From positions 84,414,056 to 84,478,055 of the forward strand of contig CM055899.1 in NCBI GenBank assembly GCA_029582155.1: a DNA stretch of 64,000 nt, read 5' to 3'. Of the stretch, positions 1-64,000 are shown in pieces (position 1 is the first letter of the stretch; every line of letters starts with the position of its first letter). The notes below the pieces were generated by a model that was given only the letters and a program-made list of their open reading frames with translations, did no database searches and was not told where the DNA came from. Both the position numbers and the translations under genes were made by a program. The DNA comes from Panopea generosa (Eukaryota > Mollusca > Bivalvia > Adapedonta > Hiatellidae).

Positions 1-908
1 CATTACTACATAAACATTTTGAAAATCTGTTAGACTGTTCATGAGAAGAAGACTTTTTAAGTTTTGGACTATTTTTAGTAACATCGGCCATCTTGAATAT
101 TAGATAGAAAAAATAAATATTTTGTATAGTCTCCTATGCAATAGAAACATCCATGTGAAGTTTCAGTTTAATTGGCCTAGTGGTTTCAGAATAAATGAAA
201 AAAAAGAAGAGAATTTTCTGTTTTCCCACAGTAGTACTATGTAAAATTCTAAGTCCCCTTACAAGGCCCCTATATATTTTAGCCCCTAAATTCTTATCTG
301 CAATCAAACCCCTACACTTAGGGATAACTTATATCAAATATGTAGAAATCTGCCATACTGGTTCTTAAGAAAACAATTTTTCTAATTCCCAATGTGTACC
401 CTTTTGGGGCCCCTCCTGACCCCTTAAGACATAGGAACCCAGTCATTTTTACAAATCTTAACCTCCTTCACCTAGCAATGCTTTAGTGAAAATGTAGGCA
501 AAATCATTTCCATTTAAAAAAATATATATATTGTTTCAGTTTAACTAGCCTAGTGGTTTCAGAACAGATGAAAGAAAAAGAGAATTTTCTGTTTCCCCAT
601 AGTATCCCTATGTAAAATTCTAAGTCCCCTTACAGGGCCCCTATAAATTTTAGCCCCTAAATTCTTATCTACAATCAAACCCCTACACATAGGGATAATT
701 TATGCAAAATATGAACAAATATGACATAATGGTCCTTAAGAAAACGAATTTAGTAATTCCCAATTTGTACCCTTTTGGGGCCCCTCCTGACCCCTTTAGA
801 CAGTGGAACCCTGTCATTTTGACAAATCTTAACCTCCTTCACCAAACAATGCTTCTGTGAAGATATAGGCAAAATCATTTCCATTTTAAAAAAAAAAAAT
901 AAAAAAAT
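1..908. repeat. Dispersed repeat, interrupted by the hAT element
   Basis: Contains two tandem-like blocks (about 170-530 and 540-900), each with TTTAGCCCCTAAATTCTTATC, CCCTTTTGGGGCCCCTCCTGA and GAACCTTAACCTCCTTCACC-type strings. A further copy lies at 28195-28490. The right half continues at 2436-2870. No coding capacity recognised. Confidence 0.75.
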
Positions 909-916
909 ATTATAAT

Positions 917-2427
917 CAGGGCTCAAACTAGAGGGCGACAAAGTCGCTTTTTTCTCCGTCACTTCGCTTTTTATTGGTCACCGCGAAGTTTTAAGTCGCC
1001 TTAAAATTAGCAACATGGCTTTTTTTCTGGATGCTAGTGAAGTGCAAATTACAACTATAACCAATATTTGGTATATTCTCTAATCCGTGGATAAGTGTCG
1101 CCACACATGTGGGAATGCAAATTGCAATAATCGGTTACTTGATCCAAATATCCCCAGGCAATTTTCGGCATATATGTTTACACCCCGTGCCAACATCGTA
1201 TAGGTTGCTAGGCAACGCAATTGTTTGGCTGACCAAGATCAGATTTCCCTTGCATACATAGAGTTAAAACATCCAGCGTCTAATTGAAACCGATCATTTT
1301 TTTTCAACTGTCAATCAAAGTTTTCCATGAACAAAGTAACTTTCCACGTATGACGTAATCATCCTTTGTGTTTGCGAGATGCATAGTTGACTTCTGAATT
1401 ACAAGTTTAAAATGAATAATTAGCGTGTTTGATTTTTAGAAATAACCGATGATTAAAGAGGTATTGATAATTATGTTGCTGCTTACTGTTGTCTATAAAT
1501 ATGTTTGAGTCGAAATAAACAAATTGAACTGAATCGATTATAACAGCTGTTAATTCGGTGTCCGTGAGTGATGTATAGAATTCACATACAAAAATGTTTT
1601 GTTTCTCAATTTGTTTGTTTAAATCAGCTGGTTTAATTACTCTAAATATTTGTGATCCAACCTATAACTACAAAATTTGACTTCCAAAAAGCCTTGAAAT
1701 ACTGGAAACAACAGAAATTACGAAAAATTTATAAATGAGAATTAAAAAAGTCAAGTAAGAAACAGTTAGTTTAAGCAGTGTATAGACTGCAGTGGGGATA
1801 GCATGTAACACAGCATCTGAAATTTAAAAAAATGTGTGTTTAATGTATGTTTCATGAACTTATAATTATGTTTTGCATTTTAATAAAAAAGCGTTAATTT
1901 GATAAAAATAAAAATGATATGTGAACAGAGAAATATCTTTTTGATTACTCTTTCGGAGATAAAGTTATAGATAAATAGCATTTATTTTCTGCTTTTACCA
2001 GGTACTAGTGTTCCATGTTCTTTGCAAAAAAAATAAAATAAACAATAATGAGTGGCATGAAGAATACTCCTACCATGAAAAAGTAGATTGTAAGTTCATT
2101 TAGCTGTATCTTTATTCAGAAAGTTAAACTCCCTGTTCTTTAAGAATATATCACACAAAAACTAGTTCCTTAATTACAACATCAGATAAAAGACAAGAAG
2201 GCTGTCAACCAACATATTTGATATAAATCAAAAACAATATAAAACATTATAAAAACAATATAAAACAAAAACACACATAATGACATAGCATTAATTTTAA
2301 TAAAACTAAGTTTTTGTGTAACCGCGTGATGAAATTTACCACTTCTCCCTATTTTTTCTCCACTTCTTTTTTTTTGGATGAAGGAACAGTCACTTCTCCC
2401 TAAAATTCAGACCCAGTTTGAGCCCTG
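917..2427. mobile_element. hAT-type non-autonomous DNA transposon, 1511 bp
   Basis: Ends are perfect 13-bp inverted repeats CAGGGCTCAAACT / AGTTTGAGCCCTG. Both are flanked by the identical 8-bp ATTATAAT (909-916 and 2428-2435), the target-site duplication length of hAT elements, and CAGGG ends are usual for that group. No transposase frame inside, so it depends on another copy. Inserted into an older dispersed repeat (1-908 and 2436-2870). Confidence 0.9.
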
Positions 2428-2435
2428 ATTATAAT

Positions 2436-2875
2436 GACATGTGTCCCCTAATTGAACCCTTTGGGCGGGGTTATATTTAACCCTAGGGACCCATTTGAAC
2501 AAATCTGACAAAACTATAGTTGGTCATCATAACTACATAAACACTTTGAAAATCTGTTGGGCCGTTCATGAGAAGAAGATTTTTTAAGTTTTGGACTATT
2601 TTAGTAACGGCGGCCATTTTGAATTTCAGATCGAAAAAAAATAATCTTTTGTATAGTCTCCTATGCAATAGAAACACCAATGTGAAGTTTCAGTTTAATT
2701 GGCCCAGTGGTTTCAGAGAAAGTGCTGCTAACAGACGACAGACAACGCGCCATCGCATAAGCACTTCTGGCCTTTGGCCAGTAGAGCTAAAAATAAATAA
2801 CAAGTCTCTGTCGCAGCAACAGAAAAACTCCAAAACAACAAATAACGAGTCTGTGATAAGAGCACGAGTCTGATT
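2436..2875. repeat. Dispersed repeat, right part
   Basis: ACATAAACACTTTGAAAATCTG through GAAACACCAATGTGAAGTTT resembles 5-185. The 3' end (ACAGACGACAGACAACGCG ... GCCAGTAGAGCTAAAA) is a mollusc-style repeat end, similar to 29605-29675 (CAGATGACAGACACCAGGCC ... CAGGTGAGCTTAAA). The open frame at 2568-2873 is repeat sequence. Confidence 0.7.
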
Positions 2876-3554
2876 GGAACAGATAGCTTTTGTCAGATAG
2901 GTAGATTAATATTCCTAAACTAAGTTACTAAAAGTTGCAAATTTGCTACAAGTAAACTTGATTAGAACTTGTATTTGTCTTGTGGGCAGAAATTATTACT
3001 AGAGGACAGTCTTTGACTATTCAAGTATTTACAAGCCTTTTCTTACATTTGAAAAACCTAGTTTTTTACCAAAAAAAAGACAGCTTCGAACTTGACCTAG
3101 ATTTCATAAAACAAACATTCTATCAGCTTCGTGAGGATCAAAGTGAAAATATCGCAGAACGTTTTTCTAATATTTCACACGATGACCTAGTTCATTAAAC
3201 CCATATGATAAAGTTTCTGAACAAGTTTCATGAAGATTGAATACAAAGTGCTGAGGTGAGCTAAAATTTTACTAAAAAATCTTAATCTTTAGATTTCTAT
3301 TCAAAACACAGACTGGTTATTATAAGAACAGGAAGCTAAACATATTTAACACTCAAACATGTATTCAAAATTCAACAATATTTACTTAATCCAATTTCTT
3401 CCCAAAATCTGCTAGGAAATATTTCCAAGTCTCCATGCTTCACTGTTAGTCTATAAACAAAGGTAATGACCAGATATTATTTTTGACTGGATTGTTTATG
3501 GGATATTTCTTATGTTTGTTTTTGTTTTTTTTGGATTTACCGTCGCCGCGACAG

Positions 3555-3735
3555 TATTTCAGTCATTTGGCGACGTCCAGCTAATTACAGGTGGAGGAAG
3601 ACCCCGAGTGCACAGAGGCACCCGGGTAGAACCACTGACCTACCGCAAGCCAGCTTGAAGGCTTCCTCACATGGAAATCCGAAGTACCCAGACGGGATTC
3701 GAACCCATGCGGTGAGGGGCTGAGAGAGGATAATT
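3555..3735 (-). mobile_element. tRNA-headed SINE, family 5 (partial)
   Basis: ATTTGGCGACGTCCAGCTAA, TGGAGGAAGACCCCGAGTGC, GGGTAGAACCACTGACCTAC and GGGATTCGAACCCATGCGGT (B box on minus). Single copy in this window; GC-rich for the region. Confidence 0.65.
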
Positions 3736-3892
3736 CTTAATTTGTGTGGCAATGAACATGAGTCCACTTATTAAGTAATCGGTATCTGACTTTTGATTTA
3801 CATAACGCAGATAAAAAAACATGTAGGTAACAGATTAAACCATATTGTCTCCTGAAAAAAATTCTCATGACTTTGTAACCATTTACACTTAC

Positions 3893-4035
3893 ATTGCATT
3901 ATCACTTTTAAAAAACACTTCTACCAGGCCATCAGACTTCTCCTTCAGGATTTGAACTGGCCACCGCATGGAGTGTGGAATGCCCTTAACTTTTGCATAT
4001 ACCCATTCATTTTCCATTTTGGATTGGTATGATAC
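3893..4035 (-). CDS. Unassigned minus-strand exon with PWWP-like sequence
   Basis: 143-nt open block between a good acceptor (GTTACAG) and a strong donor (GTAAGTG), phase 0 to 2. From an internal ATG at 4017 it reads MENEWVYAKVKGIPHSMR then WPVQILKEKSDGLVEVFFK. The W-V-x-A-K-V-K-G-x-P ... R-W-P-V pattern resembles a PWWP domain, a methyl-lysine histone reader, with the PWWP core changed to MRWP. It does not match the DHX37 C-terminus. It may be the first coding exon of another gene, with a CpG-rich 5' region at about 6110-6370. Family unknown. Confidence 0.5.
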
Positions 4036-4149
4036 CTGTAACATAATTAAAAAGTTAGTGCAAAAAATAGTGCTTACAATCTCCAATTTCCAATTATAGC
4101 AACACCATAAGTCTAACATGGGCCATATCAAAAGTTTAAATGTATAAAC

Positions 4150-5215
4150 TGATAATACTTGGACCAACTAAGCTCACAATATCTGGATACATCTTGTCCC
4201 AAAAAAAAAAAAAAAAAAAATCATTACCAGCTTTTAGAGAATGCAAGATTCTTAAGAACTCATAATATTTGGATTCTACAAGCTGGTAATACTCTGACAT
4301 GTTCAGAAGTGTACATGTACATGCAGCATTTTCAATACTTAGTCACATACACATAAAACCTCATAGGGGAGCTATCATTACTTAGGTCTCAACATATGAT
4401 TATGTTATACTGGGTGGGCGCAAGAGGGAGTCACATCATTTAGGAAGTTGTGGTCACTTCAAAAAGTTTACAAAACTCGGACAACCTATTAACCTCATGA
4501 TATCTGGACAAATCTTTTCCCAAGTAAACAAAACATTTCCAGCTTCTAGATAATTAAAAATCTTTATATTTGAATACTACAATCCAGTAATATGCAGTCA
4601 TGTAATGAACACAAAGGTACAGAGGGAACATTTAAAGTGATGAAATAATTATGGCAATTTTAGAAATTTACATGAATAAAAAAGTAATACTCAGACAGAT
4701 TCAAGAGAGTGTACATGTAAATGTAGCATGTTCAATTGTATGCACATACACATAACTTGATATTATAAAAGGGAACTATCATTACTTTGGTCTCCATATG
4801 TAATGCGGGGTGGATATCCAATACATTATGAAATTTTGGCTGCTTGATAAGTTTACAATACATGGACAACCTAACCTCATGATATCTGGACATATATTGT
4901 CCAAAAAAAACCCAAAAACTAGCTTTTAGAGAATTCAAGATTCTTAATAACTCATAATATTTGGATTCTACAAGTCTGTAATACTAAGACATAATCTAGG
5001 AGCATATGTACATGTAGAATTTTCAATTGTATGCACATACACAAAACCTGATAAGGGATCTTTCGCTATCATTTCTGTGGTCTCCATATGTAATGCAGGG
5101 TGGGTATCCCATACAATAGGACATTTTGGCCACTTGATAAGTTTACAATACTTTGACAACTGAAGCACAATATATCTGGACATATATAGTCCCCCCCCCC
5201 CCCCCCCCCCCCAAA
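4150..5215. repeat. Divergent ~230-290-bp tandem repeat, 4 units
   Basis: Recurring blocks TTTGGATTCTACAAG(C/T)(T/C)GGTAAT, GTACATGT(A)...CAATTGTATGCACATACACA, GAACTATCATTAC, and TGATATCTGGACA(T/A)AT(A/C)TTGTCC at spacings of about 230-290 bp. Ends in a C22 homopolymer (about 5191-5212) followed by A-runs. Confidence 0.8.
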
Positions 5216-6112
5216 AAAAAAGAGAAAAGATTATGTGTTGACCAACCCACTGAAAATTAATGTGTGCTCAAACATGTATTACCCTTTCAATCAGCAATTA
5301 TTTCTTTAAAGACTGTTCTACCAACCCATTGACCAAATTTTGAGTTGAGCCTCTTCAAACTGTTTTCATAAAATATACCTTATGAATGGTTTGTTTTGTA
5401 TCGCTTAGCTTACTTAAGGTTAAATCTCGATTGAGTATTGCACATTAAAAATGTTTACTGCTAAAACATTCTTTTGCAGAAACTAAAAAAAATCACAAGA
5501 CACAGAATTTTTTTCAATTGCAGTAAAAGGCTTTGTTCAGAAACACTTGCATTTTAACAGTCCTCGGTAGTAACAAAGTATAAAATCATTGGCAATGTAG
5601 CTTTGGGGGCTGTAGCTTCATCCCCGCTTATAAAATTCGTCAACTGCAGCCTTTTTACCATGCAAAGCTTTAATTAAGCGAATTTTAAAAATAAATTGTT
5701 AAGCAAAGTTAGTTCGGACCGCCAAACTGCTAACTTATCGTCATTAATATCGCATACCCCACCCATCTTTTTAACATGTAAAACGTCCGATGTTACGTAT
5801 TTCTTCCTAAAAAAAAAAAGCTAAATAAAATGAACGATTTATTTCTGGATGAAACTATCAACAATACCTTCGATCATGGTTACAACACGTTCATTGTTAA
5901 TGACAACATTTTATTTCCAAAATTCAGATCAATCGCAGCCACCATTTTCAGCATGACGAAACAGGACCGAAGAAATGTTATTAAAATGGGTTGTGCTGTC
6001 ATTCCAGCCAGGCCAACATAACTATTACCATATTATAAGACACAACGAACTGAATTCACGTTTATAACAAGTGTTATCATTCATACATTTTACAAGATCG
6101 AAATAAACTCAC

Positions 6113-6380
6113 CATTCTAGCATGGGTCCAACAGCATGGGGTTACATTTGTTTCTACATCCGGTGAAATTCCCGAAGTTATACGGAAATAACCAAATTCA
6201 ACTTATACGCGCAAAAAAGCAATCCCGTATACTCGGTCATTTCCGTTAAGGGCCGTGATAACAACAAAAAGACCGAGGTGCACGAATGTCGAAAAATACG
6301 ATACTCAATCGTACATACTCGGCAAATTCCGTCATCGTTCGGTAGTTATTACGTAGTAATAGCCAAGGTGTTCCGAGTGA
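6113..6380 (-). promoter_or_regulatory. Candidate promoter / non-coding first exon
   Basis: The stretch holds clearly more CpG dinucleotides than its surroundings, and on the minus strand contains CCATGCTAGAATG|GTGAGT, a strong donor at 6112. Its short ATGs are followed by stops or a different frame, so as a first exon it would be untranslated and could splice to 4035. Purely inferential. Confidence 0.3.
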
Positions 6381-6613
6381 TACGATACTACATAATCTAA
6401 GGGAGGCAAATCCTACAAATCTGTCCATAGCGATGGACAATTGAATAATCCATGTATTAAGGTTTTTTTTAAAGTGTTCTTTTAATAAAGCCATAAGCCC
6501 TTAACTATCAATTTTATGCACTTTTTATTTCATATTATGGGCTTAAGCTCACAATATTTCTTGCCTCATATGAATAGACATACCAAAAAATAAGCCCATA
6601 AGTGGAAAGTGTT

Positions 6614-6718
<105 letters not shown>

Positions 6719-6815
6719 CTTCATCTGTAGTACAAGATCATCAACAGGCCTTCTTGTGATTTCTGCAGCTGAGAACATTTCAAATTCATCATTGAAAACA
6801 GCTGATGAATACAAC
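6719..6815 (-). CDS. DHX37: DHX37 exon 16 (after motif VI)
   Basis: 97 nt, phase 2 to 0. Encodes [18 protein letters not shown] then [14 protein letters not shown], matching the family segment that follows motif VI. Acceptor TTATCAG. The donor ATGAAG|GTCTGT is fused to a (TCTG)n microsatellite running down to about 6614; GTCTGT is a weak donor (C at +3). No later DHX37 exon is recognisable in 1-6700. Confidence 0.94.
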
Positions 6816-9800
6816 CTGATAACAAAAAAATGTAAATGATATTTTTGCAATCTCCATTATTGGATAATAAATTGATAAACATGTAAAAGTAACATCAGAT
6901 TCTTACAATCACTGTTATTGCATATCTTGTTTGTAAAGTGTATCAGAATGAAATGTAAAATAACGTACATTCTTTACATAATGATTGGATCATAATAGCA
7001 GGCTAGTTCTAATGTTCAGATTAATTATAAATCATACCTTAACAAACTTTCATATCAGTTCAGCTTCCATTAATTGTCAATACAGTATTAGTTTACAGGA
7101 ATATCAACCAATCACAAACCTGTAGCAATGCCCTGGTCCCACCCTCCCAGCTCTTCCTGCTCTCTGATTGGCTCCAGCTTTTGATGTCCATGTTATTTTG
7201 AATGTTGACACGCCTGTGACCTTATCAAAAAACTTTGTTTTCATCTGAATGATAAATGATAAATCACCTTATTGATTTGATTTGTTTCATTGATTCATCA
7301 CAAAATGACATTAACTAATACAAGCAGATGATATTAGACATGAAAGGTGAACACATTTCCTGCGAGGGTACATGCCACCTTCAGTACAGATTATGAAGCA
7401 TGTGATACCATTAGTTAGAAAATGTCCTTTAATTATCAGATCAGATAAGTCTTTATTATGGCTGCGATTAGCTACGAAGTATAGCTTTTAAAACACTATC
7501 AGCTATCCACTATCCTAGAGCCTGTGGTCCAGTGGTAGAGCATCGGATACTAGATAAGTGGATCGTGGGTTCAATTCCGTTTCAGCTTTGTGTGGTGTCC
7601 TTGAGCAAGACACTTTATCAACATATGTTCAGTTCTGGTACTTCCCAGGAATACTTTTAGTGTTTTAAGAAAATGTTTCACAATCAATGCCAATTTTTTT
7701 AATGGGGTTTCATGCCATTTTCAGCACATTTCAGGTAATACATGCCATATCTGGTTTTATTGGTGGAGGAAGACCTCAGAATGAATCTGAGTATAACCAC
7801 TGTCCTTTCACCAAGTTCATGTGACTTACTTTCTCACATAAAGGTTTTCAATGCCAAATATATATACTATCAGCTTCCGAAGTTCATTTTCACTCACCAG
7901 GAACTCTTGAGTAATATTTTTTCAGGGACTGCACAAAGGTGATAATAATTTCCAGACTTTTCTTGAATTTTTCCTCACAACAGACAGCAATATTTTCTGA
8001 TTCACAGACATTACTAAATCATAATCTGTGCTTTCAGATAAAAATATTGCTTTAAGGTTATCTAAAAATGTTTTCTGTAATACAAAAATGTATGGTACCA
8101 ACATTGATAATGGTATTTTAGAACATTTTTTAGTTGAATGTTGAAACAGTGTGCTAAATATTTCAGTTCTCACTGAACATTTTCAGAATTATTAAACAAT
8201 ATCTTGACCTTGAAAAAAGTAATAAACTAGAATTGTGTCCATAGGACATGTTAAATGTTAGTAAATTTTACCAATTTTTTTAAAAAAAAGAGCCAAAACT
8301 CATGAAAAGTTTGACCGATGTTGGCAAATATAAAACTTTATAAAATATTATAATTATACAAAATATCAATTATATCCACAGACACTTTCAAAGTTTAAGA
8401 CCAAAATTTATTATTTTACTGAAAATTAATTAAAAAAAAAGGAGCCTTAAGTCCTGTAAAATTTGATCAACATTAACAAATATCGTACTTGATCTGTATT
8501 ATATAATCATATAGCTAAACACAAAATGTTAACTAAATAAATAAACCCTTTCAGAAGTTACTGATCAGAAACTGATTTGACCTCAGACAGACAGACAAAC
8601 ATGTGTAACACTCAATGCCCCTTCACCATTCATCCATTGGTGGAGACATAAGATATATAAACATTTCCCAGATCAAAATAAACTTTAGGTACTCATACAA
8701 TGAAGAATCACAAATGTAGTTCTTTATACATTATATAGTAATGAGATATAATGAGTTTATTATAACAGACAGTATATAGTGGGCCTAGCTAGTGAATGTA
8801 AGTTTTAATGTAATATCTTGTTGTTGTATGGTGTTAAGCATCAGTTTCAACAAATTTTTAGTCATATCGTAATGGTGTCTATTTGAGACAGCATTCTAAG
8901 CACTGAAACACTGGAGTACATGTATCATGCCGCAGACACATGTTATGATACTACTACCAGCCACATTACCAACCAGTCCTAGAACTATTCTTCAAATGTG
9001 GATTATCAAGCTAGTAAGCTTCTAGTACCATTTTCCAAATATTCGGTATGGACCAGCTGGGATCCACCCCACGACCTTCCATATGTGAAGTGGACAACCT
9101 ACCACTAGACACCGCTGTGGTTAAATATAACATAAAGATCAACTTAACTAGTACAGCAGTAAAAATATATAAAAATGTAATATTAGTAAGTTTGAATTAA
9201 CAGACTGTTTTGTTCTGAACTACCTACCTTTCCAGTGTCTACAACATATTTAATGTTGGGAATGGTAAGTGATGTCTCGGCAACATTTGTAGCTACCACG
9301 CACAACCGGCAACCTTCTGGTGGTGGCTGGAACACCTGCAAACAAAAACATCATTTATATAAATGTATGTTATAAATATTAATCTTCCAGCTATAGCTGA
9401 GAGTTGTCAACAGCAACCAAACCAGGGCCTTTTTACCAATATGCGGAAAGCATAATTATGTTGAAGAGGAGGAAATATATTTTCATCTTTCCTTACCCTT
9501 ATGAGATGTTACGTAAAGGGGAATCTTTAGACTTTAGGCCCAATATAGAGGAAATACTGTGAAATCATTTATTTTCGTGGGTATTAAATTTCGTGGTTTC
9601 CACTTCAAAGACATATTCGTGGGGTCTTAAATTCGTTGAAACCAAATTTAAAAAAAAAATAAAAAAGTAAAAAAAATGAAGTTTACACTTTCGGCATCGC
9701 ATAGTGCGTTCCAGTAATTAACCTCTGCTGTAATGCACACATCGCTCGTCAGGGTTTATCACACCCCGCTGTGCCAATAAGAGTTGACACATGCCAGTTT

Positions 9801-11868
9801 GTTCCCTAATACACAAGTACGATATTGAACTAATTGTTATGGAAACCAGAGGAGAGGAAAGGAGAAGTACGAGATCTAATCCAGAAAGGGTTTCAGAAGT
9901 CAGGCCTGCAGTAAATAACAACAGTACGTGCCACATCACGTGACTGTGATAATGAACAGTAAATGAATGTGCTACGACTTTTATGAGATTTATTTGTTTT
10001 ATTAAAAATGATCATAAAGAGAAACAATATAAACTTGTGATTTAGTTTTCTTTATACGCGCGCATACTGTCCCTTTACAATGTTTTACACTTTTTTACAA
10101 TGTTTACCGTAGGTCTATACGTCACATTGTTTGAAACTGTTTCAACTCGATAGCAATTAGTTACAAGGTGACGGTCTATTTTTAGTACTTCTGATATTTG
10201 ACTGAAGTATACATGCGCAATGGGGTAAATTACAACACACCTCGCTACACTCACACACACGTCTATCAGTGGACGGACGTAGAATTAAAGATGATATGAG
10301 TATAAAAAATCTTACACTGTTGTAAATAGTGATGCGATATGACGAAAGAAAATATATAAAATAAAGGATGGATTGTTTACCACAATGCGATGCACGTAGG
10401 CATATGAACACAGAGGTAATTTATATGTTGACAACATTACATAGCGTAAACTAAGTTCGTGGGTATTTGATTTTATTGTAGGCATATGAATACAGAGGTA
10501 ATTTATATGTTGACAACATTACTTAGCGTAAACTAGCGTAAATTAATGATTTCACAGTACTTCTTTTCATACTCGAATATCGATGTCTACAATTAATAGT
10601 AAATTAGGCCCTGCAAACACATAATTATGTAAATAAATCAATCCATCTATGCAACAGGACTTTTATCTCAAGACTCTTTTTCTCAAATATAGGTTTACTT
10701 ATTGATTTTCACAACATTTATATAATATATGAGATGATCAGAAAGTTTGTAGAGTTTTGCAATAACTTTTTTATTAAGCATTGTAATTGAATAAAATTAT
10801 GGAAGCATGTGCCTTTATATTTAGCAAAGTTTTGCCAATTTTTCCTTGAAAGTAACCATTATATGGTCACTATGGAAACATCGATTTACGCAGTGGGGTC
10901 ATTTTTAGCTGCTTTATGCCTGTCCTATTGGACAAAGTTGCGTTGCCAAAACGGCGCCTATTTGTAAATAAAAAATATCAATGTGTGCTGTAACATATTT
11001 TTACATCCGAAATGGCATCAAATATGCACATCTTTAAATGATGTCAGTAGTATGACATTACTGTATGGCATTTTGTTTGCAACAACTTGACGTCAGGGCA
11101 CCTGAAAATGGATACATGCTCGGAGTACTGCAGTTCTATAAAGTTATGCTCTTTATTAAGTTATACACCTAGTCAAACAGAGAAACATCCTAAGAGTGTA
11201 TATGGTGAATCTAATGTGTCAATGACTAGTGTATAAATGGCACAAATGTTTTTGAGATGGTGGCAAAAATGTATAGATCACAAAGGAGAGTATTTTTAGG
11301 AAGAGTAACTCAGTAATTGTGATTTGAAAGCACCTGTTTATAAAACAGACGTCAGTTTTGGTGAGAAATAACCTACATTTAATTGAACACTTACCTGAGC
11401 TTGTTTTTCAGTTGATAGCAGTGAGTAAAGAGGTAAAACATACAGGGGCTGTGTGCACCCTCCAGCTGCCAACTTCATCCCATCCTTGTCTACATCAAGG
11501 TCATCCTCTTCCTCATTGTTGTCACAGTTACCAAGGTCATCTTCATCACCAAGGTCAATGTCAGATTCACCAGCCTCCATTTCTGCCTCCTCATCATGGG
11601 GAGATACAGAGTAGCTAAAACAGAAATGTGGCCATTACCGCTGGTCAGTTTGTATTGATAGTACTGACAAACATAAAATCTTATCAACACTGAATAAACA
11701 GTTTGAGAGATGATGTATGGTTCATTTCACGAGTATTTGATTTCGAATATATCACTGTCAAAACAGCTGATCAATTAATTGTTTCATATTATGGTGTTAA
11801 TATGGTATTTTTTTTTGAGAGAGAGAGAGAGAGAGAGAGAAAAGAGAGAAAAAGAGAGAGAGAGAAAA

Positions 11869-11947
<79 letters not shown>

Positions 11948-14900
11948 TGAGTAAAACATTATAAACCTTAAGATTACTCAAAACTTCTTACTTGTCAAGA
12001 CTTATCTTTGGAAGTTCTGGAACATCTTTACTGGACTGTGAAGTTTTCCTTGGTCTTTGTCGTTTCTGTGACATGTGATTCCCTATGAAGTGATATATAA
12101 ACTATTAAACTTGTAATTAAACAGAACTCATATATGTCTGACATTTTAAGGATAAATAGGAAATACGATGTTAGTTACTGATAAGTCTAAAAAATTTCAG
12201 ATGAGGTAGACAAAAAAATCTAACAGCCACCCCATTTATCATGTCATTATTTGAATGTTTTATTTAATTTAATTACAAAAGTAACAACTAATGTTGGTCA
12301 AGCAAACAAAAACATGTGTGTGTATCTCGGGTAAATGTGCCTGAAAATTGTTCCAAATTTCATTGATTAAATCAGAACAAAAACAAAATCAATGTATTTT
12401 TTATGGAAGCTGTTTGACTTAGTTATGATTATTAATTTATATTTATTGATAGTCATGTAATTAACCAAGGTTTTTTTTAATTTAGCAAAATTTTTTTTTG
12501 TACCATCAATGGTGACCAGAAGATCAGTTAGCCTAACCATTCTTTACTAGGATCCCGGAATGTTAACTAGTACTCGAGCACACCCATCTCTGCAAGTAAC
12601 TGATAACCATCCGACTTAAATCAGCAGTGAGAGATGAATGACAATGAAATGCAATATTGTATATCAATCATCACAGAGGCTGTGGGTGAAGATAAGGTAT
12701 AAATGGTACGGTCAGTAAAGTTATAAAACAGTAGTGGTTGTATTGGTCCCTAGAGTTATGACCAGTCATTGTTTTTTAAAAAATAATCCATGATCAAATA
12801 AGCACCAGCAAATATTATTAATTATACATGATTAATCAATTACAGGAAATCATGATGGATCGATTGATATTATTTGAACTTATTTATTTACTTCGACATG
12901 TTTTTACAACTTAGATAAATCATGTTCAAAGTCTTCCTGGGTAGAACCAGTACTAAGTATATGCAGATAAAGTGTCTTGCTCAAGGACACCACACATAGT
13001 TTAGCAGAGGATTGAACCCATGACCAGAGATCTGATGCTCTACCACTGGACCAACTATCAATTAAATGATCAGGAAGCTAAGATCGAGTAATCATTGATA
13101 AAATCAGAATAAATCAGAAAAGTGCTTTAAAACATGACTCTTAAGACAAAAAACTGACATTGTGTCTGCTTTACATTTCGTGTAATTTTTTTTTTGATAA
13201 ACATTAGAGAACCATACATTGACTTTTCAAATCACCCTCATACTAATATAAAATCTATCATAATGAAGCTTTCCGTTCCACATCAATTTAAATTTTGGTT
13301 ACCATGACAATGTTAGAGAAAGATTTATTTCTGATCTATATCCGAGTGTACATCATTCATATCGTAGAATTTTGGGCTAAATGTTACAGACTTATTTCAC
13401 ATATAACCTTGATAAGGGAAGAGGTTTATTTGTTTACAGACTTATTTCACATCTACCGGTATATCCGAGTGTACATCATTTATATTGAGAACTTCGAGCT
13501 AGATGTTTACATTTCATACAATTTATATATTTGATAAGGGAAGAAGTTTACCTGTTTTGCCTTCCATAGGAAATGTTTGCTTTAACTTTTTACAGAGTGT
13601 GTGTACCTCTTGCTGTCCAGTGACAAACACAAGTATCCCTCCCTCAGGGAGTTGTTTGTGAATTTTGCACATCTGTTTATAAAAAAGCATACATGTATGG
13701 AGAGAAAGTATCACCTGTATGAAGAGAAAGTATCAGGTAAGTTATTTTTCAATATCGTATCATTAATAAAACGTAACTTTCTTTTGCAATATTTCTGAGA
13801 AAGAACAGCCATACAACCATACCTTCTTACATCGAGAAAGAGAATCTAAGGATACATTTAAAATTTAGTAAAGTGCACTCTTAAATGTGCTAAAATATAG
13901 AATGATCATATTCAATTATCAAAATAATCAATTCCAAGCAAACCACAATTTGTTGGACAATTAAGGTAAAATATTAATCCCAAAACTGAAGGTTGGACCA
14001 TTGTCCAATTTAGACTGAAACTGGCTGTTATTCTGAGAACTTCACCTTACTGCATACATCAGAGCACATGGTCCGGTGGTAGAGCATCAATCCCATGACT
14101 GGCAGTCGTGGGTTCAATCCTCCACCACGGCCATGTGTGGTGCCCTTGAGCAAGACACTTTATCTGCATATGCTACTGGTTGTACGAGGGAGAAATTTGA
14201 GCATGATTTGTCTCAGTTGTGAGGACTTGCTTTGCAATCGATGTAAAATAACTAAGTTTGAACCTGTATAAACTCATGACCTATTTACCAAAAGAGTTTA
14301 AACTCACAGTCAGAAAAGTTTTATTTAAATCAGAATAAATGCAATTGCAGAAAAGGATGGGAGTTAACCTTAATTAATCAATTAATAACAACCTTTCTAT
14401 AGGCTTCATTAAGGTAGCTATCTAGCGGTGTCCTCTTGTTGTAATGTATTGTCACCGGGAACTGTCTCGCATCAACCTGAAATTAACCATCATCTTTATA
14501 TACAAGTGAAATATACAGACAATAACTGTTACCTGTTGGTCGCAAGACATAGAAGAAAGAAATATTTATAATTATCTGAATAATTATTATTATTCTAATA
14601 ATATTACAAAATTAATATCCAACAGTTCTCTTTGGGGAGGGCTGTTGCTTATGTTGTTAAAACTTGTAGCATGACCCATTTGCAGTATATATAAATATAA
14701 TTGTATTGTTATTATTCATGTAATTGTATATACCAGATGCAATAAAAAAAAAAATCCTATTGTCTTTCAGATTCCTCTATAATTGGTAGTGTGCCCGACA
14801 ATCAATGTGAGTTAGATTCCCTTCCCGGCCACAGTTTGATTCCTCTATAACTGGTAGTGTGCCCGACAATCAATGTGAGTTAGATTCCCTACCCGGCCAC

Positions 14901-17900
14901 AGTTTGATTCCTCTATAACTGGTAGTGTGCCCGACAATCAATGTGAGTTAGATTCCCTTCCCGGCCACAGTTTGATTCCTCTATAACTGGTAGTGTGCCC
15001 GACAATCAATGTGAGTTAGATTCCCTTCCCGGCCACAGTTTGATTCCTCTATAAATGGTAGTGTGCCCGACAATCAATGTGAGTTAGATTCCCTACCCGG
15101 CCACAGTTTGATTCCTCTATAACTGGTAGTGTGCCCGACAATCAATGTGAGTTAGATTCCCTACCCGGCCACAGTTTGATTCCTCTATAACTGGTAGTGT
15201 GCCCGACAATCAATGTGAGTTAGATTCCCTTCCCGGCCACAGTTTGATTCCTCTATAACTGGTAGTGTGCCCGACAATCAATGTGAGTTAGATTCCCTTC
15301 CCGGCCACAGTTTGATTCCTCTATAACTGGTAGTGTGCCTGACAATCAATGTGAGTTAGATTCCCTTCCCGGCCACAGTTTGATTCCTCTATAACTGGTA
15401 GTTTGCCCGACAATCAATGTGAGTTAGATTCCCTTCCCGGCCACAGTTTGATTCCTCTATAACTGGTAGTGTGCCCGACAATCAATGTGAGTTAGATTCC
15501 CTTCCCGGCCACAGTTTGATTCCTCTATAACTGGTAGTTTGCCCGACAATCAATGTGAGTTAGATTCCCTTCCCGGCCACAGTTTGATTCCTCTATAACT
15601 GGTAGTGTGCCCGACAATCAATGTGAGTTAGATTCCCTTCCCGGCCACAGTTTGATTCCTCTATAACTGGTAGTTTGCCCGACAATCAATGTGAGTTAGA
15701 TTCCCTTCCCGGCCACAGTTTGATTCCTCTATAACTGGTAGTGTGCCCGACAATCAATGTGAGTTAGATTCCCTTCCCGGCCACAGTTTGATTCCTCTAT
15801 AACTGGTAGTTTGCCCGACAATCAATGTGAGTTAGATTCCCTTCCCGGCCACAGTTTGATTCCTCTATAACTGGTAGTTTGCCCGACAATCAATGTGAGT
15901 TAGATTCCCTTCCCGGCCACAGTTTGACTCCACTATAACTGGTAGTGTGCCTGACAATCAATGTGAGTTAGATTCCCTTCCCGGCCACAGTTTGATTCCT
16001 CTATAACTGGTAGTTTGCCCGACAATCAATGTGAGTTAGATTCCCTTCCCGGCCACAGTTTGATTCCTCTATAACTGGTAGTGTGCCCGACAATCAATGT
16101 GAGTTAGATTCCCTTCCCGGCCACAGTTTGATTCCTCTATAACTGGTAGTTTGCCCGACAATCAATGTGAGTTAGATTCCCTTCCCGGCCACAGTTTGAT
16201 TCCTCTATAACTGGTAGTGTGCCCGACAATCAATGTGAGTTAGATTCCCTTCCCGGCCACAGTTTGATTCCTCTATAACTGGTAGTTTGCCCGACAATCA
16301 ATGTGAGTTAGATTCCCTTCCCGGCCACAGTTTGATTCCTCTATAACTGGTAGTGTGCCCGACAATCAATGTGAGTTAGATTCCCTTCCCGGCCACAGTT
16401 TGATTCCTCTATAACTGGTAGTTTGCCCGACAATCAATGTGAGTTAGATTCCCTTCCCGGCCACAGTTTGATTCCTCTATAACTGGTAGTTTGCCCGACA
16501 ATCAATGTGAGTTAGATTCCCTACCCGGCCACAGTTTGATTCCACTATAACTGGTAGTTTGCCCGACAATCAATGTGAGTTAGATTCCCTTCCCGGCCAC
16601 AGTTTGATTCCTCTATAACTGGTAGTTTGCCCGACAATCAATGTGAGTTAGATTCCCTTCCCGGCCACAGTTTGATTCCTCTATAACTGGTAGTTTGCCC
16701 GACAATCAATGTGAGTTAGATTCCTTTCCCGGCCACAGTTTGATTCCACTATAACTGGTAGTGTGCCCGACAATCAATGTGAGTTAGATTCCCTTCCCGG
16801 CCACAGTTTGATTCCTCTATAACTGGTAGTTTGCCCGACAATCAATGTGAGTTAGATTCCCTTCCCGGCCACAGTTTGATTCCACTATAACTGGTAGTTT
16901 GCCCGACAATCAATGTGAGTTAGATTCCCTTCCCGGCCACAGTTTGATTCCTCTATAACTGGTAGTTTGCCCGACAATCAATGTGAGTTAGATTCCCTTC
17001 CCGGCCACAGTTTGATTCCACTATAACTGGTAGTTTGCCCGACAATCAATGTGAGTTAGATTCCCTTCCCGGCCACAGTTTGATTCCACTATAACTGGTA
17101 GTGTGCCCGACAATCAATGTGAGTTAGATTCCCTTCCCGGCCACAGTTTGATTCCACTATAACTGGTAGTGTGCCTGACAATCAGTGTGAGTTAGATTCC
17201 CTTCCCGGCCACAGTTTGATTCCTCTATAATTATGTAGAGCTAATTTTCATCCTAACTAACATGATGGACAGGACTAAGAAAGAAGTGTCATTATAACAG
17301 ATGTGTAGTGGATAGAAGGAAATATTGTACAATATTTAAATAGTCATCATTTTATAAACATTCCTTATCTTCATTTGAACAATTTAATTTAATTTGTTAA
17401 TTTTTCCTGAAAGCTTATAAATTGGTCGCAGTAAATGTGGCTGCTGAACAAGTGTCCACTTACGCAGGTTTTACTGTAAATTGTTGTGTAAAACTGAATA
17501 GTGAGAAATCCTCTATTACATTCTTACCTTTATCACAGGGGGAGTAACTCGGAACAGCCGTTTGTTATCTGTAAAATCTTCTACTCGCAGTGTGGCCGAC
17601 ATGATGACTAGTTTTAAAGGGTAACCTTTCTGTAAAACACATTTATAAATATTCAGACAAGACTCATACAGATCTTATCATATTTGAACAACAGCAATGA
17701 CCTAGTGGTAAAACGACTGCCTTGTATGCGGTAGGTTGTGGGTTCAATTCCAGGCTAGATCATACCAAAGACTTTCAGCAGTAAGAGAAATGCTCTGGGT
17801 CTGGCAAGACCAGTATCAGTATAATGAGGTAGGTAGGGGTAACATCACATGCGATGGGGTTATGATACTACAGTGCCGAAGAGCTTAGAATACTATCTCA

Positions 17901-20900
17901 TACAGACAATGTTGTGACATGGAAAGACAACAACATTATTCAATATAATAGAAACTTATTGGAATCATTGGTTTCTGTTTCACCAATATTTTACTTAAAT
18001 ACTTAAAAGCTTAACTATGTTTTGACTGGTTATTTATCTATAATATAATCAACAGTAATGGAACAACTTACAGCTTTACTGGAACCAGTCTAAAATAATG
18101 ATCACCTGTCTGCTTTTCTTAGATTTAAATTTTGAAGTATTGAAGTATATGTTGGTTAAACAGGAGCCAGATTAAGGTTGTATGAAGAAACACTTTATGT
18201 ATAATTAATTATCAACCTAAAGCTTCACGGGGAATTCATCTACTTGTGTATAATTTATATAATCATTTCATTCACCTACCTTGTGTCTGAGGGGTACAAT
18301 TCACCTACCTTGTGTCCGAGAGGTACAATTCACCTATCTTGTGTCCGAGGGGTACAATTTACCTACCTTGTGTCTGAGGGATGCAATTACCTACCTTGTG
18401 TCTGAGGGGTACAATTCACGTACCTTGTGTCTGAAAGGCACAATTCACATACCTTGTGTCCGAGGGTTACAATTTACCTACCTTTTGTCTGAGGGTTACA
18501 ATTCACCTTCCTTGTGACTGAGGGGTACAATTCACCTATCTTGTGTCTGAAGGGCACAATTCACCTACCTTGTGTCCGAGGGGTACAATTTACCTACCTT
18601 GTGTCTGAGAGGTACAATTCACCTACCTTGTGTCCGAGGGGTACAATTCACCTATCTTGTGTCTGAAGGGCACAATTCACCTACCTTGTGTCTGATAGGG
18701 CACAATTCACCTACCTTGTGCCCGAGGGGTACAATTTACCTACCTTGTGTCTGAGAGGTACAATTCACCTACCTTGTGTCCGAGGGGTACAATTCACCTA
18801 CCTTGTGTCTGAGGGGTACAATTCACCTACCTTGTGTGCTAGGGGCACAATTCACCTACCTTGTGTCTGAGGGGTACAATTAACCTACCTTGTGTCTGAG
18901 GGGCACAATTCACATACCTTGTGTCTGAGGGGTACAATTCACCTACCTTGTGTGCTAGGGGCACAATTCACTTACCTTGTGTCTGAGGGGTACAATTCAC
19001 CTACCTTGTGTCTGAGGCGCTCAACTCACCTACCTTGTGTCTGAGGGGTACAATTCACCTACCTTGTGTCTGAGGGGCACAATTCACCTACCTTGTGTCT
19101 GATGAGCACATTTCACCTACCTTATGTCTGAGGGGTACAATTCTAGACAGCAGCCCAATGAGAATGTCTGTGTACATGCTACGCTCGTGAGCCTCATCTA
19201 TGATTATTACACTGTACTTGCTCAATAGAAAATCCTATAATATATAAAACAATCCATGTACCTTGTAAGTAGATAAACAGTAGGCAGTGCATAAAAGAAA
19301 ACAAGTGTTATGTTTAATGGTTTATGGTATATTTTGATGTGTTGATCTTGTTTTTGAAAGTAGTAATCAGTGACCTGGTTGAACTGTAGTTTTGTAATAA
19401 AAATACTCAATATAACAAGTCTCAGCTAGGTGTCCTTGGTTACATATGATACAATTCTGATTTAAAACAACATTCCTGTCCCTTATCTTTTTGATATGCC
19501 AGTTATCATACCAGTGTGGAGCATGTGCCTAAGTAGTAGTGCATTGGATCCAAGACTGGGGGTCCTAGGTTTGACCCTCCAGAACTGCTATGTGTGGTGT
19601 CAAAACACTTTTTTCGCATATGTTTGTTACTGGTTCTACCTAGGAAGACTTGGAGCATAATTTGTCCAAGTTGTCAGAACTTGTTTCACAACCGATGTAA
19701 AACAAATAAGTTAAAAAAAAAAAACAACCAAAAAAAAAAACATCAACTGGTGAGTATAACATCAACATACCAAAATTTAACAAGCAAGCCATAATAGTTC
19801 TTATTTCATTACCCAAGGTAGCACAACCACAGCAACTGCTGTGTCTCATATCAATTTTAGAGGTTTTGTGTGTTTAGTCCTGAATATTGAATTTTAGCAT
19901 ATCTCACCTCTAATACTAACAGTAATGCTATGATTTAAATGTGTAATATTTGACAATGCAGGGGTAATGACTGTCACAGAATGATAATGACTCTAGAACA
20001 GAAATGACATGTTTTACTATTTTACCTGTTGCACTTCCTTCAGCAAGACGCCATCAGTCATAAACTTTATCTTTGTGTCAGGTGTAACATTGCCCTCATA
20101 CCTGATCTGGTATGACACTTCTCTACAATCAAACAGAACATTTTATCTACATGAACAGTTTTATAATATTACAAATATATTAAAATTTTAATAAATTGGA
20201 TTAGTATGCCTCTGACAGTTCTTGATATGATCTGTATGTTTCACAAGTCAGTTTTATTAGTTTCTGTATTATGAGTTTATTTCACATACCAGATTACAAG
20301 ATATCAAAACTTAAAATAATTGATCTAGTTATCACTCTGACAGTTGTTGAAGTGAACTGTACTTTCCATGAGTCAGTTTTACAGGTACTAATGCAGGATC
20401 TGGCATCATCGGTAAAGCATTCCTTCCTATAAGTCTTTGCTGATGTATGGGGCCTTACAGAGACAATGATCATCCTTGTACGATACTCGTCCATTAACAT
20501 ATGGATATACACAGGTACACAGTCTGGATTTATTCAACATTTCTTCCTATAAGTCTTTGCTGATGAATGGGGCCTTACAGAGACAATGATCATCCTTGTA
20601 CGATACTCGTCCATTAACATACGGATGTACACAGGTACACAGTCTGGATTTATTCAACATTTCTTCCTATAAGTCTTTGCTGATGTATGGGGACTTATAG
20701 AGACAATGATCATCCTTGTACGATACTCGTCCATTAACATACGGATGTACACAGGTACACAGTCTGGATTTATTCAACATTTCTTCCTATAAGTCTTTGC
20801 TGATGTATGGGGACTTATAGAGACAATGATCATCCTTGTACGATACTCGTCCATTAACATACGGATGTACACAGGTACACAGTCTAGATTTATTCAACAT

Positions 20901-23900
20901 TTTAACCCAGCTTTCTTCTATTGTTGATGCTGACATTACAGTATTAAAATTTTATAGAAATCCGTAAAACATTATACCTGTTTATCTATTGGAATTTAAG
21001 GTTATTCAAGCAGTTATTGTGGAGCTGTGCACATTTTCCTGTCTCTCTGACACTAATATTGCCATAAAACCTTACAATGGGAACAATAAAATACAAAATC
21101 TCTACAAATATATTCACATTAATGTGAACAATCAAAATATTAGAATGTACGTATAATGCCAAACGCATTTTGAGTTTATAAACTTACAATAGCATGTTAC
21201 AATAGCATGTTAGTTAAAACATTGATTTCTCACCTGGACGTGAGAGACATCTCCGTAGCAACTCTGGCTGACATACTGATAGCTGCCACTCTCCGGGGTT
21301 CCGTCACACCAATGATACCTCCACCACTGAAGAACACAATGTTGTATACATGTATATTTAAATAAAACAGACAAATCAAGACTTATATCATTATAGCTCT
21401 GGCCTGATACTCAGAACAGTGATGAGAGAAGTTGTTCGTCTTTTCTCTCCTTTTAACCTAAACATGCTGTGTTTAACCTGTTCTGTGTTTAACCTAAACA
21501 TGCTGTGTTTAACCTGTTCTGTGTTTAACCTAAACATGCTGTGTTTAACCTGTTCTGTGTTTAACCTAAACATGCTGTGCTCTGTGTTTAACCTTAACAT
21601 GCTGTGTTCTGTGGATTCAAAAGCTTTGAGCTTAGGTCACAATTGAGCTGAAGTATAAACTGAACTTAAAAAGTCAGATTCAATTAACTCAGTTGGTAGC
21701 ATGTCTGACTATCAATCCCCATCCAGCCAGAGTCTCCGTCAGCCACAGTCTCTGTCAGTCACAGTCTCTGTGATGATTGAAATACTAAATTGCGTTGCAT
21801 TGTGATTCTTCTCTCACTGCTGCTCCAAGTGGGAAAGTCATTGTTCAGTACTGATAGAGATTATGTTCGAGTTAACCTTCCAGGATCCCAGGAAAGAGTG
21901 GTTAGGTTAACTGATCGTCTGTTAGCTCTTCATGGTATAAAAATTACTCTGAATATTTCAACAAACAAAATACTGAACTAATGGACAAACAGCTGCCTAG
22001 AAATTATAATCAACATGATATCAAAACAAGAAGGTTTTGGAGGTATACTTGTATTAATGTTGATCTTTATATAAAACATGTATTTATAGTACATTAAGTT
22101 GATAAGTGTATTACTAGTAATACTGTAAAACACTTCAAATTTGTGTGGACTTTATTTCGTCATTTTACTCGTAATCATCCCAATTTATCTATTCGCGAAA
22201 TGTTGAATTCGCGACATTCAAAAAATGAATGCATTTTTTATTCTGAAATGCGTTTCCATTTGACTGACATGATTTCAAAAATGATAAACATCTGGAAAGT
22301 GAACATGATTGCAACTTTAGCAAAATCTTTGATTTGGCAAAGTCTGAAACTCAAGAATAATAGCGAAAATAAAGTTCTTGCTACTAAAAGTGTTTTATAG
22401 CATACAACTATCTTCTTCTCTAGAAGGACGTACATGCATCTGAGGATTTGATATTTTTTTATACTTTTTGTTCAAACAGGGCAAAATTATTTATTATATT
22501 GAAAAAAGGATTTCCTAACTGAGTCCAGGCACCCAGGACTGGCTATAAAATAGTTGTTGTTGTATGGTGTTTAGCATCACTTCCAACCATGTCTACTTGA
22601 GATAGTATTTAGAGCGCTGTCACACTGGAGTATCATGCCGCAGACACATAGTATGATATCCCACCCAGTCACAATATACTGACACCGGGCCAACTAGACC
22701 TAGAACTCTCCTCTGAATGCTGAGTGTCAAGCAGAAGCTTCAAGTACCATTCTAAAAGTCTTTGGTATGACACAGTCGGGGATCCAACCCACGGCCTTCT
22801 ACATGCGAGGTGGACAACCTAGGCTACCACTAGACCACGCTGCGGTCTGCTATATAATAGATTTCCTGCTTGAAATTATTTGATTTAAATTGGGATTTTA
22901 TCTGTCACATTGGTTGATTATTGATTTTGGTTTATCTTAGAAAGAGGTCGAAGGATGAAGTTAAGGGTCACCAAGCAGTATGTATGTGATTATGATATTT
23001 ATAAATAGATCAGGGATTTTGTTTCAATTTTATCATTCCAATTAAAAAGAAATGCTTCGGCCATGTTTTGGCAGATTCCAATTTAAATTTATTAAATGTA
23101 TTTTATTGATAAATGATAATGTGGGTGCTTTAGAAGCAATCATCATTAGAAAAGCTACTCTTGAAACTTGGGACTGTTTCTTAATTTTTTATATTCTAAT
23201 ATAACTGTATATTATTGTCTTTGCCATATCTCTTTAATCAAAGGCGAATGTTTTGCCTACTTGCTAATAAACTTTGAAATATTTTGTATTCTTTTTAAAA
23301 AATAAACAGCTGCTGGACACAATGTCATCTACTTACTGTGCATATCCAGCCTCGTAGAGGAACTGCGGGACTTGAGTTGTCTTCCCGGAGCCCGTCTCAC
23401 CACAGATTATCACCACCTGGTTCTCATTAATACTCTCCATTACTATCTGTTCCTCACCCAGGATAGGTAGCTTGAGTCTGCCATCCTGTAACCACAATAT
23501 CAATCAATTGTACAACATTACAAAGAAAAGCTTCCAGAAATCATAGCAGCTCAGTCTCAAGTATAAAGCTTACAATAAGTACTTTGTTAGAAACAGTTGC
23601 CCAGGAGACATATATATAGCGGTATGTATGACTTGGATCTTGAATTAGTTTTTTTAAATATTTCGACCATTCCATTAACATTAAGAAGGAATGTTGATAA
23701 GACTTTGGTGAATGAAAGTTAAGCAATGTATCTGACAGAGTTACTCGTAGCCTGATCTGGCTCTCTGTAATGTATGTACATATTACGATTGTAAATATAT
23801 AAAGCAAGCTATTATCAATTAACATACAACATAAAACTAAACTATTAATTTCTGTTTTTCAATTGTTTTTTATCCCCCCTGAGGGGGAAGTGGGCCGATC

Positions 23901-26900
23901 CTGGAGGTACTGCAATACCAGGCCAACCCGTGGCGAGAGCGGAGCAAGCCCCTGACATCTCACCTATGTCCAAAAATCAGTTTAATATCGAAGTCCCCCA
24001 ATGGGGGACGTATCAGATATTAAGCTGATAAGAACAGATACTACACTTTGATCTTAGCCAAAAGGCCGAGAAGCGATACTGTTGAGAAGTTTGTCAGAGA
24101 CTATATAATATCATTAGGACAACCTAACTATGGTGGAAAATATCTACATATCTACACTTGCTTTATTTCATAAATATTAACTCAATATCTGAACTAAAAA
24201 CTACAATAAAAACAGGAACTGTTTGTACTTAATCTTGAGAATACAATTTTAAATAACAATTGAACAAAAAAACATCAAATTAGTGTTAAAACCAATATTT
24301 ACTGATGAAAATAAATAAACAACATCAAGAAAATGACCAACAAAGAGCGACAACTGGATCACACCATGCCCACACACACAAAGACCCAGTTATCTGTAGT
24401 GATCTAAAAATAGACTTAAACTATGCCATTGTGTACACAGAAAGATTTGCCTCGTGGGCTGACTGATTAAACACTGCAGAAAATTGTATGAATTTAACTG
24501 TATTAAAAAAGCATGACTTTATCATCAATTAATCACAAAGAAGAAAAGAATTAATTGATTTATATAATATGTTCAACACATAAAATCCTCCAAGCAAATA
24601 ATTTTGAATTACTCTGTAACAACAGTGTTAATTATTAAGATAAATGAAAATTAATACCTGTGATTGTTTTTATTCAAAATACTAATGAATAAAAAAGTAT
24701 TATTTTCTTCAATATTTAAATGAACAAAGTTGCAATCGTTAATTAATAGAGGATCTTACATTCGTGTTCATTTATTATTGAATTTATTAAAGGAGTTGAC
24801 AAAATATATTATGCAAGGCTCTGTTGAACATTATATTATTTTTCACAATAAATTTAATAAATTAAATAATAAATGAGCACAAATGTAAGACTCTTTTTAT
24901 CACATAACTGAGAAAAATAGTACATGTACCACTTATTTATCATATGTCTATAAGGAACGAGATAAAGTCTGGCATATTTGTTTCCATCATTCATCGTACT
25001 ACGTAACGTCTCAAAATAACGTAATTTTACCATGACAAATCAACGTCATTTATATATACTCAGGGAGGAAAACACTTAGTTCATTATTTTATGTCTGACA
25101 GCCGAGTTATACGGAAAACAATGAATGATGAATCAGAAGTGATATTACACATAATAATTATGTGATGAGTACTAATATCATCAAGGAAGTATATGACTGA
25201 AGATTGTATAACAACAGTTTCGTGTTGTAATGTTACTCAGTGTCTAATTACTCTATAGCCAATGTGTAAGCCTTAAAGAGAGAAATAGACATACCCATAT
25301 ACTGAAATAAGAGAATCAGCATTATAAATTGAACAAATTATATTCCTTTGTTTCTGTAACATACTCCAATGTCACATTCCAGTTCTACAAACTGTCTGAT
25401 TAAATAGTTCCATGATGCAATGTTACTCAACGCCTCACGAACACTGCTATAGATCATATGGAGAACCTCAAAGAGGGAAATAGATATATATGAGGAACCA
25501 GCTTTATAAAGGGCACAAATTATATTCCTATGTTTTTTTTTAACATACTCTGAGGAAAAGTTCCAGTTCTATGAACTGTCTTATTAAATAAGTAAAACTT
25601 CCTATTGAGGGATGGATTTACTCTAGGCAGTAATGTAGTGTGGACGGGGACATAAACCAAAGATTATATTAAATTTTCATGTTAAAAATACCAAATTTCC
25701 AAGTCCAACAAACTCACCAAACTTTCATGTTTAACAAACCAATTTTATATGACATGTATGCAAGCATGAGCTGATCTCCAAATCTCCATGTTTAAATTAG
25801 ACATACTCACCTATATAAGACATAACAGCCTATGATGTGCTATTATACTAGTACTAGAAGAGAACTTTGAAGAAATTTAACCATATTGTTAAAACGAAAG
25901 ACTCAAGAGGTCTGCAATTGTTGTAGTTGTAAGCATATTATACACATGGATGTTAACTGTACAATATCACGTTTTATAATGCTGGATTTTCATATCTGAG
26001 CTCTCAGCAGTTTCTACAAAATTTGATGGAAATATCCTTTGAACATTTCACTGGAAATAACCTATAATAATTTTTGGCTTGTTCTATTTCCAACTTGTTT
26101 TTTATCCCCCCCTGAGGGAGAAGTGGGCCGATCCTGGAGGTACTGCAATACCAGGCCAACCCGTGGCGAGAGCGGAGCAAGCCCCTGACATCTCACCTAT
26201 GTCCAAAAATCAGTTTAATATCGAAGTCCCCCAATGGAGGACGTATCAGATATTAAGCTGATAAGAACAGATACTACACTTTGATCTTAGCCAAAAGGCC
26301 GAGAAGCGATACTGTTGAGAAGTTTGTCAGAGACTATATAATATCATTAGGACAACCTAACTACGGTGGAAAATATCTACATATCTACACTTGCTTTATT
26401 TCATAAATATTAACTCAATATCTGAACTAAAAACTACAACAAAAACAGGAACTGTTTATACTTAATCTTGAGACTACAATTTTAACAAGGAGTAAACAAA
26501 AAAACACCAAATTAGTGTTAAAACCAATATTTATTGATAAAAATAAATAAATAATATCAAGAAAATGACCAACAAAGAGCGACAACTGGATCACACATCC
26601 CAACCACACACACATACACAGTTATCTGTAGTAATCTAAAAATAGACTTAAACTATGTTTAAACAGTCAGATATGCCTTGTTGGCGACCGATTCAAACAC
26701 AGCAGAAAATTGTACGAATTTAACTGTAGTGTTAATCACAAAGAACACATTAATTCTCTAAATGAATGATTTTGAATCATATGTTAAGTGTTGATAATTA
26801 ATATCTGTGAATTTTTTAACTAAAATACTTATGAATAAAAAAAGTATTTGACTTATTTTCTTCATATCTAAATTAACAAATTTGCAATAATTAATTTATA

Positions 26901-29900
26901 GATGTATTAATTAATACTAATATAAAGGTAACTAATGATTGAAGATGTAATGACAACAGTGGCATGTTGCTATGTTATTCAATGCCTCACAAACACTGCT
27001 ATAGATCATGCGGAGCAGGCCATTATATTATTATAATATTTCACTTGTCCATTAAAAGGAAAAGTATTTCTAAAATCTGCTTGTCCTGACCAAAAACAAC
27101 TTGTCCTTACTTTAATCTAAAATTATGTTAATAGTCTATGGATATAAATTAAGAATAACTAAAACTGTTTTATTAAAGATATGCCATGTTTAATTAATTT
27201 CTGAATTCTCACTTGTCTAGTTGGACTAGAAGCCTTATGTTTTACTTGTCCGTACCCATGATGCATTTGTCGTCTACAGTCTGACGGCATTAATGTAAAA
27301 GCAGAGCAACAGATAAGCTGCGTATTTACGCAAATAAATTATGCAGAAAAGCAATTTATAAAAGAATATCAGCGTACAGAAAAGCAAAGAAAAATCATTT
27401 TACTCAATTGCTTTTAAAATCGCTGCATATCACAAAGTAAAAAGCTGCCTGGACTGTGTAAGCTGAAACAGTGTCGTACCCATAGACTGGTTCAACGTGA
27501 AGTCTTTCTGCCACGCTGACCTCTATTATAAACGTAAAGTCATACTTTCCGTTCATTTAGGTCCTTTAGGGCGTTTTTCATTACATGTTGTAAACCAGTC
27601 TCGGATACAATTTTTCGCTTCTGATTTTGGTAGAAATGGCTTCGCGGAGACGAAAAAAGGGACCGCAACAAAAAATACACTGCTTGGTTATTTAGGCATG
27701 CCGGTGGAAAGCAGTGATGCTGTTTGTAAAAGCATTTTAGATTACCTGTTTGCGCAGATTGTGCATCTGCCGCATTACATTGCAAGGGAAATTCTGGACG
27801 AAATTTTGTCCCCGGTCATCTCTGTACCAAAGGAACACGATGGTGGTCGAGTAAATAAAACAAGAGGCCCAAGAGGGCCTGAGGATACTCTACTGACTCA
27901 AAGTGGCCAAAGGACTTTTTGAAATTTCACAATATTCACCCTCTTTGGAGGGTCATCTTAATATATAGATAAATTCCCCCACCACACCCATACTGAACAA
28001 AAGCTTAATTGCTATGAAAAGGAAATACTTTAAATTCCCATACCATTCATCTGTAACAAAAATATAGTCTCCTGTACAGAACCCTTATACAACCCAGCCC
28101 CTTAATTTGTCAGAACTTCAATCACCCACTCTTAGTGATTTGATATGAGCAGATATGATTCAAATTTTAAAAAGAAGTTTTTTTGTACACATAGATGCAA
28201 AATGAAAAAAATCAGTTTTCCCTATAATATTCCTTTGTAAATTTAGCCCCTAAATTCTTATCTGCAATCAAACCCCTACACATAGGGATAATTTATGCCA
28301 AATATGAACAAATCTGACATAGAGGTTCTTAAGAAAACGATTTTTGTAATTCACAATTTTTACTCTTTTGGGGCCCCTCCTGACCCCTGAAGACAGTGGA
28401 ACCCAGTCATTTTCACAAATCTGAACCTCCTTCACCAAACAATGCTTCTGTGAAGATATAAGCAAAATCATTTCCATTTAAAAAAAAAATAAGATGGCCC
28501 TATATCGCTCACCTGACTGACCTTGAGTCATCCAACTTAAGTAGATTATATAATACATGTACAATCAAAATTCCAGAAAGACGAGATGGGCAAGTAGTTA
28601 GAATTTTGATTTGTTTTGAAGATGTAACAGATGCGTAGAAGAGTTCAAACTTGGTTGAGGTTCACCCATGGTAAATGTCAGTGAATTTACATCAAAATCG
28701 GGTCAGTAGATTCTGACAAGAAGGCTGCTGACTGTTCCAAACCTTAGTCTTAGAACTAAGATAAAAATCCAGTTCCAGCACAAGCTAACCTGTTATGTTT
28801 GAGAATGGTTTCAAACAAAAGCATCAGACTAAAACTATTGTACATGAAACAATCTGCAGTTCCAGTATAATAAATATTCCTATGAGTTTCAAACACAAGA
28901 CTTCACAAAGCCTATCATTTGAAAGAATCTTTGTCGCAGTGCACTCTCCCCTAAAAACAATTAAGCTCCTCCTCCAAGATGACACTGAAAATCTCAAGCA
29001 GACTTCTCGCTGTGAAGAAACTAGTTAAAAAATATGATATTGCTTTATTATGAAGCAGTAAACCATCCCTGTTTGAACCATAAAAACTCTGACTTTAATA
29101 TTCTGAAAAACAGCTATTTTAAAATAGTTCATGATATATGAATAACATTTAAATCATTGATTATAATTGTATCATTCATCTTTTTATCTTTTAAAACTTA
29201 TATCTGGTAAAATATTGTATAATAATAGCAAAAAAAAGTTTATTTGAAGAGTTTATTACCTCTTCTTATAATAATTGCTATATAGACATTTATGCTATAA
29301 AATAAGGGAAATAATTTTACATAAAACTAACCCCACCCTCTGGCTGCCATGTTTTTTGACGAATCAAGATGGCTTGAACAAACTTGGTAGAGAGTCATCC
29401 AAGGAACATTTCTGTGAAATTATTTTAAAATCGAGCCAGAAGATTTTTTAAGTTTTTACTAATTAAACTTGCCCCGCCACCTGGCCGCCATGTTTTTTGA
29501 TGAATCAAGATGGCTTGAACAAACTTGGTAGAGGGTCACCCAAGGAACATTTCTGTGAAGTTATATCAACATTGACCCAGTGGTTTCAGAGGAGAAGTTG
29601 TTAGAAGCTACAGATGACAGACACCAGGCCATCACAAAAGCTCACCAGTGACCCTTCGGCTCAGGTGAGCTTAAAACTGTCACTGACTGGAAAAAATAAT
29701 TTCCATGGCTTAAACTTAATTAAACAAATACAAATATGAAATGTAACATATGCAATCCAAATTGTAACTAACAAGTGTTTGGATGAATGAATCCTCCTTT
29801 CTAGTAAAATTGTGAGTATATTTTAAGTTTCTTTTTAATGTTTTATGATACACAATTGATTTTCTTAAAAAAAGCAATTGCTGTCTATAAAAAACGCGAT

Positions 29901-32900
29901 CGAGCAAAATTTGATGGGATAAAAATAAAATTGTTAAGCAATAGAAAACCGAAATACGCAATTTACCTAAAAAGTTAAGGGGTAAATACCCAATTACTGC
30001 AAAAGCTTTATATATAGCTGTAGCTGTTAAAAGCCCTGCGAACCTCAAAAAGAGTAATTGATATATATGAGGAACCAGCTTTATAAATTGCACAAAGTAT
30101 TTTTCTATGTTTCTTTAACATGCTCCAATGTCACATTCCAGTTTTATAAACTGTCTGATTAAATAAGTTTCATGTTGCAATGTTACTCATCGCCTCACAA
30201 AACAAACCTGAAATGCCAAAAACAGGGCAAAAATTGGGAAAATTTAGCATAATTTTCCATAATGTTACCCTTTTTGTGGAGTCATTTTATGTAAAGAAAA
30301 CATACAAATATATAAAATGATGAAAAGTTCATTGAATCACAAAAAAGAAGGTCCCATTCGAAGATAATGGTGGATTCCATCCTTGTAGTTTATCTTATTT
30401 ATGACAAATTCATTAAAACAAAAATCGACCTTTTCCATTTTATTCGTCAATGCTTAAGCATAAATGAGTGTGTGTTTGTGTGGGGGGATGGGGGGGGGGG
30501 GGGGGGGGGGGGGGGGATGGAGAGGGGGGGGGGGCGATTTTAGTATTTGGTCAACAAAATAAAATAATTTTACACTACAGAAACAAAATTCAATATAAGT
30601 TAATATTAAACAGAATATCTATAATATATAATGTTTAATATAAATGTGTAGTTTTACTGCTAAGATCAAAAAATTATCGGCAATATAGGTGAGGAGTCTT
30701 CAAAAGATAAAATGTATACCCTATTTTAAAAGAATAAAGTATATTTGAAACAAACACACAAAGCGTTGCTGAAAATGAAGTTGTAAATCAAAGGCCTGAA
30801 GGGCCTGAGGGAAGGTAACGTGGTGGTCCAGGATTCCTTTCCACATCTCCACATAACAGTTATCAACATGAACAACCTATATGAAAGCTTCACAAACAAA
30901 CCTTCATATTCTGATGTTTCTCCAAAATCGAAAGAAATGAGTAGTGATGTACAACTCCAGTCAATTTTAAAATCTCCAGCTCAATAGTTATGATTTATTG
31001 ATAACGAAATGCATTCAGCACAAAATGTTCCTGATTGTCCGAGAATAAACAACACATATCCTAGACCAAAACAAACATGACCTACTTATAGATTTACTTG
31101 TATATTGACTTGAGTTATGTTCAATTCTCGTATAGCTTTCAATCAACAATATAAATAATCAATTAATAGCATTATATTCATGTTGTGTGACTTAGATTTA
31201 ATCAATCTAAAAAATACAACACAGAAACACAACAAACATAACGGTCGGATGAATATGTTCATCATTAAACTGCTAGCATAAGATGACAGATTGGCACGTT
31301 TTCTGTATCGTATTTCTGAACTTTTGTAAAGAAAAACATCCGCAATAAATAAAAAACTTTGAAACTTGTGTTGTATAATATGTCCTCTGTTACAGTAAAT
31401 GCGTGTTGAAAGTTGTGAACTACATTATCGGTCGGATGAATATGGCGGTTCCTGCCATACGTAGTTTGTATAACAGACTGCTGGGACTGCACGACAGCTA
31501 TGGAAATCAGAGCTTTGCTCGCCTTCCAAAAAAAAGAGCATTTTACAGGGCAGATAATCGGACTTCGAGAACCTGTTCGTTTGTAAAAACGCTCCAGTGT
31601 ATCTTTTTTCTCAGTAACCATGTCCATAAATGGAGTACCAGCTGGTTATGTTTTGACGGTGGGAGAAGTAAACCAAAAGAAACCCATCATGGAGAGAATT
31701 TTGTGAGCAATGAATTATTTATTATCTGATCGAGATGATCATATAACTTTAAGTCCATTTAATCAAAGGTTCACTTCTATGCAAAGCTTTGCTCGGTTCA
31801 GAAGCCGGGCCTGATTAGCTCAGTCGGTAACGCGTCTGACTATCAATCCAGGGGTCGTAAGTTTGAATCCCCGTCTGGCAACAGTCTCCATGATGATTGA
31901 TATACGACATTGTGTCTCATTTTCATTTGTCTCTCACCGCTGATTCAAGTGGGAAAGTTATCAGTTACTTGCGGAGATGGGGTGTGCTCGAGTACTGGTT
32001 AATCCCGGGAAACAGTGGTTAGGTAACTTATCATCTGTTAGCCCTTGATGGCATAAAAATGACACTAAATATTCAATCAATCAATCAATCAATTGCTCTG
32101 TTCAGAACATACAGGGCTCATGTTTGCACTATGTTTGCACTTTTAAGAATGGGTCAGGACCTCTGACTTTGGGAAAATAAGCGTTATTTTTAAAAAAATT
32201 GTGGAAATTACATAGCACAGTTTCCTTAAATATATGTAACAATATATATATGTGTAATGTATATTAAATCATGTAAAAAAAATGTGATGCTGCAAGACTT
32301 TTCCCCTAAATATTTCTTTTGGCATATTGAAATGGGAATTTTGTTTCTTTGGATTGGGGAAAAAAAGACACTATTTGCCATTGGGAGTGGGGCAGAATAA
32401 TGGCTCCAAAAATGGGCAAACAGCCCTGACATAAAATCTTTTTTTTTCTTCTTAAAATTCAAAACATTACATACCTGAATACCTTTGTCCCTTGCCACTG
32501 GTATATTAACAACTTTCCGTAATGTAATAGGAGCTTTAACATTTTCTTGGTTTACACTTTTTAACTTGTCTTTTCCACTAATTTCACTTGTATTTCTGTT
32601 ATTTGCAATCAGATCCCTATTGTCAGTCTCCTGTTTATTTCTGTCATTTTCACTTGTTTCCATTTTAGTTCTAGCATGTGCTGCATTGGGTGTATTTAGA
32701 ATATCTTTTTTCTTTTTATGTTTATTTCTTGTCGGAGTTACAATCCATGTACCACTTGCATTTTTAATTCGTGTCTCAATCATGTCAATTTCATTTTCTT
32801 TGCTATCGGTTTCATCAACTTCACTACTTTCATTTATGGCTGAGTTATTTTCATTATTCAATACTTCTGTTCTTTCTTCACAATGTACAGCTTCTGAACT

Positions 32901-35900
32901 TGCGCAGTTCTTTTTATCACTTCCATTCTGAGTGATGTCCCCTGGAAACTCTTCATCAGAAGACATATCGGAGGTTTGAATAGACTCTTCACTATCACTC
33001 TCTGGTTCAGAAACTTGTTTTTTCCACTTTTTGTTGCTGCCTGCTATAGTGTTCACAGTGATATCATTATCTTGAATAATGTCAATTTTCCTGCAATAAG
33101 AAATTATTAACTAATTGTCATTATTATAAGCAGTGGCAAGGCTGTCCCTAAGGGCTGGGGGCCGGGATTTCGCCCGGCAATTCTTGTTCTGTTCCCCAGC
33201 TACTATGGGTTGAGATCTACCATTTAAAACATACTTTGCTCTAATAGTGAAGTTTATTTTGGCACAAACACAACCAGTAAGAGTTATATGCAGCCTTTAT
33301 GTAAAACAATAACAGCCCCTTTTACCTGAGTGGCGTAATGAAGTTATTGTCGTGTTTAGGGTGATGGCAGTTCACGCCAGTTCACAGGTTCAATCACATG
33401 CTCAACCTCAATGTGATGCTAAAACACCCCCAGTGAGATAGAGAAATAGAGAGACTACGTGATCATTACCTGTGTCATTACCTGTGTCATGCAATTTAAC
33501 ATTTTATAACATTCATTAATCATTACAAGTAAAATGATTCAGGTAGCTCATGTTTCTAAACAAAATTTAACGCTGTTTCAAAAATGTTACCATATAAATG
33601 TATGTCAGCATGCATGTTACATGAGAAAATTAGAATGTTCAGTATTACCATAGTTACTATTGTCCTATGTAACAACTGAAAGTAACCCTTTCAGGGACCC
33701 CAAAAGACCATATACCCTGGAACTGAGCAAACTTGAAATCAATATTCATAGAAATAACTGATGGCAAATATAAACTACCAGTAATTAACCAAAAAATCAA
33801 AGCTTTAACCCTTTTGGGCCATTTCTGGCCCCAAAGCAATTTAAATGACAATTTTTATACCAACTCTACTTTGTTATCTAGATGACAATACAATGGTTAA
33901 ATAACACCTTTGAAGAAATGAATGAAAACTTTATCCACTTTCCCATAGTCATTCTACAGAGAAATAAAATTAAAGGGCTCAATGGCCCTTTGCAAGATAT
34001 TATCATTTTGAGAGGATTTTTTAAATAAACAATATTAGTTTCTTGTGTCCTTCTTGGCCCCTTAAGATTATGACATCACATAATTTGATCACAAAACTCA
34101 CTTGTGAGTCATTGGCCCATGTCAGTCAAAAGGTGTTAGCCATATTTTGACTTGTAATGTCTCAGAAATTGGGTTATATTTTAATATACCTTTTAAGTTT
34201 ACCCGTCTGCATCTCAGAAATACTCATGAACTGGTTCATGACCTCTGGTTTGACCTGATGACTCATCAATGACTCCAACACACTTGCCCTCTGTAAAAAT
34301 AGACAAATAATTACTCCATTATCTCGTTCCTGCGATAATCTAAAAAGCACTAAAGGTAAGAGTCGCCGACCTAAAAATTAAAATACCTAACATGCATAAT
34401 CTTCTCATTGTACTCTCTATCTGCAGTCTACCATGAGTATATTACATAGCAACCACATTACTGTTCCCATTTTACAATCAAAACAATGTGCATGATCTCT
34501 TCATTCCTCTCTATCACAGGCCTCAAACATTGGCACTATTTTTCACTTTTCCTATTTTCATTGTCATGGCAACCATTTTTTATTGCAATGGCAATCTAAA
34601 TAAGGATCCTATGGGAAAATTTAAATAATATGCATAATCTCCTCATTGCCCTCTATCACCATATCAAATTTCATGACTCTATCATAAGTACAATTTAAGT
34701 TATCATAAGATCAAGATATTGACACAATTTTTCCCACTTTCATTTCCATGACAATCAAAATATTTGTTCAACAGGAAAATTAAAATAATGAGCATAATTT
34801 TATTCCTGTGAAACCGGTAGTGGAATAAAAAGATATGTGTGTAAATAGCAATGGGCCAACCCCAAACTATAGAAATGATTTTGAGACAACTTTCAGATCA
34901 CTAGGTCTAGGCGACCCCAAATTGTAAATCAGTAACAGTTATTGAAAAAATGAACACTTATTATTTTAATTTTTTTTTAAGATCTTCCTAGCTTAAAACA
35001 ATTTGATTTCCCTTAACTATAGCATTGACATGAAGGTGAAAATGGTCTACTGTTGTAGGATGGAATCAAACAACCACCCGTCATATTTGGCATTTAGTGA
35101 ATCCTTTCATTATTAAAGTCATCACAGGGATTTGTAAGTTGCCATATTCCCCAAAATAAACGCTCCTGGGAGGATGCAGTTTTAAAAGGGGACAGGGCTG
35201 TTTATTTGGGTCCGAGAAATCAAAAACAGTTTGCAGATACCTTTTACCTTTCTCAGACCCAAATTGGGGTAGGGCATTTATAATGGAGGGAGCTTTTATT
35301 CGAGGGAATACGGTAGTTGCAACTGCAATGCTGAGACAGGTTACCATATTACTGTAATTCATGAAACTGTCTTGAAATAAACTGAACTCAAAGAATGAAA
35401 TTTTCGGCTCCTATGATAAAAGACCTACATGTACATACCTTCTCTTTCTTCTCTTTTTGTTCAATGATTCTCTCGAATTTTTTTCTTTCCTTCTTTGTCA
35501 GTTTCTTCACTTTTTTCACTTGAATTTCATTTTTTTTTGTTTCCTGTTTTTCCCCTGGTAAGGCCATAATATTACTGCCATCGTAGCCTTGGTCGACTTT
35601 CACACCCTCCAAATTAATTTCTACCTGCTGAAAGAGATTGAAAAGATTGTCAAGTGTCAAGAGTCTGCAAGTATATACAGCAATTACAACAGCTTCCAGA
35701 GGACAGAGCTCCAACTCCTTGTCAAGGGTCAAGAGTCTGCAAGTAAATACAGCAATTACAAGAGCTTCCAGAGCTCCAACTCCATTATTTGAAGTTTGTC
35801 AAGTACTTCAGCTCAAGCAGTGACTTTGGACTGTCAAGAACCAGAGCTTGAATAATTCTCGATTTCAGACACTGATTACTGACTGTTAAGTACCACATGT

Positions 35901-37625
35901 GTTTATGCATTGTCAACTATGTAGCTCTACAGTAGTAAGAGAGCTTGACTGTCCAGTAAAAGTTGAAAGGAGCATGATATAGGAACAAATGTCTGTCACT
36001 GAGGTACCAAAATTTTAACGGTGAGTTTAGAAAGTTCAAACTTAAGTACTGGTATTGACTAGGAATTAAAGTGCATTACTTATACAGGGATGTGCGGGTA
36101 CATGGCATCTAAGAGAAAATACAATAAATCAAATAAGACATTGTAAGTGGAATCTATAAGAAAATACAATAAATCAAATAAGACATTGTAAGTGGAACAT
36201 TGTCCTTACTGGAATATGAGTTGATGTTCATTATGTGTTTTTAATTCAGGAAATTTCTTTCTTTATTTTAAAAGAAACATTGTCAATTTTATATTAACAT
36301 ATATAATTACTATCAGTATTTTACCCCAAAAACATTTTTCTCTAATGTAAAAATCACACAGTAGCTACATGCATGTTCATTTATATGGGACGGGCCCGAT
36401 TAGCTCAGTCGGTTACACATTTATATGGTTTGTGGTGTTATATGTCTAGTTCATAATTCAACTTATTACTTATAAAAAACAATTTTTACAATACACTACT
36501 CAATCCGACTCAATAACATTTCAATGATTCTAATTTGTTTATGTAACCAATTTAAAGAGGACATTATTTGCTATTAAGTTGATGATTTATAATTTATTTA
36601 AAAAAATTCTACACAAAGTCATATTTTAAACAAAATTTTTTCTGATGTTTGCTTAATGTGAGCACAAAGACATGTGCTTTACATACAGCAAATAAATAAT
36701 ACTTCATTAAGAAATAAATTAACATTTTGTTTTATTTTCTTTTAATAATACTGTTTTAAATTCGCAACAGAAAAAAGCTACATTCTGACTACCTTAATTT
36801 AGTTGACTGCCATCCTTAATTTTGTTTGTTTACTACTGGGCTGCATTCAGTTCGGTTGAACGTTAAGTGTGTTTGCTAGTATTTGTGTGACCAGGGCTTA
36901 CTTTTGGCCACATTAGGTATTATAATTTATAAGCCTCCTGGGCACAAGCACTCTAGCATGTATAAAAAGTCTGTTTCAATTGTTTGTATTGTGATGGTAG
37001 TGTATCAGTATATATATACATGTATGTATTGCACAAAGTTATCGAATGAATGAGTGAGTAATTGAGTGAGCGATTTTGTTGCATGATTAGTAAATTAATC
37101 ATTTTTAATTCCTGTCAAACTTAACCATCTAGGCCCATTTCTTATGACAGTCAAAGCGACAGTAACCTTTAGAAAATCTGTGAAGATCTACTCAAAGTAT
37201 TTTATTGTTGACTACTTGCTGATCAGCCTGGTAAAACTTTACTTGTATTTTTATTTATCTCATAAGGAACTGTATTTGTATCGTGTGAAATGTATATAAC
37301 GTGAATTGATTAATGTTTTGTCGTAAAATATATATTGAGAATACTACACTGCATTAAACCCCTCACCGGTCATATTGTTATTGGTCACATTTGACAGCGC
37401 TTGTCAACTGGGCAACATGTCGCTGCACATTTTTCAAAGCAAATACGCAAACGCCTTAGTTGACTTAATCACGCGTCATATGACAACACCGCAGTTGAGC
37501 AGTTCATTTATAATCAAACTAGTCATGATCCTAACCTCTTTTTTAAGGTTTCCTGTAGATCTGTCAACATCACTAGATGCCTGGTCCCTGGCTTTCCAGT
37601 TGAATCCTTTCTTGCGTTTGCCCAT
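6719..37625 (-). CDS. DHX37: DHX37 ortholog, DEAH-box RNA helicase (gene span, 16 exons, 3' part outside window)
   Basis: Gene-level entry; the exons are listed separately. Sixteen minus-strand exons joined at GT-AG junctions give 798 codons without a stop, in order: a basic N-terminus, a lysine-rich segment, a long acidic and low-complexity exon, then the RecA1 and RecA2 helicase domains. Visible motifs are GETGSGKT (about residues 360-367), TEPRR (389-393), DEAH (457-460), SAT (493-495), [12 protein letters not shown] (from 703) and QRAGRAGR (751-758). Known for the family: an ATP-dependent helicase of the DEAH/RHA group that acts in the nucleolus on the U3 snoRNA in pre-40S maturation. The human protein is about 1150 residues, so roughly the last third, after the [10 protein letters not shown] segment, is missing here and should lie beyond position 1 if the locus is continuous. 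Identification is by recalled similarity, strong across all exons. Intron 4 hosts two U2 snRNA genes. Confidence 0.93.
7120..7244 (-). CDS. DHX37: DHX37 exon 15 (motif VI)
   Basis: 125 nt, phase 0 to 2. Encodes [18 protein letters not shown] then [18 protein letters not shown] and [13 protein letters not shown] carries the arginine fingers. The substitution TSKAGANQ for the more usual VS(Q/K)A-A-Q is conservative. Acceptor ATTCAG, donor GTTTGT. Confidence 0.96.
7505..7730 (+). mobile_element. tRNA-derived SINE, family 2
   Basis: GTGGTCCAGTGGTAGAGCAT then GATCGTGGGTTCAATTCCGT and the body GTGTGGTGTCCTTGAGCAAG ACACTTTATC. A- and B-box spacing is tRNA-like. It runs into a reversed family-3 fragment at about 7700. 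Confidence 0.8.
8812..9121 (-). mobile_element. tRNA-headed SINE, family 4
   Basis: TTGTTGTATGGTGTTAAGCA ... CACTGGAGTACATGTATCAT ... GGATCCACCCCACGACCTTC and CCACTAGACACCGCTGTGGT. The whole layout recurs at 22550-22858. Confidence 0.8.
9228..9335 (-). CDS. DHX37: DHX37 exon 14 (motif V)
   Basis: 108 nt, 36 codons, phase 0 to 0. Encodes [18 protein letters not shown] then [30 protein letters not shown] is motif V. Acceptor TTTGCAG, donor GTAGGT. Confidence 0.97.
9557..10557. mobile_element. TA-flanked inverted-repeat element, 1001 bp
   Basis: Left end CTGTGAAATCATTTATTTTCG, right end (reverse complement) CTGTGAAATCATTAATTTACG. Dinucleotide TA on both sides fits a TA target duplication. Internal features: sub-terminal TTTCGTGG motifs and a duplicated ~55-bp block (GCATATGAA(C/T)ACAGAGGTAA at 10399 and 10483). 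No transposase frame seen. Lies in DHX37 intron 13. Confidence 0.82.
11395..11614 (-). CDS. DHX37: DHX37 exon 13 (acidic insert and LPLYS segment)
   Basis: 220 nt, phase 2 to 0. Begins [18 protein letters not shown], continues with an acidic stretch rich in D/E/N, and ends [18 protein letters not shown], the conserved helicase segment before motif V. The acidic RecA2 insert is a DHX37 family feature. Acceptor TTTTAG, donor GTAAGT. Confidence 0.95.
11810..11948. repeat. (GA)n microsatellite
   Basis: About 140 bp of imperfect GA repeats with AAAG interruptions, in DHX37 intron 12; on the gene strand a long polypyrimidine (CT) tract about 45 nt after the exon 12 donor. Confidence 0.97.
11992..12082 (-). 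CDS. DHX37: DHX37 exon 12 (basic insert)
   Basis: 91 nt, phase 1 to 2. Encodes [16 protein letters not shown] then [13 protein letters not shown], the basic insertion inside RecA2 that is typical of DHX37, ending in the (L)P-I-L-D segment. Acceptor TTCATAG, donor GTAAGA. A (CT)n run on this strand starts about 40 nt into the next intron. Confidence 0.88.
12510..12690 (-). mobile_element. tRNA-derived SINE, family 1 (body only)
   Basis: Minus-oriented body: GTTAGCCTAACCATTCTTTA, CACCCATCTCTGCAAGTAAC and ATCAATCATCACAGAGGCTG match the complement of the 31807 body. The tRNA head is missing. Confidence 0.75.
12905..13075 (-). mobile_element. tRNA-derived SINE, family 2
   Basis: Reverse copy: GTGTCTTGCTCAAGGACACC, GGATTGAACCCATGACCAGA, GATGCTCTACCACTGGACCA. 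In DHX37 intron 11. Confidence 0.82.
13310..13551. repeat. Duplication next to the DHX37 exon 11 donor
   Basis: Two copies of a ~123-bp unit. Shared strings are TCCGAGTGTACATCAT at 13341 and 13464, and TTGATAAGGGAAGA(A/G)GTTTA at about 13409 and 13532. The second copy contains the true donor (cctgtttt on plus); the first has TTTATTTGTTTA at that place, so the donor GT is lost. Confidence 0.75.
13552..13672 (-). CDS. DHX37: DHX37 exon 11 (motif IV)
   Basis: 121 nt, phase 0 to 1. Encodes [18 protein letters not shown] then [33 protein letters not shown] is the motif IV region. Acceptor AAACAG, donor GTAAAC. A decayed duplication of the intron around this donor lies at about 13310-13435. Confidence 0.95.
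14063..14275 (+). mobile_element. tRNA-derived SINE, family 2
   Basis: ATGGTCCGGTGGTAGAGCAT, GTCGTGGGTTCAATCCTCCA, and GTGGTGCCCTTGAGCAAGAC, ending near GATGTAAAATAACTAAG. In DHX37 intron 10. Confidence 0.82.
14393..14476 (-). CDS. DHX37: DHX37 exon 10 (start of RecA2)
   Basis: 84 nt, 28 codons, phase 0 to 0. Encodes [18 protein letters not shown] then [10 protein letters not shown], matching the V-x-x-RQFPVT linker between RecA domains. Acceptor TTTCAG, donor GTTGTT, a weak site lacking the usual purine-A-G at +3 to +5. Confidence 0.94.
14772..17229. repeat. 68-bp satellite, ~36 units, in DHX37 intron 9
   Basis: Units begin TTTGATTCCTCTATAACTGG and contain TAGTGTGCCCGACAATCAAT then GTGAGTTAGATTCCCTTCCC. 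Variation is confined to a few sites (GTGTG/GTTTG, CTTCCC/CTACCC, CCTCT/CCACT), so the array is young or homogenised. The unit resembles the head of the local tRNA SINE (GTTGGTAGCATGTCTGACTA at 21693). Confidence 0.95.
17528..17629 (-). CDS. DHX37: DHX37 exon 9 (motif III, SAT)
   Basis: 102 nt, 34 codons, phase 0 to 0. Encodes [18 protein letters not shown] then [19 protein letters not shown] couples ATP hydrolysis to unwinding. Acceptor TTTACAG, donor GTAAGA. Confidence 0.96.
17970..18168. mobile_element. 199-bp long-TIR MITE, copy A
   Basis: Starts GGTTTCTGTTTCACCAATAT and ends TATATGTTGGTTAAACAGGAGCC, whose reverse complement continues matching the left end for about 45 bp. Same length and layout as copy B at 45055. 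No clear target duplication. Confidence 0.82.
18270..19145. repeat. 29-bp minisatellite amplifying the DHX37 exon 8 donor
   Basis: Thirty units of about 29 bp (plus strand cacctaccttgtgtctgagg, then ggtacaatt). On the minus strand each reads ATTGTACCCCTCAGACACAAG-GTAGGTG in two pieces, that is the last ~21 bases of exon 8 and its donor. The most upstream unit in gene order (19117-19145) holds the true exon end. Most decoys keep AAG|GTAGGT; units with CTATC have lost the GT. Confidence 0.95.
19121..19234 (-). CDS. DHX37: DHX37 exon 8 (motif II, DEAH box)
   Basis: 114 nt, 38 codons, phase 0 to 0. Encodes [18 protein letters not shown] then [24 protein letters not shown] is the Mg-ATP hydrolysis motif. 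The donor CATAAG|GTAGGT at 19120 is the first of 30 near-identical units of a 29-bp minisatellite. Read-through past the true donor hits TAG in the next unit. Confidence 0.97.
19513..19700 (+). mobile_element. tRNA-derived SINE, family 2 (diverged)
   Basis: GTGGAGCATGTGCCTAAGTA, GGGGGTCCTAGGTTTGACCC and ACTGGTTCTACCTAGGAAGA match the family 2 layout; the A box is badly damaged. Confidence 0.7.
20026..20122 (-). CDS. DHX37: DHX37 exon 7 (motif Ib region)
   Basis: 97 nt, phase 2 to 0. Encodes [18 protein letters not shown] then [14 protein letters not shown]. The YQIR and TDG(V/M)LL segments are hallmarks of DEAH/RHA helicases. Acceptor TTGTAG, donor GTAAAA. Confidence 0.96.
20420..20905. repeat. 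120-bp tandem repeat, ~4 units, DHX37 intron 6
   Basis: Starts TTCCTATAAGTCTTTGCTGA and recurs every 120 bp at about 20420, 20540, 20660 and 20780, with near-identical units ending in TACACAGTCTGGATTTATTC. The short open frames inside are repeat products. Confidence 0.93.
21234..21326 (-). CDS. DHX37: DHX37 exon 6 (motif Ia)
   Basis: 93 nt, phase 2 to 2. Encodes [18 protein letters not shown] then [20 protein letters not shown] is helicase motif Ia, which contacts the RNA backbone. Acceptor TCTTCAG, donor GTGAGA. Confidence 0.96.
21445..21612. repeat. 36-bp tandem repeat, ~4.5 units
   Basis: TTTAACCTAAACATGCTGTG followed by TTTAACCTGTTCTGTG, repeated; the last units lose the second half. 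Lies in DHX37 intron 5 about 110 bp from the exon 6 acceptor. Confidence 0.9.
21672..21975 (+). mobile_element. tRNA-derived SINE, family 1 (with internal duplication)
   Basis: Head TTAACTCAGTTGGTAGCATG; the piece between head and body has the CAGTCTC block three times (CAGCCACAGTCTCTGTCAGTCACAG region). The body GAGTTAACCTTCCAGGATCC and GATCGTCTGTTAGCTCTTCA match the other copies. Confidence 0.8.
22550..22858 (-). mobile_element. tRNA-headed SINE, family 4
   Basis: TTGTTGTATGGTGTTTAGCA ... ATCCAACCCACGGCCTTCTA ... CTACCACTAGACCACGCTGC. On the minus strand the head reads GCAGCGTGGTCTAGTGGTAG, a tRNA A box, and the B box is GCCGTGGGTTGGATCCCC. Confidence 0.83.
23337..23485 (-). CDS. DHX37: DHX37 exon 5 (Walker A / motif I)
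   Basis: 149 nt, phase 0 to 2. Encodes [18 protein letters not shown] then [19 protein letters not shown] and [19 protein letters not shown] is the ATP-binding P-loop with its catalytic lysine, and the QxxV Q-like segment precedes it. Acceptor TTACAG, donor GTAAGT. Follows the 9-kb intron with the U2 genes. Confidence 0.97.
23888..24077 (-). ncRNA. RNU2: U2 snRNA gene, copy 1
   Basis: Reads ATCGCTTCTCGGCCTTTTGG at its 5' end, then the branch-site recognition GTGTAGTATC, the stem IIa/IIb region (GTCCCCCATTGGGGGAC closes perfectly), the Sm site GATTTTTGGA, and stem-loops III and IV ending CCTCCAGGATCGGCCCACTT. Length (about 190 nt) is that of U2. It is the U2 core of the major spliceosome, pairing with intron branch sites. 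It sits in DHX37 intron 4 in the host orientation. The exact 3' end is estimated from the family length. Confidence 0.95.
24078..24180 (-). promoter_or_regulatory. Putative U2 promoter, copy 1
   Basis: The roughly 100 bp upstream of U2 copy 1 are almost identical to those upstream of copy 2, more so than the distant flanks. Around -24 to -33 there is a TATA-like TATTATATAG. A proximal sequence element would be expected near -55, but I cannot assign one with certainty because the mollusc consensus is not known to me. Confidence 0.5.
24181..26120. repeat. U2 repeat-unit spacer
   Basis: AT-rich spacer of the 2.23-kb U2 unit. Parts recur after copy 2 (26414-27010), including the GTTACTC(A)...CCTCAC...GCTATAGATCAT block seen at 25418-25460 and 26974-27010, and again as a relic at about 30020-30200. 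No coding similarity seen. Confidence 0.6.
26121..26310 (-). ncRNA. RNU2: U2 snRNA gene, copy 2
   Basis: Nearly identical to copy 1 over its full length, including the branch-recognition GTAGTA and the Sm site. The visible internal difference is one C-to-T in stem IIb, which turns a G-C into a G-U wobble and keeps the hairpin. Spacing to copy 1 is 2233 bp and flanks are also shared, so this is a tandem duplicate. Whether both copies are transcribed cannot be told. Confidence 0.94.
26311..26413 (-). promoter_or_regulatory. Putative U2 promoter, copy 2
   Basis: Matches the upstream segment of copy 1 with very few differences (for example ctatgg versus ctacgg on the plus strand) and keeps the TATA-like block at the same distance. 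Conservation between copies may be recent duplication rather than selection. Confidence 0.48.
27497..27922 (+). CDS. Unrecognised 141-codon open frame
   Basis: Open from 27497 to 27922 inside DHX37 intron 4, opposite strand. The middle ([18 protein letters not shown] then [19 protein letters not shown]) has protein-like helical composition and higher GC than its flanks. The last ~20 codons enter a dispersed repeat (AAACAAGAGGCCCAAGAG). A second ATG at 27635 opens [13 protein letters not shown] in another frame and stops after 19 codons, so a frameshifted retrocopy is possible. I recognise no family. Confidence 0.3.
   Translation: MKSFCHADLYYKRKVILSVHLGPLGRFSLHVVNQSRIQFFASDFGRNGFAETKKGTATKNTLLGYLGMPVESSDAVCKSILDYLFAQIVHLPHYIAREILDEILSPVISVPKEHDGGRVNKTRGPRGPEDTLLTQSGQRTF
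27860..29675. repeat. Composite dispersed repeat in DHX37 intron 4
   Basis: Begins AAACAAGAGGCCCAAGAGGG, includes a copy of the window-start repeat (28195-28490), a CGCTCACCTGACTGACC block, two copies of CTGGC(T/C)GCCATGTTTTTTGA (29341 and 29483), and ends GGCTCAGGTGAGCTTAAA. No long frame. Confidence 0.65.
30020..30205. repeat. Relic of the U2-unit flank
   Basis: Resembles 25265-25580: shared strings include GAACCAGCTTTATAAA, ACATGCTCCAATGTCACATT and GTTACTCATCGCCTCAC. No U2 coding sequence is attached here. Suggests a former third unit or spread of the spacer. Confidence 0.6.
30478..30536. repeat. Poly-G tract
   Basis: Nearly 55 G residues with few interruptions (GGGGATGG, GGATGGAGAGG). 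Strong G-quadruplex potential on the plus strand; C-rich on the DHX37 transcript. Its length may be a sequencing artefact. Confidence 0.9.
31436..31730 (+). pseudogene. Unrecognised coding-like segment, possible retrocopy
   Basis: Frame [18 protein letters not shown] then [20 protein letters not shown] resembles a short basic protein start, but after about 50 codons its composition changes. Another frame from 31619 reads [18 protein letters not shown] and stops after MERIL. A frame change within a short span suggests a broken copy. No family recognised; may be chance. Confidence 0.25.
31807..32093 (+). mobile_element. tRNA-derived SINE, family 1
   Basis: Head GGCCTGATTAGCTCAGTCGG ... GGTCGTAAGTTTGAATCCCC carries Pol III A and B boxes, then a conserved body (GATTGATATACGACATTGTG ... 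TCTGTTAGCCCTTGATGGCA) and an (AATC)n tail. Not a tRNA gene: it lacks a 3' acceptor arm. Confidence 0.88.
32475..33090 (-). CDS. DHX37: DHX37 exon 4 (long acidic/low-complexity exon)
   Basis: 616 nt (about 205 codons), phase 2 to 0. Encodes serine/glutamate/aspartate-rich and asparagine-rich disordered sequence with short basic patches (KHKKKKD), ending [13 protein letters not shown], which matches the family segment just before the helicase core. The disordered part is expected to be variable. Acceptor TTGCAG, donor GTATGT. The open frame on the opposite strand (32485-32931) is its shadow. Confidence 0.9.
33091..34189. other. DHX37 intron 3
   Basis: Contains a dispersed repeat (about 33660-34130) with TAACCCTTTTGGGCCATTTC and TGGCCCCTTAAGATTATGAC strings, loosely related in style to the window-start repeat. 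No gene recognised. Confidence 0.5.
34190..34290 (-). CDS. DHX37: DHX37 exon 3
   Basis: 101 nt, phase 0 to 2. Encodes [18 protein letters not shown] followed by [16 protein letters not shown], helical sequence matching the family segment just after the lysine-rich stretch. Acceptor TTTACAG, donor GTATAT. Not visible as a long open frame because it is short. Confidence 0.85.
35439..35624 (-). CDS. DHX37: DHX37 exon 2
   Basis: Sixty-two codons, phase 0 to 0, beginning [18 protein letters not shown] and ending in a lysine/glutamate-rich run ([21 protein letters not shown]) with the composition of the DHX37 N-terminal basic region. The acceptor is a CAGCAG tandem (35630-35625), so one extra glutamine (start 35627) may be included by NAGNAG choice. 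The donor is GTATGT. Confidence 0.88.
35632..35790. repeat. 72-bp tandem duplication beside DHX37 exon 2
   Basis: TTGTCAAG(T/G)GTCAAGAGTCTGCAAGTA...TACAGCAATTACAA(C/G)AGCTTCCAGAG occurs twice, beginning a few bases from the exon 2 acceptor. No exon sequence is included. Confidence 0.85.
36105..36197. repeat. ~46-bp tandem duplication
   Basis: AAGAGAAAATACAATAAATC...AAGACATTGTAAGTGGAA followed by a second copy (TAAGAAAATACAATAAATCA). In DHX37 intron 1. Confidence 0.85.
36386..36420 (+). mobile_element. SINE head fragment
   Basis: GGACGGGCCCGATTAGCTCAGTCGGTTACA in context: only the A-box part of family 1 is present, followed directly by unrelated ATTTATATGG. Confidence 0.65.
37536..37625 (-). 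CDS. DHX37: DHX37 exon 1 (start codon)
   Basis: Thirty codons starting [14 protein letters not shown] and ending LKKE at a GT donor (37535-37534). The basic start MGK-R matches the family N-terminus. The ATG at 37625 is chosen because it opens this basic segment; the reading frame upstream is open but unlike the family. Ends in phase 0. Confidence 0.85.
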
Positions 37626-38170
37626 TTCAACTCCTAAACAATACTCGACTGTGTCAAAGTATATACTTTCCAAAAAGTCAAACTGTTATTTACAAGTTTC
37701 AGTTTCAAAACAAACCCACATGTGTTGACCTAACAACAACTATACTGACAAAGTTACGCGCTAAAAAGTAAATATTACTATGATTAATATTTTGGTTGAA
37801 AAAGCAGTGATTATATTATAATTTTCACTTAGATATTAATTGGCCAAAAATGTAAAATAATACCTTATAAGAAATGATAATCAATTTAAATAATATAATG
37901 AAACGATATAAGTATATTCTTCCGCGACCTATTTTTGTGTTATATAATTACTACACTATCGTGAGATAATCATTTAATTACAAATCATTTTATTTACGAA
38001 CATTATTTAATTAAAAAAAATTAAACGAGTAATAAATATATGTTTCTATATACAAATATTTAACTTGTTCATGTGTACCCGTAATATGTTAATATAAACC
38101 CCCAATTCCTTATACATGTCTATATTTATCAGCAAAGTGATTATTACAATTCACTGGTCAATTTGTCAAC
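37626..38170. promoter_or_regulatory. Shared DHX37/VPS53 head-to-head intergenic region
   Basis: 545 bp separate the DHX37 start codon (minus) from the VPS53 start codon (plus). The segment is AT-rich, with no repeat family or array that I recognise, unlike the flanking introns. By position it must contain both 5' UTRs and probably a bidirectional promoter. I see no convincing TATA box or initiator for either gene, so the promoter itself is inferred. Confidence 0.6.
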
Positions 38171-38269
38171 ATGGCAGCTTTGGACGAAGATGATAATTTT
38201 GAAGAAGACAAATTTCAGAATACCAGTCTGTTAACGTTCCCAAAAGAAGTGCAAGAAGTCATAGATGAA
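38171..38269 (+). CDS. VPS53: VPS53 exon 1 (start codon)
   Basis: 33 codons, [18 protein letters not shown] then [15 protein letters not shown]. The acidic start followed by L-x-(F/L)-x-x-E-V-Q-x-x-I resembles the family N-terminus. Donor GTGCGC at 38270 is weak but the only frame-compatible GT before the coding similarity ends. Ends in phase 0. Confidence 0.87.
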
Positions 38270-41200
38270 GTGCGCATATTATTTCTTTAATCCAACCTAT
38301 TTCTGTGAATAGTCACATTGTAAATTGCTTTCAAATTGAGTTTTAACAATAAAATTTGACCGTAATTATGTGTTTCCAATATAGAGATATTGAATTGGTA
38401 ATTTTATGACTCTACCAAATGGCACAGTTTCTCTAATCTTGTCGCACACATGGCACAAAAACTATTATCTTGTCTTGTTAATATTCTTTATATGAAATTA
38501 GTAAAACCTATACAGCTATAGACCAAGAGTGTCGAGACTTAGAATTTTAGCAAGTGTTGCAAAAGTTTAAGATGGGTGTAAGACGATTCATACACTGAAC
38601 GTTTCATACCCTGGTTAATTTGTACCCATTAAAGGAAATTAAGACTACTTCAGATGAGACATATGCTGCAAATGAGATAATGAATGAGTTTTTCTCCTAG
38701 AAAACATTTTTTTCTTATTCCAGTATATTAATGTTCATAGTACTTAAGGATAAAACGTTGTTTATTTGTCCTTTACCTACCTTACCGATAATATTGCCCC
38801 TACTCTAATAATTAGATTGCATTTGTCAAAAAATAGTTATTTTATTGTTTTTATTGTTGTTTTGTTTTTTTTTGGCCAAAATTTTGGATCATAACCACTG
38901 TTTCTGTTATATCTGCAGATTTGAATCTTGAAACAAGAATTATTTTTTTTTGTTCATTTCCCTGACAACACCGTTTTTTTTCTTGTAGTGCTCCAAAGGC
39001 AGTTTTTCAAATTCTCATGTATGTATAAAATTAGGTTCTAACAAAAGAAAAATTGTCTGTATATTCATTTTTCTTTGCATATATATATAACAATCATTTT
39101 AATACCAATGGTTGATGGAATATGTTGTGTATAAACAGGCTTCTCCACAGGCATTTAAGCACAGGGGCACCCCAGCGCTTGACTGTCAGAAATGGTATTC
39201 CCCTAGCGCTTGAATTCTTTAACAAATTTTGCAAAACTTACTTTCTTCTAAGTCATTATCTTTCTTTGCATATCTTTTCTCATGTTAATGCCTAAAATGA
39301 AACATACTAAATATGATAACTTTAACTGATTAATACACGTTTTACTAGTGAAGTGTATTTCAATAAGTGCCTTACACGGGGCTTGAAAATGTGTTGAAGG
39401 TGTTTAAGTGCTCTTACCTTAGCGCTTGCATTCCTTCCTGTAGAGAACTCTGACAAAATTATACGATTTAATGGGAAATTTTGTAATAATATGTTGACAA
39501 AAACAGTTAATTTCATATTAGAATTACTGATCAGTAAGTATATATTTGAAAACCAAAATGTTAAATATAATAATTTACCTACATGCCAACCCAAGATTTG
39601 GTAGGTAAAGGACAAACAAACAATAATTCAATTTAAGCAAGGCCTCGAGGTTATAAAATATTTTTCATGCTCAAATTCGTACTCAAACTTTAGAGTATTA
39701 ATTCAGATTTGAGGTAGAAAATTATAAGAATTTATGATTATTTTGTTATAATGAGCTGAGTCATCTTTGAGTTAAGCATGAAATCTTGAGTTGAGCATGG
39801 AAAAAATATTTATAATCCCAGACCCTGATTGTTTAATATTCAGCAGTTTTAGTTTTATGACCAAATAAATTACCAAAAATGTTTTCAACATGCATGTTAC
39901 AATTTGAGCTTGTATATATATGATTAATCTTCTGGAACCAAGGTTTTTCAGTCTGTTGGTGTTTAGAATTTATTTCAACATGTATGTTGCCATATGAGCT
40001 TGATTTGCTTGCGTGTTCGGCTGTTGCTATAAACTTGCATATAATTTGTCCTAAACAAATTGGAAGAGAATACAAATACATGTACGATAATTGCATTGAC
40101 TGTTTTATACCAACCAGATGTTCTTTTCAAATGTTTATTAGATCATGTTTACATATATATTACAGTAACAATACATTGATTCAATGTCTTGCAAAATGCC
40201 CTCCTTGTAAATTGCAGATTCTACCGACGGATGACCCACTTGACAGTTCAGATTTTAACCCGGTGGATTACATCAACACACTCTTCCCAACTGAGCAGTC
40301 GTTATCAAACATTGATGATGTCGTAGGAAAAATTAGATACAAAATCCGGTAGGTTATGAAATCAGACATGTGTATAGCTGCAAGTTTCTCCTATAAAATA
40401 AACAGTTATGGTTATGTAACAATTTGCTATTTAGCCAAATAATGGCCAAACCTCTCGGTCTATTTCCTGTAAAGATGCTCTTAATGCTTGGATGTTGTTG
40501 GTAGGTTTTGACCTAATCCCATGGGAGAAAAAATATACAATTTTTAAATTATTAAATAAATGAAAGAGTATACCTTTATTTTGTGATCAATTCAAAACAT
40601 AGTGCCTAATAGATGTAAGAGTGGGGTTAGAAAATACTGCTATTTTGTAGCCAATTCAAAACTTCAATGAAATTCAGAATTTAAAGATATTTGCCAAAAC
40701 AACTGATCCGTTCTCAGATTTACTCTTAACACAAGTTCTTAAAATAACATAAGTTATTTGGCAGGAATTTTATAGTGGTGAAGTCAATGAGGCATCAAAT
40801 AATTAAATAATGGTCATAGGGAAGAAACTCTTACAAACCATAACACATATTTCATACAAATCTGGTCTTGTTTCAAATGCCGTTTTAGTTGTTGCTTTTC
40901 AGAATTTATTTCTCTAAATAAAATTTATTCTGACATGACAATTAATTGCTTACCATACCATGTGTCAGCTGGCATGATATATATCTGTGTTACCTTTATA
41001 CTGCCTTGAGCAGACGCTGTTGACGTAATAAACATTAAATGCTCTCTGTTTATCAGACGTCTAGATGATGATATCCGTGTTGTTGTTCGTGGACAGACAA
41101 ATGTTGGGGAGGATGGTAGGCAATCCTTGGAAGAGGCACAGAGAGCCATTCAAGACCTCTTCACCAAGATTAAAGACATAAAAGACAAGGCTGAGAAATC

Positions 41201-44200
41201 TGAAGAAATGGTAATATAATTATTATGTATATCTATATATAAACAGTTAATCGTTACCTCTCACTGCTGAGGTTTCATGGCAGAGTATTTTTAGGCACTA
41301 ATGACTACTTACTTCATCAATGGGGTTGTGGGTTTGAGCCTTACATGGTTCAAAACCATTATGTGAGAAAGTTTGCCAGTTACTTGCAGAATGACTTTGG
41401 TTCTACTCATATTCATGCTCATGTCTTCCTCCACCAATAAAACTAGATATGCCATACATGACATATATAACCTGAAATGTGTTGAAAGTAGTGTCAAGCC
41501 CCATCCAAAAACAAACAGCCACAATGTTTGTTATTGGACCATTCTGGAGTAACATTTTGGCTCTGTTCCCAGAGATAGAATTAATAAACTTTTCTGTTAC
41601 TATGTATTTATTTCCTTAGTTTTTAGGTCCAAAATTTCCATTAAAAAACATGTTTTACTTTAATATGGTAGCTCTGTTTTTTGATAATTTTGGTAAACCA
41701 CTGATTTCTAATTTGTTGCTGATCTGATTGTTAGTATGCATTTTGTTAAATTCCAAACAATCTGCACAAATACCCAGTAGTAAAAAAACCTCTGAGCCAA
41801 ATTTTTCTAAGTTCCATGATTTATGGTTATCTAACCTAGTGTTTTTTGCACACATTATGTCTTAATTGTTCATTTTCAGTTTTAATGTTAATAAGTTTAT
41901 TTGAGAACTGCTGAGTTAGGTTGTCTGTATACAAATAATACAAGATTCCTTCATCATCCAGGTTAAAGAAATCACGAGAGACATAAAGCAATTGGATCAT
42001 GCCAAGCGACATTTGACAAGTTCTATAACCACATTAAACCATCTGCACATGCTGGTCGGTGGCGTCGAATCATTAAAGTAAGTTCTTACTTTGTACAAAG
42101 TTTCATCAAATTGTTATGTTGAAATTTGCTAATAATGTTGCAGCGGTAGCATTGAAACTATTTTTAGATAATGCAAAAGATTAGTTTATATTAATTCATT
42201 TTAGCTCTATTGCAAACTAAGTTCAGAGCTTATATGAGTTGCTCCCAAAGCCATGTTTTGGGTAGAACAAATACTGAATGAATGTTCCCGAGTCCATGTC
42301 CTGGGTAGAACATGTACTGAGTGAACATTCCCGAGTCCATGTCCCGGGTTGAACATGTACTGAATGAATGTTCCGGAGTTCATGTCCCAGGTGGAACATG
42401 ATCTGAGTGAATGTTCCAGAGTCCATGTCCCTGGTGGAACATGTACTGAGTCCATGTCCTGGGTAGAACAAGTACTGAGTGAATGTTCCGGAGTCCATGT
42501 CCTGGGTGGAACATGTACTGAGTGAATGTTCCCGAGTCCATGTCCTGGGTAGAACATGTACTGAGTGAATGTTCCCGAGTCCATGTCCCGGGTTGAACAT
42601 GTACTGAGTGAATGTTCCCGAGTCCATGTCCCGGGTTGAACATGTACTGAGTGAATGTTCCCGAGTCCATGTCCCGGGTGGAACATGTACTGAGTGAATG
42701 TTCCCGAGTCCATGTCCTGGGTAGAACAAGTACTGAGTGAATGTTCCCGAGTCCATGTCCTGGGTGGAACATGTACTGAGTGAATGTTCCCGAGTCCATG
42801 TCCTGGGTAGAACATGTACTGAGTGAATGTTCCCGAGTCCATGTCCTGAGTAGAACAAGTACTGAGTGAATGTTCTCGAGTCCATTTCCTGGGTAAAACA
42901 TGTACTGAGTGAATGTTCCCGAGTCCATGTCCTGGGAAGAACATATACTGAGTGAATGTGTCCGAGTCCATGTCCCTGGTGGAACATGTACTGAGTGAAT
43001 ATTCCTGAGTCTATGTCCTGGGTGGAACATGTACTGAGTGAATGTTCACGAGTCCATGTCCTGGGTGGAACATGTACTGAGTGAATGTTCCCTAGTCCAT
43101 GTCCTGGTTAGAACATGTACTGAGTGAATGTTCCCGAGTCCATGTCCTGGTTAGAACAAGTACTGAGTGAGTGTTCCCAAGTCCATGTCCTGGGTAGAAC
43201 AAGTACTGAGTGAGTGTTCCCAAGTCCATGTCCTGGGTAGAACAAGTACTGAGTGAGTGTTGTTTCTGAGAGACCATCAGGTTGAGCCTGAGATTAAACT
43301 CCGGCCTCTGGCATGAGCAGTCAGAACACTGTCCACTACATTAATGCCCTGCTTAAAAAACTGGGTTTTGTTGATGTAAGAGACATGCACATTAACAAGT
43401 TTAACATGACCCAGACCTTGTTAGCTCAGTCAGTAGCTTGTCTGACTATTAATCTAGGGGGTGTGAGTTGGAATCATCACTCAGCAGAGTCTCCGATGAT
43501 TGATATGTGACATTCCGTCTCATTATCATTCATCGCTCATAACTGATTTAAGTGGAAAAGTTATAAGTTACTTGCAGAGATGGATGTACTCAAGTACTGG
43601 TTAACCTTCCAGGATTCTAGGAAAGAGTGGTTAGGTTAAACTGTTGTGTGTTAGCCCAAAATGGCATAAAATGATGCTATATATTTAATAAAAAAACAAA
43701 GTTTAACATGCAGAATTTCATGTAGTTTGTGCGATTGCAAAAGTAAGTAATATAGTCATCTGCTAACAGTGGGAAGGGCTTGCTGAAACGGTAGAGGTTT
43801 GGGGCCCAGAATAATTGGTTTATCACCCACTATTACCAAGTGTCAAGTCACCATATCAACATATTTTTTTGTATTCTGCCAAGATAGATGTAAGAGTAAT
43901 ATTTGTGTAAGTTGTAAGAACTGGTTTCACGATGGGTGCTAAATGAATATATTTAAACAATGTTTTTTTAGTCAGTGTATAATTTTAATTAAATCCTAGA
44001 TCACTCCAAATCACATCTTGGCAGATAAATATATTCATCATATCCATTTATCGTTATGTGAAAAACAGATATGACCATGTAAAAAGTGGAAATATATGAA
44101 ATAGGTGATCCAGTTTCAATTATATTTAATAGTACACTTTCAGGAACTCAGTGAACAATGCCATGTTCTGTTCCTATTCTCACAAAACATCTCAAATGGA

Positions 44201-47200
44201 GTTTACACCAAAGCTGAAGTTTTAGCACTACTTGGCATTTAAAATGTTCTAAAGACAAAGCTTATACATATGAACATGATAATTGACAGTGATGTTCAAA
44301 CTGTACAGAAGTAATTAATTGACAATAAAATTAGAGCTTAAAATTTTGAAGTTTGGATGTTTTATGAATAAGGCCTGTTGCCCATTTCACTTACCTTCAA
44401 ATATTGTTGAATAATTAAGAAACCTAATATACATAAAGTTAAGGCAAGTTTGAATAAGAACTACATTTTTGTATGCTTACAAAAGCTTGTATGAGGATGT
44501 AAGTGGAAACTAAAATGAATTTTGTGACTTTACAAACCTAAGTGAAATTGCCCCCAAGTGTTATGTATGTTTTGTTTTTATTTCAGCTCTCTAACTGGTA
44601 GAAGACAATTTTGAGAGGAATAAATGGCCTCCAAGTGTTTATGTATGTTTTGTTTTGATTGCAGCTCCCTGACCAGGAGAAGGCAGTATGGAGAGGTTGC
44701 CAACCTGTTACAGGGAGTCCTCAATGTACTTGAACATTTCCAAAGATACATGGCCATTCCGCAGATAAAAGAACTGTCTGATAGGTAAATTGCTTTTAAA
44801 AGTAGATGTTAACATCTGACAGTCTTTATATTAACTATTCTAAAAGTGGATGACCACGCCTCACAGTCCCTATATTATGGGGCTTAATAAGAAATTCCTG
44901 AAAAATAATTACCAGTAATCATGGTCCAACAAATTTTGTAGAGATTGATTTCAATTTTAAAACAATAAAAAAATATTTAGCAGTGTTTTAACATTTGAAA
45001 TGTGATACTAGTGTTCCATTTTTATGTCCCTGTCATGTAATGTGGGGTACAACTGGCTTCTGTTTCACCAACATTTTACTTAATTACTTAAAAACTTAAC
45101 TAAGTTTTGACTGGTTATTTATCTATTATATAATCAATATCATTGACACAATATGCAGTTTAACTGGAACCAATCTAAAGTCATGATCACCTGGCTGCTT
45201 TTCTTAGATTTAAGTTTTTAAGTATTTAAGTATATGTTGGTGAAACAGGAGCCTGGTGTACTTATTTTGCACATTTTTTTAATGTCACGGTAGGTACAGA
45301 TTTTGATGTAGTTTGTATCTCCACAATTCTTTACAGGCCTCAAGGCATTGCATTCAAACTTATTTCTCAACTTAAGCCTTAAACAATATTCTAACATTCG
45401 CCTTGGGGGAATTTGTTTCAATAAAAAGATGATTGATTGATTGATTGAATATTTAGCATCATCTTTATGCCATCGAGGGCTAACAGATGATCATTTAACT
45501 AACCACTGTTTCCTGGGATTAACCAGTACTGGAGCACAACCCATCTCCGCAAGTAACTGATAACTTTCCCACTTGAATCAGTGGTGAGAGATGAATGATA
45601 GCGAGACACAATGTCGTATATCAATCATCACGGAGACTGTTGCCAGGTGGAGATTCGAACTCACGACCCCTGGATTGATAGTCAGACGCGTAACAGACTG
45701 AGCTAATTGGGCTCGGCACAATAAAAAGAACTGTGATACAAATAAATAGAAATTGTTACATCAATTTCTAATCTTATCTTGGTCAAACAGTTGAAACACA
45801 CCAGCCAAGTGGCATTGCTACTGGTAAGGATCACTCACCTTCAGTGATTGTCTAGTAGTTGAGAGTTTGTTATACCTTCCGGCTATCTATTAAAATGTAT
45901 TTTTACATCACCACCGTATAATTATAATGTTCGATATTCACTCACATTTTAACACACAGAAGAGTTATACAAATGAGATGGGGTTTATTACAATCATATG
46001 GTTCATAAATATTTTCATAATCAAATTTCCTGAGACATTGTCTAATACAAAAATGTACAGTTTGTACGAAGATTGGTTATATACATGTATACATATAGGT
46101 GAATGTCCTGACACAATGACACATGTTAATATTGTATGTCAGAGTGAAACAGATGCAGACAGAGCTGGGTTCCCAGATTATATCTGACTTTGAAGATTGG
46201 TGATATACATGTATACATATAGGTGAATGTCCTGACACAATGACATGTGTAAATATTGTTTTTCAGAGTCAAACAGATGCAGACAGAGCTGGGTTCCCAG
46301 ATTATATCTGACTTTGTAGATTGGTGATATACATGTATACATGTAGGTGAATGTCTTGACACAATGACATGTGTTAATATTGTATTTCAGTGTGAAACAG
46401 ATGCAGACAGAGATGGGTTCTCAGATTATACCTGACTTTGAAGATTGGTGATATACATGTATACATATAGGTGAATGTCCTGACACGATGACATGTGTTA
46501 ATATTGTATTTCAGGGTGAAACAAATGCAGACAGAGCTGGGTTCCCAGATTATATCTGACTTTGAAGATTGGTGATATACATATATACATGTAGGTGAAT
46601 GTCTTGACACAATGACATGTGTTAATATTGTATTTCAGGGTGAAACAGATGCAGACAGAGCTGGGTTCCCAGATTATATCTGACTTTGAAGATTGGTGAT
46701 ATACATGTATACATATAGGTGAATGTCTTGACACAATGACATTTGTTAATATTGTATTTCAGGGTGAAACAGATGCAGACAGAGCTGGGTTCCCAGATTA
46801 TATCTGACTTTGAAGATTGGTGATATACATGTATACATATAGGTGAATGTCCTGACACGATGACATGTGTTAATATTGTATTTCAGGGTGAAACAAATGC
46901 AGACAGAGCTGGGTTCCCAGATTATATCTGACTTTGAAGATTGGTGATATACATATATACATGTAGGTGAATGTCTTGACACAATGACATGTGTTAATAT
47001 TGTATTTCAGGGTGAAACAGATGCAGACAGAGCTGGGTTCCCAGATTATATCTGACTTTGAAGATTGGTGATATACATGTATACATATAGGTGAATGTCT
47101 TGACACAATGACATTTGTTAATATTGTATTTCAGGGTGAAACAGATGCAGACAGAGCTGGGTTCCCAGATTATATCTGACTTTGAAGATTGCTGATATAC

Positions 47201-50200
47201 ATGTATACATATAGGTGAATGTCCTGACACGATGACATGTGTTAATATTGTATTTCAGGGTGAAACAGATGCAGACAGAGCTGGGTGTCAAGATTATATC
47301 TGACTTTGAAGATTGGTGATATATAGATGAATGTCCTGACACGATTACATGTGTTCATATTGTATTTCAGGATTTCAAGGTGAAACAGATGCAGACAAAG
47401 CTGGGTTCCCAGATTATATCTGATTTTGAAGATTGGTGATATACATGTATACATGTAGGTGAATGTCTTGACACAATGACATGTGTTAATATTGTATTTC
47501 AGGGTGAAACAGATGCAGACAGAGCTGGGTTCCCAGAATATATCTGACTTTGAAGATTGGTGATATACATGTATACATATAGGTGAATGTCTTGACACAA
47601 TGACATGTGTTAATATTGTATTTCAGGGTGAAACAGATGCAGACAGAGCTGGGTTCCCAGATTATATCTGACTTTGAAGATTGGTGATATACATGTATAC
47701 ATATAGGTGAATGTCTTGACACAATGACATGTGTTAATATTGTATTTCAGGGTGAAACAGATGCAGACAGAGCTCTGTTCCCAGATTATATCTGACTTTG
47801 AAGATTGGTGATATACATGTATACATATAGGTGAATGTCCTGACACGATGACATGTGTTAATATTGTATTTCAGTGTGAAACAGATGCAGACAGAGCTGG
47901 GTGTCAAGATTATATCTGACTTTGAAGATTGGTGATATACATGTATACATATAGGTGAATGTCCTGACACGATTACATGTGTTCATATTGTATTTCAGGA
48001 TTTCAAGGTGAAACAGATGCAGACAGAGCTGGGTTCCCAGATTATATCTGACTTTGAAGATTGGTGATATACATGTATACATATAGGTGAATGTCTTGAC
48101 ACGATAACATGTGTTAATATTGTATTTCAGAGTGAAACAGATGCAGACAGAGCTGGGTTCCCAGATTATATCTGACATTGAAGATTGGTGATATACATGT
48201 ATACATATAGGTGAATGTCTTGACACGATGACATTTGTTAATATTGTATTTCAGGGTGAAACAGATGCAGACAGAGCTGGGTTCCCAGATTATATCTGAC
48301 TTTGAAGATTGCTGATATACATGTATACATATAGGTGAATGTCCTGACACGATGACATGTGTTAATATTGTATTTCAGGGTGAAACAGATGCAGACAGAG
48401 CTGGGTTCCCAGATTATATCTGACTTTGAAGATTGGTGATATACATGTATACATATAGGTGAATGTCCTGACACGATTACATGTGTTAATATTGTATTTC
48501 AGGATTTCAAGGTGAAACAGATGCAGACAGAGCTGGGTTCCCAGATTATATCTGACTTTGAAGATTGGTGATATACATGTATACATGTAGGTGAATGTCC
48601 TGACACAATGACATGTGTTAATATTGTATTTCAGAGTGAAACAAATGCAGACAGAGCTGGGTTCCCAGATTATATCTGACTTTGAAGATTGGTGATATAC
48701 ATGTATACATGTAGGTGAATGTCTTGACACAATGACATGTGTTAATATTGTATTTCAGGGTGAAACAGATGCAGACAGAGCTGGGTTCCCAGATTATATC
48801 TGACTTTGAAGATTGGTGATATACATGTATACATATAGGTGAATGTCCTGACACGATTACATGTGTTAATATTGTATTTCAGGATGAAACAGATGCAGAC
48901 AGAGCTTGGTTTCCAGATTATATCTGACTTTGAAGATTGGTGATATACATGTATACATATAGGTGAATGTCCTGACACAATGACGGGTTAATATTGTATT
49001 TCAGGGTAAAACAGATGCAGACAGAGCTGGGTTCCTAGATTATATCTGACTTTGAAGATTGGTGATATACATGTATACATATAGGTGAATGGTTTGACAC
49101 AATGACACATTCAGGGTGAAACAGATGCAGACAGAGCTGGGTTCCCAGATTATATCTGACTTTGAAGATTGGTGATATACATGTATACATATAGGTGAAT
49201 GTCCTGACACGATTACATGTGTTAATATTGTATTTCAGGATGAAACAGATGCAGACAGAGCTGGGTTTCCAGATTATATCTGACTTTGAAGATTGGTGAT
49301 ATACATGTATACATATAGGTGAATGTCCTGACACAATGACGGGTTAATATTGTATTTCAGGGGGAAACAGATGCAGACAGAGCTGGGTTCCTAGATTATA
49401 TCTGACTTTGAAGATTGGTGATATACATGTGTATAGGTGAATGTTTTGACACAATGACACATTCAGGGTGAAACAGATGCAGACAGAGCTGGGTTCCCAG
49501 ATCATATCTGACTTTGAAGATTGGTGATATACATGTATACATGTAGGTGAATGTCCTGACACGATTACATGTGTTAATATTGTATTTCAGGATGAAACAG
49601 ATGCAGACAGAGCTTGGTTTCCAGATTATATCTGACTTTGAAGATTGGTGATATACATGTAAACATATAGGTGAATGTCCTGATACGATGACATGTGTTA
49701 ATATTGTATTTCAGGGTGAAACAGATGCAGACAGAGCTGGGTTCCCAGATTATATCTGACTTTGAAGATTGGTGATATACATGTATACATATAGGTGAAT
49801 GTCCTGACACGATTACATGTGTTAATATTGTATTTCAGGGTGAAACAGATGCAGACAGAGCTGGGTTCCCAGATTATATCTGACATTGAAGATTGGTGAT
49901 ATACATGTATACATATAGGTGAATGTCTTGACACAATGACACGTGTTAATATTGTATTTCAGGGTGAAACAGATGCAGACAGAGCTGGGTTCCCAGATTA
50001 TATCTGACTTTGAAGATTGGTGATATACATGTATACATATAGGTGAATGTCCTGACACAATGACGGGTTAATATTGTATTTCAGGGGGAAACAGATGCAG
50101 ACAGAGCTGGGTTCCTAGATTATATCTGACATTGAAGATTGGTGATATACATGTATACATATAGGTGAATGTCTTGACACAATGACACGTGTTAATATTG

Positions 50201-53200
50201 TATTTCAGGGTGAAACAGATGCAGACAGAGCTGGGTTCCCAGATTATATCTGACTTTGAAGATTGGTGATATACATGTATACATATAGGTGAATGTCTTG
50301 ACACGATGACATGTGTTAATATTGTATTTCAGGGTGAAACAGATGCAGACAGAGCTGGGTTCCCAGATTATATCTGACTTTGAAGAGGCCTTTCAGGGCT
50401 CTGGAGCTAAGGTACAATACATATTGAATTGTTTATTTTTAACAGTACTTGAACATACTTGTAATTATTTTTCTGTTTCTTTGATACAAACACATAGTTT
50501 ATAATTTTCCCTTTACTTCACCATAGTTGGTATTATGGCTTTTAATTGAACGGTGTTTAACATCATTTTAAACACATGGCAGGTTATATATGGCATATCC
50601 AGTTTTATTGGTGAAGGAAGACCTCATAGTGAATCTGAGTAGAATCACCATCTTTCTGCAAGTAACTGGCAAACTTTCTCACACAGTGCTTTTGGACAGA
50701 GTTTGGTTCGAACCCACGGCCTCAGCAGTGAAGTATGTTGTTGTAAGTTGTCAGTCTATTAGACCACTCGGCCATGGAGGACCCTATAGTTGGTGTAACA
50801 TGATTAAAAATATTATAAAGTCTCCTTTCATTTACCAACATTACTATGACTTAATTCTGAATTGGTAGTCTTGGATGTCATTGACATCTGTTTGTCTGTG
50901 TTTAACTTATGAACAATTGAACACCAAAGTTTTAATTTTCCTTTGTTGTTTTTGTATCCATGCACATGTGACTTTACCTGAGATAATGAATATATAATTT
51001 AAATATAGCAAAAATAAATTTCATCTATATCACAGTCGTAAGAAGTTAGTTTATACTGAAGTTATTTTGTAAGCTCAGAGTTTATATGAACCTCTCTACA
51101 GTCCGATACCTGGGTAAAACCAGTCCCGGGTATATTATGATACCTGGGTAAAACCAGTCCCGGGTGTATTATGATACCTGGGTAAAACCAGTCCCGAGTG
51201 TATTATGATACCTGGGTAATACCAGTCACCATATGATACCTGGGTAATACCAGTCCCGGGTGTATTATGATACCTGGGTAAAACAAGTCCAAGTTGATTA
51301 TGATACCTGGGTAAAACAAGTCCCGAGTGTATTATGATACCTTGGTAATACCAGTTGCCAGTGTATTATGATACCTGGGTAAAACCAGTCCCAAGTATAT
51401 TATGATACCTGGGTAAAACCAGTCCAGAGTATATAACGAAACCTGGGTAAAACCAGTCCTGAGTGTATTACAAAACCTGGGTAATACCAGTCCCAAGTGT
51501 ATTATGATACCGGGGTAAAACCAATCTCGAGTGCATTATGATACCGGGGTAAAACCAGTCCCGAGTGTATTATGATACCTGGTTAATACCAGTCTGGAGT
51601 GTATTATAAAACCTGGGTAATACCAGTCCCGAGTGTATTATGATACCGGGATAAAACCAGTCTCGAGTGTATTATGATGCCTGGGTAATACCAGTCCTGA
51701 GTGTATTATGATTCCTGGGTAATACCAGTCCTGAGTGTATTATGATACCTGGGTAATACCAGTCTCAAGTGTATTATGATACCTGGGTAAAACCATTCCG
51801 GAATGTATTATGATACCGGGGAAATACCAGTCCCGAGTCTATTATGATACCTGGGTAAAACCAGTCCTGAGTGTATAATGATACGGGGGGTAAAACCGGT
51901 CCCAAGTGTATTATGATACCTGGTTAATACCAGTCCAGAGTGTATTATGATACCAGGGTAAAACCAGTCCCGAGTGTATAATGATACCTGGGTAAAACCA
52001 GTCCCGAGTGTATTACAAAACCTGGGTAAAACCAGTCCTGAGTGTATTATGATACCTGCGTAAAACCAGTCCCGACTGTATTACGAAACCTGGATAATAC
52101 CAGTCCCGAGTGTATTATGATACCGGGGTAAAACCAGTCCCGAGTGTATTATGATACCTGGGTATTACCAGTCCTGAGTGTATTATGATTCCTGGGTAAT
52201 ACCAGTCCTATGTGTATTATGATACCTGGGTAAAACCAGTCCCACGTGTATTATGACACCTGGGCAATACCAGTCCCGAGTCTACTATGATACCAGGGTG
52301 AAACCCGTCTCGAGTGTATTATGATACCCGGGTAATACCAGTCTCGAGTGTATTATGATGACGGGGAATACCAGTCCTGAGTGTATTATGATACCTGGGT
52401 AAAACCAGTCCTGAGTGTATAATGATACCTGGGTAATACCAGTCCCGAGTGTATTATGATACCTTGGTAATACCAGTTCCGAGTGCATTATGATACCTAG
52501 GTAATACCAGTCCCAAGTGCATTATGATACCTGGGTAATACCAGTCCCAAGTGTATTATGATACCTGGGTAATACCAGTCCCGAGTGTATTATGATACCT
52601 GGGTAATACCAGTTCCAAGTGTATTATGATACCTGGGTAATACCAGTCCTGAGTGTATCATGAGAGGCATCAGGTGGAGCGGAGGATTAGTTCTGCGACA
52701 TCTGGCATGAATGTCACTACTCTATCCGCTTATTACTAAAGACTCTTAGTAAGAGTTAATTAGATACTGTCTGTCTTAAATATTAATTGTTGTTAGTAGA
52801 ATTTACAGTAGAATAAGAAATTCACTGATGGACATACATTTGTATTGCATTCATTGTTTACATTTATATATACATGTATACTTTACATTGCATGTCTGTA
52901 GTATGGGCCGGGTAACCAGCGTCAGTTGAAGGAGGCATGTTTTGTTGTCAACATCATTGACCCCAAGGTAAAGCGGGAACTATTGGGATGGTTTGTCAAG
53001 CTGCAACTGGCAGAATACCTCGTCTTGTTTGGAGAGAACCAGGATGTAAGTACATGGGTGATTTGCTTTATATCACTTTCCTTATTATGAAACATGTAGG
53101 ATTATTAAAATATAAAGATGGTAGGTAAGTTGATTTGGCAGGGGAGTCAGTGGAACTGTATATGATAGGATGCACATGTTTCTTAGTTCACATGCTACAT

Positions 53201-56200
53201 GTACATAAGGTATGACAAAAGAATAGGAATACAATGGCTCTTGTATGTCACAAGAAGCAGCTCAGTGAGTATTGCTGGAACTTGTCATCATGCAAATGCT
53301 TTGGTTTAAATCTGGAACTTGTCATCATGCAAGTGCTGTGGTTTAAATCCGGAACTTGTCATCATACAAATGCTGTGGTTTAAATCTGGATCTTGTCATC
53401 ATGCAAGTGCTGTGGTTTAAATCTGGAACTTGTCATCATGCAATGCTGTGGTTTAAATCTGGAACTTGTCATCATGCAAGTGCTGTCGTTTAAATCTGGA
53501 ACTTGTCATCATGCTAGTGCTGTGGTCTAAATCTAGAACTTGTCATCATGCAAGTGCTGTCGTTTAAATCTGGAACTTGTCATCATGCTAGTGCTGTGGT
53601 CTAAATCTGGAACTTGTCATCATGCAAGTGCTGTGGTGTAAATATGGAACTTGTCATCATGCAAATGCCGTGGTTTAAATTTGGAAATTGTCATCTTGCA
53701 AATGCTGTGGTTTAAATCTGGAACTTCTCATCATGCAAATGATGTGGTTTAAATTTGGAAATTGTCATGCAAATGCTGTGGTTAAATCTGGAACTTTTCA
53801 TCATACAAGTGCTGTGGTTTAAATTTGGAACTTGTCATGCAAGTGCTGTGGGTTAAATCTGGAATTTGTATGCAAGTGCTGTGGTTTAAATCTGGAACTT
53901 GTCATCATGCAGGTGTAGTGGTTTAAATCTGGAAATTGTCGTCATGCAAGTGCTGTGGTTTAAATCTAGAACTTGTCATCATGCAAGTGCTGTGGTTTAA
54001 ATCTGGAACTTGTCATCATGCAAATGCTGTGGTTTAAATCTGGAACTTGTCATCATGCAAATGTAGTGGTTTAATTTGGAACTTGTCATCATGCAAGTGC
54101 TGTGGTTTAAATCTGGAACTTGTTATCATACAAATGCTGTGGTTTAAATCTTGAATTTGTTGTCATGCAAATGCTGTGGTTTAAATCTGGAACTTGTCAA
54201 CATGCAAATGCTGTGGTTTAAATCTGGAACTTGTCATCATGCAAATGCTGTGATTTCAGTCTGGAACTTGTCTTCATGCAAGTGTTGTAGTTTTAATCTG
54301 GAACTTGTCATCATGGAAGTGCTGTGGTTTAAATCTGGAACATGTCGTTATGAAAGTGTTGTGGTTTAAATCTGGAATTTGTAGTCATGCAAGTGCTGTG
54401 GTTTAGATCTGAATCTTGTCATAATGCAAGTGTTGTTGTTTAAATCTGGAACTTGTCGTGCAAGTGTAGTGGTTTATATCTGGAACTTGTTGTTATGCAA
54501 GTGTTGTGGTTTAAATCTGGAACATGTTGTCATGCAAGTGTTGTAGTTTAAATCTGGAGCTTGTCATACAAGTGTTGTAGTTTAAATCTGGATCTTGTCA
54601 TACAAGTATCATGGTTTAAATCTTAAACTTTTCGTTATGCAAGCGTTGTGATTTAAATCTTGAACTTGTCATCATGCAAGTGCTGTGGTTTTATATCTTG
54701 AGCTTGTCATCATGCAAGTGTTGTTGTTTAAAACTGGAACTTGTGGTGCAAGTGTAGTGGTTTATATCTGGAACTTGTTGTTATGCAAGTGTTGTGGTTT
54801 AAGTCTTGAACTTGTTGTCATGCAAGTGTTGTAGTTTAAATCTGGAGCTTGTCATACAAGTGTTGTAGTTTAAATCTGGAACTTGTCATGCAAGTATTAT
54901 GGTTTATATCTTAAACTTTTCGTTATGCAAGCGTTGTGATTTAAATCTTTAACTTGTCATCATGCAAGTGCTGTGGTTATATATCTTGAGCTTGTCATCA
55001 TACAAATGCTGTGGTTTAAATCTGGATCTTGTCATCATACAAATGCTGTGGTTTAAATCTGGATCTTGTCATCATGCAAGTGCTGTGGTTTAAATCTGGA
55101 ACTTGTCATCATGCAATGCTGTGGTTTAAATCTGGAACTTGTCATCATGCAAGTGCTGTCGTTTAAATCTGGAACTTGTCATCATGCTAGTGCTGTGGTC
55201 TAAATCTAGAACTTGTCATCATGCAAGTGCTGTCGTTTAAATCTGGAACTTGTCATCATGCTAGTGCTGTGGTCAAAATCTGGAACTTGTCATCATGCAA
55301 GTGCTGTGGTGTAAATATGGAACTTGTCATCATGCAAATGCTGTGGTTTAAATTTGGAAATTGTCATCTTGCAAATGCTGTGGTTTAAATCTGGAACTTC
55401 TCATCATGCAAATGATGTGGTTTAAATTTGGAAATTGTCATGCAAATGCTGTGGTTAAATCTGGAACTTTTCATCATACAAGTGCTGTGGTTTAAATTTG
55501 GAACTTGTCATGCAAGTGCTGTGGGTTAAATCTGGAATTTGTATGCAAGTGCTGTGGTTTAAATCTGGAACTTGTCATCATGCAGGTGTAGTGGTTTAAA
55601 TCTGGAAATTGTCGTCATGCAAGTGCTGTGGTTTAAATCTAGAACTTGTCATCATGCAAGTGCTGTGGTTTAAATCTGGAACTTGTCATCATGCAAATGC
55701 TGTGGTTTAAATCTGGAACTTGTCATCATGCAAATGTAGTGGTTTAATCTGGAACTTGTCATCATGCAAGTGCTGTGGTTTAAATCTGGAACTTGTTATC
55801 ATACAAATGCTGTGGTTTAAATCTTGAATTTGTTGTCATGCAAATGCTGTGGTTTAAATCTGGAACTTGTCAACATGCAAATGCTGTGGTTTAAATCTGG
55901 AACTTGTCATCATGCAAATGCTGTGATTTCAGTCTGGAACTTGTCTTCATGCAAGTGTTGTAGTTTTAATCTGGAACTTGTCATCATGGAAGTGCTGTGG
56001 TTTAAATCTGGAACATGTCGTTATGAAAGTGTTGTGGTTTAAATCTGGAATTTGTAGTCATGCAAGTGCTGTGGTTTAGATCTGAATCTTGTCATAATGC
56101 AAGTGTTGTGGTTTAAATCTGGAACTTGTCATCATGCAAGTGTTGTTGTTTAAATCTGGAACTTGTCGTGCAAGTGTAGTGGTTTATATCTGGAACTTGT

Positions 56201-59200
56201 TGTTATGCAAGTGTTGTGGTTTAAATCTGGAACATGTTGTCATGCAAGTGTTGTAGTTTAAATCTGGAGCTTGTCATACAAGTGTTGTAGTTTAAATCTG
56301 GATCTTGTCATACAAGTATTATGGTTTAAATCTTAAACTTTTCGTTATGCAAGCGTTGTGATTTAAATCTTGAACTTGTCATCATGCAAGTGCTGTGGTT
56401 TTATATCTTGAGCTTGTCATCATGCAAGTGTTGTTGTTTAAAACTGGAACTTGTGGTGCAAGTGTAGTGGTTTATATCTGGAACTTGTTGTTATGCAAGT
56501 GTTGTGGTTTAAGTCTTGAACTTGTTGTCATGCAAGTGTTGTAGTTTAAATCTGGAGCTTGTCATACAAGTGTTGTAGTTTAAATCTGGAACTTGTCATG
56601 CAAGTATTATGGTTTATATCTTAAACTTTTCGTTATGCAAGCGTTGTGATTTAAATCTTTAACTTGTCATCATGCAAGTGCTGTGGTTATATATCTTGAG
56701 CTTGTCATCATGCAAGTGTTGTTGTTTAAATCTTGAACTTGTCATGCAAGTTCTGTAGTTTAAATCTTGAACTTGTCATCATGCAAGTGTTGTGGTTTAA
56801 ATCTGGAACTTGTCATCATGCAAATGCTGTGGTTTAAATCTGGAACTTGTTGTCATGCAAAAGCTGTGGATTAAATCTGGAACTTGTCATCATGCAAGTG
56901 TTGTGGTTTAAATCTGGAACTTGTCATCATGCTAGTGCTGTGGTCTAAATCTGGAACTTGTCATCATGCAAGTGCTGTGGTGTAAATATGGAACTTGTCA
57001 TCATGCAAATGCTGTGGTTAAAATCTGGAACTTGTCGTCATGCAAATGTAGTGGTTTATATCTGGAACTGGTCATCATGAGAGTGCTTTGATTTAAATCT
57101 TGAACTTTTCATCAGGCAAATGCTGTGGTTCAAATCTGGAACTTGTCATCTTGCAAATGCTGTGGTTTAAATCTGGAACTTGTTGTCATGCAAATGATGC
57201 GGTTTAAATTTGGAAATTGTCATCATGCAAATGCTGTGGTTAAATCTGGAACTTTTCATCATACAAGTGCTGTGGTTTAAATTTGGAACTTGTCATGCAA
57301 GTGCTGTGGGTTAAATCTGGAATTTGTATGCAAGTGCTGTGGATTAAATCTGGAACTTGTCGTCATGCAAGTGCTGTGGTTTAAATCTTGAACTTGTCAT
57401 CATGCAAGTGTAGTGGTTTAAATCTGGAACTTGTCATCATACAAATGCTGTGGTTTAAATCTAGAACTTGTCATCATGCAAATGCTGTGGTTTAAATCTG
57501 GAACTTGTCGTCATGCAAATGTAGTGGTTTAATCTGGAACTTGTCATCATGCAAGTGCTGTGGTTTAAATCTGGAACTTGTCATCATACAAATGCTGTGG
57601 TTTAAATCTTGAATTTGTTGTCATGCATATGCTGTGGTTTAAATCTGGAACTTGTCATTATGCAAGTGTTTTGGTTTAAATCTGGAACTTGTCAACATGC
57701 AAATGCTGTGGTTTAAATCTGGAACTTGTCATCATGCAAATGCTGTGATTTCAGTCTGGAACTTGTCGTCATGCAAGTGTTGTAGTTTTAATCTGGAACT
57801 TGTCATCATGGAAGTGCTGTGGTTTAAATCTGGAACATGTCGTTATGAAAGTGTTGTGGTTTAAATCTGGAATTTGTAGTCATGCAAGTGCTGTGGTTTA
57901 GATCTGAATCTTGTTGCCATGCAATTATTGTGGTTCAAATCTGGAAATTGTCATCATGCAAGTGTTGTTGTTTAAATCTGGAACTTGTCGTGCAAGTGTA
58001 GTGGTTTATATCTGGAACTTGTTATTATGCAAGTGTTGTGGTTTAAATCTTGAACTTGTTGTCATGCAAGTGTTGTGGTTTAAATCTGGAGCTTGTCATA
58101 CAAGTGTTGTAGTTTAAATTTGGAACTTGTCATGCAAGTATTATGGTTTAAATCTTAAACTTTTCGTTATGCAAGCGTTGTGATTTAAATCTTGAACTTG
58201 TCATCATGCAAGTGCTGTGGTTTTATATCTTGAGCTTGTCATCATGCAAGTGTTGTTGTTTAAATCTGGAACTTGTCGTGCAAGTGTAGTGGTGTATATC
58301 TGGAACTTGTTATGCAAGTGTTGTGGTTTAAATCTGGAACGTGTTGTCATGCAAGTGTTGTAGTTTAAATCTGGAGCTTGTCATACAAGTGTTGTAGTTT
58401 AAATCTGGATCTTGTCATGCAAGTATTATGGTTTAAATCTTAAACTTTTTGTTATTCAAGTGTTGTGATTTAAATCTTGAACTTGTCATCATGCAAGTGC
58501 TGTGGTTTTATATCTTGAGCTTGTCATCATGCAAGTGTTGTTGTTTAAAACTGGAACTTGTCGTGCAAGTGTAGTGGTTTATATCTGGAACTTGTTGTCA
58601 TGCAAGTGTTGTGGTTTAAATCTTGAACTTGTTGTCATGCAAGTGTTGTAGTTTAAATCTGGAGCTTGTCATACAAGTGTTGTAGTTTAAATCTGGAACT
58701 TGTCATGCAAGTATTATGGTTTAAATCTTAAACTTTTCGTTATGCAAGCGTTGTGATTTAAATCTTGAACTTGTCATCATGCAAGTGCTGTGGTTATATA
58801 TCTTGAGCTTGTCATCATGCAAGTGTTGTTGTTTAAATCTGGAACTTGTGGTGCAAGTGTAGTGGTTTATATCTGGAACTTGTTGTCATGCAAGTGTTGT
58901 AGTTTAAATCTGGAGCTTGTCATACAAGTGTTGTTGTTTAAATCTGGAACTTGTCATGCAAGTATTATGGTTTAAATCTTAAACTTTTCATTATGCAAGC
59001 GTTGTGATTTAAATTTTGAACTTGTCATGCAAGTGCTGTGGTTTAAATCTGGAACTTGTCATCATGCAAGTGTTATGGTTTAATCTTGAACTTGTCATCA
59101 TGCAAATGCTGTGGTTTAAATCTGGAACTTGTCATCATGCAAGTGCTGTGGTGTAATCTGGAACTAGTCATTATGCAAGTGTTGTGGTTTAAATCTGGAA

Positions 59201-62200
59201 CTTGTCATCATGCAAATGCTGTGGTTTAAATCTGGAACTTGTTGTCATGCAAAAGCTGTGGATTAAATCTGGAACTTGTCATCATGCAAGTGTTGTGGTT
59301 TAAATCTGGAACATGTCGTTATGAAAGTGTTGTGGTTTAAATCTGGAATTTGTAGTCATGCAAGTGCTGTGGTTTAGATCTGAATCTTGTTGCCATGCAA
59401 TTATTGTGGTTCAAATCTGGAAATTGTCATCATGCAAGTGTTGTTGTTTAAATCTGGAACTTGTCGTGCAAGTGTAGTGGTTTATCTCTGGAACTTGTTG
59501 TTATGCAAGTGTTGTGGTTTAAATCTGGAACTTGTTGTCATGCAAGTGTTGTAGTTTAAATCTGGAGCTTGTCATACAAGTGTTGTAGTTTAAATTTGGA
59601 ACTTGTCATGCAAGTATTATGGTTTAAATCTTAAACTTTTCGTTATGCAAGCGTTGTGATTTAAATCTTGAACTTGTCATCATGCAAGTGCTGTGGTTTT
59701 ATATCTTGAGCTTGTCATCATGCAAGTGTTGTTGTTTAAATCTGGAACTTGTCGTGCAAGTGTAGTGGTTTATATCTGGAACTTGTTGTTATGCAAGTGT
59801 TGTGGTTTAAATCTGGAACGTGTTGTCATGCAAGTGTTGTAGTTTAAATCTGGAGCTTGTCATACAAGTGTTGTAGTTTAAATCTGGAACTTGTCATGCA
59901 AGTATTATGGTTTAAAGCTTAAACTTTTCGTTATGCAAGCGTTGTGATTTAAATCTGGAACTTGTCATCATGCAAGTGCTGTGGTTTTATATCTTGAGCT
60001 TGTCATCATGCAAGTGTTGTTGTTTAAAACTGGAACTTGTCGTGCAAGTGTAGTGGTTTATATCTGGAACTTGTTGTTATGCAAGTGTTGTGGTTTAAAT
60101 CTTGAACTTGTTGTCATGCAAGTGTTGTAGTTTAAATCTGGAACTTGTCATGCAAGTATTATGGTTTAAATCTTAAACTTTTCATGATGCAAGCGTTGTG
60201 ATTTAAATCTTGAACTTGTCATCATGCAAGTGTTGTTGTTTAAATTTGGAACTTGTCATGCAAGTGTAGTGGTTTATATCTGGAATTTGTTGCCAAGCAA
60301 GTGTTGTAGTTTAAATCTGGAGCTTGTCATACAAGTGTTGTAGTTTAAATCTGGAACTTGTCATGCAAGTATTATGGTTTAAATCTTAAACTTTTCATCA
60401 TGCAGGTGTAGTGGTTTAATCTTGAACTTGTCATCATGCAAGTGCTGTCGTTTAAATCTGGAACTTGTCATCATGCAAGTGTTATGGTTTAATCTTGAAC
60501 TTGTCATCATGCAAGTGTTGTGGTTTAAATCTGTAACTTGTCATCATGCAAGTGCTGTGGTGTAAATCTGGAACTAGTCATTATGCAAGTGTTGTGGTTT
60601 AAATCTGGAACTTGTCATCATGCAAATGCTGTGGTTTAAATCTGGAACTTGTTGTCATGCAAAAGCTGTGGATTAAATCTGGAACTTGTCATTATGCAAG
60701 TGTTGTGGTTTAAATCTGGAACTTGTCATGCAAGTGTAGTAGTTTAAATCTGGAACTTGTCGTCATGCAAGTGCTGTGGTTTAAATCTGGAACTTGTCAT
60801 TATGGAAGTGTAGTGGTTTAAATCTGGAACTTGTCATTATACAAATGCTGTGGTTTAAATCTGGAACTTGTCATTATGCAAGTGGTGTGGTTTAAATCTG
60901 GAACTTGTCGTCATGCAAAAGTTGTGGTTTAAATCTGGAACTTGTCATCATGCAAGTGCTGTGGTTTAAATCTTGAACTTGTCATCATGCAAGTGTTGTG
61001 GTTTAAATCTGGAACTTGTTATGCAAGTGCTGTGGTTTAAATCTGGAACTTGTCATCATGCAAGTGCTGTGGTTTAAATCTGGAACTTGTCGTCATGCAA
61101 ATGTAGTGGTTTAAATCTGGAACTTGTCATCATGCTGTTTTGGAGAAACTATTACATTATTTTGCCGTTTTAAATTATATGCATTAAACCGCAAAGCCAA
61201 TGTCTTGATTGAAACAGCAACATTGTCAACATACTAAATGAGTGCATGCATTTCTATCTTACTGTAAACAGGGTCCTCCCTGGCCGAGTGGTCTAAGTTG
61301 CCGCCTCAATATCACTTTCCTCTCACCACTAAGGTTGAGTCGAGTCCTACTCACTCCAAAATCTTTATGTGATAAAGTTTCCAATTACTTGCGGAAGGAA
61401 GGTGGTTCTACTCAGTCTTAGGTCTTCCTCCACCAGTAAAACTGAATATGCCATATATAACCTCAAATGTGTTGAAAATGACGTTAAACCCCATTCAAAA
61501 AACAAAAACAAAAACTTACTGTAAACGTCACATGAATCTCATGACAATAAGACTTTGTACTAACAAAACAAGATCGTGCAACCAATGAAATGCAAACTGG
61601 TTCTTTTGTAAATATTGTCAGTTGTCTTTTCTTTATAAATGGAGAGTGAGTTTACACTCTTTTTTTTTTTCCTTGGTTTCATACAATCTTTTTGTTTTAA
61701 TATGCTGTTTAACTTTCGTTTCTTCATCATTTTTCTTAAAAACTGTACATTACATGTACATAGACACTTCCAACTGCTTTTTATACTGGTATTCTTCCAA
61801 ATATATTCTCTTCATCTTTACAACATGACGAGCCCTTCCACTAAAACCAGTATATACACCTGAAATGCCCTTTACTTACCAGTATATATAGAGAATACCA
61901 TGCTAGTGCCTGATAGGTGAGGGTTACTTTTTTTTTTAAGCCAAGTCTGATAAACTTATCAGGCACTGTCATGGTATTCCATTTATCATGTCATAATTTG
62001 CATGTTTTATTTTTTTATGCCCCACCCCACCACAATTTTTTGGGGTAGCGTATAGTAATCGCTGCCCCTGTCTGTCCATCCAGTATTTCATGGCTGGCCT
62101 GTAACTTTGCTATGCATAAATGGATTTTGATAGTACTTGCTACAAATGATCAACATAACATGACGACATTTCATGCTTTACATCAAGACTTCCACTTCAA

Positions 62201-62933
62201 AGGTCAAGGTCACAATTTAACTTTGTTTGATGACACTTTCAGTCTGATTGAGATTTCTTGTCCAGTCTGTAACTTTGTCACCTATGGATGAATTTCAAAA
62301 ACACTTGGCTCAATTCATCAGTATGACATGATGACATGTCATGTGTAAAAGCCACATGCGTACCTCAAAGGTCAAGGTCACACTGAGTTTGTTTGACAAC
62401 ACTTTCAGTCTGTAACTTTTTCACATATGGACAAATTTCAAAAACACTTGCCGCAGTTGATTAGAATGACATAAGTTAGTCTCACATGTAAGACATGTAG
62501 TTCCAATTATTGATGAAATTTAAGCAAACAAATTTAAACTAGTTTTTCATGAAAACTATTTGACTCAGTTATAATTATTAGTTTGTATTTATTGACATAA
62601 TTAACAATTATCATCGGTTGACAAAGGGGGTTTAATTCAATTCAAAAATAATGAAGTCATCAATTTGTGTGTTGCTACAAGATAAACTTCCCCTGCCAAT
62701 AAAACAGAAATCTGTTTAATTTCTTACACCCACTTTGTCAGGTAGAAAAATACATGTTGATATGATATAAATGTAAGTGTATGTATATAGGTGGCATGGT
62801 TAGACAAGATTGATCGTCGCTACGCGTTTATTAAACGGACACTGGTGGACTTTGAGGAGAAATTTGGTCACCTTTTTCCAGTTGACTGGGAAGTCAGTGA
62901 GAGAATCTGCATCGAGTTCTGTGATATAACAAG
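38171..62933 (+). CDS. VPS53: VPS53 ortholog, GARP/EARP complex subunit (gene span, first 8 exons)
   Basis: Gene-level entry; the exons are listed separately. Eight plus-strand exons with GT-AG junctions and consistent phases give 328 codons plus 2 nt, matching the Vps53 N-terminal domain from the start codon. Key stretches are [69 protein letters not shown] and [14 protein letters not shown]. Known role: Vps51-54 form the GARP tether at the trans-Golgi for endosome-to-Golgi retrograde vesicles, and Vps53 is shared with EARP. The protein is usually 700-830 residues, so more than half lies beyond the window. The introns are swollen by tandem arrays: intron 5 (5.5 kb), intron 6 (2.5 kb) and intron 7 (9.7 kb). 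Confidence 0.94.
38270..40217. other. VPS53 intron 1
   Basis: AT-rich. Holds the 190-bp MITE at 39638 and a dispersed repeat with AGCGCTTGAATTCTTT / TTAGCGCTTGCATTCCTT strings at about 39170 and 39418. Nothing else recognised. Confidence 0.6.
39638..39827. mobile_element. 190-bp MITE with ~35-bp imperfect TIRs
   Basis: Left CAAGGCCTCGAGGTTATAAA and TATTTTTCATGCTCAA; right end reverse-complements to CAGGGTCTGGGATTATAAAT and ATTTTTTCCATGCTCAA. The CAGGG-like end suggests a hAT-derived MITE, but the 8-bp flanks (aatttaag / attgttta) do not match well. In VPS53 intron 1. Confidence 0.65.
40218..40348 (+). CDS. VPS53: VPS53 exon 2
   Basis: 131 nt, phase 0 to 2. Encodes [18 protein letters not shown] then [20 protein letters not shown] and IRYKI. 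This is the most conserved Vps53 N-terminal stretch. Acceptor ATTGCAG, donor GTAGGT. Confidence 0.96.
41057..41210 (+). CDS. VPS53: VPS53 exon 3
   Basis: 154 nt, phase 2 to 0. Encodes [18 protein letters not shown] then [19 protein letters not shown] and [14 protein letters not shown]: the start of the coiled-coil region. Acceptor TTATCAG, donor GTAATA. Confidence 0.96.
41250..41525 (+). mobile_element. tRNA-derived SINE, family 3 (partial)
   Basis: GTTGTGGGTTTGAGCCTTAC (B box), GAGAAAGTTTGCCAGTTACT, GTCTTCCTCCACCAATAAAA and the 3' CCCCATCCAAAAACAAAC. Head damaged. Confidence 0.75.
41962..42077 (+). CDS. VPS53: VPS53 exon 4
   Basis: 116 nt, phase 0 to 2. Encodes [18 protein letters not shown] then [20 protein letters not shown], a nearly invariant Vps53 stretch in the coiled coil that mediates complex assembly. 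Acceptor ATCCAG, donor GTAAGT. Too short to stand out as an open frame. Confidence 0.95.
42230..43263. repeat. 43-bp tandem array in VPS53 intron 4
   Basis: About 24 units of GTACTGAGTGAATGTTCCCG then AGTCCATGTCCTGGGTAGAACAT. Because 43 is not a multiple of 3 and units lack stops on the minus strand, three overlapping frames of 216-254 codons stay open; they are artefacts. The flanks resemble those of the 34-bp array at 51100-52670. Confidence 0.93.
43408..43697 (+). mobile_element. tRNA-derived SINE, family 1 (degenerate)
   Basis: Head CCTTGTTAGCTCAGTCAGTA and body GATTGATATGTGACATTCCG, ending in an A-rich tail. More diverged than the 31807 and 45429 copies. Confidence 0.8.
44551..44627 (+). 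repeat. Decayed duplicate of the VPS53 exon 5 acceptor
   Basis: CCCCAAGTGTTATGTATG...TTTCAG then CTCTCTAACTGGTAGAAG, aligned with CCTCCAAGTGTTTATG...TTGCAG then CTCCCTGACCAGGAGAAG of the true exon, about 77 bp apart. The copy keeps AG and the phase (N-S-L-T-G-R-R-Q-F) and then reaches TGA. It has no donor. Confidence 0.85.
44665..44784 (+). CDS. VPS53: VPS53 exon 5
   Basis: 120 nt, phase 2 to 2. Encodes [18 protein letters not shown] then [21 protein letters not shown]. Acceptor GATTGCAG, donor GTAAAT. A decayed copy of the acceptor plus the first ~33 exonic bases lies just upstream at 44551-44619. Confidence 0.95.
45055..45253. mobile_element. 199-bp long-TIR MITE, copy B
   Basis: Left end GGCTTCTGTTTCACCAACAT; right end reverse-complements to GGCTCCTGTTTCACCAACAT, with pairing continuing through the ACTTAA(A/T)TACTTAAAAACTTAA block. 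It is more symmetric than copy A and so may be younger. Confidence 0.85.
45429..45716 (-). mobile_element. tRNA-derived SINE, family 1 (full length)
   Basis: Reverse-oriented copy: (TGAT)n tail at 45429, body, and a head reading GCCCAATTAGCTCAGTCTGT ... GGGGTCGTGAGTTCGAATCT. Better B box than the 31807 copy. In VPS53 intron 5, a few hundred bases before the 124-bp array. Confidence 0.88.
46063..50332. repeat. 124-bp satellite amplifying the VPS53 exon 6 acceptor
   Basis: About 34 units, mostly 124 bp, upstream of the true exon 6. Each carries a full 3' splice site (GTTAATATTGTATTTCAG) followed by the first ~50 exonic bases, then diverges to GATTGGTGATATACATG. Three units (about 47366, 47994 and 48499) have an extra GATTTCAA after the AG, and two (49112, 49464) have lost part of the polypyrimidine tract. 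The block 46374-46745 is repeated almost exactly at 46746-47117, a 372-bp higher-order repeat. Confidence 0.96.
50333..50411 (+). CDS. VPS53: VPS53 exon 6 (true copy, last unit of the 124-bp array)
   Basis: 79 nt, phase 2 to 0. Encodes [18 protein letters not shown] then AFQGSGAK. Acceptor TATTTCAG, donor GTACAA. Only this last copy continues GAAGAGGCC into AFQGSGAK and reaches a proper donor; the 34 upstream copies change to GATTGG and a stop. Confidence 0.94.
50535..50795 (-). mobile_element. tRNA-derived SINE, family 3
   Basis: Reverse copy right after VPS53 exon 6: TTTATTGGTGAAGGAAGACC, TGGTTCGAACCCACGGCCTC, and GACCACTCGGCCATGGAGGA. Head and body are both complete. Confidence 0.83.
51085..52675. 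repeat. 34-bp tandem array in VPS53 intron 6
   Basis: About 46 units of GTATTATGATACCTGGGTAA then TACCAGTCCCGAGT, with moderate divergence. Left flank (AGTTTATATGAACCTCTC) and right flank (GGCATCAGGTGGAG...CATCTGGCATGA) resemble those of the 42230-43263 array. Confidence 0.93.
52902..53045 (+). CDS. VPS53: VPS53 exon 7
   Basis: 144 nt, 48 codons, phase 0 to 0. Encodes [18 protein letters not shown] then [19 protein letters not shown] and [11 protein letters not shown]. Acceptor CTGTAG, donor GTAAGT. It lies between the 34-bp array of intron 6 and the 37-bp array of intron 7. Confidence 0.95.
53264..61135. repeat. 37-bp satellite, ~7.9 kb, in VPS53 intron 7
   Basis: Roughly 210 units of TGTGGTTTAAATCTGGAACT then TGTCATCATGCAAGTGC with frequent 3- to 6-bp deletions. 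Many units contain ATGCAAAT. Higher-order copies are clear: the segment at 54151-54369 recurs exactly in translation at 55824-56042 (offset 1673) and again from about 57652. Ends just before a unique segment at 61136. Confidence 0.96.
61272..61505 (+). mobile_element. tRNA-derived SINE, family 3
   Basis: Head GTCCTCCCTGGCCGAGTGGT (a Leu/Ser-type A box) and GTTGAGTCGAGTCCTACTCA, then AAGTTTCCAATTACTTGCGG, AGGTCTTCCTCCACCAGTAA and a CATTCAAAAAACAAAAA tail. Confidence 0.82.
61894..61981. mobile_element. Short palindromic element (hairpin-forming)
   Basis: GAATACCATGCTAGTGCCTGATA and, about 35 bp on, TATCAGGCACTGTCATGGTATTCC form a ~23-bp inverted repeat with few mismatches around a T-rich loop. 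Could be a tiny MITE or a foldback remnant. Confidence 0.6.
62015..62480. repeat. Dispersed repeat with GGTCAAGGTCAC motif
   Basis: Starts ATGCCCCACCCCACCACAAT and has two diverged subunits, each with GTCTGTAACTTTGTCAC-like and AAAGGTCAAGGTCACA strings (about 62200 and 62365). Repeats of this type are common in mollusc DNA by recollection. In VPS53 intron 7. Confidence 0.65.
62791..62933 (+). CDS. VPS53: VPS53 exon 8 (last exon in window)
   Basis: 143 nt, phase 0 to 2. Encodes [18 protein letters not shown] then [19 protein letters not shown] and [10 protein letters not shown]. The following GTGAGA donor is followed by (TA)n-rich intron. No exon for the next conserved segment is seen up to 64000. 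Confidence 0.95.
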
Positions 62934-64000
62934 GTGAGATATGTATATATATATACATATATATGTATGAGAGAGATAACAAAAAAATATTTAAAAAAAA
63001 AAACGAGCACTTTTGGAATATATCATACCTTCTTCTTGGGATCAAAATGAAAAGATCAATAGTGATAATGTTCAAAATGTCAAATAACGATCATTACTAT
63101 GATACAAACAGGAAAGTATGATAAAATCACAATAGAAAATCAATTGAAAAAATCACACAGTATAAACTACACAAAAGAATAAAGCAAATTATCAATTTAT
63201 ATGAAAAAATACTGTGTTTTAAGTAAAATATTCCAGTATAATTCAAACTATGTGCTGTGAAAAAATTTATATATATATATTTTTAAGCTTTAATCAAAGA
63301 AGTTTTATGTTTGCTATTCCAAATGTCTCTGATATTTTATCCATAAACAACAGAAATAATGTATAAAATAGGCCCATGGTTCACATAATTATGTCTTTAA
63401 ACCCAGTGTTATTATGATCAAGTGTGAAATTCAAGGAGGTCAACAAAAATAATACAATGCAGATACTTTACATACGAGGGCCATTCAGTATATAATGCAA
63501 CCTATTGATTATCTCTAAAACTACTTATAGTATTGTGATGAAACTTGACATGCTAGTGAATCAACTATTTGCTAATTATTCTGCAGACTTTGAGCACGTT
63601 ACCTTGATATCATATGAAGATCTGTGTAATAACCAATAAAATGTTGAACCTCTTGCAAAAAAAATTTCAGCAGTTTATAATAATTATATGGTTTTATGTT
63701 GGCCCACAGTTCTGTGGTAAAAATTGAGATGTGTATTACCCTTTTCCCATATAAACATAATTGTGTATCAATACATATACATTTATATGCTGTGTTAGCA
63801 TGTTTTCATTTGCTTAATTCAGATATGTACCTTTAGAGAAAGTTGTATATTTGTACCTTTATTAAACTAAAGATTTTTCTTTTACGTTAATTATTTTTTA
63901 AGAGAACATTTTTTTTTTCTAAACCATAAATTTGTTTTTTATGCCCATAACAGATAAATATGTGATTAGTTAGATTGGTTAATTTGAAATATCATGTACA
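62934..64000. other. VPS53 intron 8 (partial)
   Basis: Begins with a (TA)n-type run (62940-62970), otherwise AT-rich with homopolymer runs and the possible mariner fragment at 63470. No exon recognised before the window ends. Confidence 0.6.
63470..63640. mobile_element. Possible mariner-like end fragment
   Basis: TACGAGGGCCATTCAGTATA then TAATGCAACCTATTGATTAT resembles mariner terminal sequences as I remember them. No second end or transposase seen here. A loosely similar start occurs near 10722 (ATGAGATGATCAGAAAGTTT). Confidence 0.35.

What the first reader, a model, noticed from the sequence alone, without database searches (positions are those of the whole stretch)
46063..50411. 34 tandem copies of the VPS53 exon 6 splice acceptor stand upstream of the real exon
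Seen directly: a 124-bp unit repeated about 34 times, each with a complete acceptor (GTTAATATTGTATTTCAG) and the first ~50 bases of exon 6, joined to GATTGGTGA, which gives an in-frame stop (DFEDW then TGA). Only the last copy continues into AFQGSGAK and a donor. The spliceosome must skip 34 near-identical acceptors to make VPS53. The array could slow or regulate GARP subunit output, act as a decoy for splicing factors, or be tolerated because exon definition requires the downstream donor. I know of no described case of a truncated exon plus acceptor amplified into a satellite.
Basis: partly seen in the sequence, partly recalled or inferred. Interest (0 to 1): 0.93.

Follow-up and report, generated by a model that had tools for sequence, protein, structure and literature searches.

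The report
Splice-site minisatellite ("mirage") in VPS53
A short piece of DNA holding the start of one exon of the gene VPS53, splice signal included, stands 34 times in a row in front of the real exon; this kind of repeat was described in amphioxus as a "mirage" and recurs in other genes of this genome, so how the cell finds the true splice site is a real but not unique puzzle.

Summary
46068-50381 is 35 head-to-tail units (27 of 35 exactly 124 bp): 34 truncated copies, then the real VPS53 exon 6 (50333-50411). All 34 keep the acceptor AG and reach an in-frame stop. The copies are not donor-less: 34 of 35 units carry TAG|GTGAAT, so 33 of 34 decoys are potential 76-88-nt poison exons whose donor scores above the real exon's (recalled matrix). 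And the kind is described: "mirages", minisatellites over intron-exon boundaries, in amphioxus genes. Both outer edges carry GAAGA, pointing to one microhomology tandem duplication, then expansion. Exonic and intronic halves diverge alike. The phenomenon recurs here: a DHX37-like gene in the window has 29 decoy donors, VPS53 exon 5 has one older decoy, and three kinase paralogs with 97-100% identical flanks carry 1, 1 and 5 decoys. Most likely a tolerated repeat, skipped largely by exon definition, with possible poison-exon leakage. Copy-number tuning of VPS53 output stays open; no RNA was available. The animal was not identified; a bivalve is my guess.

The parts
46068..50257 (+). 34 decoy units (u1-u34) of a 124-bp mirage minisatellite: intron 5 end with donor-like site, branch-point-like motifs and acceptor, plus the first exon 6 bases
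   Evidence: TRF; unit alignment; splice and stop scan
50258..50381 (+). unit 35: intron 5 end with the real exon 6 acceptor (AG 50331-50332) and the first 49 nt of exon 6
50333..50411 (+). real VPS53 exon 6 (79 nt), donor AAG|GTACAA with GT at 50412
   Evidence: tblastn with recalled human VPS53; translation; donor
46068..46072 (+). left copy of the GAAGA microhomology at the array's outer left edge
   Evidence: sequence
50382..50386 (+). right copy of GAAGA, inside exon 6, where the array ends
   Evidence: sequence
44665..44784 (+). VPS53 exon 5, donor TAG|GTAAAT with GT at 44785
44545..44664 (+). older duplication in front of exon 5: exon 5 acceptor plus 32 nt of exon 5, one decoy (exon start 44587), reads into an in-frame stop
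   Evidence: TRF 44545-44696, period 78, 81% matches; alignment and translation
38171..62933 (+). VPS53 exons 1-8: 38171-38269, 40218-40348, 41057-41210, 41962-42077, 44665-44784, 50333-50411, 52902-53045, 62791-62933
   Evidence: Pfam Vps53_N
18270..19143 (-). donor-side mirage in a DHX37-like gene: the last exon bases plus donor AAG|GTAGGT repeated every 29 bp; real donor after 19121, then 29 decoys
   Evidence: TRF 30.1 copies, 87% matches; sequence; count
19121..19234 (-). DHX37-like exon whose 3' end is repeated
   Evidence: tblastn with recalled human DHX37; translation

Best explanation
This is a mirage minisatellite. In one ancestor, the stretch between two GAAGA words, one in intron 5 and one in exon 6, was duplicated in tandem, so the end of intron 5 with its acceptor and the first 54 nt of exon 6 came to lie twice. 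Unequal exchange or slippage then grew the array to 35 units. The complete exon stays last because only the last unit is joined to the rest of exon 6. The copies are mostly neutral passengers. The true acceptor is favoured because it is the one nearest the true exon 6 donor, as exon definition requires, and because the real exon has an exon-like 3' part. Since nearly every decoy also has a donor-like site about 80 nt downstream, some pre-mRNAs probably include a decoy, hit the stop and are destroyed by NMD. Shown: the anatomy, the stops, the shared GAAGA, the equal divergence of the two halves, and recurrence in other genes. Inferred: how it is spliced, the NMD and the neutrality.
For: GAAGA lies exactly at both outer edges, TTTGTAC-GAAGA-TTGG on the left and GACTTT-GAAGA-GGCC on the right (chance of at least 5 matching bases at a random junction about 0.005 in a simple model). 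Concerted turnover: mean pairwise identity 95.3%, exact block repeat u4-u6 = u7-u9, highest mean identity at lag 3 of lags 1-7. No coding constraint seen: variable columns 19 of 54 exonic and 20 of 70 intronic, Fisher p=0.44; variable columns at codon positions 1/2/3 are 8/4/7 of 18 each. The gene is found at a single locus and its frame is open through the eight exons of the window, with matches to the rest further on, so enough correct mRNA is presumably made. Recurrence: DHX37-like donor array, exon 5 duplication, kinase paralogs with 1, 1 and 5 decoys. Random placement of arrays would suffice: 3 of 36 exon edges lie in arrays, against a mean of 11.0 (sd 5.2) under circular shifts, 6.8% of shifts giving 3 or fewer. 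Precedent: in amphioxus RT-PCR suggests that such arrays do not disturb regular splicing (PMC3087553, passages).
Against: No RNA was available, so skipping, NMD and neutrality are untested. Decoy donors score above the real exon 6 donor (7.07 against 3.69), 23 of 34 decoy acceptors score at or above the real one, and decoys are transcribed first; with equal competition the real exon would win only 1 time in 35. That is uncomfortable for a silent passenger. The splice matrices are recalled human-like ones, not trained on this animal. The donor columns are almost invariant (1 substituted cell in 9 columns x 35 units), which could hint at constraint, though few columns and homogenisation may explain it.
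Confidence: 0.75

Rival explanations
1. Splicing rheostat: the 34 decoys act as poison or decoy exons that bind the splicing machinery, cause intron 5 retention or NMD, and set VPS53 output by copy number.
For: 33 of 34 decoys are complete 76-88-nt exon candidates, each with a stop; donor scoring above the real one; a single decoy exon in human OGT promotes retention of its intron and its spliced form is NMD-prone (PMC12017769, passages).
Against: No sign of coding selection on the copies; similar arrays in unrelated genes suggest a general mutational process; amphioxus mirages appeared to splice normally by RT-PCR (PMC3087553, passages).
Confidence: 0.15
2. Assembly artefact: copies were inserted or multiplied by the assembler.
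For: Tandem arrays are error-prone; an exact three-unit repeat is present; no reads could be examined.
Against: 31 of 35 units are distinct, with shared indels spread through the array; arrays of other sequence at other exon edges in this genome. The copy number may still be off.
Confidence: 0.04
3. A bank of alternative exons, like the insect Dscam clusters (recalled).
For: Tandem exon-like units each with an acceptor and, in 33 of 34, a donor at exon distance.
Against: 34 of 34 decoys carry an in-frame stop; the exonic halves are not more conserved than the intronic ones.
Confidence: 0.01
4. A dispersed satellite or transposable element that happens to contain an exon-like sequence.
For: The window is rich in arrays (about 30% of it), and some flanking stretches look SINE-like by eye.
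Against: 15 of 15 genome matches of the unit lie in this array (by the tool's account a lower bound that skips very common words); the exonic half is contiguous with the real exon 6 and its edge is the GAAGA junction; no Rfam match at gathering threshold in 44400-51600.
Confidence: 0.02

Closest known systems
Mirages (mirage minisatellites) of amphioxus: Adh3, globins BflGb6 and BflGb9, TnC, and boundary repeats of PGBD5 (PMC3087553, passages; PMC3902484, one passage)
   Same: Minisatellite-like tandem copies across an intron-exon boundary; both acceptor-side and donor-side types; units of similar length (BflGb6 150-160 bp); many units with AG/GT signals; homogenised interior; copy number varies (6 and 3 units in two BflGb6 haplotypes; here 2, 2 and 6 in kinase paralogs).
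   Different: Another genome, probably not a cephalochordate (1.47 Gb; taxon not tested); 35 units; in 33 of 34 decoys acceptor and donor make a complete exon of nearly the real exon's length with a stop. Splicing was checked by RT-PCR there, not here.
Decoy exons promoting intron retention or detention, e.g. OGT intron 4 (PMC12017769, passages)
   Same: Exon-like unit inside an intron, with acceptor and donor, containing a stop, potentially engaging spliceosome parts without productive splicing.
   Different: OGT has one decoy of about 150 bp with weak sites and a shown role; here 34 copies derived from the downstream exon, role untested.
Intron gain or novel intron positions by tandem duplication of exon pieces with a proto-splice site (PMC2891723, passages)
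   Same: Starts from a tandem duplication that copies splice signals; stops in the duplicated stretch; NMD proposed to have played a part.
   Different: There the duplications lie within coding sequence and create introns; here the intron-exon boundary itself was copied and no new intron is evident.
Tandem alternative exons (Dscam1 type; recalled)
   Same: Tandem exon-like units in front of a constitutive exon.
   Different: Units are truncated, near-identical and carry stops.

Membership tests
Mirage minisatellite | tandem copies spanning an intron-exon boundary of a gene | tested here: met
   35 units over the intron 5/exon 6 boundary
Mirage minisatellite | authentic complete exon lies at one end of the array | tested here: met
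   u35 continues into exon 6 and a donor; joined frame of the eight exons open
Mirage minisatellite | copies keep splice signals | tested here: met
   AG in 34 of 34 decoys; donor-like TAG|GTGAAT in 34 of 35 units
Mirage minisatellite | concerted evolution of interior units, copy-number variation | tested here: inconclusive
   95.3% mean identity and a repeated unit block; no second haplotype of VPS53 available; kinase paralogs vary 2/2/6
Mirage minisatellite | does not disturb regular splicing | not testable with these tools
   no RNA data
Decoy exon / poison exon | acceptor and donor bounding an exon-sized unit with in-frame stop | tested here: met
   33 of 34 decoys, 76-88 nt; stops in 34 of 34
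Decoy exon / poison exon | spliceosome recognition, intron retention or NMD-sensitive inclusion shown in RNA | not testable with these tools
   no RNA data
Dscam-type alternative exon cluster | each unit an open, usable coding exon | tested here: not met
   in-frame stop in 34 of 34 decoys

The most novel reading that the evidence does not exclude
The array is a length-variable splicing rheostat: 34 tandem poison exons, nearly all a copy of the real exon's start with a better-scoring donor than the real one, compete with exon 6, so that VPS53 (and thus GARP/EARP) output falls as copy number rises; and mirages of this sort sit at a few percent of exon edges throughout this genome, making it a natural experiment in how cells find true splice sites among near-exact copies.
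Probability: 0.12. Interest if true: 0.85.

Novelty: new member of a known kind. Interest (0 to 1): 0.55.

Why it matters
Splice-site choice is usually studied by mutating one site. Here nature offers 34 near-exact copies of an acceptor, nearly all with a donor-like site at exon distance, competing with the true exon of a gene found at one locus, and in the same window about 30 tandem copies of a strong donor. If RNA shows that the true sites are chosen cleanly, the discriminating signal must lie in the 25 nt unique to the real exon 6, in position, or in order; if not, a housekeeping gene bears a heavy and probably length-variable splicing cost. Mirages were described in amphioxus; several cases in one other genome, which I take to be a bivalve's, suggest a wider class in array-rich genomes.

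Tried and rejected
Structured RNA: two units (49888-50135) fold no better than shuffles (z=0.26), and Rfam has no match at gathering threshold in 44400-51600. Second VPS53 copy: none found; 8 of 8 matches with the N-terminal part and 6 of 6 with the recalled human C-terminal part lie at this locus. The VPS53_C family search was silent, but so were all 14 controls, so it says nothing. PDB sequence search: no match. Coding constraint on the copies: not seen. The short DHX37-like piece matched no Pfam family; the longer one did.

Sample of kinase places. The 60 fetched are 60 of the 136 matches, picked by me as short matches; some have stops inside, so not every place is a clean exon. In one search arrays (period 20 or more) come within 100 bases of 9 of the 60 matches: L061, L070, L072, L073, L075, L079, L084, L089, L097. 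I read six of them (L070, L072, L075, L084, L089, L097): L070 copies an exon edge; in the other five the array stops short of the exon edge as I read it. L061, L073 and L079 were not read. One search also gave matches in L050 (a donor-side copy, read), L068 (dropped after reading: the match lies upstream of the likely exon start), and short or weak ones in L056, L064 and L094 (not followed). One search missed the L070 duplication that TRF found, so the count is a lower bound. The array list for the shift test was typed by hand: 17 spans, one of them short-period, several other short-period arrays left out.

In print: ten paper searches in an open-licence library. For nearly all papers I saw only the listing; passages were read in PMC2891723, PMC12017769, PMC3087553 and PMC3902484. 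In these, mirages are reported for amphioxus (lancelet); no listing showed a mirage in a bivalve or in VPS53. The original Adh3 paper is not held and is known here only through PMC3087553. The taxon of the window was not tested: a bivalve is a guess from the genome's size (1.47 Gb in 39 contigs), about 19 large contigs, and the look of the repeats; a cephalochordate was not excluded by any test.
Full report
What is there. Between 46068 and 50381 lie 35 head-to-tail units, 27 of 35 exactly 124 bp and the other 8 between 106 and 132 bp, 31 of 35 distinct, with a mean pairwise identity of 95.3%. Each unit holds the end of VPS53 intron 5 and the beginning of exon 6. The first 34 are decoys; the 35th runs into the full 79-nt exon 6 (50333-50411) and its donor at 50412. 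The genome is 1.47 Gb in 39 contigs. That it is a bivalve is my guess and was not tested.

What the decoys could do. Spliced to exon 5, 34 of 34 decoys run into an in-frame stop, whose codon ends at nt 61 of the decoy in 28, nt 34 in 3 and nt 13 in 3. AG is kept in all 34, and by a recalled matrix 23 of 34 acceptors score at or above the real one. In 31 of 34 decoys a branch-point-like yTnAy lies at -30 or -32 and another at -14 from the exon start. From decoy acceptor to the next such donor is 80 nt in 29 of 34, 88 in 3, 76 in 1 and 200 in 1. The real exon has 79 nt. So 33 of 34 decoys are potential poison exons of nearly the real size. In a 124-bp unit the gap from donor to next acceptor is 124 minus 80, that is 44 nt, probably too short to be spliced as an intron (inference). 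What the real exon has and the decoys lack are its last 25 nt and a higher GC content (49% against 39% for the last decoy, u34, the only one measured). If acceptors competed equally, the real one would be used 1 time in 35; since the gene's frame is intact and no second copy was found, either something does better than that or much RNA is wasted.

How it arose. The array begins at GAAGATTGG in the intron and ends at GAAGAGGCC in the exon; on both outer sides similarity stops at GAAGA. This is what one tandem duplication between two GAAGA words would leave. The exonic half is no more conserved than the intronic half (19 of 54 against 20 of 70 variable columns, p=0.44), and codon positions do not differ in a coding manner (8, 4 and 7 variable columns of 18 each). 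One block of three units is exactly repeated (u4-u6 and u7-u9) and mean identity is highest at lag 3 among lags 1-7, as expansion by unequal exchange or slippage would give. Against neutrality one may cite the nearly invariant donor columns (1 changed cell in 9 columns x 35 units), which I count as weak.

It is not alone. (1) In front of exon 5 of the same gene lies an older duplication, 78-bp period, 81% matches, of its acceptor and 32 nt of exon; using it would give a stop. (2) On the other strand, a DHX37-like gene (ten exon matches with a recalled human DHX37; Pfam Helicase_C above cut-off and DEAD below it; a shorter piece matched nothing) has an exon ending ...PLRHK at 19121 whose last bases and donor are repeated every 29 bp: the real donor and 29 decoys, 26 of these 30 with GT, 22 of 30 exactly AAGGTAGGT. 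(3) Sixty kinase places, picked as short matches out of the 136, were fetched with about 1 kb on each side (135,560 bases). Arrays of period 20 or more cover 9.1% of them. One of 60 has an acceptor-side duplication (L070) and one of 60 a diverged donor-side duplication (L050, 82% over 74 bp); three further places with arrays near the match were not read (see Tried and rejected). Two paralogs of L070 were then fetched on purpose: all three share flanks 97-100% identical (150 bases upstream, 260 from the exon on), yet carry 2, 2 and 6 units of 40 bp counting the real one, so such arrays change length quickly. Counting 8 VPS53 exons, 10 DHX37-like ones and the 60 places, 5 of 78 show a copied edge. 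The figure is rough: the window was chosen for this finding, not every place is a clean exon, and one search method missed a case. Within the window, 3 of 36 exon edges lie inside arrays, against a mean of 11.0 (sd 5.2) under circular shifts, with 6.8% of shifts at 3 or fewer; so there is no sign that arrays seek out exon edges.

What it is. [quoted passage not shown] 6 and 3 units in two haplotypes) and BflGb9 (3' boundary of exon 2), with RT-PCR suggesting undisturbed splicing, instability in length, and a proposed role in intron gain (PMC3087553, passages). PMC3902484 (one passage) adds TnC and similar repeats in PGBD5. The VPS53 array meets the structural features of that kind. It differs in copy number and in having a full decoy exon in almost every unit, and probably in host. 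A single decoy exon is known to promote intron retention in human OGT (PMC12017769, passages), so the rheostat reading has a mechanism on record, but nothing here tests it.

Verdict. A real, striking array; a new member of a known but little-known kind; most likely a tolerated mutational by-product, with exon definition and NMD as the inferred safety net. Its value is as a natural test of splice-site choice and as a hint that mirages are common in this genome. RNA is the missing evidence.

Noticed in passing
18270-19143 (-): Donor-side mirage in the DHX37-like gene: real donor plus 29 decoy copies at 29-bp spacing, 26 of 30 sites with GT. As striking as the finding given.
   Followed up: partly
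L070 1240-1319; L101; L102 (C13 near 39.78, 39.67 and 39.83 Mb): Three kinase paralogs with near-identical flanks carry 2, 2 and 6 units of a 40-bp acceptor mirage, showing fast copy-number change.
   Followed up: yes
L050 840-1024: Diverged donor-side duplication of a kinase exon end, 82% identical over 74 bp.
   Followed up: partly
46068-50257 (+) and 18270-19143 (-): Both large mirages, in genes on opposite strands, carry TAGGTGAAT in the sense strand; probably coincidence.
   Followed up: no
6618-6718: A CAGA microsatellite of about 25 units directly adjoins the end of a DHX37-like exon match (6719-6817, -), apparently starting at its donor; the sequence there was not read closely.
   Followed up: no
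42260-43261, 51105-52663, 53275-61135: Other VPS53 introns hold large minisatellites (43, 34 and 37 bp; the last about 216 copies); arrays of period 20 or more fill about 30% of the window.
   Followed up: no
47371, 47999, 48503: Three decoys (u11, u16, u20) share an 8-bp insertion GATTTCAA after the acceptor, which makes a second AAG|GTGAAA site.
   Followed up: no
L061, L073, L079: Arrays within 100 bases of kinase matches in the sample that were not read; possible further exon-edge cases.
   Followed up: no
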